From positions 1 to 50,051 of IMG/VR virus record IMGVR_UViG_3300017917_001257: a stretch of DNA of 50,051 nt; one strand, 5' to 3'. Origin of the DNA: a virus. Of the stretch, positions 1-50,051 are shown in pieces. The stretch's first letter is position 1, and every line of letters starts with the position of its first letter. The position numbers were made by a program, and so were the translations under genes. The notes beneath the pieces were generated by a model, which was not told where the DNA came from, ran no database searches, and saw only the letters and a list, made by a program, of their open reading frames with translations.

Positions 1-222
1 ACCTTGACCATTATACAGCGACTCGAGCCATCGTTTGAACTGGATGAATTCGATGTCCCTGTCATTGTGTTGCACACTGATCCACACCCTGAAATGAAAG
101 ATATGACGGTGAGGATAACCAAGGAACGATACATCGTATTCATCTCCTGTTTTAAGTGTAGGGTCTTCTAATGCCGCTGGATACTTATGAATTCCTTCTT
201 TACGAAAGGTAACCCATATCAT
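1..222 (-). CDS. Conserved phage protein, C-terminal end outside the window
   Basis: An open minus-strand frame begins at ATG 222 and runs off the left edge after 74 codons. It reads as a small basic and aromatic protein with a His-rich stretch (GYPHRHIFHFRVWISVQHND) followed by IEFIQFKRW. The look is that of a small protein conserved in T4-like phages (recalled similarity, not searched). It starts 29 bases after the stop of the gene at 252-800 and is probably the next gene of the clamp/dpdA-like operon. No good Shine-Dalgarno site is visible. I considered a QueD-like pterin enzyme because of the histidines, but the usual Cys and HGH motifs are absent in what can be seen. Function unknown. 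Confidence 0.6.
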   Translation of the reverse strand, partial: MIWVTFRKEGIHKYPAALEDPTLKTGDEYDVSFLGYPHRHIFHFRVWISVQHNDRDIEFIQFKRWLESLYNGQG

Positions 223-251
223 TTTATTGGGCCTAATGTCTTGCTTGATAA

Positions 252-800
252 TCATTTGATAATAATATCGTTTTTATATTGTGACCAGTCTGTGAACTTA
301 CTACGATCCATTAGTGTATGTAGACTGTGGGACCATACACCGGGATTAGTTGCTTTAAAATCTTTATCATCGATTTTAAGCATTGTATTATAATTCCATA
401 ATTTAATATAGGGGATTGGAACTCTAATTTGTGGAATAAAATTATTGAATTCGCAAAGGCCACCGTCGTGGAATTCTTCAACAGCACTTAACGGGATATC
501 TAAACTGCATAGGTAATCTTGGTCTAAGAAGTGTATAATCATATCTTCCCATTGCTTCCAACCCTCGTAATCGTTGTGCTTTGGATTAAAACTATGATTA
601 GCACCAAAGAAAATATGTTTAATATGTTTGCTTGTATCAAGTAACGCATTTTCATCTCCGAGCAAGTGTTCAATCACTTGTTCATTTTGAATTCCTGTTA
701 CAAACAACGTTCTCATGCCAAATGCAGGAGTATGTTCAACTTCTTTTCCAATAAAGAAATCTACATTATCTGCCGTACCGGATTCATAATTACGCTTCAT
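252..800 (-). CDS. Conserved T4-like phage protein of unknown function
   Basis: This 182-residue soluble protein has no signal peptide or membrane segment. The C-terminal half holds a conserved-looking block, NTMLKIDDKDFKATNPGVWS, followed by HSLHTLMDRSKFT. I recall similar proteins in T4-like cyanophages but know no activity for them. The start overlaps the end of the upstream BPSL0761-type gene by 11 bases, so the two are translationally linked. It belongs to the operon that starts with the sliding clamp and includes the transglycosylase-like gene, so a role in early DNA metabolism is possible, but this is inference from position only. Confidence 0.75.
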   Translation of the reverse strand: MKRNYESGTADNVDFFIGKEVEHTPAFGMRTLFVTGIQNEQVIEHLLGDENALLDTSKHIKHIFFGANHSFNPKHNDYEGWKQWEDMIIHFLDQDYLCSLDIPLSAVEEFHDGGLCEFNNFIPQIRVPIPYIKLWNYNTMLKIDDKDFKATNPGVWSHSLHTLMDRSKFTDWSQYKNDIIIK

Positions 801-1044
801 TCTTTTTACTTTCCTCGTATTGCTTAAACAGTCGTGTAACTACTTCCATTTGTTTTTGAAATACATCCGGAGCACCTAAAGACGCACGATCCATATCCCA
901 ATCGCTAGGATAGTGTCGTAATAGGCTATTAGCTTGCTGTCTTATAGATTTAGGTATCCGTGGAGTTCTATCGGGACTACAAAGATCAATAAGAAACTGT
1001 TTTGTTTGCTTAACGGCCCTGTAACGTTCGTCTGGTAATGTCAT
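790..1044 (-). CDS. BPSL0761-type small protein
   Basis: The 84-residue product begins MTLPDERYRAVKQTKQFL, then has SPDRTPRIPKSIRQQA and LLRHYPSDWDMD. This matches my memory of the BPSL0761 family, small cytosolic proteins found mainly in beta- and gamma-proteobacteria whose function is unknown. The start codon overlaps the stop of the dpdA-like gene as ATGA, so it is probably coupled to that gene. Its presence is one of the better hints that the host is a proteobacterium, and suggests the gene was taken from a host genome. Confidence 0.7.
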   Translation of the reverse strand: MTLPDERYRAVKQTKQFLIDLCSPDRTPRIPKSIRQQANSLLRHYPSDWDMDRASLGAPDVFQKQMEVVTRLFKQYEESKKNEA

Positions 1045-2591
1045 TCTTTTACCTGTGATTCTAGCTGGTCTAATTTTAATTCTTCTTCTTCAGTGAATTC
1101 TTCATCGTGCTCTAATTGTACTGAATTGTCATCAGTTTCGTCAAACAAAACGGCAAACTGTGTACTAGCATTAACCGTTTTCTTACCAGTGGCACCACGT
1201 GTACCAATAATACTTTGCCAAAACTTATCAAATTCTTCAATAATTTCTTCCGCTTCGGCTCTTACACTAGTTGCAAAAATGGCTTCAATAACATCTTTAA
1301 AGTAAATGCGATTGAATTTTTCTTGGACTAGCATACTTGGTACTTTTCCTAAGTCATATTGACGATTGGCTTCTTGAACAGCATTAACGTGCATCCAAAC
1401 ATTATGCCCCATCATAATAGCATAGCTGAAGCTATCCCACGAAGTCTTGCCTTCTTTACCTATTTTATTTAGATCGCCTGGCTTATAAATGCAAATATCT
1501 TTAATTTCGCATTGATCGATAACCGGACTTGATTCAAAGTTAGTAAAAATACCGTCTTGTACTACTGCGTCTTTGAAGAGTCTTGTGTCTGTTGCATATT
1601 TTTTGTCGTCTGCAGAAGCCTGCATACGGTAGACCCATTTTGTACGGTCTTCTGTTTCTGTTTGGATGTAGATTTGTCCGTTTGCTGTTGCAAGGAACGG
1701 ACTGGCGCAATCAAAAGAGATGGTAAATTGGTCATTATGGTATTTCCTCACTGCTCGTTGAATATCAGTTAATAGAACTGCCCACTCTAATTTAGAGGTG
1801 CCTAGGAAGTGCATCCAGTCATGTTGGCCTTTTTCTAACAAGCCATCAAACCGTAATGCAACTAATCTTTTCAATACAAGGTGGATATCACACATATTTT
1901 GTCCACCCATAGCCCAACCATTAAATGCACGATCACCGTAGATAGAAGTATCGCAATACTTCTTCATACGCTGATACCAATCTTCAGCATCTGCATGATT
2001 TTCACCTTGAAGCACATTTAAGAACTTACAGTTACCATTTCGATTATTAATAAAATAATCGTTATTGATATAAGTTCCTTGAACTGCTTCTGCATAACTA
2101 TTAATACCTGTTGCTGCTCTACCTGCAGGACTACGAGCAACCCAAGCTGGAATATCTAAAATCATTCCATAGTCCATCAACGCATCCATCCAGTCTAAAA
2201 CCTGTTTGCGTTTTTTAGCAGCCTTGGGACAATTAGGATCCTTCCAATCAGCGGGCCAAACACCTTTACCGATCTGGAAACCGCCCGAGTCACCTAGTAC
2301 CCAACTAGTAGATCGATTGCGATTACGGAACATGTCTTCACTTTCATCTTGTTTATTAAGGTCTAAATTTGCATGACCTGCTGAATATAAACAATGATCG
2401 TAATAGAACATACCTTTATCTGGATCAAGATAATTAAGGCCCTCTACTCCATTGGTAAAACTTTTTGGTATACGTGCAGGATCTACATAGTTTCCATAGC
2501 GTTGTTTACCTATGAATGTACTATAAAAGCCTGACGTAGCTGGTAAGAATACAGCATAGTCGTTTTGTGTTGCGGTTAAATTTTTATTCAT
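1041..2591 (-). CDS. dpdA: TGT-fold transglycosylase, DpdA-like
   Basis: This 516-residue protein carries the landmarks of the tRNA-guanine transglycosylase barrel in the right order: GDSGGFQIG (D101), ILDIPAW (D146), LNVLQGE (Q195), GWAMGGQ (G229-G230) and SFDCASPF followed by ANG (D294). These match the general acid, base-recognition Asp, Gln, Gly-Gly and nucleophile Asp of TGT enzymes. The C-terminal extension is acidic. Phage members of this fold (DpdA) insert 7-deazaguanines into DNA; bacterial TGT acts on tRNA. Position in an operon headed by the sliding clamp favours a DNA role, but that is inference. No preQ0 biosynthesis gene (folE, queC, queD, queE) was seen in this window. I do not see a clear TGT zinc site. 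The start overlaps the upstream stop as ATGA. Confidence 0.7.
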   Translation of the reverse strand: MNKNLTATQNDYAVFLPATSGFYSTFIGKQRYGNYVDPARIPKSFTNGVEGLNYLDPDKGMFYYDHCLYSAGHANLDLNKQDESEDMFRNRNRSTSWVLGDSGGFQIGKGVWPADWKDPNCPKAAKKRKQVLDWMDALMDYGMILDIPAWVARSPAGRAATGINSYAEAVQGTYINNDYFINNRNGNCKFLNVLQGENHADAEDWYQRMKKYCDTSIYGDRAFNGWAMGGQNMCDIHLVLKRLVALRFDGLLEKGQHDWMHFLGTSKLEWAVLLTDIQRAVRKYHNDQFTISFDCASPFLATANGQIYIQTETEDRTKWVYRMQASADDKKYATDTRLFKDAVVQDGIFTNFESSPVIDQCEIKDICIYKPGDLNKIGKEGKTSWDSFSYAIMMGHNVWMHVNAVQEANRQYDLGKVPSMLVQEKFNRIYFKDVIEAIFATSVRAEAEEIIEEFDKFWQSIIGTRGATGKKTVNASTQFAVLFDETDDNSVQLEHDEEFTEEEELKLDQLESQVKE

Positions 2592-2941
2592 TTAATTAAG
2601 TTTTGTGCTAAGACCATGCAACTGATCCACACCCATATTGTATTAAATCCTACTAGTGTCGGCAGTAATTTTTTATTGCTAGCCCAAATTAAACTAAGAC
2701 TAGTAGCTAAAGTTAAGAAGTACAACCACCAAATTTGTATTCCAAATATTAAGCCAGGAATAATAATAACAGCCTTAGCCGCCCAACTTAAAAACTCTAC
2801 AGTATTATAGTTGGTCCAGTATTCCTTTGTAAACCACATGTTATAACATTCTTTAATATTGTTCCATCCTGTGTGGTGATATACAATACCACACAGAATT
2901 AAAAATGCTAAACATGCAGATAAAATTTGTATACTATTCAT
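2588..2941 (-). CDS. Small integral membrane protein
   Basis: This 117-residue protein is mostly hydrophobic, with about four membrane segments: residues 3-22, a long stretch 48-88 that would cross twice, and 92-116. Aromatic residues are frequent (several Trp and Tyr). I do not recognise the family. The start codon shares one base with the stop of the sliding clamp gene (TAATG) and its end overlaps the dpdA-like start (ATGA), so it is expressed with these early genes. Possible roles include an inner-membrane anchor or superinfection-exclusion protein, but nothing in the sequence decides this. Confidence 0.6.
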   Translation of the reverse strand: MNSIQILSACLAFLILCGIVYHHTGWNNIKECYNMWFTKEYWTNYNTVEFLSWAAKAVIIIPGLIFGIQIWWLYFLTLATSLSLIWASNKKLLPTLVGFNTIWVWISCMVLAQNLIK

Positions 2942-3672
2942 TACTTGCTTTGTGCTGGAAGGATATAGTTATATTCAGCAATCCCGCTATCAACAGTAAT
3001 TTGCATAGCACCAACGTCAGCAATACGCATAGTAATGTCGCCGGCTAAGTTAAGAATACTCATAACTTGAACAACAGGCCATGACCATGTTTGTTTTAAT
3101 TTACCAGTTACACCTGATTGGAATACAAACTCACCTGCGTGTGTACTTGCATCACCAAAGCTAAACACTAGGTTATCATTTTCGGTTTTAACTTGGAACA
3201 CACTTTCTTCGCTGTGTGCATTTGCTTGAAACTTTAAACGTTGAATACTAGCAACACTAGGTTGGAACTCGATATCCCACTTAGCACCTTTAAATTTAAC
3301 TGACTTTAATTTTTCGTTAATAATCTCAGTATTCATAAAACGATAATCGTTTTCAAAGTCACCTGCTTCATTTTCAAAATGCAAGCCGGTTGGAATATCT
3401 TCTCCATTGCGTTGTGCCTTAACAACAGTAATCTTTGCTTTTTCTTTGTATTCTGGGCAGTTAAGATGGATTGCTAATTTGTTTAAATTAGGCATTCCAA
3501 ACACACCTTCAAATTCTGACACTGGATTTTTTGTCTTTGCGTTAACAATAACTGAACGATCTTCAGCCATTGCTTCTACTTCAGTAGCATTATCAGTGGA
3601 ACTGATTTTAACTAGAGGAATAAATCCCAATGCATGTGTGTGTGCTACTAAGTCTTGTAAAATATCTTTCAT
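2941..3672 (-). CDS. 45: DNA polymerase sliding clamp, gp45-like
   Basis: The protein has the length (243 residues) and layout of T4 gp45, the trimeric clamp that tethers the polymerase and also activates late transcription. The N-terminal domain includes FEGVFGMPNLNKLAIHL; the C-terminal domain includes WSWPVVQVMSILN and ends with a strand-rich block. Sequence identity with gp45 looks low, so the call rests also on context with polymerase and clamp loader. I chose the ATG at 3672, not the ATG at 3684, because GGAG lies six bases before it and because the promoter at 3693-3721 would start transcription at about 3686. It heads the operon running leftward to the window edge. Confidence 0.75.
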   Translation of the reverse strand: MKDILQDLVAHTHALGFIPLVKISSTDNATEVEAMAEDRSVIVNAKTKNPVSEFEGVFGMPNLNKLAIHLNCPEYKEKAKITVVKAQRNGEDIPTGLHFENEAGDFENDYRFMNTEIINEKLKSVKFKGAKWDIEFQPSVASIQRLKFQANAHSEESVFQVKTENDNLVFSFGDASTHAGEFVFQSGVTGKLKQTWSWPVVQVMSILNLAGDITMRIADVGAMQITVDSGIAEYNYILPAQSK

Positions 3673-3692
3673 AATGGTCTCCATGTTTATCT

Positions 3693-3721
3693 ATTATATT
3701 TAGGTTTTTGGTTAAAGTCAA
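3693..3721 (-). promoter_or_regulatory. Sigma70-like promoter of the clamp operon, overlapping a late-type octamer
   Basis: On the minus strand TTGACT (3716-3721) and TATAAT (3693-3698) are separated by 17 bases, close to the host consensus. The start would be near 3686, 14 bases before the chosen ATG at 3672. The -10 region also overlaps CTAAATA (3697-3703), which resembles the late promoter motif seen elsewhere in the window, so the clamp may be made both early and late. Confidence 0.7.
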
Positions 3722-4491
3722 GAGGTTTTTCTTACTTTTTTATTGTAATTGATAGCTGATTCTACCAATGTTACTGGTGCTTCTATTACTGTAGTCCATT
3801 GAACAAATGCAGATGTGTCCTTTGGAAAACAATGTCCTCCCCACCCACGCTCACCGTCTGGGCCAGGAACCATTGTATGATCTGGGCCAATTCGAGTATC
3901 GTGCGTTAAGATTTGTCTTACAACGTCAAAGTCCATATTAGTAGACTGGCAAACATCGTATAGTTGATTAAAGTATGATGTTTTCAAAGCAAGAAAACTA
4001 TTAGAAGCATATTTGATAAGACATGCTTCTTTTGAGGTACAATTAAAGATTAAATTGCAATTGGGTAGTGATGTTTGGAACAGGTCCTGCCAAAAACATT
4101 CTGGGTCTTCACCGCCTAACACAATATATCTTTGATTTAAAAAGTCTTGATTTGCTGTCTTAGCTCTTAAAAACTCTGGGCTAAACACTAAACTATGTTT
4201 ATTATAAAGTTCTTCAAGCCCTTCAGCAACACCTGGAGTTACAGTACTTTTAATAAGTACAGGCATAAACACCGGAACTTCATCGAGTACATTTGCAACA
4301 ATACTAGCATCACAAATGTTGTTTTCTGTAGTTGGTGTAGGAACACAAACAATTAATCCATCCGCATCGTAATGATTTTTTATACTATCATTATTGTATG
4401 CTGGGTCAATGATTACAACTTCATGAATATTTTTGAGGGCATTCTCAATAGCTTTTCCTACAAACCCATATCCTGCAATAATTATCTTCAT
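3718..4491 (-). CDS. Short UDP-glucose/GDP-mannose dehydrogenase family protein
   Basis: The N-terminus (MKIIIAGYGFVGKAIENAL) is a Rossmann NAD-binding motif, and GGHCFPKD near residue 230 holds the catalytic Cys typical of UDP-glucose 6-dehydrogenase. The central block with FSPEFLRA also fits. These enzymes oxidise the sugar to the uronic acid using NAD. At 257 residues it lacks most of the C-terminal UDP-binding domain of the usual 400-plus residue enzyme, so its activity or substrate may differ. A longer TTG-initiated reading from 4503 is possible, but ATG 4491 lies one base after the polymerase stop and gives the normal N-terminus. Cotranscribed with the polymerase. Possible use: sugar supply for surface or DNA glycosylation (inference). 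Confidence 0.85.
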   Translation of the reverse strand: MKIIIAGYGFVGKAIENALKNIHEVVIIDPAYNNDSIKNHYDADGLIVCVPTPTTENNICDASIVANVLDEVPVFMPVLIKSTVTPGVAEGLEELYNKHSLVFSPEFLRAKTANQDFLNQRYIVLGGEDPECFWQDLFQTSLPNCNLIFNCTSKEACLIKYASNSFLALKTSYFNQLYDVCQSTNMDFDVVRQILTHDTRIGPDHTMVPGPDGERGWGGHCFPKDTSAFVQWTTVIEAPVTLVESAINYNKKVRKTS

Positions 4492-4492
4492 A

Positions 4493-7159
4493 TTAGAACT
4501 CAAATAAACTGTTGAAGGTATTTTTTTCTTCTGTGCTTTGGACGTCCCAGTTAAGAACGCCTATTAGGTTAGCAAGTTTGTTATCAATAATTGTTGCCTC
4601 CATTTCATCGTGATCAAAAGGCAAATCTTTAAACCATTGAGGCAAACGAAGCTCGTCTACCGGATATGCAACACTAGTAAATCCTAATGGATTTTGTTTT
4701 AATTTACAAACAATAACTTTTGCACCGTCGGTAATGTTCATAGAATACTTGTCATTGTACATTCGCTTTAGCGTATTCCAGTTAATACTTGCTCTAACGT
4801 GACCCGGCATATTTGCCTTGCCGGCTTTCTTTTCTTTAGCTTCGTATTCTGTAATATTGTTAGCACGTTTTGGACTACCTTTCTCCCAACCCGGGCGAGC
4901 CTTAAATGCTGTGCGGAAATGAGTAATGTGTTCTAGAACTTGTTCTTCTGTAGCACCAGTTAACACCATTTCAAGAACATCGCTTAAGAAGTTTTGAATA
5001 AATTCTGGAGTATCTGAACGCTTAAGGTCTAAGCCCATAGCTTTAATTTTGCCAGGTTTACCTTCAACGTCAGTACGTTTACCTTCTTTATCATAATAAA
5101 GAACAGCATAACGTTTCTTAGTAATAAACAAACTCTTACTACCAACAATTTCACGACCTGCTTTGATCACTTCCCCGCGTGATTTAGGTACATGGAAAGC
5201 ATCTAACATAAACTGAGGGAATGTTGCGTTTACTTCTTCACCAATTTGGTCATATAGTTGAACAACAGTTTCCTTAGTCCAGGGAATATGTCCAGCGTCA
5301 ATTTCTTTCTTTAGCGTTTTATAAGCAGAGAAATAACAGGAGTCGGTGTCTCCGTAGATGATTGCTTTACCGACGTGGTTATACTCTCCCGCAACGATTT
5401 CATTGACTTTTCCAGCCATATGCTTTGCGATCTGTCGCCCTGTAAGAGTTGTAGATTGGCCGATGCGCTTATCAAAAAAGCGACAGCCAGGATTAAGAAT
5501 GGCGCCATAGAGCGAGTTAAGGTTAATCTTTTTAACCAATTGTCGCTTATCCCAATACTCTTCTTCAATTTTGTTTCCAGCATTTATAGCCTCCTTTAAC
5601 TTGGCCTGCATCTCTTTACGTTCAGCATACCAACGTTTTAGTAGCCCTGGAATAATACCCTCTTTTTCGTAAGTAAAGATAGTACCGTTTGCCGAAAGAA
5701 CCCAGGGCTGGTTACTTTCAAAAATTAATCTGTAGGTTTCTGCCGCACTTACTATATCACTTTCACCATTTTCCCAATCAATAGTAATATCTGTGCCTAT
5801 TTCTTGTGACATTACAGCAGTATATTCTAAACTACCAAATACACCTTCCCATGCCGCGGCAAAAGATTTACCTTTTGCTATATGATTTTGAATAAATTCA
5901 TCAGTCATGGTTGGACGTAGTTGACCTATAATTGTCTCAGGCCCCATATTAAGAGCACGAATCGCTGATGGATACAGCGAATTAATATCTAACGATCCAA
6001 CCCAATCCTGTAATCCTTCTTTAGGATAAGCAACATACGCACCAGCGGCTTGTGCGTTTTCTCTTTCATCCATTTTAGGACGATTAGGAACAACAAAACC
6101 GCGTCTGTGAGCTTCGTTAATAATAGCTTGCTCGGTAACAGCCACAGCACCCATTGTAGTTTGTAGCAATACAGTACATTCGTGTGCTAGTGTGTTAGCA
6201 AGATCTAAGAATTTTAGTTTCTTATCAAGTCTGTCCAATAGCGCACAGTCTTGACGGTTGTATTCGACGAATGTTTTAAAGTCGTTGTTGTATAGTTGGT
6301 CCAAAGTTCCCTCATACTGGGTCTTTCTTTCACCGAGTTCATATTCTGCGATGGCATCCAATCGATACGAGTGTCTTTCTTCATATGTGTACTTTCTATA
6401 AAGTTCTAACGAATCTAAATGAACACGACCTACAAAATCATAAGTTGTAGCCTGTCGACCAAATTTTTCATACTCTCGCTTTTTTGGCAACTGATCGAAC
6501 AGACAAAATCTGCGAGTATCTTCTTTGCTTAAAACTTTTGTTACACGGTTAACAGTATACGGAATATCAAAACCTTCACTATTCCATCCAGTTAAAATAT
6601 CAGCATCTTTAATTAAATCTAAAAATGTATCAAGTAAATCTGCTTCGTTATCAAACAGCATAGTGTTTGGAAACTCTTTAACCATCTCCTTTGCTTCCTC
6701 CATTGGAAGTTTTTTTGGAGGAATAGCTAAACATACCATAGTGTCTAACCATTGTAGATGAACAGCAATCGCAGTAATTGGCATAAATGCATCATCCGGT
6801 GAAGCATATCCACGTTCCGGATCAAAATCCACCTCAATATCGAAGAACGCTACATTTAGTTTAGGTGCGTCTTGATTAAGGTAATGCTCACTTAGTGTTA
6901 CAAATATTGGATTAATGTCCGCTTCAAACAACTGCTTGCCTGAGTTAATTGCTAACTCTTTGCGGAAGTCTTTAGTATTCTTACATACTACACGACTTAC
7001 AGGATCACCGTAGATGGATTGAAACTTTCCTCTAGGATCTTTATAATAAAATGTATGTTTGACCGGAATATCTCTAAATTCTCTTTCACCCTTAGAGTTT
7101 CTTTCAACGACTTTGATAATATCATTGTCGCGGTCAAACCATGCGTCAACATAGCTCAT
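4493..7159 (-). CDS. 43: Family B DNA polymerase, gp43-like
   Basis: The 888-residue enzyme replicates the phage genome. Exonuclease motif I is FFDIEVDF (D107, E109, close to T4 D112 and E114). Polymerase motif A is LDINSLYPSAI near residue 390, motif B is KKINLNSLYGA, and motif C is YGDTDSCY near 600 with both metal-binding Asp. The protein ends in NSLFEF, similar to the C-terminal clamp-binding peptide of T4 gp43. Both proofreading and polymerase sites look intact. It is preceded by a promoter and a short hairpin in its leader, and followed after one base by the dehydrogenase gene. The length is close to T4 gp43 (898). Confidence 0.97.
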   Translation of the reverse strand: MSYVDAWFDRDNDIIKVVERNSKGEREFRDIPVKHTFYYKDPRGKFQSIYGDPVSRVVCKNTKDFRKELAINSGKQLFEADINPIFVTLSEHYLNQDAPKLNVAFFDIEVDFDPERGYASPDDAFMPITAIAVHLQWLDTMVCLAIPPKKLPMEEAKEMVKEFPNTMLFDNEADLLDTFLDLIKDADILTGWNSEGFDIPYTVNRVTKVLSKEDTRRFCLFDQLPKKREYEKFGRQATTYDFVGRVHLDSLELYRKYTYEERHSYRLDAIAEYELGERKTQYEGTLDQLYNNDFKTFVEYNRQDCALLDRLDKKLKFLDLANTLAHECTVLLQTTMGAVAVTEQAIINEAHRRGFVVPNRPKMDERENAQAAGAYVAYPKEGLQDWVGSLDINSLYPSAIRALNMGPETIIGQLRPTMTDEFIQNHIAKGKSFAAAWEGVFGSLEYTAVMSQEIGTDITIDWENGESDIVSAAETYRLIFESNQPWVLSANGTIFTYEKEGIIPGLLKRWYAERKEMQAKLKEAINAGNKIEEEYWDKRQLVKKINLNSLYGAILNPGCRFFDKRIGQSTTLTGRQIAKHMAGKVNEIVAGEYNHVGKAIIYGDTDSCYFSAYKTLKKEIDAGHIPWTKETVVQLYDQIGEEVNATFPQFMLDAFHVPKSRGEVIKAGREIVGSKSLFITKKRYAVLYYDKEGKRTDVEGKPGKIKAMGLDLKRSDTPEFIQNFLSDVLEMVLTGATEEQVLEHITHFRTAFKARPGWEKGSPKRANNITEYEAKEKKAGKANMPGHVRASINWNTLKRMYNDKYSMNITDGAKVIVCKLKQNPLGFTSVAYPVDELRLPQWFKDLPFDHDEMEATIIDNKLANLIGVLNWDVQSTEEKNTFNSLFEF

Positions 7160-7201
7160 TAATTTTTCTCCATGTCATTTTCGGCTGACAAATACCGATA
7201 C

Positions 7202-7219
7202 GGCGGATTATGGCCCGCC
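7202..7219 (-). promoter_or_regulatory. Hairpin in the polymerase mRNA leader
   Basis: Five GC-rich base pairs (GGCGG with CCGCC) close an eight-base loop between the promoter and the polymerase start. No U-run follows on the minus strand, so it does not look like a terminator. T4 gene 43 mRNA is translationally controlled by polymerase binding to a leader hairpin that includes the ribosome site; this one is about 43 bases upstream of the ATG, so the analogy is only suggestive. Confidence 0.35.
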
Positions 7220-7230
7220 TTACCGTCTAT

Positions 7231-7259
7231 ATTATAACAAATTTAGATACGTTTTGTAA
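7231..7259 (-). promoter_or_regulatory. Extended -10 promoter of the polymerase gene
   Basis: A perfect TATAAT (7231-7236) is preceded by TGT, an extended -10 element, with a weak -35 (TTACAA, 7254-7259) 17 bases upstream. It sits at the end of the dsbA-like gene and would give a leader of about 65 bases for the polymerase mRNA. Confidence 0.55.
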
Positions 7260-7500
7260 TATCCAAAATTGCTTCAATTTCTTCCCAATCTTCGTTATAT
7301 TGAGCCCAGTCGCCCTTGTGTGCAATCTTAATAGCTTTATTAATAACGGATGGTTTAACTTGTAGTTCTTCAGCAACTGCTTTAACAGTTTCTTTTAAAC
7401 CTTCTTGTAAATCTTCAATTTCACGTAATACTGTTGAGCCTTCAGCAATTAATCTTTCTAGTTTAGCCTTTTCTTCTGCACCGTATGAACGACCACTCAT
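7243..7500 (-). CDS. dsbA: DsbA-like DNA-binding protein (late transcription accessory)
   Basis: The 85-residue product is highly charged and helical, with KAVAEELQVKPSVINKAIKI resembling the DsbA family of T4-like phages, small double-strand DNA-binding proteins linked to late transcription. T4 DsbA has 89 residues. The gene is directly upstream of the DNA polymerase and has a strong ribosome site (AGGAG, six bases before ATG). A possible promoter (TTGCAT, 17 bases, TACAAT) lies at 7524-7552. Family assignment rests on recalled pattern similarity rather than a search, so another small helical DNA-binding protein remains possible. Confidence 0.6.
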   Translation of the reverse strand: MSGRSYGAEEKAKLERLIAEGSTVLREIEDLQEGLKETVKAVAEELQVKPSVINKAIKIAHKGDWAQYNEDWEEIEAILDITKRI

Positions 7501-7523
7501 ATAAATCTCCTAATAATATGCCT

Positions 7524-7552
7524 ATTGTATACTACTTATCTTAGTAATGCAA
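7524..7552 (-). promoter_or_regulatory. Possible sigma70-like promoter of the dsbA-like gene
   Basis: TTGCAT (7547-7552) and TACAAT (7524-7529) on the minus strand with 17 bases between them. The -10 matches five of six consensus bases; the -35 is weak. It is correctly placed after the terminator of the upstream gene and before the gene at 7500. Confidence 0.4.
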
Positions 7553-7564
7553 GCTCAGAAATAA

Positions 7565-7591
7565 AAAATGGCAAACTATATTTGCCATTTT
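7565..7591 (-). terminator. Rho-independent terminator after the LysM/Ala-Pro gene
   Basis: An 11-bp perfect stem (AAAATGGCAAA with its complement) encloses a five-base loop and, read on the minus strand, runs into six Ts. It starts four bases past the stop codon at 7595. It separates the late head gene block from the early polymerase block. Confidence 0.85.
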
Positions 7592-7594
7592 AGT

Positions 7595-9715
7595 TTACGG
7601 TTTTACTACCCGTTCTTTACCCCGTAGAATATTTGTTTGATCTACCATATTATGATAAAAATCAGCATCGCTGATTGAACCTGCAGGGTTGCCACCGCTA
7701 CCAGTTAACCCAATTAATGCCTTTGCGTCTTGTAATAATTTTAATATAGCTGGATCTTTTGTACCAGTTTTTTCAATTTCAATAATTAAAGATTGTATAA
7801 GTTTTTTAAGCTCTTCTTTAGTTAACGGTTTCTCTACGGGATTACCAGATGATCCACTACTATCTGCAGGTGCTGGAGCAGGTGCTGGAGCGGGAGCAGG
7901 TGCCGGTGCTGGAGCAGGTGCTGGAGCAGGTGTTGGTATTGGAAGTTGTAATACTTGATTTGGCTTGATTAGGTTAGGATTTTTTCCAATTACGTCTTTG
8001 TTTAAATTGTAAATGTCTCTCCAATTTTTAATACCTTTTTCTCTAGCAATTTTAATTAGATAATCGCCTGGTTTAACTGTGTAAGGTGTTGTTGTCGATG
8101 CAGGTGCCGGTGCTGGAGCAGGTGCTGGAGCATCTGCTTCTGGAGCAAGTGATGCATTTACTTTATCTTGTACTTTAATATACTCTGGATTAACAGTAAA
8201 GTCTGAAACTTTATCTATTGCATATTTTCCGTCTCGGGTCAACACAATCTCTGCAATAGATCTGTTATTAGTTGGATCTATAAATATCCCTTTGAATTTA
8301 TCAAATTTTAAAGCAGGATGTGCATCACTAAACGCTTTAATTAAGGAATCATATCTATCTTGTTGTTCTTTTTGTTTTCTTTCAAGCTCTTCTTTAGAAG
8401 TTTGAATTACTGGCCCAGCTGTTAGTCCGTCTTCGTATAATTTAATTAAGTCTCTTAATAATGCTATACGTTCTGATTCTTTAACAGGAGCACCGCCGGG
8501 TGCTGGTCTTGGTACAACTGTTGACGATACTGGTGAACCGCCTGCTCGATCTTGTTTTTCAAGCTCTTTATAACGTTGCATAAAGTAATCAATAGCAGTT
8601 AAAGAAGGCCCTAATACCCAGCCTCCCCACCCTGGTACTAACCATCCTGCAGCAACTAATATTGACATTACTGCGCCGGAAGTATCTCCCTTTTGATATC
8701 TTTCATACGCTTCAACAACACTTAATGCGGTTGCCCCAGCGACAAGTGCTCGCCCACCCCATACTAGAACAGCAGTTCCAACAGGTCCTAATTCGTTGAC
8801 TACTCCAAAACTTTCCATTAGGCTTTCTGCTATATTAGAAGCAGGAGTATCGCTAATAATCTTACCTGAAGAATCAATAGTTAATGGTTTACCATCAGGG
8901 CCGGTATATGTCAATGTTCCATCTTTGTTTTGAACAAGATTGACATTAATTTGTTTAATACCAAGTTGGGAATCAATTTCTTGTCCTCTGGCAGAATCTA
9001 TACTTTCGCTTGTGCGTCTTTTACGCATTGGATTGTTTCTATCGCCAGGCCCAACTTCTGTATTATCTTTTGGTGCTGGAGCAGGTGCTGGAGCAGGTGC
9101 TGGAGCAGGTGCTGGAGCAGGTGCTGGAGCAGGTGCTGGAGCAGGTGCTGGAGCAGGTGCAGGTGCAGGTGCAGGTGCAGGTGCTGGAGCAGGTGCAGGT
9201 GCAGGAGCAGGTGCTGGCGCAACCTTCTTATATTTCTCCATTGCATCTTTAAGTTTGTTTACTAAATCTGCTAAGTTAGACGGCACAGTCGGATTACCAC
9301 TTGATCCAGTACTAACTGATGTGCCACTAATTACTGATGCTAATTTAGTAGGATCTACTTTGGCGTATATATTTTTCCCAAATAATCCGTCTACTTCGTG
9401 GCGAATAGGTTTTAATCCTACTGATGCTAGCATTACTGCAAATTTTCCAGCATCAGATGTAGGATCAGTCCAGTCCCAACTTGCAGGAGCCATCTGTGGG
9501 CCTTGTTCTGTTCCGCCTTTATAGTAAATAACTCCAGTTTTAGGATCAATAGCCCATCCTAAACGAGGAATTTGATTTATTGGAGTCGAAGCTAATTTTT
9601 TAATTGTTTCAATATTAGCTAATTTAGTTTGCGCCGCGGTTACACGTCTAGCTAAATCTTCATCAGATTCTTCTGTAATTGAGTCTAATTTAGAAATTAA
9701 ATCGCGGATATTCAT
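7595..9715 (-). CDS. LysM protein with long Ala-Pro tracts, likely virion-associated
   Basis: The 706-residue protein begins MNIRDLISKLDSITEE, a leader resembling the capsid-targeting peptides described under findings. Residues 166-215 are 25 uninterrupted Ala-Pro dipeptides; a hydrophobic Gly/Ala/Trp-rich stretch lies around 305-375; a short Ala-Pro run precedes a LysM peptidoglycan-binding domain (about 545-592, YTVKPGDYLIKIA to PNQVLQLP); another 11 dipeptides follow at 596-617, and a helical tail ends the protein. Ala-Pro runs are stiff extended linkers. LysM and the hydrophobic part suggest contact with the cell envelope, for example during DNA entry. No catalytic domain is recognised. 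It is the last gene of the late block and has its own terminator. Confidence 0.75.
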   Translation of the reverse strand: MNIRDLISKLDSITEESDEDLARRVTAAQTKLANIETIKKLASTPINQIPRLGWAIDPKTGVIYYKGGTEQGPQMAPASWDWTDPTSDAGKFAVMLASVGLKPIRHEVDGLFGKNIYAKVDPTKLASVISGTSVSTGSSGNPTVPSNLADLVNKLKDAMEKYKKVAPAPAPAPAPAPAPAPAPAPAPAPAPAPAPAPAPAPAPAPAPAPAPAPAPKDNTEVGPGDRNNPMRKRRTSESIDSARGQEIDSQLGIKQINVNLVQNKDGTLTYTGPDGKPLTIDSSGKIISDTPASNIAESLMESFGVVNELGPVGTAVLVWGGRALVAGATALSVVEAYERYQKGDTSGAVMSILVAAGWLVPGWGGWVLGPSLTAIDYFMQRYKELEKQDRAGGSPVSSTVVPRPAPGGAPVKESERIALLRDLIKLYEDGLTAGPVIQTSKEELERKQKEQQDRYDSLIKAFSDAHPALKFDKFKGIFIDPTNNRSIAEIVLTRDGKYAIDKVSDFTVNPEYIKVQDKVNASLAPEADAPAPAPAPAPASTTTPYTVKPGDYLIKIAREKGIKNWRDIYNLNKDVIGKNPNLIKPNQVLQLPIPTPAPAPAPAPAPAPAPAPAPAPADSSGSSGNPVEKPLTKEELKKLIQSLIIEIEKTGTKDPAILKLLQDAKALIGLTGSGGNPAGSISDADFYHNMVDQTNILRGKERVVKP
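7865..7930 (-). repeat. Ala-Pro coding tandem repeat, C-terminal tract
   Basis: Sixty-six bases of near-perfect 12-base periodic repeat (GGTGCTGGAGCA on the plus strand) encode 11 Ala-Pro dipeptides of the LysM protein. A shorter related run is found at about 8099-8134. Confidence 0.85.
9071..9220 (-). repeat. Ala-Pro coding tandem repeat, main tract
   Basis: A 150-base tract built of 12-base (GGTGCTGGAGCA) and 6-base (GGTGCA) units on the plus strand encodes 25 Ala-Pro dipeptides. Such DNA can change length by slippage in multiples of six without breaking the frame. Long opposite-strand open frames here are by-products of the repeat. Confidence 0.9.
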
Positions 9716-9717
9716 TA

Positions 9718-10344
9718 TTATTCGCCTATATTCTTAGTAATGCCACGTGAACCAATGCCACCTTTTTTACGTTTTGCAGCAAGTTCGGCAATACCATGTC
9801 TAATTTGTTCTAAGTTTTGCTCAAGGCCCATAAACATTCCGCCTTTAGCTAATTTAGTAATTTGTTCCCAAACACCTAAATCATCTGACTCTGCCATTTG
9901 TGCTAATTCACGCAACTGATTTCGTGCTTGGTGAATACGACCCTTTAGATTCATTGGGTTAGCTTTTTGATGACCGTAAATCATTGGATCATTTGGATCA
10001 TCCATTGGTTCAATCGGTGCTTCGTTAATAGTTGAATTTTCTTTCATTAACACACGTTCAGCAATGTGTTGACTGTACATGCGCAGGCGCTCTTTTTTAC
10101 TTGCCGCTTCGTTGGCAATAACATCTTCAGCTTCTTGAAAATATTGCTTTAACAAAGATTGTTTAGGTTGTGCCTTTTCTTCAGGCTTTTGATAGTGTTG
10201 CATTGCCATTTGTACAGGCAATGCAACCTTGTGCGGATTAGAACCTTCATTAATTACTGAAAGTGCTTTTTTGATATCGTTGACACCTTCTACAGGCTTT
10301 GTAGAAGAACTATCTAACGCCTGTAGAATGCGTTTCATCTCCAT
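9718..10344 (-). CDS. Conserved T4-like phage head-region protein
   Basis: The 208-residue helical, charged protein begins MEMKRILQALDSS, similar in my memory to N-termini of cyanophage virion proteins. It contains INEGS (near 31) and INEAP (near 106), both matching the I/L-x-E cleavage rule of the T4 prohead protease, and a C-terminal Lys/Gly-rich patch (AAKRKKGGIGSRG). It starts four bases after the stop of the 457-residue gene and ends two bases before the LysM gene. A scaffold or internal head role would fit, but no family function is known to me. Confidence 0.65.
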   Translation of the reverse strand: MEMKRILQALDSSSTKPVEGVNDIKKALSVINEGSNPHKVALPVQMAMQHYQKPEEKAQPKQSLLKQYFQEAEDVIANEAASKKERLRMYSQHIAERVLMKENSTINEAPIEPMDDPNDPMIYGHQKANPMNLKGRIHQARNQLRELAQMAESDDLGVWEQITKLAKGGMFMGLEQNLEQIRHGIAELAAKRKKGGIGSRGITKNIGE

Positions 10345-10348
10345 TGGA

Positions 10349-11722
10349 TTACCCCAATAGTTTTTGTGTTAACTCTTTTAAACGAGCAACTTCAGCACTT
10401 TCTGCAATTAGTTCAGCTTGTGGTTCTGTTGATTCTTTACGTAGGTTCTTAAGAACTGCGCCAGCAATCTTCTCACCTTTTTCGCCACCACCTGCTTTTT
10501 TAGCAATCTTAGCAAAGTTCTTACCTGGCTTACCTAAATCTTTGCCAGCGGCTGCATCTTTAGCAGAATAGCTACCAGTTGCTTCTTTTACTGACTTTGC
10601 TTTTTTACCAGCACGTAACGCATCCAAATCAGATTTTTCAATTTTCTTATCACCGTCAACATCTAATTCGTCTTGGTTGCCTTTAAGCTCTTCTTTTACT
10701 TTTTTATCTTTCTTTTTGCCGCCCATTTCGTCCTTACCTAAACGACCAGCAATAACATCACCGCGTGTTACTTTGTCATATGGTTTAGCATTGTTAGCTA
10801 AGTTGCCATCGTTGCCTTCGTAAACACCTTGACCAAACATTTCGTTTGTAGATTCTTCTTTGTCACGGTTGTCAAACTTTTCACCGTCTTTCATGCCCCA
10901 TGTCTTAGCACTCTTTGGACTTTGCTTTAATTTAGGAGCATCTGATTTCTTTTCAGCAGCTGATCTTGATTTAGCATGGCTCTTAGTACCTTTGCCTGAT
11001 TTAGCATCACTATCATCACCGCCGTCATCGTAGCTAGATGGATCACGTTCGTGTTTAATACCTGTAGCAGTCTTAGTTACAGTACCGCCTGCAGCTGTTT
11101 TGTAACTGTCACCGGCTTTCTTTAAACTGCCTTGATCTTCGTCAGTTAATTCTTCGTCACCTTCTAACGCATCTGGAATACCATTCTTATTACGATCAAC
11201 ACGAGCAATAGCTGCGCTCATAGCTTTGGCTTTGCTGTTATACTTTCTAACTTTTTCTTTAACAGCTTCTGGTACTTCTCGTGCTGGTTTAACAACAACA
11301 CCAGTGCCACCACACATTTCGCAAGCACACTCACCACCACCGATGCCTTCTTCAACTTTTTTCTTTTCTTTAAGTTTTTCAGCTTGAGCTTTTTTAAGTT
11401 CTTTAACTTTTGCTTTAGCTTCCATTAGCTTATTCTTAAGAGCTTCTTTACTCTCAGTCATAACTTCAGCGTTTGCTAAGTGCTCACCGTACTCGTTGAA
11501 TTTCATTTCGTATTCTAAGTAGTGATACACAGATGCAACATAGTCTGCAGCTTTAGTAATCTTAGCTTGAACCCAAGCTTCTAGCTGATCCCCGTCTTGA
11601 ATCTGTTTGAATAACTTAACTGAATAGTTAGCTAATTTAAATAGATCAGCTTTGGCCATAGCGCCTTCGTGATCTGCTCCGCCTTGTGGCATGTTATTAT
11701 CTGGTTGCATTTGATCGTGCAT
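10349..11722 (-). CDS. Charged late protein with EF-hand-like loops, probable head/scaffold-type
   Basis: This 457-residue, very Lys/Glu-rich protein has a helical N-terminal region (20-90), a coiled-coil-like stretch (92-125), a small Cys cluster (CACEMCGG, C132, C134, C137), two Ca-binding-like loops (DRNKNGIPD at 176 and DVDGDKKIEKSDL at 354), long low-complexity Ser/Lys/Asp regions, and a Gly/Lys/Ala block (GSYSAKDAAAGKDLGKPGKN, from 383) that I recall from other large-phage virion proteins. Near the end LIAESAE fits a prohead protease site. A GATAAATA late promoter lies 26 bases before its ATG. It is not recognisable as a specific T4 gene product. Confidence 0.6.
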   Translation of the reverse strand: MHDQMQPDNNMPQGGADHEGAMAKADLFKLANYSVKLFKQIQDGDQLEAWVQAKITKAADYVASVYHYLEYEMKFNEYGEHLANAEVMTESKEALKNKLMEAKAKVKELKKAQAEKLKEKKKVEEGIGGGECACEMCGGTGVVVKPAREVPEAVKEKVRKYNSKAKAMSAAIARVDRNKNGIPDALEGDEELTDEDQGSLKKAGDSYKTAAGGTVTKTATGIKHERDPSSYDDGGDDSDAKSGKGTKSHAKSRSAAEKKSDAPKLKQSPKSAKTWGMKDGEKFDNRDKEESTNEMFGQGVYEGNDGNLANNAKPYDKVTRGDVIAGRLGKDEMGGKKKDKKVKEELKGNQDELDVDGDKKIEKSDLDALRAGKKAKSVKEATGSYSAKDAAAGKDLGKPGKNFAKIAKKAGGGEKGEKIAGAVLKNLRKESTEPQAELIAESAEVARLKELTQKLLG

Positions 11723-11747
11723 GGTGGTAAACTCCGTTATCTTTATG

Positions 11748-11755
11748 TATTTATC
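11748..11755 (-). promoter_or_regulatory. Late promoter, GATAAATA
   Basis: The minus-strand octamer matches the T4 late motif TATAAATA except for the first base. It overlaps the stop codon of the 11751-12329 gene, and the predicted start six bases downstream gives a leader of about 20 bases for the gene starting at 11722. Confidence 0.65.
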
Positions 11756-12329
11756 GTTTTACTGCTCCGCCGCCAAATATGTTATTTGACATATCCAGGG
11801 CATTTTTAGCAGTTCCGTCTGGATTTTTCTTCTGTACAGTCTTAGGAACTTTAGGAGCTTTTGTACCTGATTTACCAGGGCTACCTGTATAGCTCTTATT
11901 ACCTCTATCTTTTCCTATAGCTAAATGGGGACTTACTACAGTTCCTACGTTTGCTGAATTAGTAGCGCCGGCCGTAGCTGTTTCTTTTACATCTGTTGGT
12001 TCACCAAACGGATGTACTTGTATCCATTTTGTACCTTGTTTTTGAACCCATTTTTTAGGATCAAACTTGCTACGAATAATACCGTGTAATTTTAGTGCCT
12101 GCTCGATGCTATCCCTAAAACCTTCTGCTCTTGCAGAACGTTCTTCGTGATTTGACACCATTCGTTGTTTAACACGACCGTCTCTGTAGATGTATAACAA
12201 GTTAGCTTCGTCATCTATCTCTCTGCGATGACGCCCCATTCCTGAAATACTTGAAGCATAATCTCTATCATATGCATCCATTCTTCCGTGTCTACGGTAA
12301 AATCCTTCATCTAAATCTGTAATTTTCAT
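11751..12329 (-). CDS. Late protein of unknown function with capsid-leader-like N-terminus
   Basis: The 192-residue product begins MKITDLDEGFYRRHGRMD; the first residues resemble the leader shared with neighbouring genes, with a possible cleavage after LDE. The middle has YIYRDGRVKQRMVSNHEERS and a KWVQKQGTKWIQVHPFG segment, and the C-terminal third is Gly/Ser/Lys-rich and probably disordered. No family is recognised. The start overlaps the upstream stop as ATGA. Confidence 0.6.
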   Translation of the reverse strand: MKITDLDEGFYRRHGRMDAYDRDYASSISGMGRHRREIDDEANLLYIYRDGRVKQRMVSNHEERSARAEGFRDSIEQALKLHGIIRSKFDPKKWVQKQGTKWIQVHPFGEPTDVKETATAGATNSANVGTVVSPHLAIGKDRGNKSYTGSPGKSGTKAPKVPKTVQKKNPDGTAKNALDMSNNIFGGGAVKR

Positions 12330-12625
12330 TTTTGTTTTCCTACAGGTTTTTCACCAGTCATATATGGTAAACTAAACCATAATTTAAACCATTCGGGTGT
12401 TCCTGGTTTAATATTGTGTTTTTTCATCAGCTCACCCTTGCTGTTGCCAGTTACACTAATGTTACTACCTTGATTAGCACGGTATTCGTGTAATCTTGCT
12501 TGCCCACCTAGGCCACCTAGCCCAGATAGTGCTTTTAATTCATGTATAGGATCATCAGGCGCAAGATAACAATCTTCGTCAGAAGTTTGGTTTAAATCTT
12601 GAGTTGTGATCTTATATTGTTTCAT
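12326..12625 (-). CDS. Small conserved T4-like phage protein
   Basis: From the ATG at 12625 the product has 99 residues and begins MKQYKITTQDLNQ, followed by DEDCYLAPDDPIHELK, a block I recall from small late proteins of T4-like cyanophages. An upstream ATG at 12649 would add eight residues, but ATG 12625 overlaps the stop of the Dps gene as ATGA, the coupling used throughout this cluster. A Gly/Leu-rich turn (LSGLGGLGGQ) follows. Function unknown. Confidence 0.65.
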   Translation of the reverse strand: MKQYKITTQDLNQTSDEDCYLAPDDPIHELKALSGLGGLGGQARLHEYRANQGSNISVTGNSKGELMKKHNIKPGTPEWFKLWFSLPYMTGEKPVGKQK

Positions 12626-13062
12626 TTTAATGTACTTCTTAACATCCAACTATGTTTTTTATGTGCGTCTTGGCGTTCTGCTAAGAAATTGCTTAATCCG
12701 TGATCGCCGTTATTTTCAGCCATAGTAAAAACAATCTTAAACATGTTAGCCATTTTTTCACTGTCTGCTAATAGTTCCTCAACCATTGTACGTTCAGGAA
12801 TGTTCTCTTCATTTTCGTCTTCGACTTTAGTTAGCATACTAAATTTTTGTAAACTAGCAGGTGTGTAAATTTCTAAAGCACGTAATTGTTCTGCAAACAC
12901 ATCAATGCTGCCATATACCTCTTCATAGATTTTTTCAAACAATGCATGAAGTTGCGGGAAACTTGCTCCCTCAACGTTCCAGTGAAAGTTTTGAGATTTT
13001 AAAGCAAAAGCATACTCGCTTGCAAATGCCGTCTTTAATGCTAAATGATATTTTTGATCCAC
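12622..13062 (-). CDS. dps: Dps-like ferritin (DNA-protecting mini-ferritin)
   Basis: The 146-residue four-helix protein has the Dps ferroxidase residues in the right spacing: H27 in FHWNVEG, H39 in FPQLHALFE, D54 and E58 in DVFAEQLRALE (12, 15 and 4 apart, as in E. coli Dps). The tail has DHGLSNFLAERQDAHKKHSW, which fits the family. Dps dodecamers oxidise and store iron using hydrogen peroxide and shield DNA. The charged N-terminal extension used for DNA binding in E. coli Dps is missing. It sits in a block of late, probably packaged proteins, so it could protect phage DNA in the head or after entry (inference). Confidence 0.9.
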   Translation of the reverse strand: MDQKYHLALKTAFASEYAFALKSQNFHWNVEGASFPQLHALFEKIYEEVYGSIDVFAEQLRALEIYTPASLQKFSMLTKVEDENEENIPERTMVEELLADSEKMANMFKIVFTMAENNGDHGLSNFLAERQDAHKKHSWMLRSTLK

Positions 13063-13063
13063 G

Positions 13064-14080
13064 TTAAACTCCGTACTTATTCTTTTTAACTTTTGCTACT
13101 GTGCTTGTTTTGTTTACGTCGGCTACTTCTTTACTGCGATTACCGGACCAGTTTTGAATAGTGCCTGCTCCTACTTGTTTTGCTGCCGCCTTAACCATGT
13201 CCATTTCTATATCAGTGTACGGTTCTAACAACGGATCACCACCTAACCAACTATCAGCTTCCATTTCAGTTGGATAAGTTGGAGCACCTGCAAGTGCTAA
13301 TCCAAATCTCCAACCAGTATAAGCTGAACCGTGCGATTGATTTAATCCCGGAATCGTACTAGCATCTTTCATTGCAGCCTTCATAGTAGGATCCATGGGT
13401 TTCATTTTTCCTTTAGTTCTAAAACCTGCGCCTGATTTATTTTCAGCGACTGCATTCTTATCTGGATATTTGTTTAAAAAATGTGCAACAACATCAAATA
13501 ACGGAAGTTGTCTTTTTCCAACTTCTATAGTTGTTTCTGGATTAATGCCAGCATCTTTGTAAAATTTTTCTTTATTTCCGTCACGAACAGATTGACGCAA
13601 GTCAGTAGCTCGAGCTAGACGTTGTGTTTTCTTCCAGTCTATTTGGCTAAATTTGTATCCGCCGTGTTTCTGATCCATTAAACCATTGTACTTTTGTAAA
13701 CTGCTTACTAACCATGCTTCATCGGTGTATACATTTAGATGTATATTTTCACCGTATTGTTCGTAAATGTGTGTAGCCATAGTAAACAAGTCTTGTTCTG
13801 GAATTACATGTCCAGCAACTCCTGGCCACACAGCCGCCATACACTGAATTTTAACATCATACGGTAATGGATCTTTAGGGCCTTCGGTATTTTCGTTAGT
13901 GCCAACAAACCAAATAGGATTTTTAGAAGCGGCCTTCCAAACTCCTTTGTGTCCTTTATGCGGCGGATTCCAACGACCGTAGCAAATACCAATAGTCTTT
14001 AGAGCACCATCGTACTCAGCAGGCTCCTCGCCATCTGGTACTTCTTCGTATATATTTTCAAATAATTCTCTTAATCTCAT
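13064..14080 (-). CDS. HxGH nucleotidyltransferase with capsid-leader-like N-terminus
   Basis: After a leader MRLRELFENIYEEVPDG, residues around 30-50 read TIGICYGRWNPPHKGHKGVW, the HxGH motif of cytidylyl/adenylyltransferases (NMNAT, FAD synthetase, phosphopantetheine type). ATDLRQSVRDG near 160 resembles the second nucleotide-binding motif of this fold. Substrate is not clear from sequence. The C-terminal 150 residues (with GWRFGLALAGAPTYP) are not recognised. ATG 14080 was chosen because it overlaps the preceding stop as ATGA; a start at 14104 would add eight residues. It is paired with a KxDG ligase-like protein, so the two may act on the same nucleotide or RNA end. Confidence 0.75.
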   Translation of the reverse strand: MRLRELFENIYEEVPDGEEPAEYDGALKTIGICYGRWNPPHKGHKGVWKAASKNPIWFVGTNENTEGPKDPLPYDVKIQCMAAVWPGVAGHVIPEQDLFTMATHIYEQYGENIHLNVYTDEAWLVSSLQKYNGLMDQKHGGYKFSQIDWKKTQRLARATDLRQSVRDGNKEKFYKDAGINPETTIEVGKRQLPLFDVVAHFLNKYPDKNAVAENKSGAGFRTKGKMKPMDPTMKAAMKDASTIPGLNQSHGSAYTGWRFGLALAGAPTYPTEMEADSWLGGDPLLEPYTDIEMDMVKAAAKQVGAGTIQNWSGNRSKEVADVNKTSTVAKVKKNKYGV

Positions 14081-15300
14081 GCTGTTAATGCTCCTGGCGC
14101 CCATGTTGTTGGAACAATCTTTATATTACCATATTTATGATGTTTCTGTGCATAGCGAACGTGCCCTTCGCTGTTTGTGTCCCATATTTCTTTTCTAGGT
14201 TGTTGTCTAATGCTTGCATCAACTTGATCTTTCATATTTCGAATTCCCTTAATAAGGAAGAAAATTGCATCAAGACCACCGGGATGTTCTTGAACCATAT
14301 TAATAATATGTTGTTGTTTTTTAGCACTTACACCTTTTGTTTGCATCCAGTCCATAAATGTTTTTCCAGATATACTGCCAAAATCTTGCTTGCCGGCAGC
14401 ATGTAAGTTGCTCATTTGATTAAAGAACGGATAAAAGATACCGTTTTTATCTGGATCTGGTAAACTACCTAAGAAGCTGTCAATAACTGACCCGTATTGA
14501 TCAACATACTCTATCATTTTATCGATAGGTGCTGTGTCAAAGTCTGGTGCAGTATCTGTGTAAATAGGACCTTGAACAATTAACCCCGGAGTATTGTTAA
14601 ACATTTCAAAGTCATCCATTGGTTGTTGTTCTCTATCAGGTGCACCAAATGTATCAAAATATGCATGGCCTACCACCATAACTTGAGCATTAGCAATACG
14701 CTGTCCTAATTCACTTTCAGCATCAACGTGGTATGCGGTGCTTGACTTAGGATTTGGAGCAAATGTCCAAACTCCTTTAGGATATCCTTCTTCTTGTTCT
14801 AGACGTTTAGGATTTGTAGGTTCAACGCCAAATAAATTATCAGCATAAACAAAACCTACAAAGTTTTTTGGAGTAGCGGCATCAAATAGTGGATATAAGT
14901 TTGCAAAGTTTCTAGCAAATGCTTGTCTTTGTTTTACTTGTTCAGGAGTAGTTGCTTTACCACTTTGATTAGCAATAAAATCATAAACTTCATGGGGACT
15001 ACTCGCCTTTACTCCTCTAGACCATTGATTGTGTCCAGCTAAAATAAGAGGCCCGTTTTTCTTTTCTCTTCCCCAATACACTTGAGGATTTCCATCCCAT
15101 TTTCTTCTTACTGTTGTTTGGCCTTCAACTTCGTCGGCAATTTCTTTAAAATGATTTAATGCTTCTAGAGTACCATTGGAGCCTTTAAAGAAAACTAAAT
15201 GTTCGGGATGATTAAATGGTCGCCCGTATTTTTCCATGCTATCATCAGCAGGAGTATGGGCATCTTTTGCCTCAAAAAGAAACAATTCTCTTAGTAACAC
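14077..15300 (-). CDS. DUF6267-like protein with KxDG nucleotidyltransferase/ligase motif
   Basis: The reading frame opens further upstream only with a TTG at 15339; the GTG at 15300 is preceded by AAGGA at six bases, directly follows the stop of the upstream gene, and gives the leader MLLRELFLFEAKD, so I chose it (407 residues). VRRKWDGNPQVYWG resembles the nucleotide-binding KxDG motif of DNA/RNA ligases and capping enzymes; GFVYADNLFG and a later Lys-rich end complete the picture. I recall this family as DUF6267 in T4-like phages. The full set of ligase motifs could not be assigned, so activity is uncertain. It forms a coupled pair with the nucleotidyltransferase. Confidence 0.65.
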   Translation of the reverse strand: MLLRELFLFEAKDAHTPADDSMEKYGRPFNHPEHLVFFKGSNGTLEALNHFKEIADEVEGQTTVRRKWDGNPQVYWGREKKNGPLILAGHNQWSRGVKASSPHEVYDFIANQSGKATTPEQVKQRQAFARNFANLYPLFDAATPKNFVGFVYADNLFGVEPTNPKRLEQEEGYPKGVWTFAPNPKSSTAYHVDAESELGQRIANAQVMVVGHAYFDTFGAPDREQQPMDDFEMFNNTPGLIVQGPIYTDTAPDFDTAPIDKMIEYVDQYGSVIDSFLGSLPDPDKNGIFYPFFNQMSNLHAAGKQDFGSISGKTFMDWMQTKGVSAKKQQHIINMVQEHPGGLDAIFFLIKGIRNMKDQVDASIRQQPRKEIWDTNSEGHVRYAQKHHKYGNIKIVPTTWAPGALTA

Positions 15301-15302
15301 AC

Positions 15303-15674
15303 TTAATCCTTGTATTTGCCTTCTTCGTAATGCTGGCAAAGTTCTTCGTGTAATTTGTTACACACTTCTTTGCATATATCGTCGCTTACGTCATCTGGTA
15401 ATTCTCTAATAGGATACTGTCTAATATAACTCTTATAGCTTTCACGAACAGCATCTTTAAAAATTTCAGGGCTAACTTGTTTGTTAGATTTAATGCTTTC
15501 TAAACATTTAGCAATAGCAGGGTACATATGACGGCGATAAACGCTGTCGTCGTTGTGCATGTAAAACGCTAAATCCTCACTTAAATCGTAATCAATTTCA
15601 CGTTTACCATCTTGTTGTTTAACAAAATCTGAAGATTTAAAGTTGTTATTTTCTAATAGTTCTATTATACGCAT
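15303..15674 (-). CDS. Conserved phage protein with capsid-leader-like N-terminus
   Basis: The 123-residue acidic, helical protein begins MRIIELLENNNF and contains LSEDLAFYMHNDDSVYRRH, a block I recall from T4-like phage genomes next to DUF6267-type genes. It is first in the late block that runs to 7595 and has a GATAAATA promoter 47 bases upstream of its start. It ends two bases before the GTG of the ligase-like gene. No function known. Confidence 0.7.
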   Translation of the reverse strand: MRIIELLENNNFKSSDFVKQQDGKREIDYDLSEDLAFYMHNDDSVYRRHMYPAIAKCLESIKSNKQVSPEIFKDAVRESYKSYIRQYPIRELPDDVSDDICKEVCNKLHEELCQHYEEGKYKD

Positions 15675-15720
15675 TTTTTTGCCCGTTTATATTAGCCGTA
15701 GATATACACTACGAATATAG

Positions 15721-15728
15721 TATTTATC
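15721..15728 (-). promoter_or_regulatory. Late promoter, GATAAATA
   Basis: T4-late-like octamer on the minus strand in the gap between the genes at 15747 and 15674. It would start the long late transcript covering the nucleotidyltransferase, Dps, head and LysM genes. Confidence 0.7.
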
Positions 15729-15746
15729 GCAAACAGGGTTCTAAGA

Positions 15747-16391
15747 TTACGCTTTGATTATCCGCTCTATCTTGTTAATACTGCCGCCTAAGTGCATTTT
15801 TGCTAATAACAAGTTCTTTTCTCCGGATATATAGAAGTAACTACCGCCCCAACTCATGTTTCTGCTAAGTTCCTTTTTACAGCTCTTAGACATTTTTACT
15901 TTGGAGTTTTTTTCAGCCCATTCTATAAAAGCTGAATGTTCTTGAGTAGTTTTACCTAAAGTAACACGATAATCAAATGGAATTTTAGGAAGTATAATTG
16001 TATCTTCTTCTAAAACAATATTTTTAGCTGGTATACTAATATACTTAACGTGTTCTGGATTTAGTTTAATTAGTGCGTCTACATTAGATTTAGTATTAGT
16101 ATATACTGTAATCCAAGGTGTCTCAACTCTAACATCAATATCGGATAGTTTTCTAAGAAGTGCCTGTAGAGATAAAGCATAATCAACATCTTCTTGGGTT
16201 TTAAACCCGCTTTGCCACGGCCTTAGGTATGTATGCCCTACAACTCTATTAGATTGTAAATCTATGTTTTTTATATGTTGTAGGGCATCGTCCCACTTAC
16301 CACCGCGAAACCACCCAGCACCGGCAACTATCAGTACTGCTTTATAATGATATATGCCTTTAAATAAGCGTTTCGTTGTCTTGGTTAACAT
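15747..16391 (-). CDS. Conserved phage protein coupled to clpA
   Basis: The 214-residue protein has alternating strands and helices, with VLIVAGAGWFRGGKWDDAL near the start, VRVETPWITVYTN in the middle and LLAKMHLGGSINKIERI at the end. I recall relatives in T4-like cyanophages with no assigned function. Its start lies 32 bases inside the clpA-like gene, so it is translated with the unfoldase. A role as substrate adaptor for ClpA is possible from position alone. It is the last gene of the DnaJ-deformylase-ClpA operon. Confidence 0.65.
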   Translation of the reverse strand: MLTKTTKRLFKGIYHYKAVLIVAGAGWFRGGKWDDALQHIKNIDLQSNRVVGHTYLRPWQSGFKTQEDVDYALSLQALLRKLSDIDVRVETPWITVYTNTKSNVDALIKLNPEHVKYISIPAKNIVLEEDTIILPKIPFDYRVTLGKTTQEHSAFIEWAEKNSKVKMSKSCKKELSRNMSWGGSYFYISGEKNLLLAKMHLGGSINKIERIIKA

Positions 16392-18645
16392 TTACAGTAG
16401 TATTATCAACACTTAATAGTGGAGGAGTTTTTGTAGCTTTTGGTTTAGCAACTAAAACAATCTTGTCGTTATCAGTAGTAATAGTTAACCAACCACCATT
16501 CTTCAAGTCACCAAACAACATCATCTTAGCAAGGTCACGTTTAATTTCCTTGTCTATAACACGTTGTAGTGGGCGAGCACCCATCTTAGCATCAAATCCT
16601 TTATCAATTAACCAGTTAATAGCGTCTTTGTCGGCTTTAATTTTAATACCTTTTTCTTTAACTTGGTCTCTAACTTCGTCAAGGAATTTATTAACAACCT
16701 TAACCATAGTTTCTTTACCTAGCTTATTGAATGTAATAATACCATCTAAGCGGTTACGGAATTCTGGAGTAAAGAATTTCTTCAAATCAGCATCACTATA
16801 ATCTTTTTCTTGTGTGCCAAACCCGATTTGATTCTTTTCAGCGGCTTGAGCCCCAGCATTGGTAGTTAGAATAAGAATAAGCTGACGACAATCTGCCTTC
16901 TTACCATTGCTACCTGTAATAAATCCATTGTCCATCATTTGTAATAGTACAGTTGATACATCTGGATGTGACTTTTCAACTTCGTCAAACAACAGAACAG
17001 CATTTGGATTCTCTTGAATATTAGTAATAAGTTGACCAGCATTTTCTTCAAACCCAACATATCCTGGAGGGCTACCAATTAACTTAGAGATACTGTGTTT
17101 CTCTTGGTACTCTGACATGTCAAAACGCAATAATTTAGTACCTAAGTGTTTAGCCAACGCTTTAGCTGTCTCGGTCTTACCACAACCAGTTGGACCCATG
17201 AATACAAAAGAACCAATTGGTTTGTTTTCAGGTTTCAATCCAGCTTGTGCAACCATAATCTTATCAACAACTTCTTGTACAGCTAAATCTTGACCGTAAA
17301 CTTCTTCTTGTAACTTGTCTTGCAATGTAGCAAGATTATGACTTTCAGTTTCGCTAACAACTTCTTCAGGAATATTAACCATCTTTGATAGTTCATATTG
17401 AATAGAGTGTTCGTCAACAATCCTCTCATCAGCAAGTTTTAAGTTAAAACGAGAGCAAGCAACGTCAATTAAGTCAATAGCCTTATCTGGTAATTTTTTA
17501 TCTGCTTGATATTTTACAGATAGCTTAATAGCCGCTTGTAATGCATCATCTTTAATCTTAACATTATGAAACCCTTCGTAGTATTTTTTAATACCCTTTA
17601 GGATCTGCAATGTCATTTCTTGCGTAGGCTCGTCCACTGTAATGCGTTGGAATCGACGCATCAACGCTCGATCCTTTTCAAAGTGCTTACGATATTCTTC
17701 CCAAGTAGTAGAAGCAATGACTTTAATGTTACCCTTAGACAATGCCGGTTTCATCATGTTAGCAAGATCATTAGCACCGTTACTTGCAGATCCAGCACCA
17801 CTAATCATGTGTGCTTCGTCAATAAACAGTACAGTCTTACCTTTTTTGCTTAGACCTTTAAGGACCATTTTAAATCGTTCTTCAAAATCTCCACGATACT
17901 TGCTACCAGCTAACATAGCACTAATGTCTAAATTATAAACTGTGTAATCTTTTAAGAAATCTGGAATTGCACCCTTAACAATATTAAACGCAAGCCCTTC
18001 TGCTATGGCAGTTTTACCTACGCCTGGATCTCCTACGAGGATTACATTATTTTTGCTACGGCGACCTAATGCTAAGGCAATGTTTTCTAATTCATCAACA
18101 CGCCCAATAACCGGATCAATTTTGTTTTTCTTAACTTGTTCGTTAAGGTTAGTAGTAAATGCAGCCAATGCTCTGCCGCTACCTGATTCTTGTTCTTCCT
18201 CTTCCTCGGGTTCGACACTATTGTTAAGATAATCTGCAAATCGATCCTTATCAATTTCTGCTTTCTGAATGTAAAAATACGCCCAAGAACGTTTTTCACT
18301 CATCATAGCAAGAAACACATCAGTTGGCTCAATTCGTTGACGTCCGTTAAACAGCACTTGTGTGAACGCCTTATTAAGGATTCGTTCAACTGATTGTGTT
18401 TTACGAGGTTTAACAACTACGTCTGGTACTGTAATTTCTGCACATTTGTTTTGTAGATAATCAGCAAGTGCCTTTTTTAAATCGTCTACATTAGCCCCAT
18501 AACCTTGTACTGTTTTACTAAATGTTTCTTCTAGTAACATTGCAAACAGCAAGTGTTCAATTGTTAGATACTCGTGATGTAGTTTTTTAGCAGTATCAAT
18601 AGCCTTTTCAAATACGGCTTGTAGGGTATCGCTTGGTTCTACCAT
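16360..18645 (-). CDS. clpA: ClpA-type AAA+ unfoldase
   Basis: This 761-residue protein has the ClpA layout: an N-domain, AAA1 with GDPGVGKT near 205 and VLFIDEAH, and AAA2 with GPTGCGKT near 483 and VLLFDEVEKSH. No long middle coiled coil is present, so it is ClpA-like and not ClpB-like. NQIGFGTQ near 604 carries the IGF/IGL tripeptide by which ClpA and ClpX dock on ClpP. No ClpP gene was seen here, so the phage unfoldase probably recruits host ClpP. A good ribosome site (AAGGA) precedes the ATG, which overlaps the deformylase end by seven bases. Length matches E. coli ClpA (758). Confidence 0.93.
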   Translation of the reverse strand: MVEPSDTLQAVFEKAIDTAKKLHHEYLTIEHLLFAMLLEETFSKTVQGYGANVDDLKKALADYLQNKCAEITVPDVVVKPRKTQSVERILNKAFTQVLFNGRQRIEPTDVFLAMMSEKRSWAYFYIQKAEIDKDRFADYLNNSVEPEEEEEQESGSGRALAAFTTNLNEQVKKNKIDPVIGRVDELENIALALGRRSKNNVILVGDPGVGKTAIAEGLAFNIVKGAIPDFLKDYTVYNLDISAMLAGSKYRGDFEERFKMVLKGLSKKGKTVLFIDEAHMISGAGSASNGANDLANMMKPALSKGNIKVIASTTWEEYRKHFEKDRALMRRFQRITVDEPTQEMTLQILKGIKKYYEGFHNVKIKDDALQAAIKLSVKYQADKKLPDKAIDLIDVACSRFNLKLADERIVDEHSIQYELSKMVNIPEEVVSETESHNLATLQDKLQEEVYGQDLAVQEVVDKIMVAQAGLKPENKPIGSFVFMGPTGCGKTETAKALAKHLGTKLLRFDMSEYQEKHSISKLIGSPPGYVGFEENAGQLITNIQENPNAVLLFDEVEKSHPDVSTVLLQMMDNGFITGSNGKKADCRQLILILTTNAGAQAAEKNQIGFGTQEKDYSDADLKKFFTPEFRNRLDGIITFNKLGKETMVKVVNKFLDEVRDQVKEKGIKIKADKDAINWLIDKGFDAKMGARPLQRVIDKEIKRDLAKMMLFGDLKNGGWLTITTDNDKIVLVAKPKATKTPPLLSVDNTTVNVNQDNETLI

Positions 18646-19130
18646 TTATTTTTCCTTTGTTTTTTTCGAGCTAAAAGTAACTTCATTTGACTAACTTTTT
18701 CTGTAAACACTATACCGTTTAAATGGTCTAGCTCATGCAGAAAGCATCGTGCGTCAATACCTGTAAGTGTTATTTTACATTCTTTTCCAGCTTTGTCAAG
18801 ATATTCTACATCAATTGATTGAGGACGTTTAACTGATAACCAAAGATTTGGAAAACTTAAACATCCTTCTTCGGCTGTTTGATCAATAGATCCTTCTGAT
18901 ACAACCTTTGGGTTAAACATTGCAAATGGTTCGGTGCTGTTTTCTAAATGAATGATAAAAACACGTTTAGTCAACCCAACTTGATTAGCTGCTAGTCCTC
19001 GACCCTTAAACGTCTTCATAATAGAAATCATTTCTGATTCTAATTGTTCTGGATTTTGGTCAACACCGAATTCCCAATCAACTGCTACTTCTTTTAAGAT
19101 AGGATCATTTTCCAGACGTAATTTCATCAT
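18639..19130 (-). CDS. def: Peptide deformylase
   Basis: All three signature motifs are present in this 163-residue protein: GRGLAANQVGL (Q50), EEGCLSFP (C90) and FLHELDHLNG (H132, E133, H136). The enzyme removes the N-formyl group from new proteins using a metal held by the Cys and two His. Phage deformylases are known in marine T4-like phages. The gene lies inside the DnaJ-ClpA operon and overlaps the DnaJ end by 26 bases. Two ATG codons open the frame; either start gives a normal protein. Confidence 0.96.
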   Translation of the reverse strand: MMKLRLENDPILKEVAVDWEFGVDQNPEQLESEMISIMKTFKGRGLAANQVGLTKRVFIIHLENSTEPFAMFNPKVVSEGSIDQTAEEGCLSFPNLWLSVKRPQSIDVEYLDKAGKECKITLTGIDARCFLHELDHLNGIVFTEKVSQMKLLLARKKQRKNKW

Positions 19131-19959
19131 TGATTTGTTTTAACTTTTCTATTAAAGTTGGATCTGTTACTCTAGGGGTTTGGATTCTAATAACAGTAAC
19201 GAATCTTCCTTTTAATCCGGTATGAGGATTAGTAAATCCATGTCCAGGGCTTGCAAATTCTATTCCTGTTTCGACTCCTGGTCTAATGTCGATTTCTCTT
19301 ACTTCTCCAGTTATAAATTTTACTTTCTTTCTACAACCAATCATAGCTTCAATTGGTGTGACAGAAATACTAGTATACAGATCATCTCCGTTTCTACTGT
19401 ATTCTTGATCAGGAAGAACAATAACAGTTACATTTAAATTGCCTCGAGGCGCTTGAGGAACGCTATCGTCACCAAGGCCTGGGTATCGTATAGTTTCGCC
19501 GTGGTTAATACCAGGAGGTATGTTAATAACTACTGTTTGAGTTCTTCCACTTGGTAAGTGATAATTTGCCTCTAGTTGTTTTCCAAGGTATGAATCTAAC
19601 AACGATACTTGGCATTGTATGTTTAGATCTCTATTACGAGCAACTCGCCTTCCAAATATGTCACCAAATGGCCCAGCACGATTTCCAAACGGATCAAACC
19701 CTCCGCCAAATATATCAGCAAAGTCTTGAAAGTTTCCAGTATTGAATCGCACTTGCGGCCCGCCCATACGCATTTGGTCATACTCGGCTTTCTTTTGCGG
19801 ATCGCTTAGAGTATCGTAGGCTACACTAATATCTTTAAATTTGGCTTGGTCGCCGCCCTTATCTGGATGGTGTTTATTAGCCAAACTTCTATAGGCTTTT
19901 TTAATTTGCTCTGGTGTAGCATTTTGCTCTACACCTAAGGTTTGATAATAATCTTGCAT
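19105..19959 (-). CDS. cbpA: DnaJ/CbpA-type J-domain co-chaperone
   Basis: Residues 1-67 form a J domain with the HPD motif at 31-33; a Gly/Phe-rich linker with FGGGFDPFG follows, then two C-terminal substrate-binding domains. The Cys-rich zinc domain of full DnaJ is missing, so it is of the CbpA (class B) type. These proteins deliver clients to DnaK and stimulate its ATPase. No phage DnaK was seen, so host DnaK is the likely partner. It is the first gene after a consensus host-type promoter (19991-20019) and heads the deformylase and ClpA operon. Confidence 0.92.
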   Translation of the reverse strand: MQDYYQTLGVEQNATPEQIKKAYRSLANKHHPDKGGDQAKFKDISVAYDTLSDPQKKAEYDQMRMGGPQVRFNTGNFQDFADIFGGGFDPFGNRAGPFGDIFGRRVARNRDLNIQCQVSLLDSYLGKQLEANYHLPSGRTQTVVINIPPGINHGETIRYPGLGDDSVPQAPRGNLNVTVIVLPDQEYSRNGDDLYTSISVTPIEAMIGCRKKVKFITGEVREIDIRPGVETGIEFASPGHGFTNPHTGLKGRFVTVIRIQTPRVTDPTLIEKLKQINDEITSGK

Positions 19960-19990
19960 AGTCGTAAAAACAGGTCCAAATAATATAGTA

Positions 19991-20019
19991 ATTATACTAT
20001 ATCAACTTGAACCTGTCAA
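19991..20019 (-). promoter_or_regulatory. Consensus sigma70 promoter of the dnaJ-def-clpA operon, inside an inverted repeat
   Basis: TTGACA (20014-20019), 17 bases, TATAAT (19991-19996) on the minus strand is a full consensus match. The start would be near 19984 with a 25-base leader. The promoter lies within an imperfect inverted repeat from about 19970 to 20018 whose arms start ACAGGT and end ACCTGT, with inner TATAGTA/TACTATA around TAAT, followed by five Ts on the minus strand. The repeat could be an operator or also the terminator of the small exported-protein gene. Confidence 0.85.
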
Positions 20020-20032
20020 GAGTTTGGAAGAA

Positions 20033-20242
20033 TTATTTCTTCTTAGCAGGTTCAGGAACCTTTTCGCCTTCTACTTTCTTATGTACTTTGATTTTCTTAC
20101 ATTCTTGGGCTGGCTTGCCGTCCTTGCCTTTTACAACTTTACCAGCTTTATCAAGTTTGTCTTTACATACTTCTTTAGTTTCGCCACCAGCAAATGCTGT
20201 AGTAGCGATACATAATGCTAAAAGTGCTAATATTTTTTTCAT
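20033..20242 (-). CDS. Small exported basic protein
   Basis: This 69-residue protein has a classic signal peptide (MKKILALLALCIATTAFA, cleavage expected after AFA). The mature 51 residues are Lys-rich with two Cys (VCKDK and QECKK) and the end KKVEGEKVPEPAKKK. It looks like small exported proteins of beta-proteobacteria that I cannot name with certainty. It is the last gene of the lysis cassette and has an AGGAA ribosome site. A periplasmic function at lysis is possible; a disulfide between the two Cys is likely. Confidence 0.7.
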   Translation of the reverse strand: MKKILALLALCIATTAFAGGETKEVCKDKLDKAGKVVKGKDGKPAQECKKIKVHKKVEGEKVPEPAKKK

Positions 20243-20253
20243 TTTAATTTCCT

Positions 20254-20775
20254 TTATAGAACAGGATCGTCTGTTGGGACAATCTTTTTACCGCTTGCTG
20301 TTGTTGCTATCGGTGCCGCAAATCCTGTATTTGCTGGGCTAGGTGTGCCTCCAAAGCTGCTTGCGCCAAAGCCTCCTGGGGTGCTTGGTGCTCCGAAACC
20401 TGTCGAAGCTGGTGCCTGGAAACTGCTTGGTGCTGGGCTAGGTACGCTAAAGCCTGTTGTTGGTGCTGGTGTTGTTGCTGCTCCGCCATTGTTTGCTCCT
20501 GCTAGTTTTTCTTGTGTACGACCCAATGCCGCAATACCAAGTACAGCACCCATTGCGATGTGGAATAAACCAGCACCTTGTAATGTTAATGGTTGCCATT
20601 GTGTAATTTGTCCAACCTTCATTACAGCTTGTAACAAACTCCACATAATTGGAAATAGAACAAAGTCAAAGGCACATACACCCATATATAGCCAACCCAT
20701 CATAGGGCGCCATTTGCTATTCATCCAATCTTCTTTTTTCTTTTCGCTTTCGCTCATCTCAACTCGATCTGTCAT
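20254..20775 (-). CDS. Holin of the 3TM (GTA-type) family
   Basis: The 173-residue protein has KWRPMMGWLYMGVCAFDFVL and PLTLQGAGLFHIAMGAVLG, the conserved blocks of the 3TM holin family found in proteobacterial phages and gene transfer agents. Two or three membrane segments occupy residues 24-85. The rest is a Pro/Ala/Gly/Ser-rich tail ending in SGKKIVPTDDPVL, longer than usual. Holins form the holes that release endolysin at the end of infection. The neighbours are endolysin and spanins. Confidence 0.8.
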   Translation of the reverse strand: MTDRVEMSESEKKKEDWMNSKWRPMMGWLYMGVCAFDFVLFPIMWSLLQAVMKVGQITQWQPLTLQGAGLFHIAMGAVLGIAALGRTQEKLAGANNGGAATTPAPTTGFSVPSPAPSSFQAPASTGFGAPSTPGGFGASSFGGTPSPANTGFAAPIATTASGKKIVPTDDPVL

Positions 20776-20784
20776 GTCTGCTCC

Positions 20785-21348
20785 TTAGAACCATAAGAAT
20801 AAGCCATTTAGGCTTAATACTATACCGATACCTGCTACTGCAAAACTACTCCAAAACATTGCCATACTAACTGCTAGAATACTTGCTGATAGCACAACTA
20901 TTGCTAGTTGATATGCTGTTGATGCATAGCCAATCCACGGACTAGATTTCTTAGCATGTTCACGATCAGCCTCCATCTTACGAGCATTTACAGCAATTTC
21001 TTTCTTGTCGGAATCCATACGCTCTGCTTCTGCTTTGAATTCTGCACGTAGTTTAGGATCGCTAGTTGTCTTACTGGCAATCTCATAACTTACTAAACGA
21101 TTATTTTTAGCTTGATATTGTGCCCAAGCATTGTTAGCACCTAGTGTATTGTTTAATACTGTGCTAGATAACTTGCCGCCATACCAACTGTTAACTGCTA
21201 AGAATAAAGCAAATACAGAAATGACCATACCTGCTTTGTCTTTGATCTTTGCTTCACGCTCGCTACGTGAACCAGATGCTGGCTTTGCCGCACTTTCTTC
21301 TTTAGGTTCTTTATTAATTAATTTTAAAATTGAATCGTGTAACGCCAT
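20785..21348 (-). CDS. DUF4337-like membrane protein in the lysis cassette
   Basis: The 187-residue protein has an N-terminal cytosolic part, a membrane segment around 40-56, a charged periplasmic or cytosolic helical region with NAWAQYQAKNNRL, and two further membrane segments in the last 50 residues. This is the layout of DUF4337 proteins, whose function is unknown. AAAGGAG lies ten bases before the start. A CTTAAATA late-type motif is 29 bases upstream. Between spanin and holin genes, a helper of lysis or an antiholin is possible, not shown. Confidence 0.65.
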   Translation of the reverse strand: MALHDSILKLINKEPKEESAAKPASGSRSEREAKIKDKAGMVISVFALFLAVNSWYGGKLSSTVLNNTLGANNAWAQYQAKNNRLVSYEIASKTTSDPKLRAEFKAEAERMDSDKKEIAVNARKMEADREHAKKSSPWIGYASTAYQLAIVVLSASILAVSMAMFWSSFAVAGIGIVLSLNGLFLWF

Positions 21349-21375
21349 TGTGCTTTCGCTCCTTTCTAATTACGA

Positions 21376-21642
21376 TTATTTAAGTGTTTCCCAAATTTTT
21401 TGTTGCCCTTTGTACCATTCAATCCAATCATTTTTATCTGCTTTACAATCATAATATGATTTATAATTATCTGTTACTGTCTCAAGAACCGCACTTAGTT
21501 TGTCATTTTCTGGATCAATGGTCTTTAAATCCGGACACGATTCTAACAATTCTTTTGGAACAGCAGGCCATTTAGGAACTATTGGAACACTTTGACACCC
21601 TGCTAAAAAAACTACAGCAAATACGATAGCTAATTTTTTCAT
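21376..21642 (-). CDS. Outer-membrane spanin lipoprotein (Rz1-like)
   Basis: The 88-residue protein has a lipoprotein signal (VVFLAGC, lipid on the Cys) followed by a Pro-containing linker (PIVPKWPAVPKE) and a short helical part with two Cys. It begins inside the stop of the preceding membrane protein gene as ATGA. This arrangement and the lipobox mark it as the outer-membrane subunit of a two-part spanin, which joins the outer and inner membranes after endolysin has cut the wall. It shows the host is Gram-negative. Confidence 0.8.
   Translation of the reverse strand: MKKLAIVFAVVFLAGCQSVPIVPKWPAVPKELLESCPDLKTIDPENDKLSAVLETVTDNYKSYYDCKADKNDWIEWYKGQQKIWETLK
21377..21383 (-). promoter_or_regulatory. 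Possible late promoter, TTAAATA
   Basis: CTTAAATA on the minus strand just upstream of the DUF4337-like gene, overlapping the end of the o-spanin gene. Predicted start near 21371 gives a 23-base leader holding AAAGGAG. Confidence 0.4.
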
Positions 21643-22100
21643 TTTTTAGCCTCCGGATTAGTTGCAGCCTTGTTAATTATTTCATTTACTTTTGGATCAA
21701 GTTTACATTCTGCATCAATTATTTTTTCAACTTCTTTAATTTGTGTTTTTACTGTGTTATAGTATTCAACACGAACTTTTTGTTTCTTTTTCTTTTCTTC
21801 TTCAAGTTTCTTGTTTAAGTCTGCACTTGCGGCTTCTGCTTGTTCAACTTTAGCTTTTGCTTCGTCAACTTTAGCTCTCCAAGACATTTCAGTATCGTAG
21901 CCGCCTTTTAAGTACACACCTAGAACAATTAACAACACACCTAGTGGTTTTAAAATTTTAGCATATTGTCCGTAAAAAGGAATCCAACGTGCTAACCAAC
22001 CAGCAGCTACACCTGTGATTCCTGCTAGAATAATACAGATGTAAATCCAATTTAGAATTGCATCAGGTATTAAACTAACTATCCAGTGTAGTTGATCCAT
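21639..22100 (-). CDS. Inner-membrane spanin (Rz-like)
   Basis: The 153-residue protein has hydrophobic segments near 15-35 and 50-68, then a long charged coiled coil (about 75-130, rich in Lys, Glu and Ala) ending in a Cys-containing tail. Classic Rz has one N-terminal membrane segment; two is a variant. It follows the endolysin by one base and overlaps the lipoprotein gene. With the lipoprotein it would form the spanin complex across the periplasm. Confidence 0.75.
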   Translation of the reverse strand: MDQLHWIVSLIPDAILNWIYICIILAGITGVAAGWLARWIPFYGQYAKILKPLGVLLIVLGVYLKGGYDTEMSWRAKVDEAKAKVEQAEAASADLNKKLEEEKKKKQKVRVEYYNTVKTQIKEVEKIIDAECKLDPKVNEIINKAATNPEAKK

Positions 22101-22101
22101 C

Positions 22102-22731
22102 TTAGCCTCCTAAAACATGAATTGAATGTTTATAATGCTTTTGACGATCTTCTAAACCTAATGTTCCGCCGTTAATACGCTTAGTCATTGTTAAGATATC
22201 ACCATTGTCTGCATATTGGTTTAAGTTGTTTGCTTCCCAGAACCAAGCAGCTGATTGTACACAACCTTCAAATGTTGTTAAGTGTTCGCTTGCTTCGTCT
22301 AAACTAATTTCTAAACTTTCTGCATAACGTTGATAGTTGCTCTTACCAGTTAACTGAATTAGACCACGCCCACAAAACTTCCAACCATCGCCGCTGGCCT
22401 CGTCGCCGTTGCCCATACGATTAGCATATGCACGATTAGCAATAGCTTGCTGGTTGTGTGCATATTGTTTTGCTACATCCATACTTGGAAAGTAACGTGG
22501 CCAAACACGCATTAAACTTTCTGCTTTATAATTTAAATTTTCTTTGATAGCTCTGTAGCCACCGCTTTCGTGTGCTGTTTGTGCTAAGAAAGCAGCTACA
22601 CGAGGAACAGTATTAATATCGTAATCAGGAAGGATCTCACATAGTGCTTCAAACCAATGATCTGCATGTGGTGGATTACCTACACACTCTTTAAACTTTT
22701 CTAATGTAAAATCAAAATCAAATCCGCTCAT
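22102..22731 (-). CDS. GH19-type endolysin
   Basis: The 209-residue protein is a single GH19 (chitinase/lysozyme) domain with AHESGGYRAIKENLNY holding the catalytic Glu (E55, with E64 nearby), then WPRYFPS and GDGWKFCGRGLIQLTGKSNY. It lacks a signal peptide, so it depends on the holin for access to the wall. It cuts the peptidoglycan glycan chain. The start overlaps the previous stop by one base. Members of this family are common in phages of Gram-negative hosts. Confidence 0.93.
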   Translation of the reverse strand: MSGFDFDFTLEKFKECVGNPPHADHWFEALCEILPDYDINTVPRVAAFLAQTAHESGGYRAIKENLNYKAESLMRVWPRYFPSMDVAKQYAHNQQAIANRAYANRMGNGDEASGDGWKFCGRGLIQLTGKSNYQRYAESLEISLDEASEHLTTFEGCVQSAAWFWEANNLNQYADNGDILTMTKRINGGTLGLEDRQKHYKHSIHVLGG

Positions 22732-23453
22732 TATTTTTTCCTTTTAAGTGCGACCGCCCAATCGCGGTTTTCAAATACAGTTACTTCACCTACTTTGGTA
22801 ATATTGTAGTTGCCAATGTATTTGGTTAAAAACATAACCTCAGCAATAGCATTGCTTTCTAAAATAATTGGTCCTTTTACTAAAGAATATACTTCTTCTT
22901 TAGGGCCGCTTTCTACAATATCAAATACTACAGTATCACCGTAAATTCTTTTAAAACTAATAGATTCGTCAAGCAACTTAATTTCATCTGCATAACTATT
23001 TCTAAAGAATTCTTCAAAGTTGTTTAAACGAGATCTGTCAGTTGCAGTTTTATATGCATTTGCATCTAGCGGAATACTTGCCGCTAAGTTTTCTTCTGTT
23101 GCTTCTTGGCTTTTAAAACTTTTAAAATATCTAAATCTAAAATCGTCAATGCCGCACAACTTACTAACACCTGCTAAAATTTCCATTAGTTGTTCTGGCA
23201 CATGTTTGTTTCGCTCTAATTCTACATAAACTTTGTAAGTGCCATCGTCTAATTCACCGGGACTAACATCTGCGTCTAATACAAAATCGTAACCCATCTC
23301 AATAAAATTTTCTAAATCTTTAGCCGGATCTTCGTGATCAACTGTAAAAGAGATCGTTACAATATCTTGGTCGTCACCAATCTTGCTTCTAAAAGAATCA
23401 ATCTCAATAACTTTTTTAACAAAGTGTCTTAGGTCGTCTGCTTTTAAACTCAT
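22731..23453 (-). CDS. Conserved T4-like phage protein
   Basis: The 240-residue soluble acidic protein opens with MSLKADDLRHFVKKVIEIDS and includes MGYDFVLDADVSPGELDDG. I recall close relatives in T4-like cyanophages, where they are hypothetical. It is tightly packed between the preceding virion-like gene and the endolysin (one-base spacing and one-base overlap). It may be a virion component, but this is only context. Confidence 0.7.
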   Translation of the reverse strand: MSLKADDLRHFVKKVIEIDSFRSKIGDDQDIVTISFTVDHEDPAKDLENFIEMGYDFVLDADVSPGELDDGTYKVYVELERNKHVPEQLMEILAGVSKLCGIDDFRFRYFKSFKSQEATEENLAASIPLDANAYKTATDRSRLNNFEEFFRNSYADEIKLLDESISFKRIYGDTVVFDIVESGPKEEVYSLVKGPIILESNAIAEVMFLTKYIGNYNITKVGEVTVFENRDWAVALKRKK

Positions 23454-23454
23454 G

Positions 23455-24048
23455 TTATACCGCCGGTGTTGGTGCTCCGCCTGCTGGAGGAATAGCTGGT
23501 GCTCCAGTAGCTGGAGTTGGAGGTATACCTGCTGGCATACCTGCTGGTGCTGCTGGAACTGGTGCAGCTGCAGCTGGTTGGGTAGTTTGATCTTTAGAAG
23601 TATCAGATCCTTGACTTTCAGCCTTCATTTTATCCATATATCCGCGATACATGTCAAATGCGACTTTCTTAGGCATTTGTATCTCAACAATCCAAATAGG
23701 ATTTCTGTCTAGTTTGCCTTTTTTTGTCCCTGGACGAATATCTTCTTGTGTTCGAATTTTACGAGGTTCGATAATGTGACTTTTTTGATACTTAACTTTG
23801 CAACCTAAATCTTGTAAACGTTTTGCAGCTACAGGGTTTGGCATGCGATCTTGCGGCCACATAAAACCAGCTGTTATCCAATGACGGTCAACTTGTGGCC
23901 CATAGGCTAATTCGCCCTGGTCCCAGTTTTCGTAGACATACATGTCCATTTCGTCCAACACACGCTCAAAATCTTTGAGGATAGCTAAACTAGTGTTGCT
24001 TTCGTATAAATCGTCTACGTTTTTAATAACGTCTAAAATATCGTACAT
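23455..24048 (-). CDS. Conserved T4-like phage protein with Pro/Ala tail
   Basis: The 197-residue protein begins MYDILDVIKNVDDLYESN and contains VLDEMDMYVYENWDQGELAY, GFMWPQDRMPNP and RPGTKKGKLDRNPIWIVEI, blocks I recall from hypothetical proteins of T4-like cyanophages. Residues 160-197 are Pro/Ala/Gly-rich and probably flexible. A CTAAATA late motif is 29 bases upstream and AGGA is seven bases before the ATG. It is the first gene of the lysis operon. Confidence 0.7.
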   Translation of the reverse strand: MYDILDVIKNVDDLYESNTSLAILKDFERVLDEMDMYVYENWDQGELAYGPQVDRHWITAGFMWPQDRMPNPVAAKRLQDLGCKVKYQKSHIIEPRKIRTQEDIRPGTKKGKLDRNPIWIVEIQMPKKVAFDMYRGYMDKMKAESQGSDTSKDQTTQPAAAAPVPAAPAGMPAGIPPTPATGAPAIPPAGGAPTPAV

Positions 24049-24076
24049 AATAGAGTCCTAGGTATCTTTCTTCTAG

Positions 24077-24083
24077 TATTTAG
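24077..24083 (-). promoter_or_regulatory. Late promoter, CTAAATA, of the lysis operon
   Basis: GCTAAATA on the minus strand in the divergent gap with phoH; predicted start near 24071 leaves a 23-base leader with a ribosome site before 24048. Confidence 0.55.
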
Positions 24084-24138
24084 CACATTTCCAATAAGGC
24101 TAAAACAATAACATATCTGTTTATTATTAGCGGGATCC

Positions 24139-24146
24139 GTTAAATA
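24139..24146 (+). promoter_or_regulatory. Possible late-type promoter of phoH, GTTAAATA
   Basis: This plus-strand octamer ends in TTAAATA. A start six bases downstream (about 24152) falls exactly on the first base of the leader hairpin at 24152-24194. No clear host-type promoter was seen in the gap. Confidence 0.4.
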
Positions 24147-24151
24147 ATAGT

Positions 24152-24198
24152 GTAGGACCTCTGTAGTTATCGAGGCGGTCACTACAAGTCCTGCTTTT
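24152..24198 (+). promoter_or_regulatory. Two-part hairpin in the phoH leader
   Basis: Seven outer pairs (GTAGGAC with GTCCTGC, one G-U) and five inner pairs (GTAGT with ACTAC) enclose a 13-base loop; four Ts follow at 24195-24198. It could be an attenuator or a protected 5' end. The phoH start codon is 23 bases further on. Confidence 0.5.
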
Positions 24199-24220
24199 AA
24201 TAGAGTAGGAGCATAACTAG

Positions 24221-24937
24221 ATGAGTAAAAGAGTGAAGAAACGCTTTACATCAGACGTTAAAGTAATTGATTTTCAACCATATCTTCCGCAGAAGAAACA
24301 ACGTGTGTCTCTCTATGCACGTAGTCCTAATCAGCAATCATACCTAAATAAGCTACAAGACGATAGCACCAGCATTGTTTTTGCTATTGGTCCAGCAGGC
24401 ACGGGTAAAACTATGCTTGCAGTTCAACACGGTATTAAATTGTTCCAGGAAGGAATTGTTGATAAAATCGTTATTACAAGACCCGCCGTTTCCGTAGACG
24501 AAGATTTGGGGTTTTTACCAGGTACGCTAAATGAAAAGATGGCGCCCTGGACACGCCCTATATTTGACGTTTTTCAAGAGTACTATCAAACTAAAGACAT
24601 CGCTAAGATGTTAGACGAGGGAGTTATAGAAATAAGTCCATTAGCATATATGCGAGGACGTACATTTAAAAATGCTTATATCATTGCTGACGAGTGTCAG
24701 AATACTACAGTTAACCAGATGAAGATGTTATTAACACGCCTGGGTGAAAATTCTAAAATGGTAGTTACGGGAGATCTAGCACAAGCAGATAGACTTAATG
24801 ATAACGGGTTAATAGATTTTTGCAACCTACTTGCCGATAAGCCAACAAAGCACATTGATGTGATACAATTTGATCACAAAGACATTGAAAGACACGATGC
24901 CGTTAAGGAGGTATTAAAGATTTACGGCGATAATTAA
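24221..24937 (+). CDS. phoH: PhoH-like ATPase
   Basis: The 238-residue protein has Walker A GPAGTGKT (57-64), LGFLPGTLNEKM, and Walker B-like IIADECQN, followed by GDLAQADR; all typical of PhoH. The family is an RNA/DNA-related ATPase widespread in marine phages, with an unsettled role. It is one of the few plus-strand genes, with AGGAG nine bases before ATG, a hairpin in its leader and a strong terminator directly after it, so it forms a single-gene unit. Confidence 0.95.
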   Translation: MSKRVKKRFTSDVKVIDFQPYLPQKKQRVSLYARSPNQQSYLNKLQDDSTSIVFAIGPAGTGKTMLAVQHGIKLFQEGIVDKIVITRPAVSVDEDLGFLPGTLNEKMAPWTRPIFDVFQEYYQTKDIAKMLDEGVIEISPLAYMRGRTFKNAYIIADECQNTTVNQMKMLLTRLGENSKMVVTGDLAQADRLNDNGLIDFCNLLADKPTKHIDVIQFDHKDIERHDAVKEVLKIYGDN

Positions 24938-24945
24938 AATCAAAA

Positions 24946-24968
24946 AAAAGGGCTCTACGAGCCCTTTT
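24946..24968. terminator. Bidirectional terminator between phoH and dCMP deaminase genes
   Basis: GGGCTC/GAGCCC with a three-base loop, extended by A-T pairs, flanked by eight As on one side and a T-rich stretch on the other. It ends phoH on the plus strand and the converging clamp-loader operon on the minus strand. Confidence 0.9.
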
Positions 24969-25398
24969 ATATTTGTTCCACCTTTACTCCTGACTGTTTG
25001 AGGAACGATACTCCATCTTCGTTACGATAAGCATCGCGATAATAGACAGCATTAATGCCACTTTGGTAAATGAGTTTGGCACAATCAATACAAGGACTAT
25101 GAGTAATAAACATAGTAGCATTGAGCCCAGACTCAGTGCTTCGAGCCAGTTTAGCGATTGCATTTGTTTCAGCATGTAATACCTCTGGTTTAGTTTTAAG
25201 AGTATAATCTCCGTCATGTACATTCCAGATTTTATCTTCACAGTCGTTATCCCAACCAGCCGGCATGCCGTTATAACCAATTGAAATAATTCTATCATCT
25301 TTTACAATGATAGCACCAACGTGTAATCTACGTGCATGACTGAGTTCTGCGAATGTCTCCGCAGTTTTCATGTATGCTTCTTTTAACTTTGTCTTCAT
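24967..25398 (-). CDS. cd: dCMP deaminase
   Basis: The 143-residue enzyme carries the zinc deaminase motif HAE (75-77) and SPCIDC (C103, C106), after GYNGMPAGW. It turns dCMP to dUMP and so feeds dTTP synthesis. It is shorter than T4 Cd (193). The start overlaps the clamp-loader stop as ATGA, so replication and nucleotide supply are co-expressed. ComE-type deaminases are alike, but phage context favours dCMP as substrate. Confidence 0.93.
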   Translation of the reverse strand: MKTKLKEAYMKTAETFAELSHARRLHVGAIIVKDDRIISIGYNGMPAGWDNDCEDKIWNVHDGDYTLKTKPEVLHAETNAIAKLARSTESGLNATMFITHSPCIDCAKLIYQSGINAVYYRDAYRNEDGVSFLKQSGVKVEQI

Positions 25399-26309
25399 AA
25401 ATGACTTAATCTAATTAATGTAGCGGCTAGATTAATTTCAGGGTCACTTACTAAAGTATGATCGACTAGTCCTTGTTTGATAATAAGAATAGCTTTGTCT
25501 TGAGTCGGTTCGTCACCAAAAATATTAACATTATCATACAACCAGCGATAGATTTCCTCCATCTCTTCTGGACGAGCTTGTGAGCAAACAAGTTTACGTG
25601 CTTCACTAATTTTACCTGATTTGAATAGCTGTACCATTTCAAGTTTGTAGTCTTGTTCACCCGTATCACCCTTCTCGGGGCTATGTAACTTGCCATCTAA
25701 ACTATTCATTTGAACAGTATTAATACACTTACGCAAGTCTGGGTAAGTAGCTTTGACAAAAGTATCTAACGTGTCAAGATCAAATTCAATATTTTCTTCT
25801 ACCAAGATGGTCGCAACTCTTGCTGTAAATTCTGTTTGGTCCACACGCTCGATATGAAAACCTTGACATCTACTATGGAGGGCAGGTATGATACGATTAG
25901 GATAATTGCAAGTAAGTATGAAACGAGCGGTCGTATGATACTCTTCCATAACTCCACGGAGAGCCGCCTGTGCATTAGGGCTAAGATAATCTGCTTCATC
26001 TAATAATACTACTTTAAAGTCCCCAAACGGAATCATTTGGACAAAGTTTACAATTTTATCTCGAACATCTTCAACAGAGTTAGTGCGAGATGCGTTAATT
26101 TCTAAAATATCTAATGGATTAACATCTAACTCATTAAACAAAATTTTTGCTAAGGTAGTTTTGCCAATACCGGCATTTCCACTGAATAGTAAATGCGGAA
26201 TGGTTCCTTGCTTGATCCAAGACTCTACTTGCTCTTTTTGATGATTGTCTCTAAAAACATATCCATCAATTTTCTTCGGGCGATATTTTTCTACCCATAA
26301 TTCTTTCAT
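25395..26309 (-). CDS. 44: Clamp loader large subunit, gp44-like
   Basis: The 304-residue AAA+ protein has WVEKYRPKKIDGYVF at the start, Walker A GNAGIGKT (44-51), Walker B LLDEAD (102-107) and an SRC motif (HSRCQGF) with the arginine finger, all typical of RFC/gp44 clamp loaders. With the small subunit gp62 (not seen in this window) it would open the gp45 clamp and load it on DNA. It is translated between a small membrane protein gene and the dCMP deaminase, with ATGA-type overlaps. Confidence 0.95.
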   Translation of the reverse strand: MKELWVEKYRPKKIDGYVFRDNHQKEQVESWIKQGTIPHLLFSGNAGIGKTTLAKILFNELDVNPLDILEINASRTNSVEDVRDKIVNFVQMIPFGDFKVVLLDEADYLSPNAQAALRGVMEEYHTTARFILTCNYPNRIIPALHSRCQGFHIERVDQTEFTARVATILVEENIEFDLDTLDTFVKATYPDLRKCINTVQMNSLDGKLHSPEKGDTGEQDYKLEMVQLFKSGKISEARKLVCSQARPEEMEEIYRWLYDNVNIFGDEPTQDKAILIIKQGLVDHTLVSDPEINLAATLIRLSHL

Positions 26310-26539
26310 ACTAATTCCTCAACAATTCCTAATACTTCTGCGGCTACAATACCAACGCCACACCAAATTGGAAACCCGACTATTAAACAGACACCTGCTG
26401 TAATACGAATAAAACTTTTGGCAAGGCTAATATATAGATGTTTTTTTGGATCTGGATGACTAAAATTATTAGATGGTTGGTCTTCTAAAACACTTTTTGC
26501 TTTTTTTATGTCTTGCAATGCTTCGTCAAATGTACTCAT
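26306..26539 (-). CDS. Small membrane protein upstream of the clamp loader
   Basis: From ATG 26539 the product has 77 residues: a charged N-terminus (MSTFDEALQDIKKAK) and two membrane segments in the last 45 residues, with VGFPIWCGVG between them. The ATG at 26587 would lie in the promoter, whereas 26539 has AGGAG six bases before it, so I chose the latter. I recall similar small proteins near gp44 in T4-like cyanophages. Function unknown. The end overlaps the clamp-loader start as ATGA. Confidence 0.7.
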   Translation of the reverse strand: MSTFDEALQDIKKAKSVLEDQPSNNFSHPDPKKHLYISLAKSFIRITAGVCLIVGFPIWCGVGIVAAEVLGIVEELV

Positions 26540-26558
26540 AGACTTCTCCTTTTTACAT

Positions 26559-26587
26559 AGTATAAAGGAGAGAACAGGGCTTGTCAA
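26559..26587 (-). promoter_or_regulatory. Sigma70-like promoter of the clamp-loader operon
   Basis: TTGACA (26582-26587), 17 bases, TATACT (26559-26564) on the minus strand. The start would be near 26552, 13 bases before the ATG at 26539. The -35 hexamer lies in the loop of a perfect hairpin (26575-26595). Confidence 0.75.
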
Positions 26588-26595
26588 CAGCCCTG
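26575..26595 (-). terminator. Hairpin after groES, with the next promoter's -35 box in its loop
   Basis: Seven perfect pairs (CAGGGCT with AGCCCTG) close a seven-base loop GTTGACA. It lies 13 bases after the groES stop. The following minus-strand sequence is pyrimidine-rich (TTCTCTCCTTT), so termination may be weak or the hairpin may have a regulatory purpose. Confidence 0.5.
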
Positions 26596-26607
26596 ATGCT
26601 CAAACAA

Positions 26608-27000
26608 TTAATAACGAACGAAATCTGATGGATCGTGTACTGATCCGTGTGCAGCAGTTACATACTGTCCAAACTCTGGGCCTGCTGGACGTTCGTCTGC
26701 GGTCATCATGATACCTTCTGGATCTGCCCTCCAGATAGTAAATTTAGTACCATCGTCCTCTTCAACTTCAATCCCCCTAGTCCAGCGGCCGTGTTCTAAT
26801 AAAACCCATTCGCCAACTTTAACTTCAGTCTGTTCTGGACCAACCGCAAATACTTTAGCCCAACGAGGTTTAACACCTTCTGACTTTCCGTCATCGCTTG
26901 GAATATAAATTCCGCTAGCAGTTCGTTGCTCAGAAAAATTCATATCTCTAACTAAGATATGTTTTTTAATTGGTCTAATTCGGCTTGCTACAGCTTTCAT
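26608..27000 (-). CDS. 31: GroES-like co-chaperonin, gp31-type
   Basis: The 130-residue protein has IRPIKKHILVRD at the start, TASGIYIPSDD in the mobile loop region, WAKVFAVGPEQTEVKVGEWV and EHGRWTRGI, matching phage GroES/gp31 proteins. The co-chaperonin caps host GroEL; T4 gp31 allows folding of the major capsid protein. The C-terminal 30 residues beyond the domain are specific to this phage group. The ATG overlap with the small gene upstream indicates coupled translation. Confidence 0.88.
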   Translation of the reverse strand: MKAVASRIRPIKKHILVRDMNFSEQRTASGIYIPSDDGKSEGVKPRWAKVFAVGPEQTEVKVGEWVLLEHGRWTRGIEVEEDDGTKFTIWRADPEGIMMTADERPAGPEFGQYVTAAHGSVHDPSDFVRY

Positions 27001-27239
27001 TCGTTACCTTCCGGATCCATGTTTGAAACATCTTTACGTCCAGATGTTGAAACTTCGCGTAGTACTTCCTCACGCTTTTTAATGATTTGACCACCTGGGC
27101 CCAATTCATCCCCTCGTGCATTTACCTTTACATTCCCCACAGCTACAGTCATTTCATTTTGCATCTGTAGTTTATGCATATCAACTTCTTTGCCCTGCAT
27201 TGAGCGATATACTTGTCTTTGTTGTTCTTTCATTGCCAT
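26997..27239 (-). CDS. Small conserved T4-like phage protein
   Basis: The 80-residue polar protein includes VYRSMQGKEVDMHKLQMQNE and NARGDELGPGGQIIKKRE, blocks I recall from small hypothetical proteins next to GroES in T4-like cyanophages. It has AGGAG seven bases before the ATG, and its stop overlaps the groES start. Function unknown. Confidence 0.7.
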   Translation of the reverse strand: MAMKEQQRQVYRSMQGKEVDMHKLQMQNEMTVAVGNVKVNARGDELGPGGQIIKKREEVLREVSTSGRKDVSNMDPEGNE

Positions 27240-27265
27240 ATTAATCTCCTAGGATTATGCTTTAC

Positions 27266-27781
27266 TTATCTCAAGAATTCATGCCAGTCTAAATTATATT
27301 TGATCGGATCTATGCTATGTACTCCTATCAAATAAAGCACATAACTTGCTACACTAGACCCACGCCCAACACCCCAAACTACACCTTCTTTTTCACAAGT
27401 ATCTACAAAATATTTGAGCCAGCGTAGCAAATCTAGCATGTTTCTTGCTTTGTACGCTTCTAGTTCTTCTTGTAATCTTGTAGCCTGCGGGTCCCATGGG
27501 GGACATTGTTCTACGAGCCATTTTTCAATGTCTAAAGTTTTATAATCAGGAGGCATATTCCATTGTTCTTGGTATGCTGTATCAACTTGCTCAGAAGTTA
27601 ATGTTGGACTATTAATGGGTTCAAAGAACCTAAAACCAAGCGATCCTTCAAATTGGAGCACTTCAAAGTTACGTTCTTCAACAAATATTATATCAGCAGG
27701 ATTGAACTTGTGCCCCTTGTATAAGGCATCAAACAAGTCCTGCTCATTAAAAATTGGATTTGAATATTTGTCTAATCGCAT
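27266..27781 (-). CDS. DnaE palm-fragment protein
   Basis: The C-terminal part of this 171-residue protein (WGVGRGSSVASYVLYLIGVH, then SIDPIKYNLDWHEFLR) matches the GRGS nucleotide-binding loop region of bacterial DNA polymerase III alpha. The protein stops just before the place where the catalytic Asp residues would follow, and the N-terminal 100 residues do not look like PHP or palm. So it cannot be a polymerase on its own. I recall similar short proteins in T4-like cyanophages, so it is a stable family and not fresh decay. A role with the replisome is possible. Confidence 0.75.
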   Translation of the reverse strand: MRLDKYSNPIFNEQDLFDALYKGHKFNPADIIFVEERNFEVLQFEGSLGFRFFEPINSPTLTSEQVDTAYQEQWNMPPDYKTLDIEKWLVEQCPPWDPQATRLQEELEAYKARNMLDLLRWLKYFVDTCEKEGVVWGVGRGSSVASYVLYLIGVHSIDPIKYNLDWHEFLR

Positions 27782-27798
27782 TAAGCTATATTAGCTTA
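27782..27798 (-). promoter_or_regulatory. Hairpin abutting a start codon
   Basis: TAAGCT, five bases, AGCTTA forms a perfect six-pair hairpin directly before the ATG of the DnaE-fragment gene and includes the stop codon of the gene upstream. No other ribosome site is visible, so it may set translation of that gene. Confidence 0.35.
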
Positions 27799-28021
27799 CA
27801 TTGATTAATTTGTCAAGATCTTTATTGCGTGAATTCATCATTTTTTGATATTCGGCAGCCTTACGTTTTGCCAATTCTTCTTTATAAGTGTCTAAAATTA
27901 AAGTAATTTGAGATTGAACTTGAAAATTATTGGTGCTAAAATACTTGCGAGTTAGATCTTGTATCTTAACTTCTAACTCGCTATCTTTTAACAAATGTAA
28001 GTTATTAATTAGCGGATGCAT
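27791..28021 (-). CDS. Small conserved T4-like phage protein
   Basis: From the ATG at 28021 the 76-residue helical protein begins MHPLINNLHLLKDSELE and ends NSRNKDLDKLINVS, which fits a small family I recall from T4-like cyanophages. A longer reading from 28099 would overlap the fibre gene by 77 bases and is less likely; 28021 lies one base after the fibre gene stop. Function unknown. Confidence 0.75.
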   Translation of the reverse strand: MHPLINNLHLLKDSELEVKIQDLTRKYFSTNNFQVQSQITLILDTYKEELAKRKAAEYQKMMNSRNKDLDKLINVS

Positions 28022-28022
28022 A

Positions 28023-30659
28023 TTACCAACCAGCGATTGATGCACGTTTCCATGTGTTTGCTGCAATACAAACATATAGATAAGATCCGTCAACTGCAAA
28101 TTGTCCTACAGTTCCTTGGCTAGTTGCAGAAAGGGGAACGCTACCGATTGTTGCTCGAGTAGTTCCAGCAACGTTATCAAAGATAATATTCCCCCAAGTA
28201 TCTGTTGCTGTACAAACATAGAACTTAGTACCATCGTATGATAGCTGACCAGCTTTACCAGTAGAGTTAAGTGAAGCAGGAGTTGATACTAAAACTGCCG
28301 GATTTCCACCACCAACTTCATCAAATAAGCAGTTATTGTTGCCAATAACAAACCACTTAGAGCCAACATACTGTAAAGTACAAGCATCGCCAGTAGCACC
28401 AAATGTAATTGTACCAGAACCGCCTGATGATTTCCAGCCAGCATTAGTTACAGTAACAACCATATCACCACTATGACTCTTCATAGCTAAAGTTTTAATT
28501 TGTCCATCATACCCAGCAGCTAACGATGCAGACTCACCGGTGCTTGTGCTAAAATAACTTACTGATGTTTTTAAACTAATTGCAGCTGATGGTGCAACAT
28601 CTTCACTACCTGTGTATTTTGAACTAATAGAAGTCCAGTTAACACCGTCACTGACTAAGGTTACTGAACCAAACGCATTTTGAATAATTTGATTACCAGT
28701 TACACCATTGATTGTTACAGCAGGGTCGCCTGGATAAATTGTAATAGGTTTAGTTGCACTAGCACTACCGTTGTCGGTGATATTAATATATGTACCTTGA
28801 TTTGGTAGTAACGGTAATGTAATAGTTAATCCGCTTACAGTTGAAGAAACATCAACCATAATGTTTTGACTACCAACTACGGTATAATTGCCAATAATCT
28901 TAACCGGCCCTGATGAAACCATAACTGGATATTCTGCACATAGTTTAGATGTGTTTAGACTTGCTTTAGACACATACATGTACAATGGGCTCGGAGTTTC
29001 GCTAGTGATTAATATTTCAGTATAAGAGCCAGTTGTTCCTGCAGGAATAACTTTTCCTATATTAGGACCTGCAGTATAACGACCGTATGTTACAGAACCA
29101 TCAGCTGGTTCATATAAAATAGTAGTATCACTTGGCCCTGGAACTTCGTTTCCTTGTCCATCTACTGTTGCTTGTACAACAGTATCTGGAGTTCTTGAAA
29201 ATCTTAATTGTGTAAATTTAGCTGTATTTGTGCTAGTTTGAGTATTGAAACGATATTTCTTACCAATTTCAAATTTTAATCCATATTGAACACCTAAGTT
29301 TGTTGATAGTGCAGTTCCGTCTAAGAAAATTACATCCTTGGCTCCACTACCGTTGTCGGCAACAGTAACAACTAATGTTTCTTGGTTTGCATTATTTTCC
29401 CAGTTACCGCTGTTAGCATTATATTTTAACATGTCTCCGTTTACTGGATCTACAATGTTGACGTTGCCAATAGTTCCAATATCGTTAATTGTAATGGTAG
29501 GATTTGATTCAAATAATGTTGAACCTACAACACGCAAGTCACCGTCAATTACTACACTACCGCCTACATTTAGGTTTTTAGAAACACCTGCACCGCCGGC
29601 AACAGTTAATGCACCGGTTGACGTAGATTCAGATTCTGTAATATCGTGTACAGTAAGACCTGACACATCTAAGGTTGAAAAGTCAGATCTTGTTGCGTCT
29701 AAGTTTCCAATTAATGACATATAAACTCTTGGATTGCTTGAGCTACCGTTATATGTCCATGCTTCGATTACTTGGTGTGATCCATTAGGATTTAAGTATA
29801 ATGGAAGACTAAATTCTGATGTTGTTACAATATCACCTGACCCCTCTGTTAAGAAGGTTGCTTCAAACCAGGGTTGAATAGTGCCATCACCACTACCTTT
29901 TGTAGTAGCAATAAACGTTACACCAGAAGTCATTCCGGTCATTGATCGAGATGTAACTGTTTGTGGTGAGTTGTTAATAGTATATGTTCCAGCACCGCCT
30001 TCACCTGTTAGTGCAGGATTTTGAGCTTTAGTGCTAATAATTTTAGTTCCTGGTGTTATGCCAGTTCCTGAAATATACGTATCAGTCGTTAAAACTCCGC
30101 TTTGTACTGAGCTTACTGATAGCGTTGAACCACTAATACTTGCTGTAAATACTGCGGTTGCATCGGCGCCCATTGGAACATAATTTGTAGTACCAACAGT
30201 ATAAATGGTGTATTTTTTTCCAATCTCAACATCACTACCTACGTTAATTACTTGATTTTGTTTTGCATTAACATGGATTCGCATTTTAGCGTAATTACCG
30301 GTGTCTGGCCAATCAGTAAATGTAAATGTTGTATTGTCTGCTAAAGTGTATGCTTGTAAGGAACCGTTTAGAATGCTAATGTTTGTGCTTGTACTAACTT
30401 CTGCAGATTTAACTGTGCCGTGGAAATTTGTATAGCTACCATTAGATATGTTATTTCCGCCTAAATCGTTGTTTAGGGTGTCTCCAGTAAGAGCACCTTT
30501 AAGGAGAGCTTTATTTTGCAGATCTTGAATTTCTGCTTTAGCATGTATAAAATTTTGTTGAATAGCATCAAAGTTGTCGCGGAAACCTTGACTGTCGTTG
30601 TCTTGACCCGCAACAGGGTATGTTTTATCAATGCTATCACTGTTTATTTGGCTGCTCAT
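28023..30659 (-). CDS. Virion fibre protein
   Basis: The 878-residue protein starts with a block ([18 protein letters not shown], then [11 protein letters not shown]) that I recall from cyanophage structural proteins. The middle is beta-rich and low in charge. It contains modules shared with its neighbours: one with [17 protein letters not shown] and one with [10 protein letters not shown]. The C-terminal end has two copies of a module with [20 protein letters not shown] and [20 protein letters not shown], a common end of tail fibres and spikes. This C-terminus may be exposed and bind the receptor. A GATAAATA late promoter lies 31 bases upstream. Confidence 0.8.
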
Positions 30660-33600
30660 ATTGTTATCCTATCGTTCCTAAATACTAGGTATTTATCTGC
30701 TGATAAACCCTCTACAGAATCTATTATGTAGCGGTCAGCAGTATAATCTAATTGGTTAAAACTAAATCCGCTAGTTTTAATGTAATTTTTAATGTTTAAC
30801 ACAATATCGCTAGAAGTTCCTACTTTACAATAGCATAGCGGAACCGCTAGTTTGAAGTCTATTTCTTGTTTTGTCCCAGGTTGGATACTACGCATCCATA
30901 AAGGAAGGTAATTTCTTTCAGTTGCAAATGATACTGGTAACCCGGTGTTTGGGTCGATATCGTTCCAGTTTTTTAAACGATCACGCCAATTACTAATACT
31001 ACTAGGGAAGTATTCTGTAACATTAGGGTTTGAAACTTCGTAACCGGTACTATCAACGGTCATAATTGGTTCAGGTCGTATACTAGTTGGTGCGTCAATA
31101 TTGTTATCTTCGTCAAGTCTGCTCCAAATGGTATTGCTTTTATCTACAGTAATTGTATTTGGTTGAGGAGAAAACTTAGTAAGTTTATTTTGCAAACGTT
31201 TGCCATCAGGTTCTAATGGATCAATCATTTCAACATATATTACTTCATACACTTGATCAATTGTTCCGGGATTTACTGCTACGGCGGTTTTTAATTCACC
31301 AAATTGAAAACGTTTACGCTTATGGTTTAACCCCATGGCACTAACATACGTTGCGGCTTCTTTAGTTTCAATGCCTGCAAACACTAACATTGAAAGATCT
31401 GTTTGTACACCAAAATTGGGATCACTAGGTCTATAAATGTTGTTAGGAGTAAACACATCGGTATTACTGATAAAATCTCTCCATATAGATCTTTGAGATG
31501 ATTTTAAGAAAGGTTTTACTCGAATATTGCTATACACTAGTTGATTAGGTGTATCTACTTTAACACTAAATGTTCTAGTAATGGCACTATACCCGTATTG
31601 GTCTTTTGCTAAAACAGTAAAATTATAAACACGATCAGAAGTTGTTGAACCGCCATCAAATGTAGTAATACCACTTCCAAAATCAAATGTTGTTAATCCT
31701 AATGTTCCTTCTTCAGGAATTCCGTATTGAGATACTTTACCAACAATTTCTCCGTCTAAATCTAAACTTAATCCCGGAGGTAATCTTCCGCTAGTAATTG
31801 TATATAAAATTGTTGAATTTGGAATAGTGCTAACAGCTTTCAAACTAAGCGTTGAAATAAAATTAGCATTAATAGTTCCTAAGTCTGAAGGAGTTACCCA
31901 ACTAATTGCGCTATCAACTTCACCTAAAATATCAACTGTAAATATTTTAGGTGTGTTTGCTCTTTCACCTGCTGATACTGTATATTGAATTTGTATATTG
32001 CTATCAAGTGATAATATAATATTTGTTGATAATGTTATTGATACTTCAGATATACTTGAATAATCAATTGAAGAAATGTAGACTGGGTCAATTTTAAAAT
32101 CATCAATTACAAGCATTGAAATATTTTTAAGAGCCGCAGAAACATCTGGATAATCAATCTTACTAATTCTAATCTCTGAAATCTTAATACCTTGGTTTAA
32201 TGGCTTACAAACATATTCTGCTTGATTAATTTTTCCAGATACTTTTGAAGCTGTAACGGTAAATTGATAAGATTTTGTAATAGCAGGCTGGTAAGGAACT
32301 AAACCGTGTACTTCTGCGTTGTTTTCGTCAAATTGCATTCCTGGAGGAAGTTCACTCTTAGTACCAATTAAAAAATCAACGCCATTTGGTATAGTAACTT
32401 CTAAAGGATAATACAATGTTAGACGATACTTATTATTGCCTAATGACACAACATTGTCTACTCTATTAAGCTGAAACGCTTCTTGTACTAATCCGCTAAA
32501 TGTTAAAAAATGACCAACAGTTGGTGCAGTTGTTGTTAACGTTGTTGTAAGAGTATAACTACCTTGCACGTTATCAGTTATTGAATTTTGCAATGTAGTT
32601 GCTCTTGAATATGCATTAACTTGTTCTAAACTGTAGATAATATTATCTGTTTCGTATGTATCTAAAATTAATGTAATATAATTGTTAGCTCGATGCAATC
32701 CTAAGTAGCTAGATGTAAGCCATGCTGGCGGCCGCAAATATGTTACGTCAGCAGTAAACATACTGTTACCGTCTAACCATGTTGTATTGTCAGCTCTAAA
32801 ATAATCGTCACCTACAACAAATAGTTTAAATTTTCGTTTGGCAACATAAGTAGTTGTAAACACTGGATTGTTAATATTGTTATCGGGATATGTAGTTTCA
32901 ACTGTAGTTGATGGAAGGGTATCACCGTCAGTAACAGTTACAACAAATTCATATGTTCTGTTTAGTTTCTTTGGCTTGTTTGCAGTTAACGCAAAGTCAA
33001 AGAATACATTATCGTAAGTATAACTGTCATAACCATTAGTTGGTAAAAACGCAAAGTCGTAAGCAATGTTGTCGTATGTGCTGTCGTCATACTGCCCAGA
33101 ACCATCTGATGGTTTAATAGAAAGTGCAGGTTGTATAAATCCTACAAGTCTTCCGTCGTTTGTTAAAACTAAACCAGGAGGGAGTGATCCGTCGCCTCTA
33201 GCAATAAAATAACTTAATTTTTGACCAGCACCAGTATCAGAATCTGTAGCGACAATTTGATAATCAACATACGTATTATCCATTACAAATAATTCACCAG
33301 GATCTCCTAAATTTAAGAAGCCTTCAGGAGTTACAAATTCAGGTGCATCTTCACCTTCAATAGTGATAATAAATGTTCGATCAGCAATCTCTCCTGATTT
33401 TGATGCTCTAACACAAAAACTAAAATCGGTAGCTCTCGCAACTTCGTATGGACTTCCTGTAATAGTATTTCCGTTTAGCCTCATACCTGGAGGTAGTTTT
33501 CCAGATATAATTGAGTATGTAACACCGGTGTCGTTTACAACTGGTAAATTTATTGTTTGAACTATTCTTTCAGAAAAGGCAACACGCGATGCTACTCCTG

Positions 33601-33856
33601 TGCCTGCACTTGGTTCTAATAATCCAGTGACTGGATTTGTTATGTTTGGGCCAGCTTGTTTACCTGCATTTGTAGCAGTGAATATAGTGCCAACTGTATT
33701 AAAAGGTGACCCTATTTTTGTAAAATCAGTAGTACCAACAGTTTGTATTACATATTTTAAACCTGGAATAAACGAACCAGCAGCAACAGAAATATTAGTT
33801 CCTGCTGCACTTCCAAGATTGTAACCTGACGGCTTAGTCCATATATTAAGTGCCAT
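30656..33856 (-). CDS. Virion protein with putative Ig-like (He_PIG) domains
   Basis: This 1066-residue protein has at least four copies of the He_PIG signature: [58 protein letters not shown] and [18 protein letters not shown]. Between them are beta-rich segments, and the N-terminal part carries a TVGTTDF module shared with the next gene. Such Ig-like chains occur in phage tail and fibre proteins and can bind carbohydrates. The C-terminal 250 residues are not recognised. It overlaps the next gene as ATGA. Confidence 0.75.
30690..30697 (-). promoter_or_regulatory. Late promoter, GATAAATA
   Basis: T4-late-like octamer inside the end of the Ig-like gene, 31 bases before the ATG of the 878-residue fibre gene, with a predicted start near 30684. 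Confidence 0.6.
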
Positions 33857-33867
33857 GTTTGCTCTTT

Positions 33868-34443
33868 TTAAACAACTAGATAACCAAAGTCAATATTACC
33901 AACAACTGGTGTACCAACAAATCCGTTTAGAAGTGTACCGTTTAAATCTAATGTTGTGCCAGTGTTACCAGGTATTCCGTTTCCTCCACTAGGTGCAAGG
34001 AAAGTTCCAAAGTCAATAGTAACACTATTACTTGCAAACATCAATTCTACTAGTGCAGTAGATACACGTAAATCAATTCCAAAAACTGTAGTTTGTACAT
34101 CTCCACCGTATACGTGATGTGAATTTAAATTAAGGTCTGCTCCTAGAGTAGGAGATGGATCATTTTGTAAAGTTGATTTATTTTTTAAATTTACTTCTTC
34201 AGCGGTATATGTAATTTCAACAGAGTTGTCAGTACTAGTTAACGTTTTAAATTCTAATAACGGATCAGTTGAATTTCTTTGTGCAAAAACTCGAACTCCA
34301 GTTCCTAAATTAGTTCCGTTAATGATTGCAGCTGTTGTTCCTAATAATGCAAAGTTGTCGTTTACTTTTTTAAATGCGGTGCGTAAGTCGTCACCAGTTC
34401 CATCATTTGCATAATTACCTAAATTAATTGTTTGTATTGGCAT
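33868..34443 (-). CDS. Short virion/fibre protein sharing the fibre N-terminal block
   Basis: The 191-residue protein starts with INLGNYANDGTGDDLRTAFK followed by KVNDNF, the same block as the two longer fibre genes upstream. This block probably fixes the protein to a common site on the virion. The rest is beta-rich and ends in a Gly-rich part with PGNTGTTLDLNG. A GGTAAATA late motif is placed 20 bases upstream. Confidence 0.7.
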   Translation of the reverse strand: MPIQTINLGNYANDGTGDDLRTAFKKVNDNFALLGTTAAIINGTNLGTGVRVFAQRNSTDPLLEFKTLTSTDNSVEITYTAEEVNLKNKSTLQNDPSPTLGADLNLNSHHVYGGDVQTTVFGIDLRVSTALVELMFASNSVTIDFGTFLAPSGGNGIPGNTGTTLDLNGTLLNGFVGTPVVGNIDFGYLVV

Positions 34444-34462
34444 GTCGTTAGTCTCTTTTTAA

Positions 34463-34470
34463 TATTTACC
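34463..34470 (-). promoter_or_regulatory. Possible late promoter, GGTAAATA
   Basis: The octamer lies in the gap between two fibre genes; the predicted start near 34457 leaves a 14-base leader. Confidence 0.4.
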
Positions 34471-34471
34471 G

Positions 34472-35704
34472 TTAATCATAGAACGAACCAAACTGCATAG
34501 CTTGTACTCTAACTTGCAGGTTATATTGTGTCTGTAAATTTGTAGCAATTACTTCTATAGTTCCTGAACCAGAACTAGTGTAACCTGTTTTCTGGACTGT
34601 AAATGTTGCTAATGGAGTTGGACTAGTATATGTTAATCCATAAACACTTAATAAAGGTTCTGCATCTGAATTATAATTTGAAGCAATAAGTGCTTCGCAT
34701 ATTTGTGTATGATCAACATCATCTATGTTATTATCAAGACGAGTTTCGACCATAATAACTAATTTAAATCCGGTTTGCCATGCATTAGCAGAATATACAA
34801 TACCTGATTGACCACCATTTATAGTTGTGTTTCCTTGTACGCGATACTTAACACCGACAGGGTCGGTTAGTGTGCCGTCTGAATCAAAATTCCATATAGT
34901 AGTTCCGTCTGGTGTAAAAATTAAATTTTTAGATGTTGTATCTGGTGTGTAATCTATACTTTGTACAGTTATTGGCCAAACATCTGCACCGTTGGAAATA
35001 GTTAAATCACCAGACCAAAATAAATCCCAGTTGTCAGGTAACGCAGCAATCGATGATGTAACAGTCTTGGTAGTGCCATTGGCGAACGTTATTATGTAAC
35101 CTTCTTGAATTAAGTTAGCCGGAGAACCGCCGGTTAATCTTACAGAAAGTGCTGTTGATAGCCCGTTAGTATTACCGTTATAGTCTGTTGCAAATGTATA
35201 TATTGTTCCTGTTCCAGGTTGATTAGTTTCAGTATTTTCTATAGTACCAGTTGCAGGTAATGTTAATCTACCATCAGAATTAAACGTCCAAGAATTTGTA
35301 ATAGTTCCATTAGGCCCAAGTAATACAGAAAAATTACCGTAGTTATTATACAACGTAATTGGATTTACAATATCACCGTATTCTGGTAATGATAGTCTTG
35401 CTGTAGCACCGTGTACTAAATCATCGTTACTAAGAATAGGACCGTTAATATTATAGATTCTGTTATCTACAAACCCAGTATTAGCAGTTCCTACGTCTTG
35501 TGATATGCTAGACCAGCTAAGTGTAGTTCCATTAGTAGTTAAAAACTTTCCACCGTTATTTGTTTGCGCTGGTATCTGAACATCAGCACTTGCTAAAGCA
35601 TAAAGCTCATCAAAGTTTTCGTTTACTTTTTGGAATGCTGTGCGTAACGGATCGCCTGTGCGATCGTTTGCTGTTTGGCCGAGGTTAATAATTTGTTTAG
35701 TCAT
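34472..35704 (-). CDS. Virion/fibre protein sharing the fibre N-terminal block
   Basis: The 410-residue protein begins MTKQIINLGQTANDRTGDPL then RTAFQKVNENFDELYAL, the shared anchor block. The body is Thr/Asn/Gly-rich and beta-like, with LTLPATGTIENTET in the middle and NLIFTPDGTTIWNFDSDGTL later, both of a type seen in tail fibre shafts. It starts on the last base of the stop of the giant fibre gene (TAATG). Receptor contact is possible, not shown. Confidence 0.75.
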   Translation of the reverse strand: MTKQIINLGQTANDRTGDPLRTAFQKVNENFDELYALASADVQIPAQTNNGGKFLTTNGTTLSWSSISQDVGTANTGFVDNRIYNINGPILSNDDLVHGATARLSLPEYGDIVNPITLYNNYGNFSVLLGPNGTITNSWTFNSDGRLTLPATGTIENTETNQPGTGTIYTFATDYNGNTNGLSTALSVRLTGGSPANLIQEGYIITFANGTTKTVTSSIAALPDNWDLFWSGDLTISNGADVWPITVQSIDYTPDTTSKNLIFTPDGTTIWNFDSDGTLTDPVGVKYRVQGNTTINGGQSGIVYSANAWQTGFKLVIMVETRLDNNIDDVDHTQICEALIASNYNSDAEPLLSVYGLTYTSPTPLATFTVQKTGYTSSGSGTIEVIATNLQTQYNLQVRVQAMQFGSFYD

Positions 35705-38700
35705 TATGCTCTCCCTACAGCAATTTGAATTACGCCAGCTTCGCCAGTGTCTTTGTCTTCTAATGCCTTACCAATGATCGCACCTAACGTTGGGTTATTT
35801 GCCTTCATTGCACATCCGTGTGTTGATGCAGTTGTTAGTAAGTCACCTTTCTTGACCCGTCCAACAACCCAACACGGCACCCTACCCGCCAGTGCAATAC
35901 AAACCTTAATACCTGTTTGTTCACCGTTCATAATATACGCAGGATTTGTTGTAACCACACCTGCTACTCGAGTATCATTCATTTGCCCGGTGGTAGTGAC
36001 TTCTTTTTCACCACCAAATACTAGTACTACGCCTGGGTTATACTCTTTGTCGCCTTCGTAGTATTCTGCTAAGTCAGCGTATGTTGCTTGTAATCGACTT
36101 GCACCAGTTAACGTCCATCTACCTTGAATAGTTCCGTCTGTGGTTTCACTACCGGCATTAATTTTAGTTGTCTTAAAGTCACTACCGGGTGTTAAATCTA
36201 AACTGCTAGAACTTGATAATTGCCATGCTCCAGTAATAGTGCCACCATCGCTGTATGTGCCTGCTGATAGTGTTTTAGTTTTTAACAATGCATTTGTAGC
36301 AGAAACATCTAAAGTTCCACCGTTAACAGTAATTATTGTATTAGTAGCTAGGCTTCCGGTTGTGCTTAAGAAGTTATATCCTCCTGGTGCATAGTATTGA
36401 ACAGCATTTGTACCTGTGTTAACATCAATAAGTTTAGTACCACTAACTCTAACTGATGTACCACTGATATAACCAGTGTTTGTAACAATGTTACCGTTAG
36501 AGTCAGTTCTAACAACTTTACTTTGTTCGCCAGTTACGGTAGTTCCAACAATGCTGTAGCTGTTATTATTAGTGCTAGTGCCATCATAGTTAACTAACAT
36601 AACATAACCAGTTAATGCAGATGCACCGCCACCAAAGTTTGCATTCTTAATACCGTCACCACCTGCTATAATATCAGCAAATGATATTTCGCCTACTGGA
36701 CCAGTTCCAGCAGTTTTTCCACGACCTAATACTGTTGCTTGGCTAGCATATTGTAATTTACTATAAACAATACCAGTGCTTGCACTTGTTGAATCCTTAA
36801 GATAAATCCAACCGTTAGTTGCACCAAATTCAGTATCTTTAAAGCTAGCTAAACCTAAATCAGCTTGTGCTATACCTGCAGCACTTGCTCTAAGGCCAGC
36901 AGCATTCATTGATAGTTTACTTTGAGCAATGGCTGCTGTAGGACTTACCATTGAGTTAATAATCTTGCTAGCCTGAATTGCACTAGTAATCTTACCAGTA
37001 GTTCCGTTGTATGTTAATAAAACATCGCTAGTTGTGTTGTCTGTTGGTAAGCTAATGTTTCTCCACTTGTTAGCTCTAATAACACCGCCACTTGTATATG
37101 TTGCAGTGATATCACTTGAGTAACTAACTGAGTTTGTTTCGCAACTCTTAACAACATAAGTTCCGTTGTATGAACTTGGTGTAATACCAGAAACAACAAT
37201 AATAGAACCAATTGGGAACGGTGCAGTTGCCTGTGGTGCAAAGTTAAGCGTTACAGTTGTACCATTTGCTAAACCACCAGTAGCACTAAAGAATGTACTC
37301 TGATCGTATACAGGTATTTCGCCTTCGGCTAAGTTTGTCCACTGTACATCACGTAATTCTTTGAATTCGTCAAATGCCGCAACTGATGTATCAACATACA
37401 ATTTATTTGCAGCATTTGTGCCAGAGTCAGTAACTAATGGAGTTGCTACGTTTGTGATAGCAAACGTACCCATGTTCATGTTACCCTTCATGGTTAACGA
37501 ACCGTTGAGAGCTAAGTAACCTGGACCAATTAAGTTGTTTAACGGTACAGGGCCACCACCGTGGTCTAGTCCTAAACGTTTGTCAATGTATCCTCGGATA
37601 GCTGACTGAACTGGAACAATTTCAGGTGCGTTGTTAGTCATTGAACTATCTGTCGAGAATTCAGATACAACAACACCGCGTTTGAAACCTAAACCGTCTA
37701 AGTTACTTAACGCAATAGAAGCTGAGAATGTAACAGTACCAGTACCTTGGTCAACTGTAAAGAAACGTCCTACACGGAAGATACCGTTTTGGTCTGATGT
37801 TACATAGAATACACGACCTACGCCGTCTTCAACAACTTCCTGTGATTGTTGTTTACTTTGTACAGGGTTACCATAAATTTGATAAGGATAGTTGGTTGTT
37901 GAGTAACCACCAGTACCAATATCTAAGAAGTCATGTCCTGTTGCACGGCAAGTACTAATACGAACAGTAATTTGTGCGTCGGCACCTTTTGGATAACCTA
38001 AGCGTAGTGTTGTAGCAGTAGCAGTTGGGAATGGTTTACTAAATCCAAGTGTAGCACTTGATGCATTTGTTGATACACGATCAATAGTTGTTACAGTTGA
38101 AGTGCTCCATGTACCTGGATCATATGGGTAGCTAAGTGTAATAGTCGATACAGTACTCTTAACACAGTAGTACAATCCGTTATATAATGGATTAGTATTT
38201 CCAAGTATTTCATACCAAGCACTAGTTGTTGGTGCGCTTGCAAGTGTTGGAATATTTAATGTTACTGAATAACTTGCAGTAATAGTTGTTCCACTGCCAA
38301 CAGTTTGGCTCTTACTTACAGTCCAACTTGTTCCACTACCTGCCGTAATATATGTTCCGTCAGAAACACCAGTTCCGGTAATCTTTTGGCCAATTGCTAA
38401 TGTTCCAGAAGAAACACTTGCCACTGTTAGCGTAGTTCCAGTAATGCTACCTACAATAACAGCCGGGCCAGTCTTGCTTCCAAAACTACTAATGCGTATG
38501 ACAGAAGTCATAGCACGTGAAGTTAAGTTGTGTGCAGTATCAACGGTGTATATACCAATGCCGCCATTTGATCCTGATACAAATGCAGTAATCTTAGTAC
38601 CGTCAGTTACACCAGTACCGCTAACAGTTTGGCCAATCTTAATAGTACCATTGCTTACAGCACTAACGTTAAGTTGTGTTCCTGATCCGCCACTACCGTT

Positions 38701-41700
38701 GCTAATTGTAGCAGTAAACGATGCTTGGTCATTTAAATTAAATGTGCCAGGATCAGAAGTATAAGCAACAGTAATTTGGTTGGTTGAAGTACCTGCTGTT
38801 GCTGTTGTAGTAATAGTTGGACTTGATGTTAACACTGGAGTCAATTGACCATTACCGTAACTTAATACAATAGTTGGTTGGCTTTGGTATCCGTAACCTG
38901 GACTTACAACTGTTACAGTATCAATAGCACCATTCTTAACGGTACAAGTTGCAATAGCAGCAACAGTTGGACTACCGCCTACAAACGTAATTGTTGGAGC
39001 ACCTGAAGTATAGTTGCTACCTGCGTTAGTAATAGTAATACTTGCTACAGTTGCAACAATCGTTGAACTAACAATAGAACCAGATGGAACCCAGCAAGCA
39101 GGGCTTACTGTAAATGTATTTGCAACTGAATCAACTTCTTGAATAATTGCACCGTCTGGAATGTATGCGCCAGCACTTAAACTGGTCACTAACATACCAA
39201 CAGTTAGTCCGGTAACGTCAGGAACTGTAATAACAGTTTTACTTACTGCTGAAGATATTTGTCTCCAGAAATTGTAGTTAGTATTAGATTGACCAGTAAT
39301 TCTGTACCAGTTGTCAACGATTGGTAATGTTGATGGTGTGTATGGTACATTATATGTAACAAATTTTAATCCTGAAGTAGGAACAACTTTGCTCACATAA
39401 GACAACGCATCAATTGTAGTTCCGTCTCCAATAATATTACTAATTGGGTTAGGGTCAATGTTTAGATAACCATTGCGTTGAATACCAAATATAATAGTGC
39501 CAGATGGAGTAGTTACTCCAGACCCAGTATATGTAATAGTGTATGCACCAGTTGTAGAAATTGGTGCTACAATGTTAGAAACTACTTGGGTACCATTAAA
39601 CCCTGTTCCGGTAATGATATCACCGATTTCGATAGTACCAGAGACGTTGTCAACTTGGAATACACTAGTACCGCCATTCCAACTAGATGCTACAAAGTTA
39701 CCTTGTGCAATCTTTAATGGTTGTGTGTAACTTGCAACACGATGTGTACGTCCATGCCAGCCAGTAACATACGTTCCTTTGTTAATTTGTGCAATAACAG
39801 TAGGTTGGCTGATTTCGAGAACAGCAAGTTTAATATCTCCTACACGAGAACCTTGGGTAACATTACTTACATAACCACCGCTAACATAAGTGTCAGTTAC
39901 TGTACTTGCGTACTTAACGTATGTAGTTGAACAGTCAGTTACAATAAATGAACCGTTATATTTGTTTGTTGCTACGCTGTTATCGACAACATCTTGAACT
40001 GTAATATAATCGCCAACAGTATAAGGAGCACTTGCCTGAGTTACAGCAAATGTAACAGTAACAGTAGTACCATTACCACTTACAGATCCAATTTTTAAAG
40101 CAAAGTCCCAGTCAACATTACCAATATAGGTTAAATCAGTTGTAAACTTATAATAGTTAAACGAGCTATCAGATTGCAATATTGAAACGTTATCTGCTAA
40201 TAATTCACCAGTTGAATCGTTTAAGTTATAAGCAAGAATACGATAAATGTCTGCTAAGTTGTCGTTATACTGTAATGCAGTACTTGGACGAGTTGGGTTG
40301 ACGTTAGCAATTTCATTAAATTTAATATTCTGTAATACACGAATAGTAACTTGTTGCCCGTCATATAAAGCGTATGCAAGACCAGTACTTGATGTTCCAT
40401 TGTTACCTGCTGAACTTAAATTTAATTTGAGGACGTTTTGACCTCCAATAGTAACAACAGTATGTTCAATAGAGTTAATTTCGTAACGTGTAATTCCGCC
40501 ACCGGCCATTGAGTGATCAATTTCTAATTCACTCACGTTAGGTGGAATGTAACTGTAACCTATAATAAACACGCTCAATGCTTGTTTACCAACAGTTGGA
40601 GTCATTTCACTAGCAAATTGTCCTGACTTATAAACACGAGCAACTTGGACCATGTCATAAGCAAGTTTAACAGCATCTGGCTTTTCAGTTACGTCAAAGC
40701 CGGAAGCACGTAGACCATAGTCACCGTGTGCGTTAGAACCAGCAACAGAACGAATTTGTCCACCGTTGTTAGCCCAATAGTGTGTATGGCAGTAGTACGT
40801 GAATGTTGAAACTTGTTCTGATATACCACCGTTAGTACAAAGGATAGCGTAACCTAAATCGTTAATCATCGCAAAGTCGTTGGCAAGCATAGACTTGTTA
40901 CCGCCCATTTCGATGTTAATAGTTAAGTCGCCACCGTCATTTAAGAATTCAATTGTGCTGTCTTGAATAGTTGTTTTTGCAGCAAGAACTGTTGTTCTTG
41001 ATGTTAGTAATGTTGAATTTAATGCACCCCATGCACCTGAATTTGCAACGTCGGGTGTTGTTCTTACAGTTGGTGTATCAAAGTCGCCATCATTAATATA
41101 GTCAGTAACAATATCAACTAATGTTCCTATTGTAGTATATTCAGCATCAGTATTAAGTACTGCTGGTAAACTTGTATTTTGAGTTTCAACGTTTCCTGCA
41201 GATTTTGTAACTGTTGAGTTAAGAACAATTTGTTTTGCAATAGTTTTTAATCTGTCCATTGCAGAAATACAAATTGCCTTAGTTGTTGAAATATAACTTT
41301 GACCAAAACTAAAATAAGACAATGCTGCATCATACGTCATTGAATTGCCGCCGTACATAATATCATACACTAATGCATCGACAACATAACCAGCGTCACG
41401 GCGTGACTTAACTGAACTGTAATCTGCGTAGTTCTTTAAGTTAAATGATGCTGCAATGTAAGCAACAATCTCAGCAGTAATAAAGTTTTTATTAGCTACG
41501 ATATTATTTTTAATTTTTTCAGCAACAGTAGTAGTTAAGCCAGTTACTGATGGATATGTAATTGCTGGCGCAGCACTCACACCTTGATCAATAATTGTAT
41601 TAACAAGAGCCATGCTATTGTTAATACTAGTGATTGATGCTGGATCAGATAAAGTAGCAGTTGCTAAATCTTTAGCATAATTTAATCCAGCCAGTGTTTG

Positions 41701-44700
41701 TGTTTTTTGATTAGTAATAACTACACTAGCAGTTGCTCGCGTATATGATGTACCAGCTTTAACAGTTTGATAGTTTGAACCAATTACTAAATCGTATGTA
41801 ACTGCATCTAAAATTAAACCTACATCTCGTGAGCAAATATCGTTTTGATATACTCCAGCAGCATCATATGGTGTTGCTGTGTCTAATGTTAATACAACAG
41901 TTGCAGTTGATTGATCATATCTGACTACATCGTTAATTTGATAACGAACACCAGCCACAAAGAATGCACAAGGGGGTTGCGGCGGACGGATATCTAAACC
42001 GCTATTAGTTGTTCCTTGAACAGTAATTTGTGTACCTTTACCAGTTACTCCTAATACAGGAATTTTAAATCCGCTTCCTGTGCCGCCTAAGTTTGAATTG
42101 TCTACAGTTAACCATTCACCAGTTTTGTAGTACTCGCCAATTTGGTTAACAATAATGTTAGTAACAACACCGTTAGTAACAGTGACGTTGGCTGTACCAT
42201 TAACACCACCATTGGTCATAGTCATTGAACCACTGCCATTAGATAAGTCAATAACTTCTCCAGGTTCTGAAGATTGAATTAAACTAATAGTAATTTCATT
42301 AGTGATGTAGATAGTATTGATGTAATATAATCTACCTGGTTCAATTCCTCCAAAGCCTGTACCACTAAATCTAATAGCACTACCGGCTGCTAAATCAGCA
42401 ATTGAATTTAATGTAATTCGATTAGTTGAACCATTAACACTTGTTGCTGTATATGTTTGACCAGTTAACGGAACATCATAGTATATTTGTGATCCTGATA
42501 ATGGAGCATAACCAGAACCGTTAACAAGATTAGAAAAGTCAAAACCTGTAATACCATCGTATTCAACAGCTTTGATTGTACCGCGTAAACGTCCTGCAAA
42601 TCCGTCAACAAACTGTCCACCAGCAAAACGCTTGCGGTTGTTTGATTGTGAGAATGAAGAACAAACTTGTCCGTATGGTGATTTAGTTTTAATTTGACCT
42701 TCTGGGTCAAGTACCATAGCAAATCCGCCGTGCCCTTGGAATGTTAAGTTACTAATGCGGTTTGCATCATTTGTTAATAGAACGTCAATTTCTTTATTGT
42801 TTTTGGCTTGACTGTTTATGTCTAGGGGATCTTCTAAGTAATGGCGTCCGTAGTTAATTGGATCATATAGATGCCAATCACCGGCAGCAACAGTTCCCTT
42901 ATCTTGGAATGGATAAATTACTGAGCAGTTCATAAAGTTACCGCTCACTGAATCAACAACTGCCTTACCTCTACGGTCGTATCTCATAACAGTTACTGGA
43001 CCAGTATCGTCAGCTAATTGGAATACTGTTGGATCAATAGTTGTTGTACAAATTCTAAATGTAGTAGAAGTTGGAACATCATACACATAGTACTTTCTAT
43101 GAGCAACAATGTTACCAATGCTTTCTGTAAAGATAAGCGGATTTCCTACTTCATACCCGTGAGGTGCGCTAGTAGTAACTCTGTTAGTTGAAGCACTTGT
43201 AGAGTTAACAGTTTTACCAGGACGATCGTCCATTAATATTTTACCAACCCACGAACCTGGAACTTGTCCTGATGCTAAAGTAACAACAATTTTAGCACTA
43301 GTGCCGCCTAAGTCAATAGCCGAATCTGTAGCAAAATCGAGTTCAGTATCAATGGGTCCTAATTCTAAAGCGTCAATTACTGAATCTCTATAGAAGAAAA
43401 TTTTACGCCACGGTGATTGACTAATTCTATCACGTGGTCGAATAATAGTTCTACGGAATTCATCACCGCGTAAAGATACGTTAGCCGGAATTCTAATTGG
43501 GTAATCTTCGTAATAGATCCCTGATTCAATTTGGATAACAATGTGGATATCACGTACAGTTTCACCAAACTCAATTTCTTCTCCTACTACAAAGAATCCA
43601 GGTTTAGTTAATCTAAGTTCGATAATATCTTCTGCACTAGTATTGCCTGGTTCGTATCTGACAATGCTACCGTAAGCTGCTGAACCTGTTCCAACAAGTA
43701 CTTTAGCAGGAATAATATCATTGTTACCTGGTGAACCCTGATCAACGTATCCGTTACCGCCGTTGCTGACTTTGATTCTCCAGATACCAGAACCAAAAGT
43801 TGGAGTAGGTGCAATACCGACACCATTTTGAATAATGGATAATACAGTATCCATATTATTTGACAAGTCAGTAATTGAATCCTGTGATGCGTTTAACGCA
43901 TTGTCAAATATTTGAGGCACTAGGGTTTGATATCTAGTTGCAGTTGATTGCTCTAGAACTTGAATGGCAATTTGTTTTGCAAATGCAATGCCGTCTACAG
44001 TTTCTTTATATTGACTTCCAATAGCTACTGCTTTTGCTGACGCATTTCGATAATAACTCTTACCAGCATTAATAGACTGATATGTACCATCGGTGATAAG
44101 GTCAATACTCATAGCATCAATGATTAATCCTACATCACGATAACATGTTGCTTCATCATAGTTAAAGCCACCTTGATAATTAGCATCTAACCAGTCAGTT
44201 GTATTTTGTGCAATGTTTGCCTTGTTTAAATCAATAACACGTCTAGCGTTCACATATGATGTAGTGTAGTTGGCCCAAATTGGATCAATTTGTGTTGGAC
44301 CCTCGCCTCCCTGCATGATTGCTTGGACGGTACTAAATGATGAACCAATTGCTGTACCTGCTATACCACCGCCAGGATAAGTGACGTTGTCTATAAATTG
44401 TGTAGCAGTCACGCTAGGGAACACAGATCCAACTGCTATATTTTGTATAATGTTTGTAATAATTAATGTACCAGCATACGCAACGGCACTAGAAAAATCG
44501 TTATCAGTTCCGTATCCGTCAGTGTTTAATTGTGTTCCTTTAAAAATACTTGCAGCGTTTGTATTATAAATTAAATCGTATACTGCGCCTTCAAGAATGT
44601 CTTTAATATTTTGTTGGAATAACGCAGAGTCCCAAGTGTATCCAATTGACGCATTAGCAATCAAGTATCCCTCAGCCATTTGGGCAATAAAGTCACTGTT

Positions 44701-47076
44701 TGCCATTATTAGTGATCTAGCATTTTGATACCCAACTGATGTGCCTGCTGGTGCAGTAAATGTTGGATCAACTCTTGATTCTATACCAATGTTTAATAAA
44801 TCAATAATAATTTGGAATTTACTATTAATTGCTGATAGTACTGCCGGATCGTTAATAACAGGGAAGTTATCAGTAACATAACCTGTTGCTTGCGTTTCAA
44901 ACGTTGATTTGTTAGTTAAAATTGCTGTTCGAGCATTTTTTAAACTAGTTGCAGCACTTGTAAATGTTGGTTGAACAATAGCCGGTGCTGTTCCTTGATC
45001 TTGGATAATGTCTTTGATTATTGCGGCATTAGCAGTAATAGAAGGTACTGCTTCAAAACCATTCAAGTAAGTTTCATTTCTATACTGCTTAACTGTTTGC
45101 TGATAAACTGTAGTAGGGCTATCGCTGTTAACAATATTAATCATCAAACTTTCTAAATAGTCAAGAACATCTATAGTTGGAGTAACTTCATAACTAGCAA
45201 TGTTTCTTGTTGCACCGTTCCAGTATCTTAAACCGGCATAGACACTTTGGCTGTTTCCGCCGTACATAAGATCATAAATGATGCTCCATGTAATATATTC
45301 GACATCTCGTTTGCAAGTGGCTCTATTATAAGTTAAATTAGGATATTGAGCTCCTAGGAATGCAACTGCTTCTGATTGTAAAAATAGTATGTTGTTTATT
45401 AATAAATCTCTAGCACTCTTCTTGCCAACACTAGTATCTGGTTGATCTGGAAATGACACTTCGGGCATTTCTCCACCATTAATAATTGTAATGATGTTTA
45501 GAATATTTGATTGGATTGATTCTATAACTGCGGCAGGTACTAACGGACCTGAAACTGCTTGTAACGCACTAATATTATCTTGCAAGTCAATTAAAATTTC
45601 GCTCATCTCAGCAGCACTTAAATCAGTTTCTGCTGTTGGGAAATATAACCCTACTTGTATACTTCTGTAGTTACTTTGTAAAACAAGGTCATAGCATAAC
45701 GCATCAATGACTTGACCAATATAAACAGACAAGTTAGCATCGTCATACGAATAAGCTAAGACTTCGTCTCGTGCATGTTTAATAGCTTCGATAGTTTGTA
45801 CTAATTGAGATCCAGTTACTTTATCAGCAGTACCGTTAAAGTAGAAAGTACCTGCACGGATACTATTAAATGTTGTGTTTAGTACAATGTCGTCTTTAAC
45901 AGCGTCTAAAATTAATTGTGTATCTCTATTACATTTGACAGTATCATAAGTAAATCTATTAACATACTTGTTGTTAATATAAGCAATAGTTTCAGCTTGA
46001 ATAAATCCTTTGTTTACTTGTAAAAGGTCAAATGCATCTTGATATCCTTCTACATTAGTATTACCATCAACTAACGTTACGCTTTCAATAGTGCTAAAAA
46101 ATTGGTCAGGTCCAATAGTATAACTTAGTCTTTGACGGTATGGGCCTGGTTCTTGGTTAGCTAATGCAATATAGTTTTCAGCGGCTAGCGCAGCTGCACC
46201 AACGGTCTTATAAGCATACTGCCAGAAACGCCCTTCTTTACCAATCGGAGTCTTTTGTTGTAAATCATCACCGGTGGCTTGACTAACATATAAGTTAACA
46301 GCACTGGAAAATGTTTGGTTGTCAACATAAAATTTAGTTGCAGCTTGCAAGTCGCTTGCACCATTAGGACTTCCGTATCCTTCTAATGGTGCAGGATGAT
46401 CGTTTAAAAATAACTTGCCAGTCATTGTGTCGCCCTTGCGACTTACAACAAATTTACGTTGTACAGCTTCAGTAGCTGTATAGTTTCCAACTAATGTTGG
46501 ATCATAATCTGGATTTCCGTAATCTGGGAAAGTAGGCTCATCTCGGACTTTAAGTACGCTAGTAACTTGTCCAGTGTTACTAATTTGAACATAGTTGTCG
46601 TTTGCGTAACCAACTGTCACCGGTAATTGATCTAATGTAGTCTGCTTAGTAGCGTTAGCTGGAATACTGTTCCATGCATCAACTAATGCTTGGCTTGGAT
46701 CAGCCATGCGAACAACTGTAAATGTTCCTAACGCATCTAAGTTATTTGCTAATCTTGGTGCAAGGTCAGATGCTAAACCAGTACTATCTCCAACAATTCG
46801 AAGTTGTCCATCGTCTGTAGTATTGATAGTTACTGAGCCTTGAGCAACAATAGTTCTAGCAGTAAGTTTATCGCCAGCATTGCTAGCCATAATAATTTGA
46901 TTGCTAGAATAACTAGTTGGAGTATCACCTAATGCAGTAAAATTAATAGCACCTTCTACACCAAAAACGGCGTAAAGTTCAGTAAAATTTTCATTTACTT
47001 TACGGAACGAATCGCGAATACTATCGCCGGTACCATCATTACCTTGTACGCCAATATCGATTATTTGCTTTGACAT
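35704..47076 (-). CDS. Giant tail fibre/spike protein
   Basis: At 3790 residues this is by far the largest gene. The N-terminal block (IDIGVQGNDGTGDSIRDSFR) is shared with the two following fibre genes. Between about 375 and 1910 there are seven copies of a helical module like CYRDVGLIIDAMSIDLITDG. Beta-helix-like segments lie near 1175-1215 (IRIPANVSLRGDEFRRTIIR) and beyond. Next come repeated beta modules (GTGVxxGT type), and the final 125 residues (YADLAEYYEGDKEYNPGVVL) resemble C-terminal domains of other T4-like cyanophage fibres. No frame break is seen. The C-terminal region may act in assembly or receptor binding. Confidence 0.85.
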   Translation of the reverse strand: MSKQIIDIGVQGNDGTGDSIRDSFRKVNENFTELYAVFGVEGAINFTALGDTPTSYSSNQIIMASNAGDKLTARTIVAQGSVTINTTDDGQLRIVGDSTGLASDLAPRLANNLDALGTFTVVRMADPSQALVDAWNSIPANATKQTTLDQLPVTVGYANDNYVQISNTGQVTSVLKVRDEPTFPDYGNPDYDPTLVGNYTATEAVQRKFVVSRKGDTMTGKLFLNDHPAPLEGYGSPNGASDLQAATKFYVDNQTFSSAVNLYVSQATGDDLQQKTPIGKEGRFWQYAYKTVGAAALAAENYIALANQEPGPYRQRLSYTIGPDQFFSTIESVTLVDGNTNVEGYQDAFDLLQVNKGFIQAETIAYINNKYVNRFTYDTVKCNRDTQLILDAVKDDIVLNTTFNSIRAGTFYFNGTADKVTGSQLVQTIEAIKHARDEVLAYSYDDANLSVYIGQVIDALCYDLVLQSNYRSIQVGLYFPTAETDLSAAEMSEILIDLQDNISALQAVSGPLVPAAVIESIQSNILNIITIINGGEMPEVSFPDQPDTSVGKKSARDLLINNILFLQSEAVAFLGAQYPNLTYNRATCKRDVEYITWSIIYDLMYGGNSQSVYAGLRYWNGATRNIASYEVTPTIDVLDYLESLMINIVNSDSPTTVYQQTVKQYRNETYLNGFEAVPSITANAAIIKDIIQDQGTAPAIVQPTFTSAATSLKNARTAILTNKSTFETQATGYVTDNFPVINDPAVLSAINSKFQIIIDLLNIGIESRVDPTFTAPAGTSVGYQNARSLIMANSDFIAQMAEGYLIANASIGYTWDSALFQQNIKDILEGAVYDLIYNTNAASIFKGTQLNTDGYGTDNDFSSAVAYAGTLIITNIIQNIAVGSVFPSVTATQFIDNVTYPGGGIAGTAIGSSFSTVQAIMQGGEGPTQIDPIWANYTTSYVNARRVIDLNKANIAQNTTDWLDANYQGGFNYDEATCYRDVGLIIDAMSIDLITDGTYQSINAGKSYYRNASAKAVAIGSQYKETVDGIAFAKQIAIQVLEQSTATRYQTLVPQIFDNALNASQDSITDLSNNMDTVLSIIQNGVGIAPTPTFGSGIWRIKVSNGGNGYVDQGSPGNNDIIPAKVLVGTGSAAYGSIVRYEPGNTSAEDIIELRLTKPGFFVVGEEIEFGETVRDIHIVIQIESGIYYEDYPIRIPANVSLRGDEFRRTIIRPRDRISQSPWRKIFFYRDSVIDALELGPIDTELDFATDSAIDLGGTSAKIVVTLASGQVPGSWVGKILMDDRPGKTVNSTSASTNRVTTSAPHGYEVGNPLIFTESIGNIVAHRKYYVYDVPTSTTFRICTTTIDPTVFQLADDTGPVTVMRYDRRGKAVVDSVSGNFMNCSVIYPFQDKGTVAAGDWHLYDPINYGRHYLEDPLDINSQAKNNKEIDVLLTNDANRISNLTFQGHGGFAMVLDPEGQIKTKSPYGQVCSSFSQSNNRKRFAGGQFVDGFAGRLRGTIKAVEYDGITGFDFSNLVNGSGYAPLSGSQIYYDVPLTGQTYTATSVNGSTNRITLNSIADLAAGSAIRFSGTGFGGIEPGRLYYINTIYITNEITISLIQSSEPGEVIDLSNGSGSMTMTNGGVNGTANVTVTNGVVTNIIVNQIGEYYKTGEWLTVDNSNLGGTGSGFKIPVLGVTGKGTQITVQGTTNSGLDIRPPQPPCAFFVAGVRYQINDVVRYDQSTATVVLTLDTATPYDAAGVYQNDICSRDVGLILDAVTYDLVIGSNYQTVKAGTSYTRATASVVITNQKTQTLAGLNYAKDLATATLSDPASITSINNSMALVNTIIDQGVSAAPAITYPSVTGLTTTVAEKIKNNIVANKNFITAEIVAYIAASFNLKNYADYSSVKSRRDAGYVVDALVYDIMYGGNSMTYDAALSYFSFGQSYISTTKAICISAMDRLKTIAKQIVLNSTVTKSAGNVETQNTSLPAVLNTDAEYTTIGTLVDIVTDYINDGDFDTPTVRTTPDVANSGAWGALNSTLLTSRTTVLAAKTTIQDSTIEFLNDGGDLTINIEMGGNKSMLANDFAMINDLGYAILCTNGGISEQVSTFTYYCHTHYWANNGGQIRSVAGSNAHGDYGLRASGFDVTEKPDAVKLAYDMVQVARVYKSGQFASEMTPTVGKQALSVFIIGYSYIPPNVSELEIDHSMAGGGITRYEINSIEHTVVTIGGQNVLKLNLSSAGNNGTSSTGLAYALYDGQQVTIRVLQNIKFNEIANVNPTRPSTALQYNDNLADIYRILAYNLNDSTGELLADNVSILQSDSSFNYYKFTTDLTYIGNVDWDFALKIGSVSGNGTTVTVTFAVTQASAPYTVGDYITVQDVVDNSVATNKYNGSFIVTDCSTTYVKYASTVTDTYVSGGYVSNVTQGSRVGDIKLAVLEISQPTVIAQINKGTYVTGWHGRTHRVASYTQPLKIAQGNFVASSWNGGTSVFQVDNVSGTIEIGDIITGTGFNGTQVVSNIVAPISTTGAYTITYTGSGVTTPSGTIIFGIQRNGYLNIDPNPISNIIGDGTTIDALSYVSKVVPTSGLKFVTYNVPYTPSTLPIVDNWYRITGQSNTNYNFWRQISSAVSKTVITVPDVTGLTVGMLVTSLSAGAYIPDGAIIQEVDSVANTFTVSPACWVPSGSIVSSTIVATVASITITNAGSNYTSGAPTITFVGGSPTVAAIATCTVKNGAIDTVTVVSPGYGYQSQPTIVLSYGNGQLTPVLTSSPTITTTATAGTSTNQITVAYTSDPGTFNLNDQASFTATISNGSGGSGTQLNVSAVSNGTIKIGQTVSGTGVTDGTKITAFVSGSNGGIGIYTVDTAHNLTSRAMTSVIRISSFGSKTGPAVIVGSITGTTLTVASVSSGTLAIGQKITGTGVSDGTYITAGSGTSWTVSKSQTVGSGTTITASYSVTLNIPTLASAPTTSAWYEILGNTNPLYNGLYYCVKSTVSTITLSYPYDPGTWSTSTVTTIDRVSTNASSATLGFSKPFPTATATTLRLGYPKGADAQITVRISTCRATGHDFLDIGTGGYSTTNYPYQIYGNPVQSKQQSQEVVEDGVGRVFYVTSDQNGIFRVGRFFTVDQGTGTVTFSASIALSNLDGLGFKRGVVVSEFSTDSSMTNNAPEIVPVQSAIRGYIDKRLGLDHGGGPVPLNNLIGPGYLALNGSLTMKGNMNMGTFAITNVATPLVTDSGTNAANKLYVDTSVAAFDEFKELRDVQWTNLAEGEIPVYDQSTFFSATGGLANGTTVTLNFAPQATAPFPIGSIIVVSGITPSSYNGTYVVKSCETNSVSYSSDITATYTSGGVIRANKWRNISLPTDNTTSDVLLTYNGTTGKITSAIQASKIINSMVSPTAAIAQSKLSMNAAGLRASAAGIAQADLGLASFKDTEFGATNGWIYLKDSTSASTGIVYSKLQYASQATVLGRGKTAGTGPVGEISFADIIAGGDGIKNANFGGGASALTGYVMLVNYDGTSTNNNSYSIVGTTVTGEQSKVVRTDSNGNIVTNTGYISGTSVRVSGTKLIDVNTGTNAVQYYAPGGYNFLSTTGSLATNTIITVNGGTLDVSATNALLKTKTLSAGTYSDGGTITGAWQLSSSSSLDLTPGSDFKTTKINAGSETTDGTIQGRWTLTGASRLQATYADLAEYYEGDKEYNPGVVLVFGGEKEVTTTGQMNDTRVAGVVTTNPAYIMNGEQTGIKVCIALAGRVPCWVVGRVKKGDLLTTASTHGCAMKANNPTLGAIIGKALEDKDTGEAGVIQIAVGRA

Positions 47077-47081
47077 TTATT

Positions 47082-47405
47082 TTATACTCCGAAACTTGAG
47101 CCGCATCCGCAGGTTGTAACTGCGTTGGGATTTTTAATTGTAAATTGAGAGCCCATAAGCTCTTCTTTGTAGTCTATTTCTGCACCTTGTAGATATGTCA
47201 TACTCATGCTATCTACAAGAACTTTAAACTCGCCTAGGGGAATTTCAAAATCATCTTCGTTAATTTCTTCGTCAAATGTAAATCCATAACTAAACCCGCT
47301 ACATCCGCCGCCTTGTACAAATGTACGTAATGCTAACTTAGGATTGCCTTCTTCATATAGCAAGTCCTTGATTTTTTCTTTTGCTGATTCTGAAATTGTG
47401 ATCAC
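47082..47405 (-). CDS. erpA: A-type Fe-S carrier (ErpA/IscA-like)
   Basis: The 107-residue protein has the three conserved Cys: C35 in [10 protein letters not shown] and C99/C101 in TTCGCGSSF. These proteins take Fe-S clusters from the assembly scaffold to target enzymes. The start is GTG at 47405, with GAGGG six bases before it. A CTAAATA late motif lies 19 bases further up, so it may be expressed late with the giant fibre gene, which begins five bases after its stop. Phage-borne A-type carriers are known in marine phages. Confidence 0.93.
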
Positions 47406-47423
47406 TTTTTGCCCTCGATATCA

Positions 47424-47430
47424 TATTTAG
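47424..47430 (-). promoter_or_regulatory. Late promoter, CTAAATA, of erpA and fibre genes
   Basis: GCTAAATA on the minus strand in the divergent gap; predicted start near 47418 gives a 13-base leader with GAGGG before the GTG. Confidence 0.5.
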
Positions 47431-47466
47431 CAAAACATTTTTATAACCTTAATGTAAATACAATAT

Positions 47467-47763
47467 ATGTTTATTGGACAAGAATACGCACAAACTAGTC
47501 ATTATCGTACTAGCAAGTATGGTACTGTACACGCTTACCTTCGTAAAAAGACAGTATTAATATTCCAATGTGATTGCTGCGGTGGTATGTTTAAGCGAGA
47601 CAAAGGAAACATGGATCCTAAGCGATTAAACAATACAGTTTATCATGTTTGTGGAAATTGCGATGCTAAAAAGTTTGCACAAAGCAAGGGCGTTGAAGCC
47701 CGTAAAGTTTGGGATATGCCTGTTAGTAGTCTTAAGACGATAGACCAGCTCGACCCGAAATAA
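47467..47763 (+). CDS. Zinc-finger phage protein
   Basis: The 98-residue plus-strand protein has two Cys pairs (CDCC and, 30 residues later, CGNC) with MDPKRLNN between them, then KKFAQSKGVEARKVWDMP. This fits a small zinc-binding family I recall from T4-like cyanophages. The Cys pairs would bind one zinc. No ribosome site is seen, and a TGTAAATA motif (47453-47460) would place the transcript start on or next to the ATG, so it may be leaderless. The last 32 bases overlap the superoxide dismutase gene tail to tail. Confidence 0.75.
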   Translation: MFIGQEYAQTSHYRTSKYGTVHAYLRKKTVLIFQCDCCGGMFKRDKGNMDPKRLNNTVYHVCGNCDAKKFAQSKGVEARKVWDMPVSSLKTIDQLDPK

Positions 47764-48289
47764 CATCCCAGTTAATGATTTTCCACTGGTTATTTAGGTA
47801 TCCTTTTTTATCAGCTTGATAGTCTAATACCCAAGCATGTTCCCACCAATCTATTATTAATACAACATCCATTTTAATTTCGTGATTTTTAATTGTTTTA
47901 ATTTTTCCATCACGTGCTAGATAAACCCACCCACTTCCTTGGATACCCATTGCTGTTTTTTCAAATTCTTTTTTAAAGTTGTTAAAATCTTTAAAATGTT
48001 TGTTAATAAATTCTGCGGCTGATCCAGTTGGATTGTTAGTTCCACGTGGTGCTTGAAATTGCGTAAAATAAAGATCGTGCAAAAATGCGCCTGCTTCGTT
48101 GAAATCTGGATCACCTTCTCCAGCATTATAACGGTCTACGTATGCTTTGTATAACTTGCCGTAATGATAATCTAAGGATTGTTTGCTCAAACTGCGGCCA
48201 AGTTCGGTTTTTCCGTAAGGCAATGGTGTTTGTTTTAAAGTTTTAGAAGTTTTACCTTCATTTACAACGTATTTGATAAAATTAAACAT
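47732..48289 (-). CDS. sodB: Fe/Mn superoxide dismutase with N-terminal extension
   Basis: The 185-residue protein has all four metal ligands of the Fe/Mn family: H42 (LDYHYGKLYKAYV), H71 (GAFLHDLYF), D147 and H151 (DWWEHAWVLDYQ). GSGWVYLARDG also fits. The usual protein begins at about LPYGKTELG (residue 23), so the first 20 residues (MFNFIKYVVNEGKTSKTLKQ) are an addition that resembles the leaders on putative packaged proteins. The enzyme would remove superoxide. Metal choice cannot be read with certainty. A folded intergenic element lies directly upstream. Confidence 0.92.
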   Translation of the reverse strand: MFNFIKYVVNEGKTSKTLKQTPLPYGKTELGRSLSKQSLDYHYGKLYKAYVDRYNAGEGDPDFNEAGAFLHDLYFTQFQAPRGTNNPTGSAAEFINKHFKDFNNFKKEFEKTAMGIQGSGWVYLARDGKIKTIKNHEIKMDVVLIIDWWEHAWVLDYQADKKGYLNNQWKIINWDVISGRAGLSS

Positions 48290-48304
48290 GGTCCTATATT
48301 TACC

Positions 48305-48312
48305 TATAAATA
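48305..48312 (+). promoter_or_regulatory. Perfect T4-type late promoter TATAAATA
   Basis: Exact match to the T4 late consensus on the plus strand. The start expected about six bases after it (48318) falls at the first bases of the folded element that follows. No plus-strand gene lies downstream until 49391. Confidence 0.55.
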
Positions 48313-48315
48313 TCT

Positions 48316-48417
48316 TGTCAAGCGGTCAACAGGGCATCCAAGGATCCTCAAGTTACTACTTTCCCTGTTTTTGGGTAGCACAGCCAACGTGAGCAAGAGG
48401 CAAATTGGCGCTTGACA
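48316..48417 (+). ncRNA. Candidate structured RNA, about 100 bases
   Basis: The ends pair perfectly over nine bases (TGTCAAGCG, 48316-48324, with CGCTTGACA, 48409-48417). Inside are a seven-pair stem (AACAGGG, 48328-48334, with CCCTGTT, 48363-48369) and a shorter one (CCAA, 48384-48387, with TTGG, 48405-48408), so a three-way junction can form. The exact late promoter just upstream favours a plus-strand RNA starting at the outer stem. Alternatively it is the leader of the superoxide dismutase mRNA on the minus strand, since such pairing works on both. It is no tRNA: the T-loop and anticodon arm are missing. I do not recognise a known riboswitch. Confidence 0.5.
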
Positions 48418-48418
48418 C

Positions 48419-49339
48419 TTAGAATTTTAAATCAACGTATGATTGTCTATAGTCATCAAACTTAGGAAATAAATTATACGTTGATAGTTTGTCTTTTAGT
48501 AATCTATACTGATTAATAGTCATGTTACCCCAAGCTCGATGATTAATGCTTACCCATGCATGGGTGTGATGCGTTCCAATTCTTTCAAAAAAGAAATTAA
48601 AATCCTCTTCGCTATTACAGTCACGTAGCATAGGATTGCCCCAGTCTTCGGGAACGGTATACATTTGATGATACTGATCAAAACTTCCTATTTTTTCTAA
48701 CCATAACAAGTATAAGATAAATTCACTTTTAATTTTCGAAGCAGATTTAAACCATGACGCAAAATTTAATTCACCGCCAAAATTATTAATTAATGACCTA
48801 ACTGCACTAGTATCTACAAACATCGGCGTACACATTGCCATAGTTTCTTTATTTGGTTCTTTAGATTCAATTCCTAATTTTGAAGAATAATCATTCCAAA
48901 TATCCATCGGCATTACAAAGTGTCCGGGTCTTGCTGGAACTTTTTCACAATCGTATGTTGTTGGTGTCCAATCTTGTATTAAAAAATTTTGACTATCTAA
49001 TATTAGATACTGAGATGTTTTTATTTTTAATGATATAAACAATTTTAATACCTGTTGTGTTTCCCACCCAACTGCCCAAGGATTTAGTTGATGTGGAACC
49101 CATTGATTCCAGTGAGCAACAAATTCTTGTTTTGTAAAAATTGTTAAATTGTGATTTTGATAATAGTGTCTGATGTTTTTATTAAAGTAGTCAAACCAAG
49201 TACTAGTGTCTTCTTCGTTTACAATAATGTATATAGGACACGATTTATCAAGAAAATTAAAGATACCCTGTCCTTGTAGCTCTAACATAGGTAGGTCTCT
49301 AATACAACTTACAGTAATAATTGACGTTTTTTGATTCAT
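48419..49339 (-). CDS. Glycosyltransferase-like protein (DUF6492 type)
   Basis: The 306-residue protein starts with a Rossmann-like strand (TSIITVSCIRDLPMLELQ) and has YLILDSQNFLI in place of a DxD site, in the pattern of DUF6492 proteins, which resemble nucleotide-sugar glycosyltransferases. Only one Asp of the usual pair is evident, so activity is uncertain. A late-type ATTAAATA motif lies 17 bases upstream. It may modify a virion protein, DNA or host glycan; a UDP-sugar dehydrogenase is encoded elsewhere in the window. Confidence 0.6.
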   Translation of the reverse strand: MNQKTSIITVSCIRDLPMLELQGQGIFNFLDKSCPIYIIVNEEDTSTWFDYFNKNIRHYYQNHNLTIFTKQEFVAHWNQWVPHQLNPWAVGWETQQVLKLFISLKIKTSQYLILDSQNFLIQDWTPTTYDCEKVPARPGHFVMPMDIWNDYSSKLGIESKEPNKETMAMCTPMFVDTSAVRSLINNFGGELNFASWFKSASKIKSEFILYLLWLEKIGSFDQYHQMYTVPEDWGNPMLRDCNSEEDFNFFFERIGTHHTHAWVSINHRAWGNMTINQYRLLKDKLSTYNLFPKFDDYRQSYVDLKF

Positions 49340-49355
49340 TTTTAATATAGTAGCA

Positions 49356-49363
49356 TATTTAAT
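49356..49363 (-). promoter_or_regulatory. Possible late promoter, ATTAAATA
   Basis: Minus-strand octamer directly abutting the plus-strand octamer at 49364-49371. Predicted start near 49350, 11 bases before the ATG of the glycosyltransferase-like gene. Confidence 0.4.
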
Positions 49364-49371
49364 AATAAATA
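49364..49371 (+). promoter_or_regulatory. Possible late promoter, AATAAATA
   Basis: Plus-strand octamer seven of eight like T4 TATAAATA. Predicted start near 49377; the gene start at 49391 is preceded by AAGGAG. Confidence 0.5.
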
Positions 49372-49390
49372 ATTGACAAGGAGAATCATT

Positions 49391-49618
49391 ATGATTAAAT
49401 TTTTCAAGAAACTATTTGGTAGTAAATCAGAGGCAACACAACCAGAGGCAGCACCTTACAAAGTTGAAACTCCAGAACCATCACCAATAGTCGAACAAGC
49501 AACGCAGGCAGCAGTTGAGTCAATTGCAAAGCCGGCTAAAGCTAAAAAGCCAGCAGGCGCAAAAAAAGCTTCAAGTGGACAAAAGAAACCACGCAAGCCA
49601 AAAGCACCAAAGGCTTAA
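49391..49618 (+). CDS. Small basic Lys/Ala/Pro-rich protein
   Basis: The 75-residue protein has an amphipathic basic start (MIKFFKKLFGSKSE), an acidic Pro-rich middle, and a tail rich in Lys, Ala and Pro (from AKPAKAKKPAGAKK on) like the tails of histone H1-type bacterial proteins. DNA or RNA binding is likely from charge alone. An ATG at 49373 would add six residues, but 49391 has AAGGAG seven bases ahead. It has its own late-type promoter and a strong terminator. Confidence 0.7.
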   Translation: MIKFFKKLFGSKSEATQPEAAPYKVETPEPSPIVEQATQAAVESIAKPAKAKKPAGAKKASSGQKKPRKPKAPKA

Positions 49619-49622
49619 CATC

Positions 49623-49651
49623 CAGTTTGAATCATATAATGTAACAAACTG
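49623..49651 (+). repeat. Small inverted repeat in the 3' region
   Basis: CAGTTTG (49623-49629) and CAAACTG (49645-49651) can pair over seven bases around a 15-base loop, directly before the terminator. It could protect the mRNA 3' end. Confidence 0.45.
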
Positions 49652-49652
49652 A

Positions 49653-49675
49653 AAGGGCCTATAAGGCCCTTTTTT
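49653..49675 (+). terminator. Rho-independent terminator of the small basic protein gene
   Basis: AAGGGCCT, loop ATA, AGGCCCTT with six Ts from 49670. It ends two bases before the stop codon of the converging minus-strand gene. Confidence 0.9.
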
Positions 49676-49676
49676 G

Positions 49677-49868
49677 TTAATCAAACTTCTTTAATTTTTG
49701 AGAAGTTTGCTCCATTTCGTCTTTAATCTTAAGTTTCTTTTTCTTAAGTGCTTCGACTTTAAAATCGTCTGTGTGGTGCTCGTATAATTCTTTAATTTCT
49801 TTATCTAATTCATCATGTTTTTCACGTAGTGATTCAAGATGATGTATTAGTTTTTCTCTAGTCATCAT
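49677..49868 (-). CDS. DUF465/YdcH-like small coiled-coil protein
   Basis: The 63-residue helical protein (MMTREKLIHHLESLREKHDE and later LKKKKLKIKDEMEQ) fits the DUF465/YdcH pattern of short coiled-coil proteins, also found in T4-like phages. A longer frame from 49967 exists, but ATG 49868 overlaps the stop of the upstream gene as ATGA, the usual coupling in this genome. Function unknown. Confidence 0.7.
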   Translation of the reverse strand: MMTREKLIHHLESLREKHDELDKEIKELYEHHTDDFKVEALKKKKLKIKDEMEQTSQKLKKFD

Positions 49869-50050
49869 GCGATTCCCTTCATTTGCTTGTACAACTCCAT
49901 ACTGGCGAGGTTCTTGCCTTTGCTTTCGCACATTATGTCGAACTTGTTTGTGAAACTTATTGCCCAATTATTAACTTCCTTGTTCCAATAAAAGTCAGAG
50001 TGTGCTCTGAGCTTTTGTTTTTTGTATCCTTCTAAAAGCAAAGACTCCAT
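49865..50050 (-). CDS. Conserved-looking phage protein at the right edge
   Basis: The 61-residue reading starts at ATG 50050, one base from the window edge, so the true start may lie outside. It contains DFYWNKEVNNWAISFTNKFD and ends ASMELYKQMKGIA. I recall similar small proteins in T4-like phages but no function. It is coupled to the DUF465-like gene by an ATGA overlap. Confidence 0.6.
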   Translation of the reverse strand: MESLLLEGYKKQKLRAHSDFYWNKEVNNWAISFTNKFDIMCESKGKNLASMELYKQMKGIA

Positions 50051-50051
50051 G

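Follow-up and report, generated by a model that had tools for sequence, protein, structure and literature searches.

A putative late non-coding RNA with a conserved double pseudoknot, encoded beside the superoxide dismutase gene of T4-like phages

The described RNAs that most resemble the element reported here come from phage T4, in which rnaC and rnaD (AF158101) encode late stable RNAs, species 1 and 2, that are without known function (PMC9697503). A suspected resemblance to rnaC was rejected, the similar-looking northern probe (PMC9697503) being the rnaC antisense strand, which the covariance model of the element does not match. At about 120-140 nt, the rnaC and rnaD products are, like the candidate RNA, small late RNAs of a T4-type phage, but unlike it they sit in the T4 tRNA cluster and rnaC possesses a tRNA-like T-arm sequence. 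Their folds also differ from that of the element and they are not homologous to it; an unfiltered model search of the rnaC/rnaD region detected noise only (9 bits). The GOLLD and ROOL RNAs are much larger, several hundred nt in length. They share with the element a structured, non-coding nature and an occurrence in phages and lake metagenomes (PMC12286853, PMC2864571), but are oligomeric. A review table of phage sRNAs (OOP, CfrI, PreS, PAK_P4as15, wcaG, manA, glnA and others) contains nothing comparable in structure or position, although these too are phage-encoded RNAs and some are structured cis-regulators in T4-like cyanophages (PMC12197685). A scan against Rfam 15 yielded nothing at the gathering threshold across the whole window and nothing at E ≤ 10 for positions 48280-48440, and none of the known self-cleaving ribozyme classes matched. 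The wcaG, manA and glnA RNAs are Rfam families and gave no match to the element in that scan. The family is absent from Rfam and has no described relatives in the open-access literature that was compared, in keeping with the view taken from the sequence alone that it matches no known class.

The element occupies most of a 129-base gap between two minus-strand genes, which encode a superoxide dismutase and a glycosyltransferase-like protein, in a 50,051-nt stretch of viral DNA (the window; IMG/VR record IMGVR_UViG_3300017917_001257). Within the gap are found the motif TATAAATA and a set of inverted repeats (Table 1). Other minus-strand products of the window include a phage-encoded Fe-S cluster assembly-type protein (47082-47405), a GroES-like protein (26608-27000), an ATP-dependent protease (16360-18645), a cytidyltransferase-like protein (13064-14104) and, from a single open frame of 3790 aa (35704-47076), what is probably a giant tail-fibre-like structural protein. 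No tRNA or tmRNA was detected by ARAGORN anywhere in the window.

Table 1. Features of the RNA locus, in window coordinates
Feature	Position	Strand	Basis or remark
Fe/Mn superoxide dismutase gene	47732..48289	-	Pfam Sod_Fe_C/N; constant neighbour of the RNA
Late promoter of the dismutase gene, GTAAATA	48303-48297	-	Sequence; 14 nt before ATG
T4-type late promoter of the RNA, TATAAATA	48305..48312	+	Sequence; fixed spacing to P1
RNA element, ~101 nt	48317..48417	+	Covariance model match, covariation, G-U polarity, drop in information content outside
P1 5′ arm (closing helix)	48316..48324	+	Pairs with 48409-48417; nine pairs
P2 5′ arm, AACAGGG	48328..48334	+	Pseudoknot helix with 48363-48369; seven pairs
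P5a 5′ arm, CCAA	48338..48341	+	Pairs with 48405-48408; crosses P2
P5b 5′ arm, CC	48346..48347	+	Pairs with 48399-48400; separated from P5a by the 4x4 internal loop GGAY/YAAA
P3 5′ arm	48352..48357	+	Pairs with 48374-48379, 3′ of P2; H-type pseudoknot with P2
P2 3′ arm, CCCTGTT	48363..48369	+	Covariation
P3 3′ arm	48374..48379	+	Arm-swap test
P4 hairpin, AAYGU loop	48382..48394	+	Irregular in the window (3 pairs and a bulged A); most members have a regular stem of 4 pairs
P5 3′ side	48399..48408	+	P5b GG 48399-48400, conserved YAAA, P5a TTGG 48405-48408
P1 3′ arm	48409..48417	+	Covariation
Glycosyltransferase-like gene	48419-49339	-	Pfam DUF6492

Among relatives of the dismutase in IMG/VR, a block of ~100 nt lies upstream of many, not all, of the genes, and at least 86 viral contigs besides the window carry the same ~101-nt element. 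A pattern derived from the 5′ half of the element, and hence blind to the dismutase, recovered 72 contigs; a promoter-plus-P1/P2 pattern and a 3′-half pattern each contributed 5 further members, and L009, L038, L040 and L042, which came from the dismutase set and fall outside the first pattern, complete the 86. The three patterns overlap heavily, suggesting that the family is close to saturated in this collection. Covariance searches detect every copy of which 70 nt or more remain, at ~59-113 bits (103.8 bits at 48315-48417 in the window); model R1 recovers most members at about 90-113 bits, and those cut by contig ends at 34.6-59.9 bits. There is one strong copy per genome, in contigs of up to 356 kb. 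The large carriers, namely the contigs behind L102 (356 kb), L097 (327 kb), L088 (259 kb) and L095 (230 kb), are jumbo-sized and encode a T4-type late sigma factor. Several matches were set aside as chance, including one in a bacterial genome (L154; apparently actinomycete coding DNA and missed by the covariance model) and the pattern matches L156, L157, L160, L162 and L164. No homologue of the element was found by blast among phage isolates, where a single 25-bp chance match was the only hit; no isolate in the collection encodes a close relative of the dismutase, and the Pseudomonas and Vibrio jumbo phages that do possess a dismutase gene lack the element beside it. The element belongs to T4-like phages, and the source of the window is a T4-like freshwater virus of bacteria.

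Folded as a single sequence, the window element is no better than chance (z of -1.18 on the plus strand and -1.41 on the minus strand), and from the window alone the reality of the fold could not be decided; it is the comparative evidence that establishes it. In alignment A3, which comprises 51 distinct homologues and places P1 in columns 3-10/98-105, P2 in 15-20/50-55, P5a in 24-27/94-97, P5b in 32-33/88-89 and P4 in 71-74/80-83, the proportion of paired cells is 97.5%, and changes on both sides occur at 18 of the 24 pairs. In 500 shuffles, neither the number of paired cells nor the double changes nor the covariation score ever reached the value of the real alignment; when partners were slid along the alignment, pairing fell to 27-47%. 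The suggestion from the sequence-only reading that the gap is not plain spacer is thereby confirmed, and the search for compensatory changes in relatives with a covariance model, which it had advised, returned conserved pairing.

Each helix contributes to this result. In P1, 7 of the 8 counted pairs change on both sides and 96% of cells are paired. Its position 48409 (column 98) is partnered either by 48324 (column 10) or by the equivalent of 48337 (column 23), never by neither (45 sequences versus 5, with both available in 1), as would be expected if P1 and P5 meet at one junction. P2 exhibits compensatory changes at three pairs of the alignment and also at the innermost pair, which is G-C elsewhere and A-U in L181; its pair 48328-48369 is not conserved in 6 members. 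P5a is 100% paired, with double changes at 3 of 4 pairs, and both P5b pairs, invariant in the first alignment, have changed from C-G to U-A independently in L161 and L158. Frequent C-A mismatches led to the exclusion of a third P5b pair (columns 34/87). P4 is 94% paired family-wide, with double changes at 3 pairs. Since MAFFT and model alignments misplace P3 in some clades, that helix was evaluated sequence by sequence: the best stem score in 32 sequences was 14.1, compared with 11.0 (largest 12.2) when arms were swapped between members, the register being picked wrongly in a few sequences, the window included.

P2 crosses both P3 and P5. The molecule would thus be doubly pseudoknotted within the closing helix P1, and not a simple three-way junction. 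Of the fold proposed from the sequence alone, the nine-pair closing stem and the seven-pair stem are present and conserved, whereas the shorter stem and the three-way junction are not part of the conserved structure, which includes P3 and P5, both overlooked at the time. Three members, L014 (2862-2975, minus strand), L127 (10046-10159, minus strand) and L136 (4108-4221, plus strand), retain P1, P2 and P5 while the P3/P4 region is exchanged for an unrelated longer sequence; this form, which scores 62.7 bits with model R1, represents a natural separation of core from periphery.

Wobble pairs indicate which strand is the RNA. G-U cells number 23 on the plus strand and 0 on the minus strand in P1, 25 versus 4 in P3 and 8 versus 4 in P4; for P2 the counts are 4 and 6, all six on the minus strand deriving from the outer pair 14-56, which was later excluded. 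This polarity assigns the RNA to the plus strand. Taken together, compensatory changes beyond the alignment controls and G-U polarity on one strand identify, as far as sequence comparison goes, a conserved structured RNA. It is not coding, as no frame is open in most members. An ordinary single-sequence folding energy, inverted repeats and a GGATCC palindrome within the element might instead be taken to indicate a site acting as DNA, such as a regulator or a replication or recombination site, or repeats arising by chance. However, compensation, one-strand wobble, helices that cross and a position able to switch to a third partner are signatures of RNA, and GGATCC is GGACCC in many members. This alternative is strongly disfavoured, and the chance that it is correct is very slight.

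T4 late promoters possess TATAAATA at about -13 to -6. An exact copy lies on the plus strand in front of P1, and the motif NTAAATA ends 2-5 nt before P1 in all 50 distinct upstream regions, and exactly 4 nt before it in 39 of them; information content is high in the promoter hexamer and within the element and drops just outside both. The abundance of TATAAATA in the window is no evidence by itself (2 seen, about 6 expected under a Markov null), and it is the fixed spacing to the RNA in 50 of 50 upstream regions that makes the motif meaningful. The spacing predicts initiation at the outermost one or two bases of P1, at 48317-48318, in agreement with the late start on the closing stem proposed from the sequence alone. 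Many genes of the window also have the late motif on their own strand, 13-53 nt ahead of the start. Apart from the window, 15 carrier contigs were screened for the late sigma factor gp55 (phrog_12791/phrog_234); 8 encode it, among them each of the six that reach 161 kb or more. It is absent from the window, which is a genome fragment. A promoter at fixed distance and gp55 in the carrier phages mark the RNA as a predicted T4-type late transcript.

Downstream of the element, a termination signal is not conserved, runs of five or more T residues being present in just 18 of 33 regions. The next plus-strand gene in the window starts at ~49.37 kb (ORF 49373/49391-49618), with only mechanical ORFs inside the convergent gene lying nearer, consistent with the earlier statement that no plus-strand gene follows for a kilobase. 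The product of 49391-49618 is a small Lys/Ala/Pro-rich protein (MIKFFKKLFGSK...) without a Pfam match; in relatives, its homologues frequently adjoin the dismutase locus on the plus strand. Across the family the non-dismutase neighbour varies widely in identity and strand, being convergent, on the same strand with its own late promoter, or on the same strand directly after the element. In some members, among them L102, L127 and L098, a same-strand gene directly follows without a second promoter, and there the element would be a leader; in these three and in L151, likewise lacking a second promoter, a gene with a Shine-Dalgarno sequence lies within about 15-25 nt. Together with the predicted position of the RNA exactly at the transcript 5′ end, and a compact pseudoknot with invariant loops that resembles a ligand pocket, this arrangement could be explained by a 5′ leader riboswitch or stability element of the next plus-strand late gene, often the small Lys/Ala-rich protein. 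However, a convergent gene comes next in the window, L092, L105, L138, L145 and others, and in many other members the following gene has its own late promoter; the downstream gene changes between members, as do its strand and distance, and neither an expression platform nor a terminator shows conservation. A leader function for the family is therefore regarded as highly improbable.

The dismutase, by contrast with the variable downstream neighbour, is a constant companion. Dismutase-blind patterns supplied 82 members; with L107, L121 and L183, which are cut by contig ends on the relevant side, left aside, the dismutase adjoins the element in every testable member, within about 30 nt in 78 of 79 and at ~520 nt, with an ORF inserted, in L139. 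Such proximity could point to a cis regulator of the dismutase, either an antisense RNA or a leader, perhaps sensing metal or redox state. The geometry, however, is not conserved. In window-type members the late promoters diverge and the dismutase transcript begins outside the element, at ~48291 in the window as predicted from its promoter, two bases before the ATG. The two promoters of the window are divergent and a single base apart, and the dismutase mRNA would be nearly leaderless. In L081-type members the dismutase start abuts the promoter of the RNA, and no dismutase promoter is visible other than one on the far side of the element, an arrangement that would make the RNA fully antisense to the dismutase leader. 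In L088-type members (L088, L091, L095, L118, L125 and L181) the dismutase is co-directional with the RNA and begins ~7 nt beyond its 3′ side, and no Shine-Dalgarno sequence is visible for it in this clade. In L091 and L125 an upstream ORF extends into the RNA promoter.

Mapping presence of the element onto the dismutase tree takes five changes, and the element is almost entirely lacking from one clade, which comprises about 28 sequences; in the largest contig of that clade (161 kb) the element is not found elsewhere either. Full antisense pairing would, moreover, have no need of a conserved pseudoknotted fold. An arrangement that is outside, antisense or co-directional depending on the clade makes a conserved cis or antisense role unlikely for the family as a whole, whereas a self-contained transcription unit is compatible with each of these arrangements. 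The proposal that the RNA is antisense to the dismutase leader thus fails in the window, where the dismutase has its own near-leaderless promoter, and applies, through a predicted overlap, to L081-type members; that of a minus-strand cis-element in the dismutase mRNA is disfavoured by the G-U polarity and the varying arrangements, and again by the near-leaderless mRNA of the window. The constant neighbourhood is read here as conserved synteny or co-selection and not as cis-regulation, although a functional tie to the dismutase gene is possible given the strictness of the link.

The explanation that we favour, and consider probable, is that the element encodes a stand-alone, late, structured non-coding RNA of ~101 nt that constitutes a new family in T4-like phages; a discrete late small RNA on the plus strand had already been suggested from the sequence alone. 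Late transcription would begin at the outer end of P1, a helix that would seal both ends of the RNA, with the two short helices of P5 and their 4x4 internal loop stacked inside P1, P4 forming a small hairpin and the P2 pseudoknot crossing P3 and P5. Processing or weak termination may generate the 3′ end where P1 closes or immediately beyond it, and locking of the ends in P1 could confer stability. The RNA might then exert its effect in trans through its folded form, with binding to a protein or some other partner late in infection as the likeliest mode of action; the confidence placed in any particular partner is much lower than that in the stand-alone late RNA. Helices, tight internal loops and short linkers hold nearly all of the conserved bases, and no long stretch of them is exposed, making long seed pairing less likely, and their placement speaks for a protein-binding, ligand-binding or structural role. 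More tentatively, and with rather less than even confidence, it is proposed that the crossing of P2, P3 and P5 and the invariant GGAY/YAAA loop define a new class with a tertiary fold that acts specifically when folded, in the same redox module as the dismutase; binding of a virion, transcription or host protein, sensing of a metal or metabolite, and RNA cleavage are examples of what such a folded molecule might do.

If this interpretation is correct, large T4-like phages (contigs up to 356 kb) would possess a late RNA family under strong structural constraint that is unrelated to rnaC and rnaD. The fold, the strand, the start site and the adjoining gene have been specified closely enough to permit direct testing, and the covariance model constructed in this work can be used to annotate the family. 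The persistent pairing with the dismutase across several transcriptional arrangements offers a lead on the role of such RNAs.
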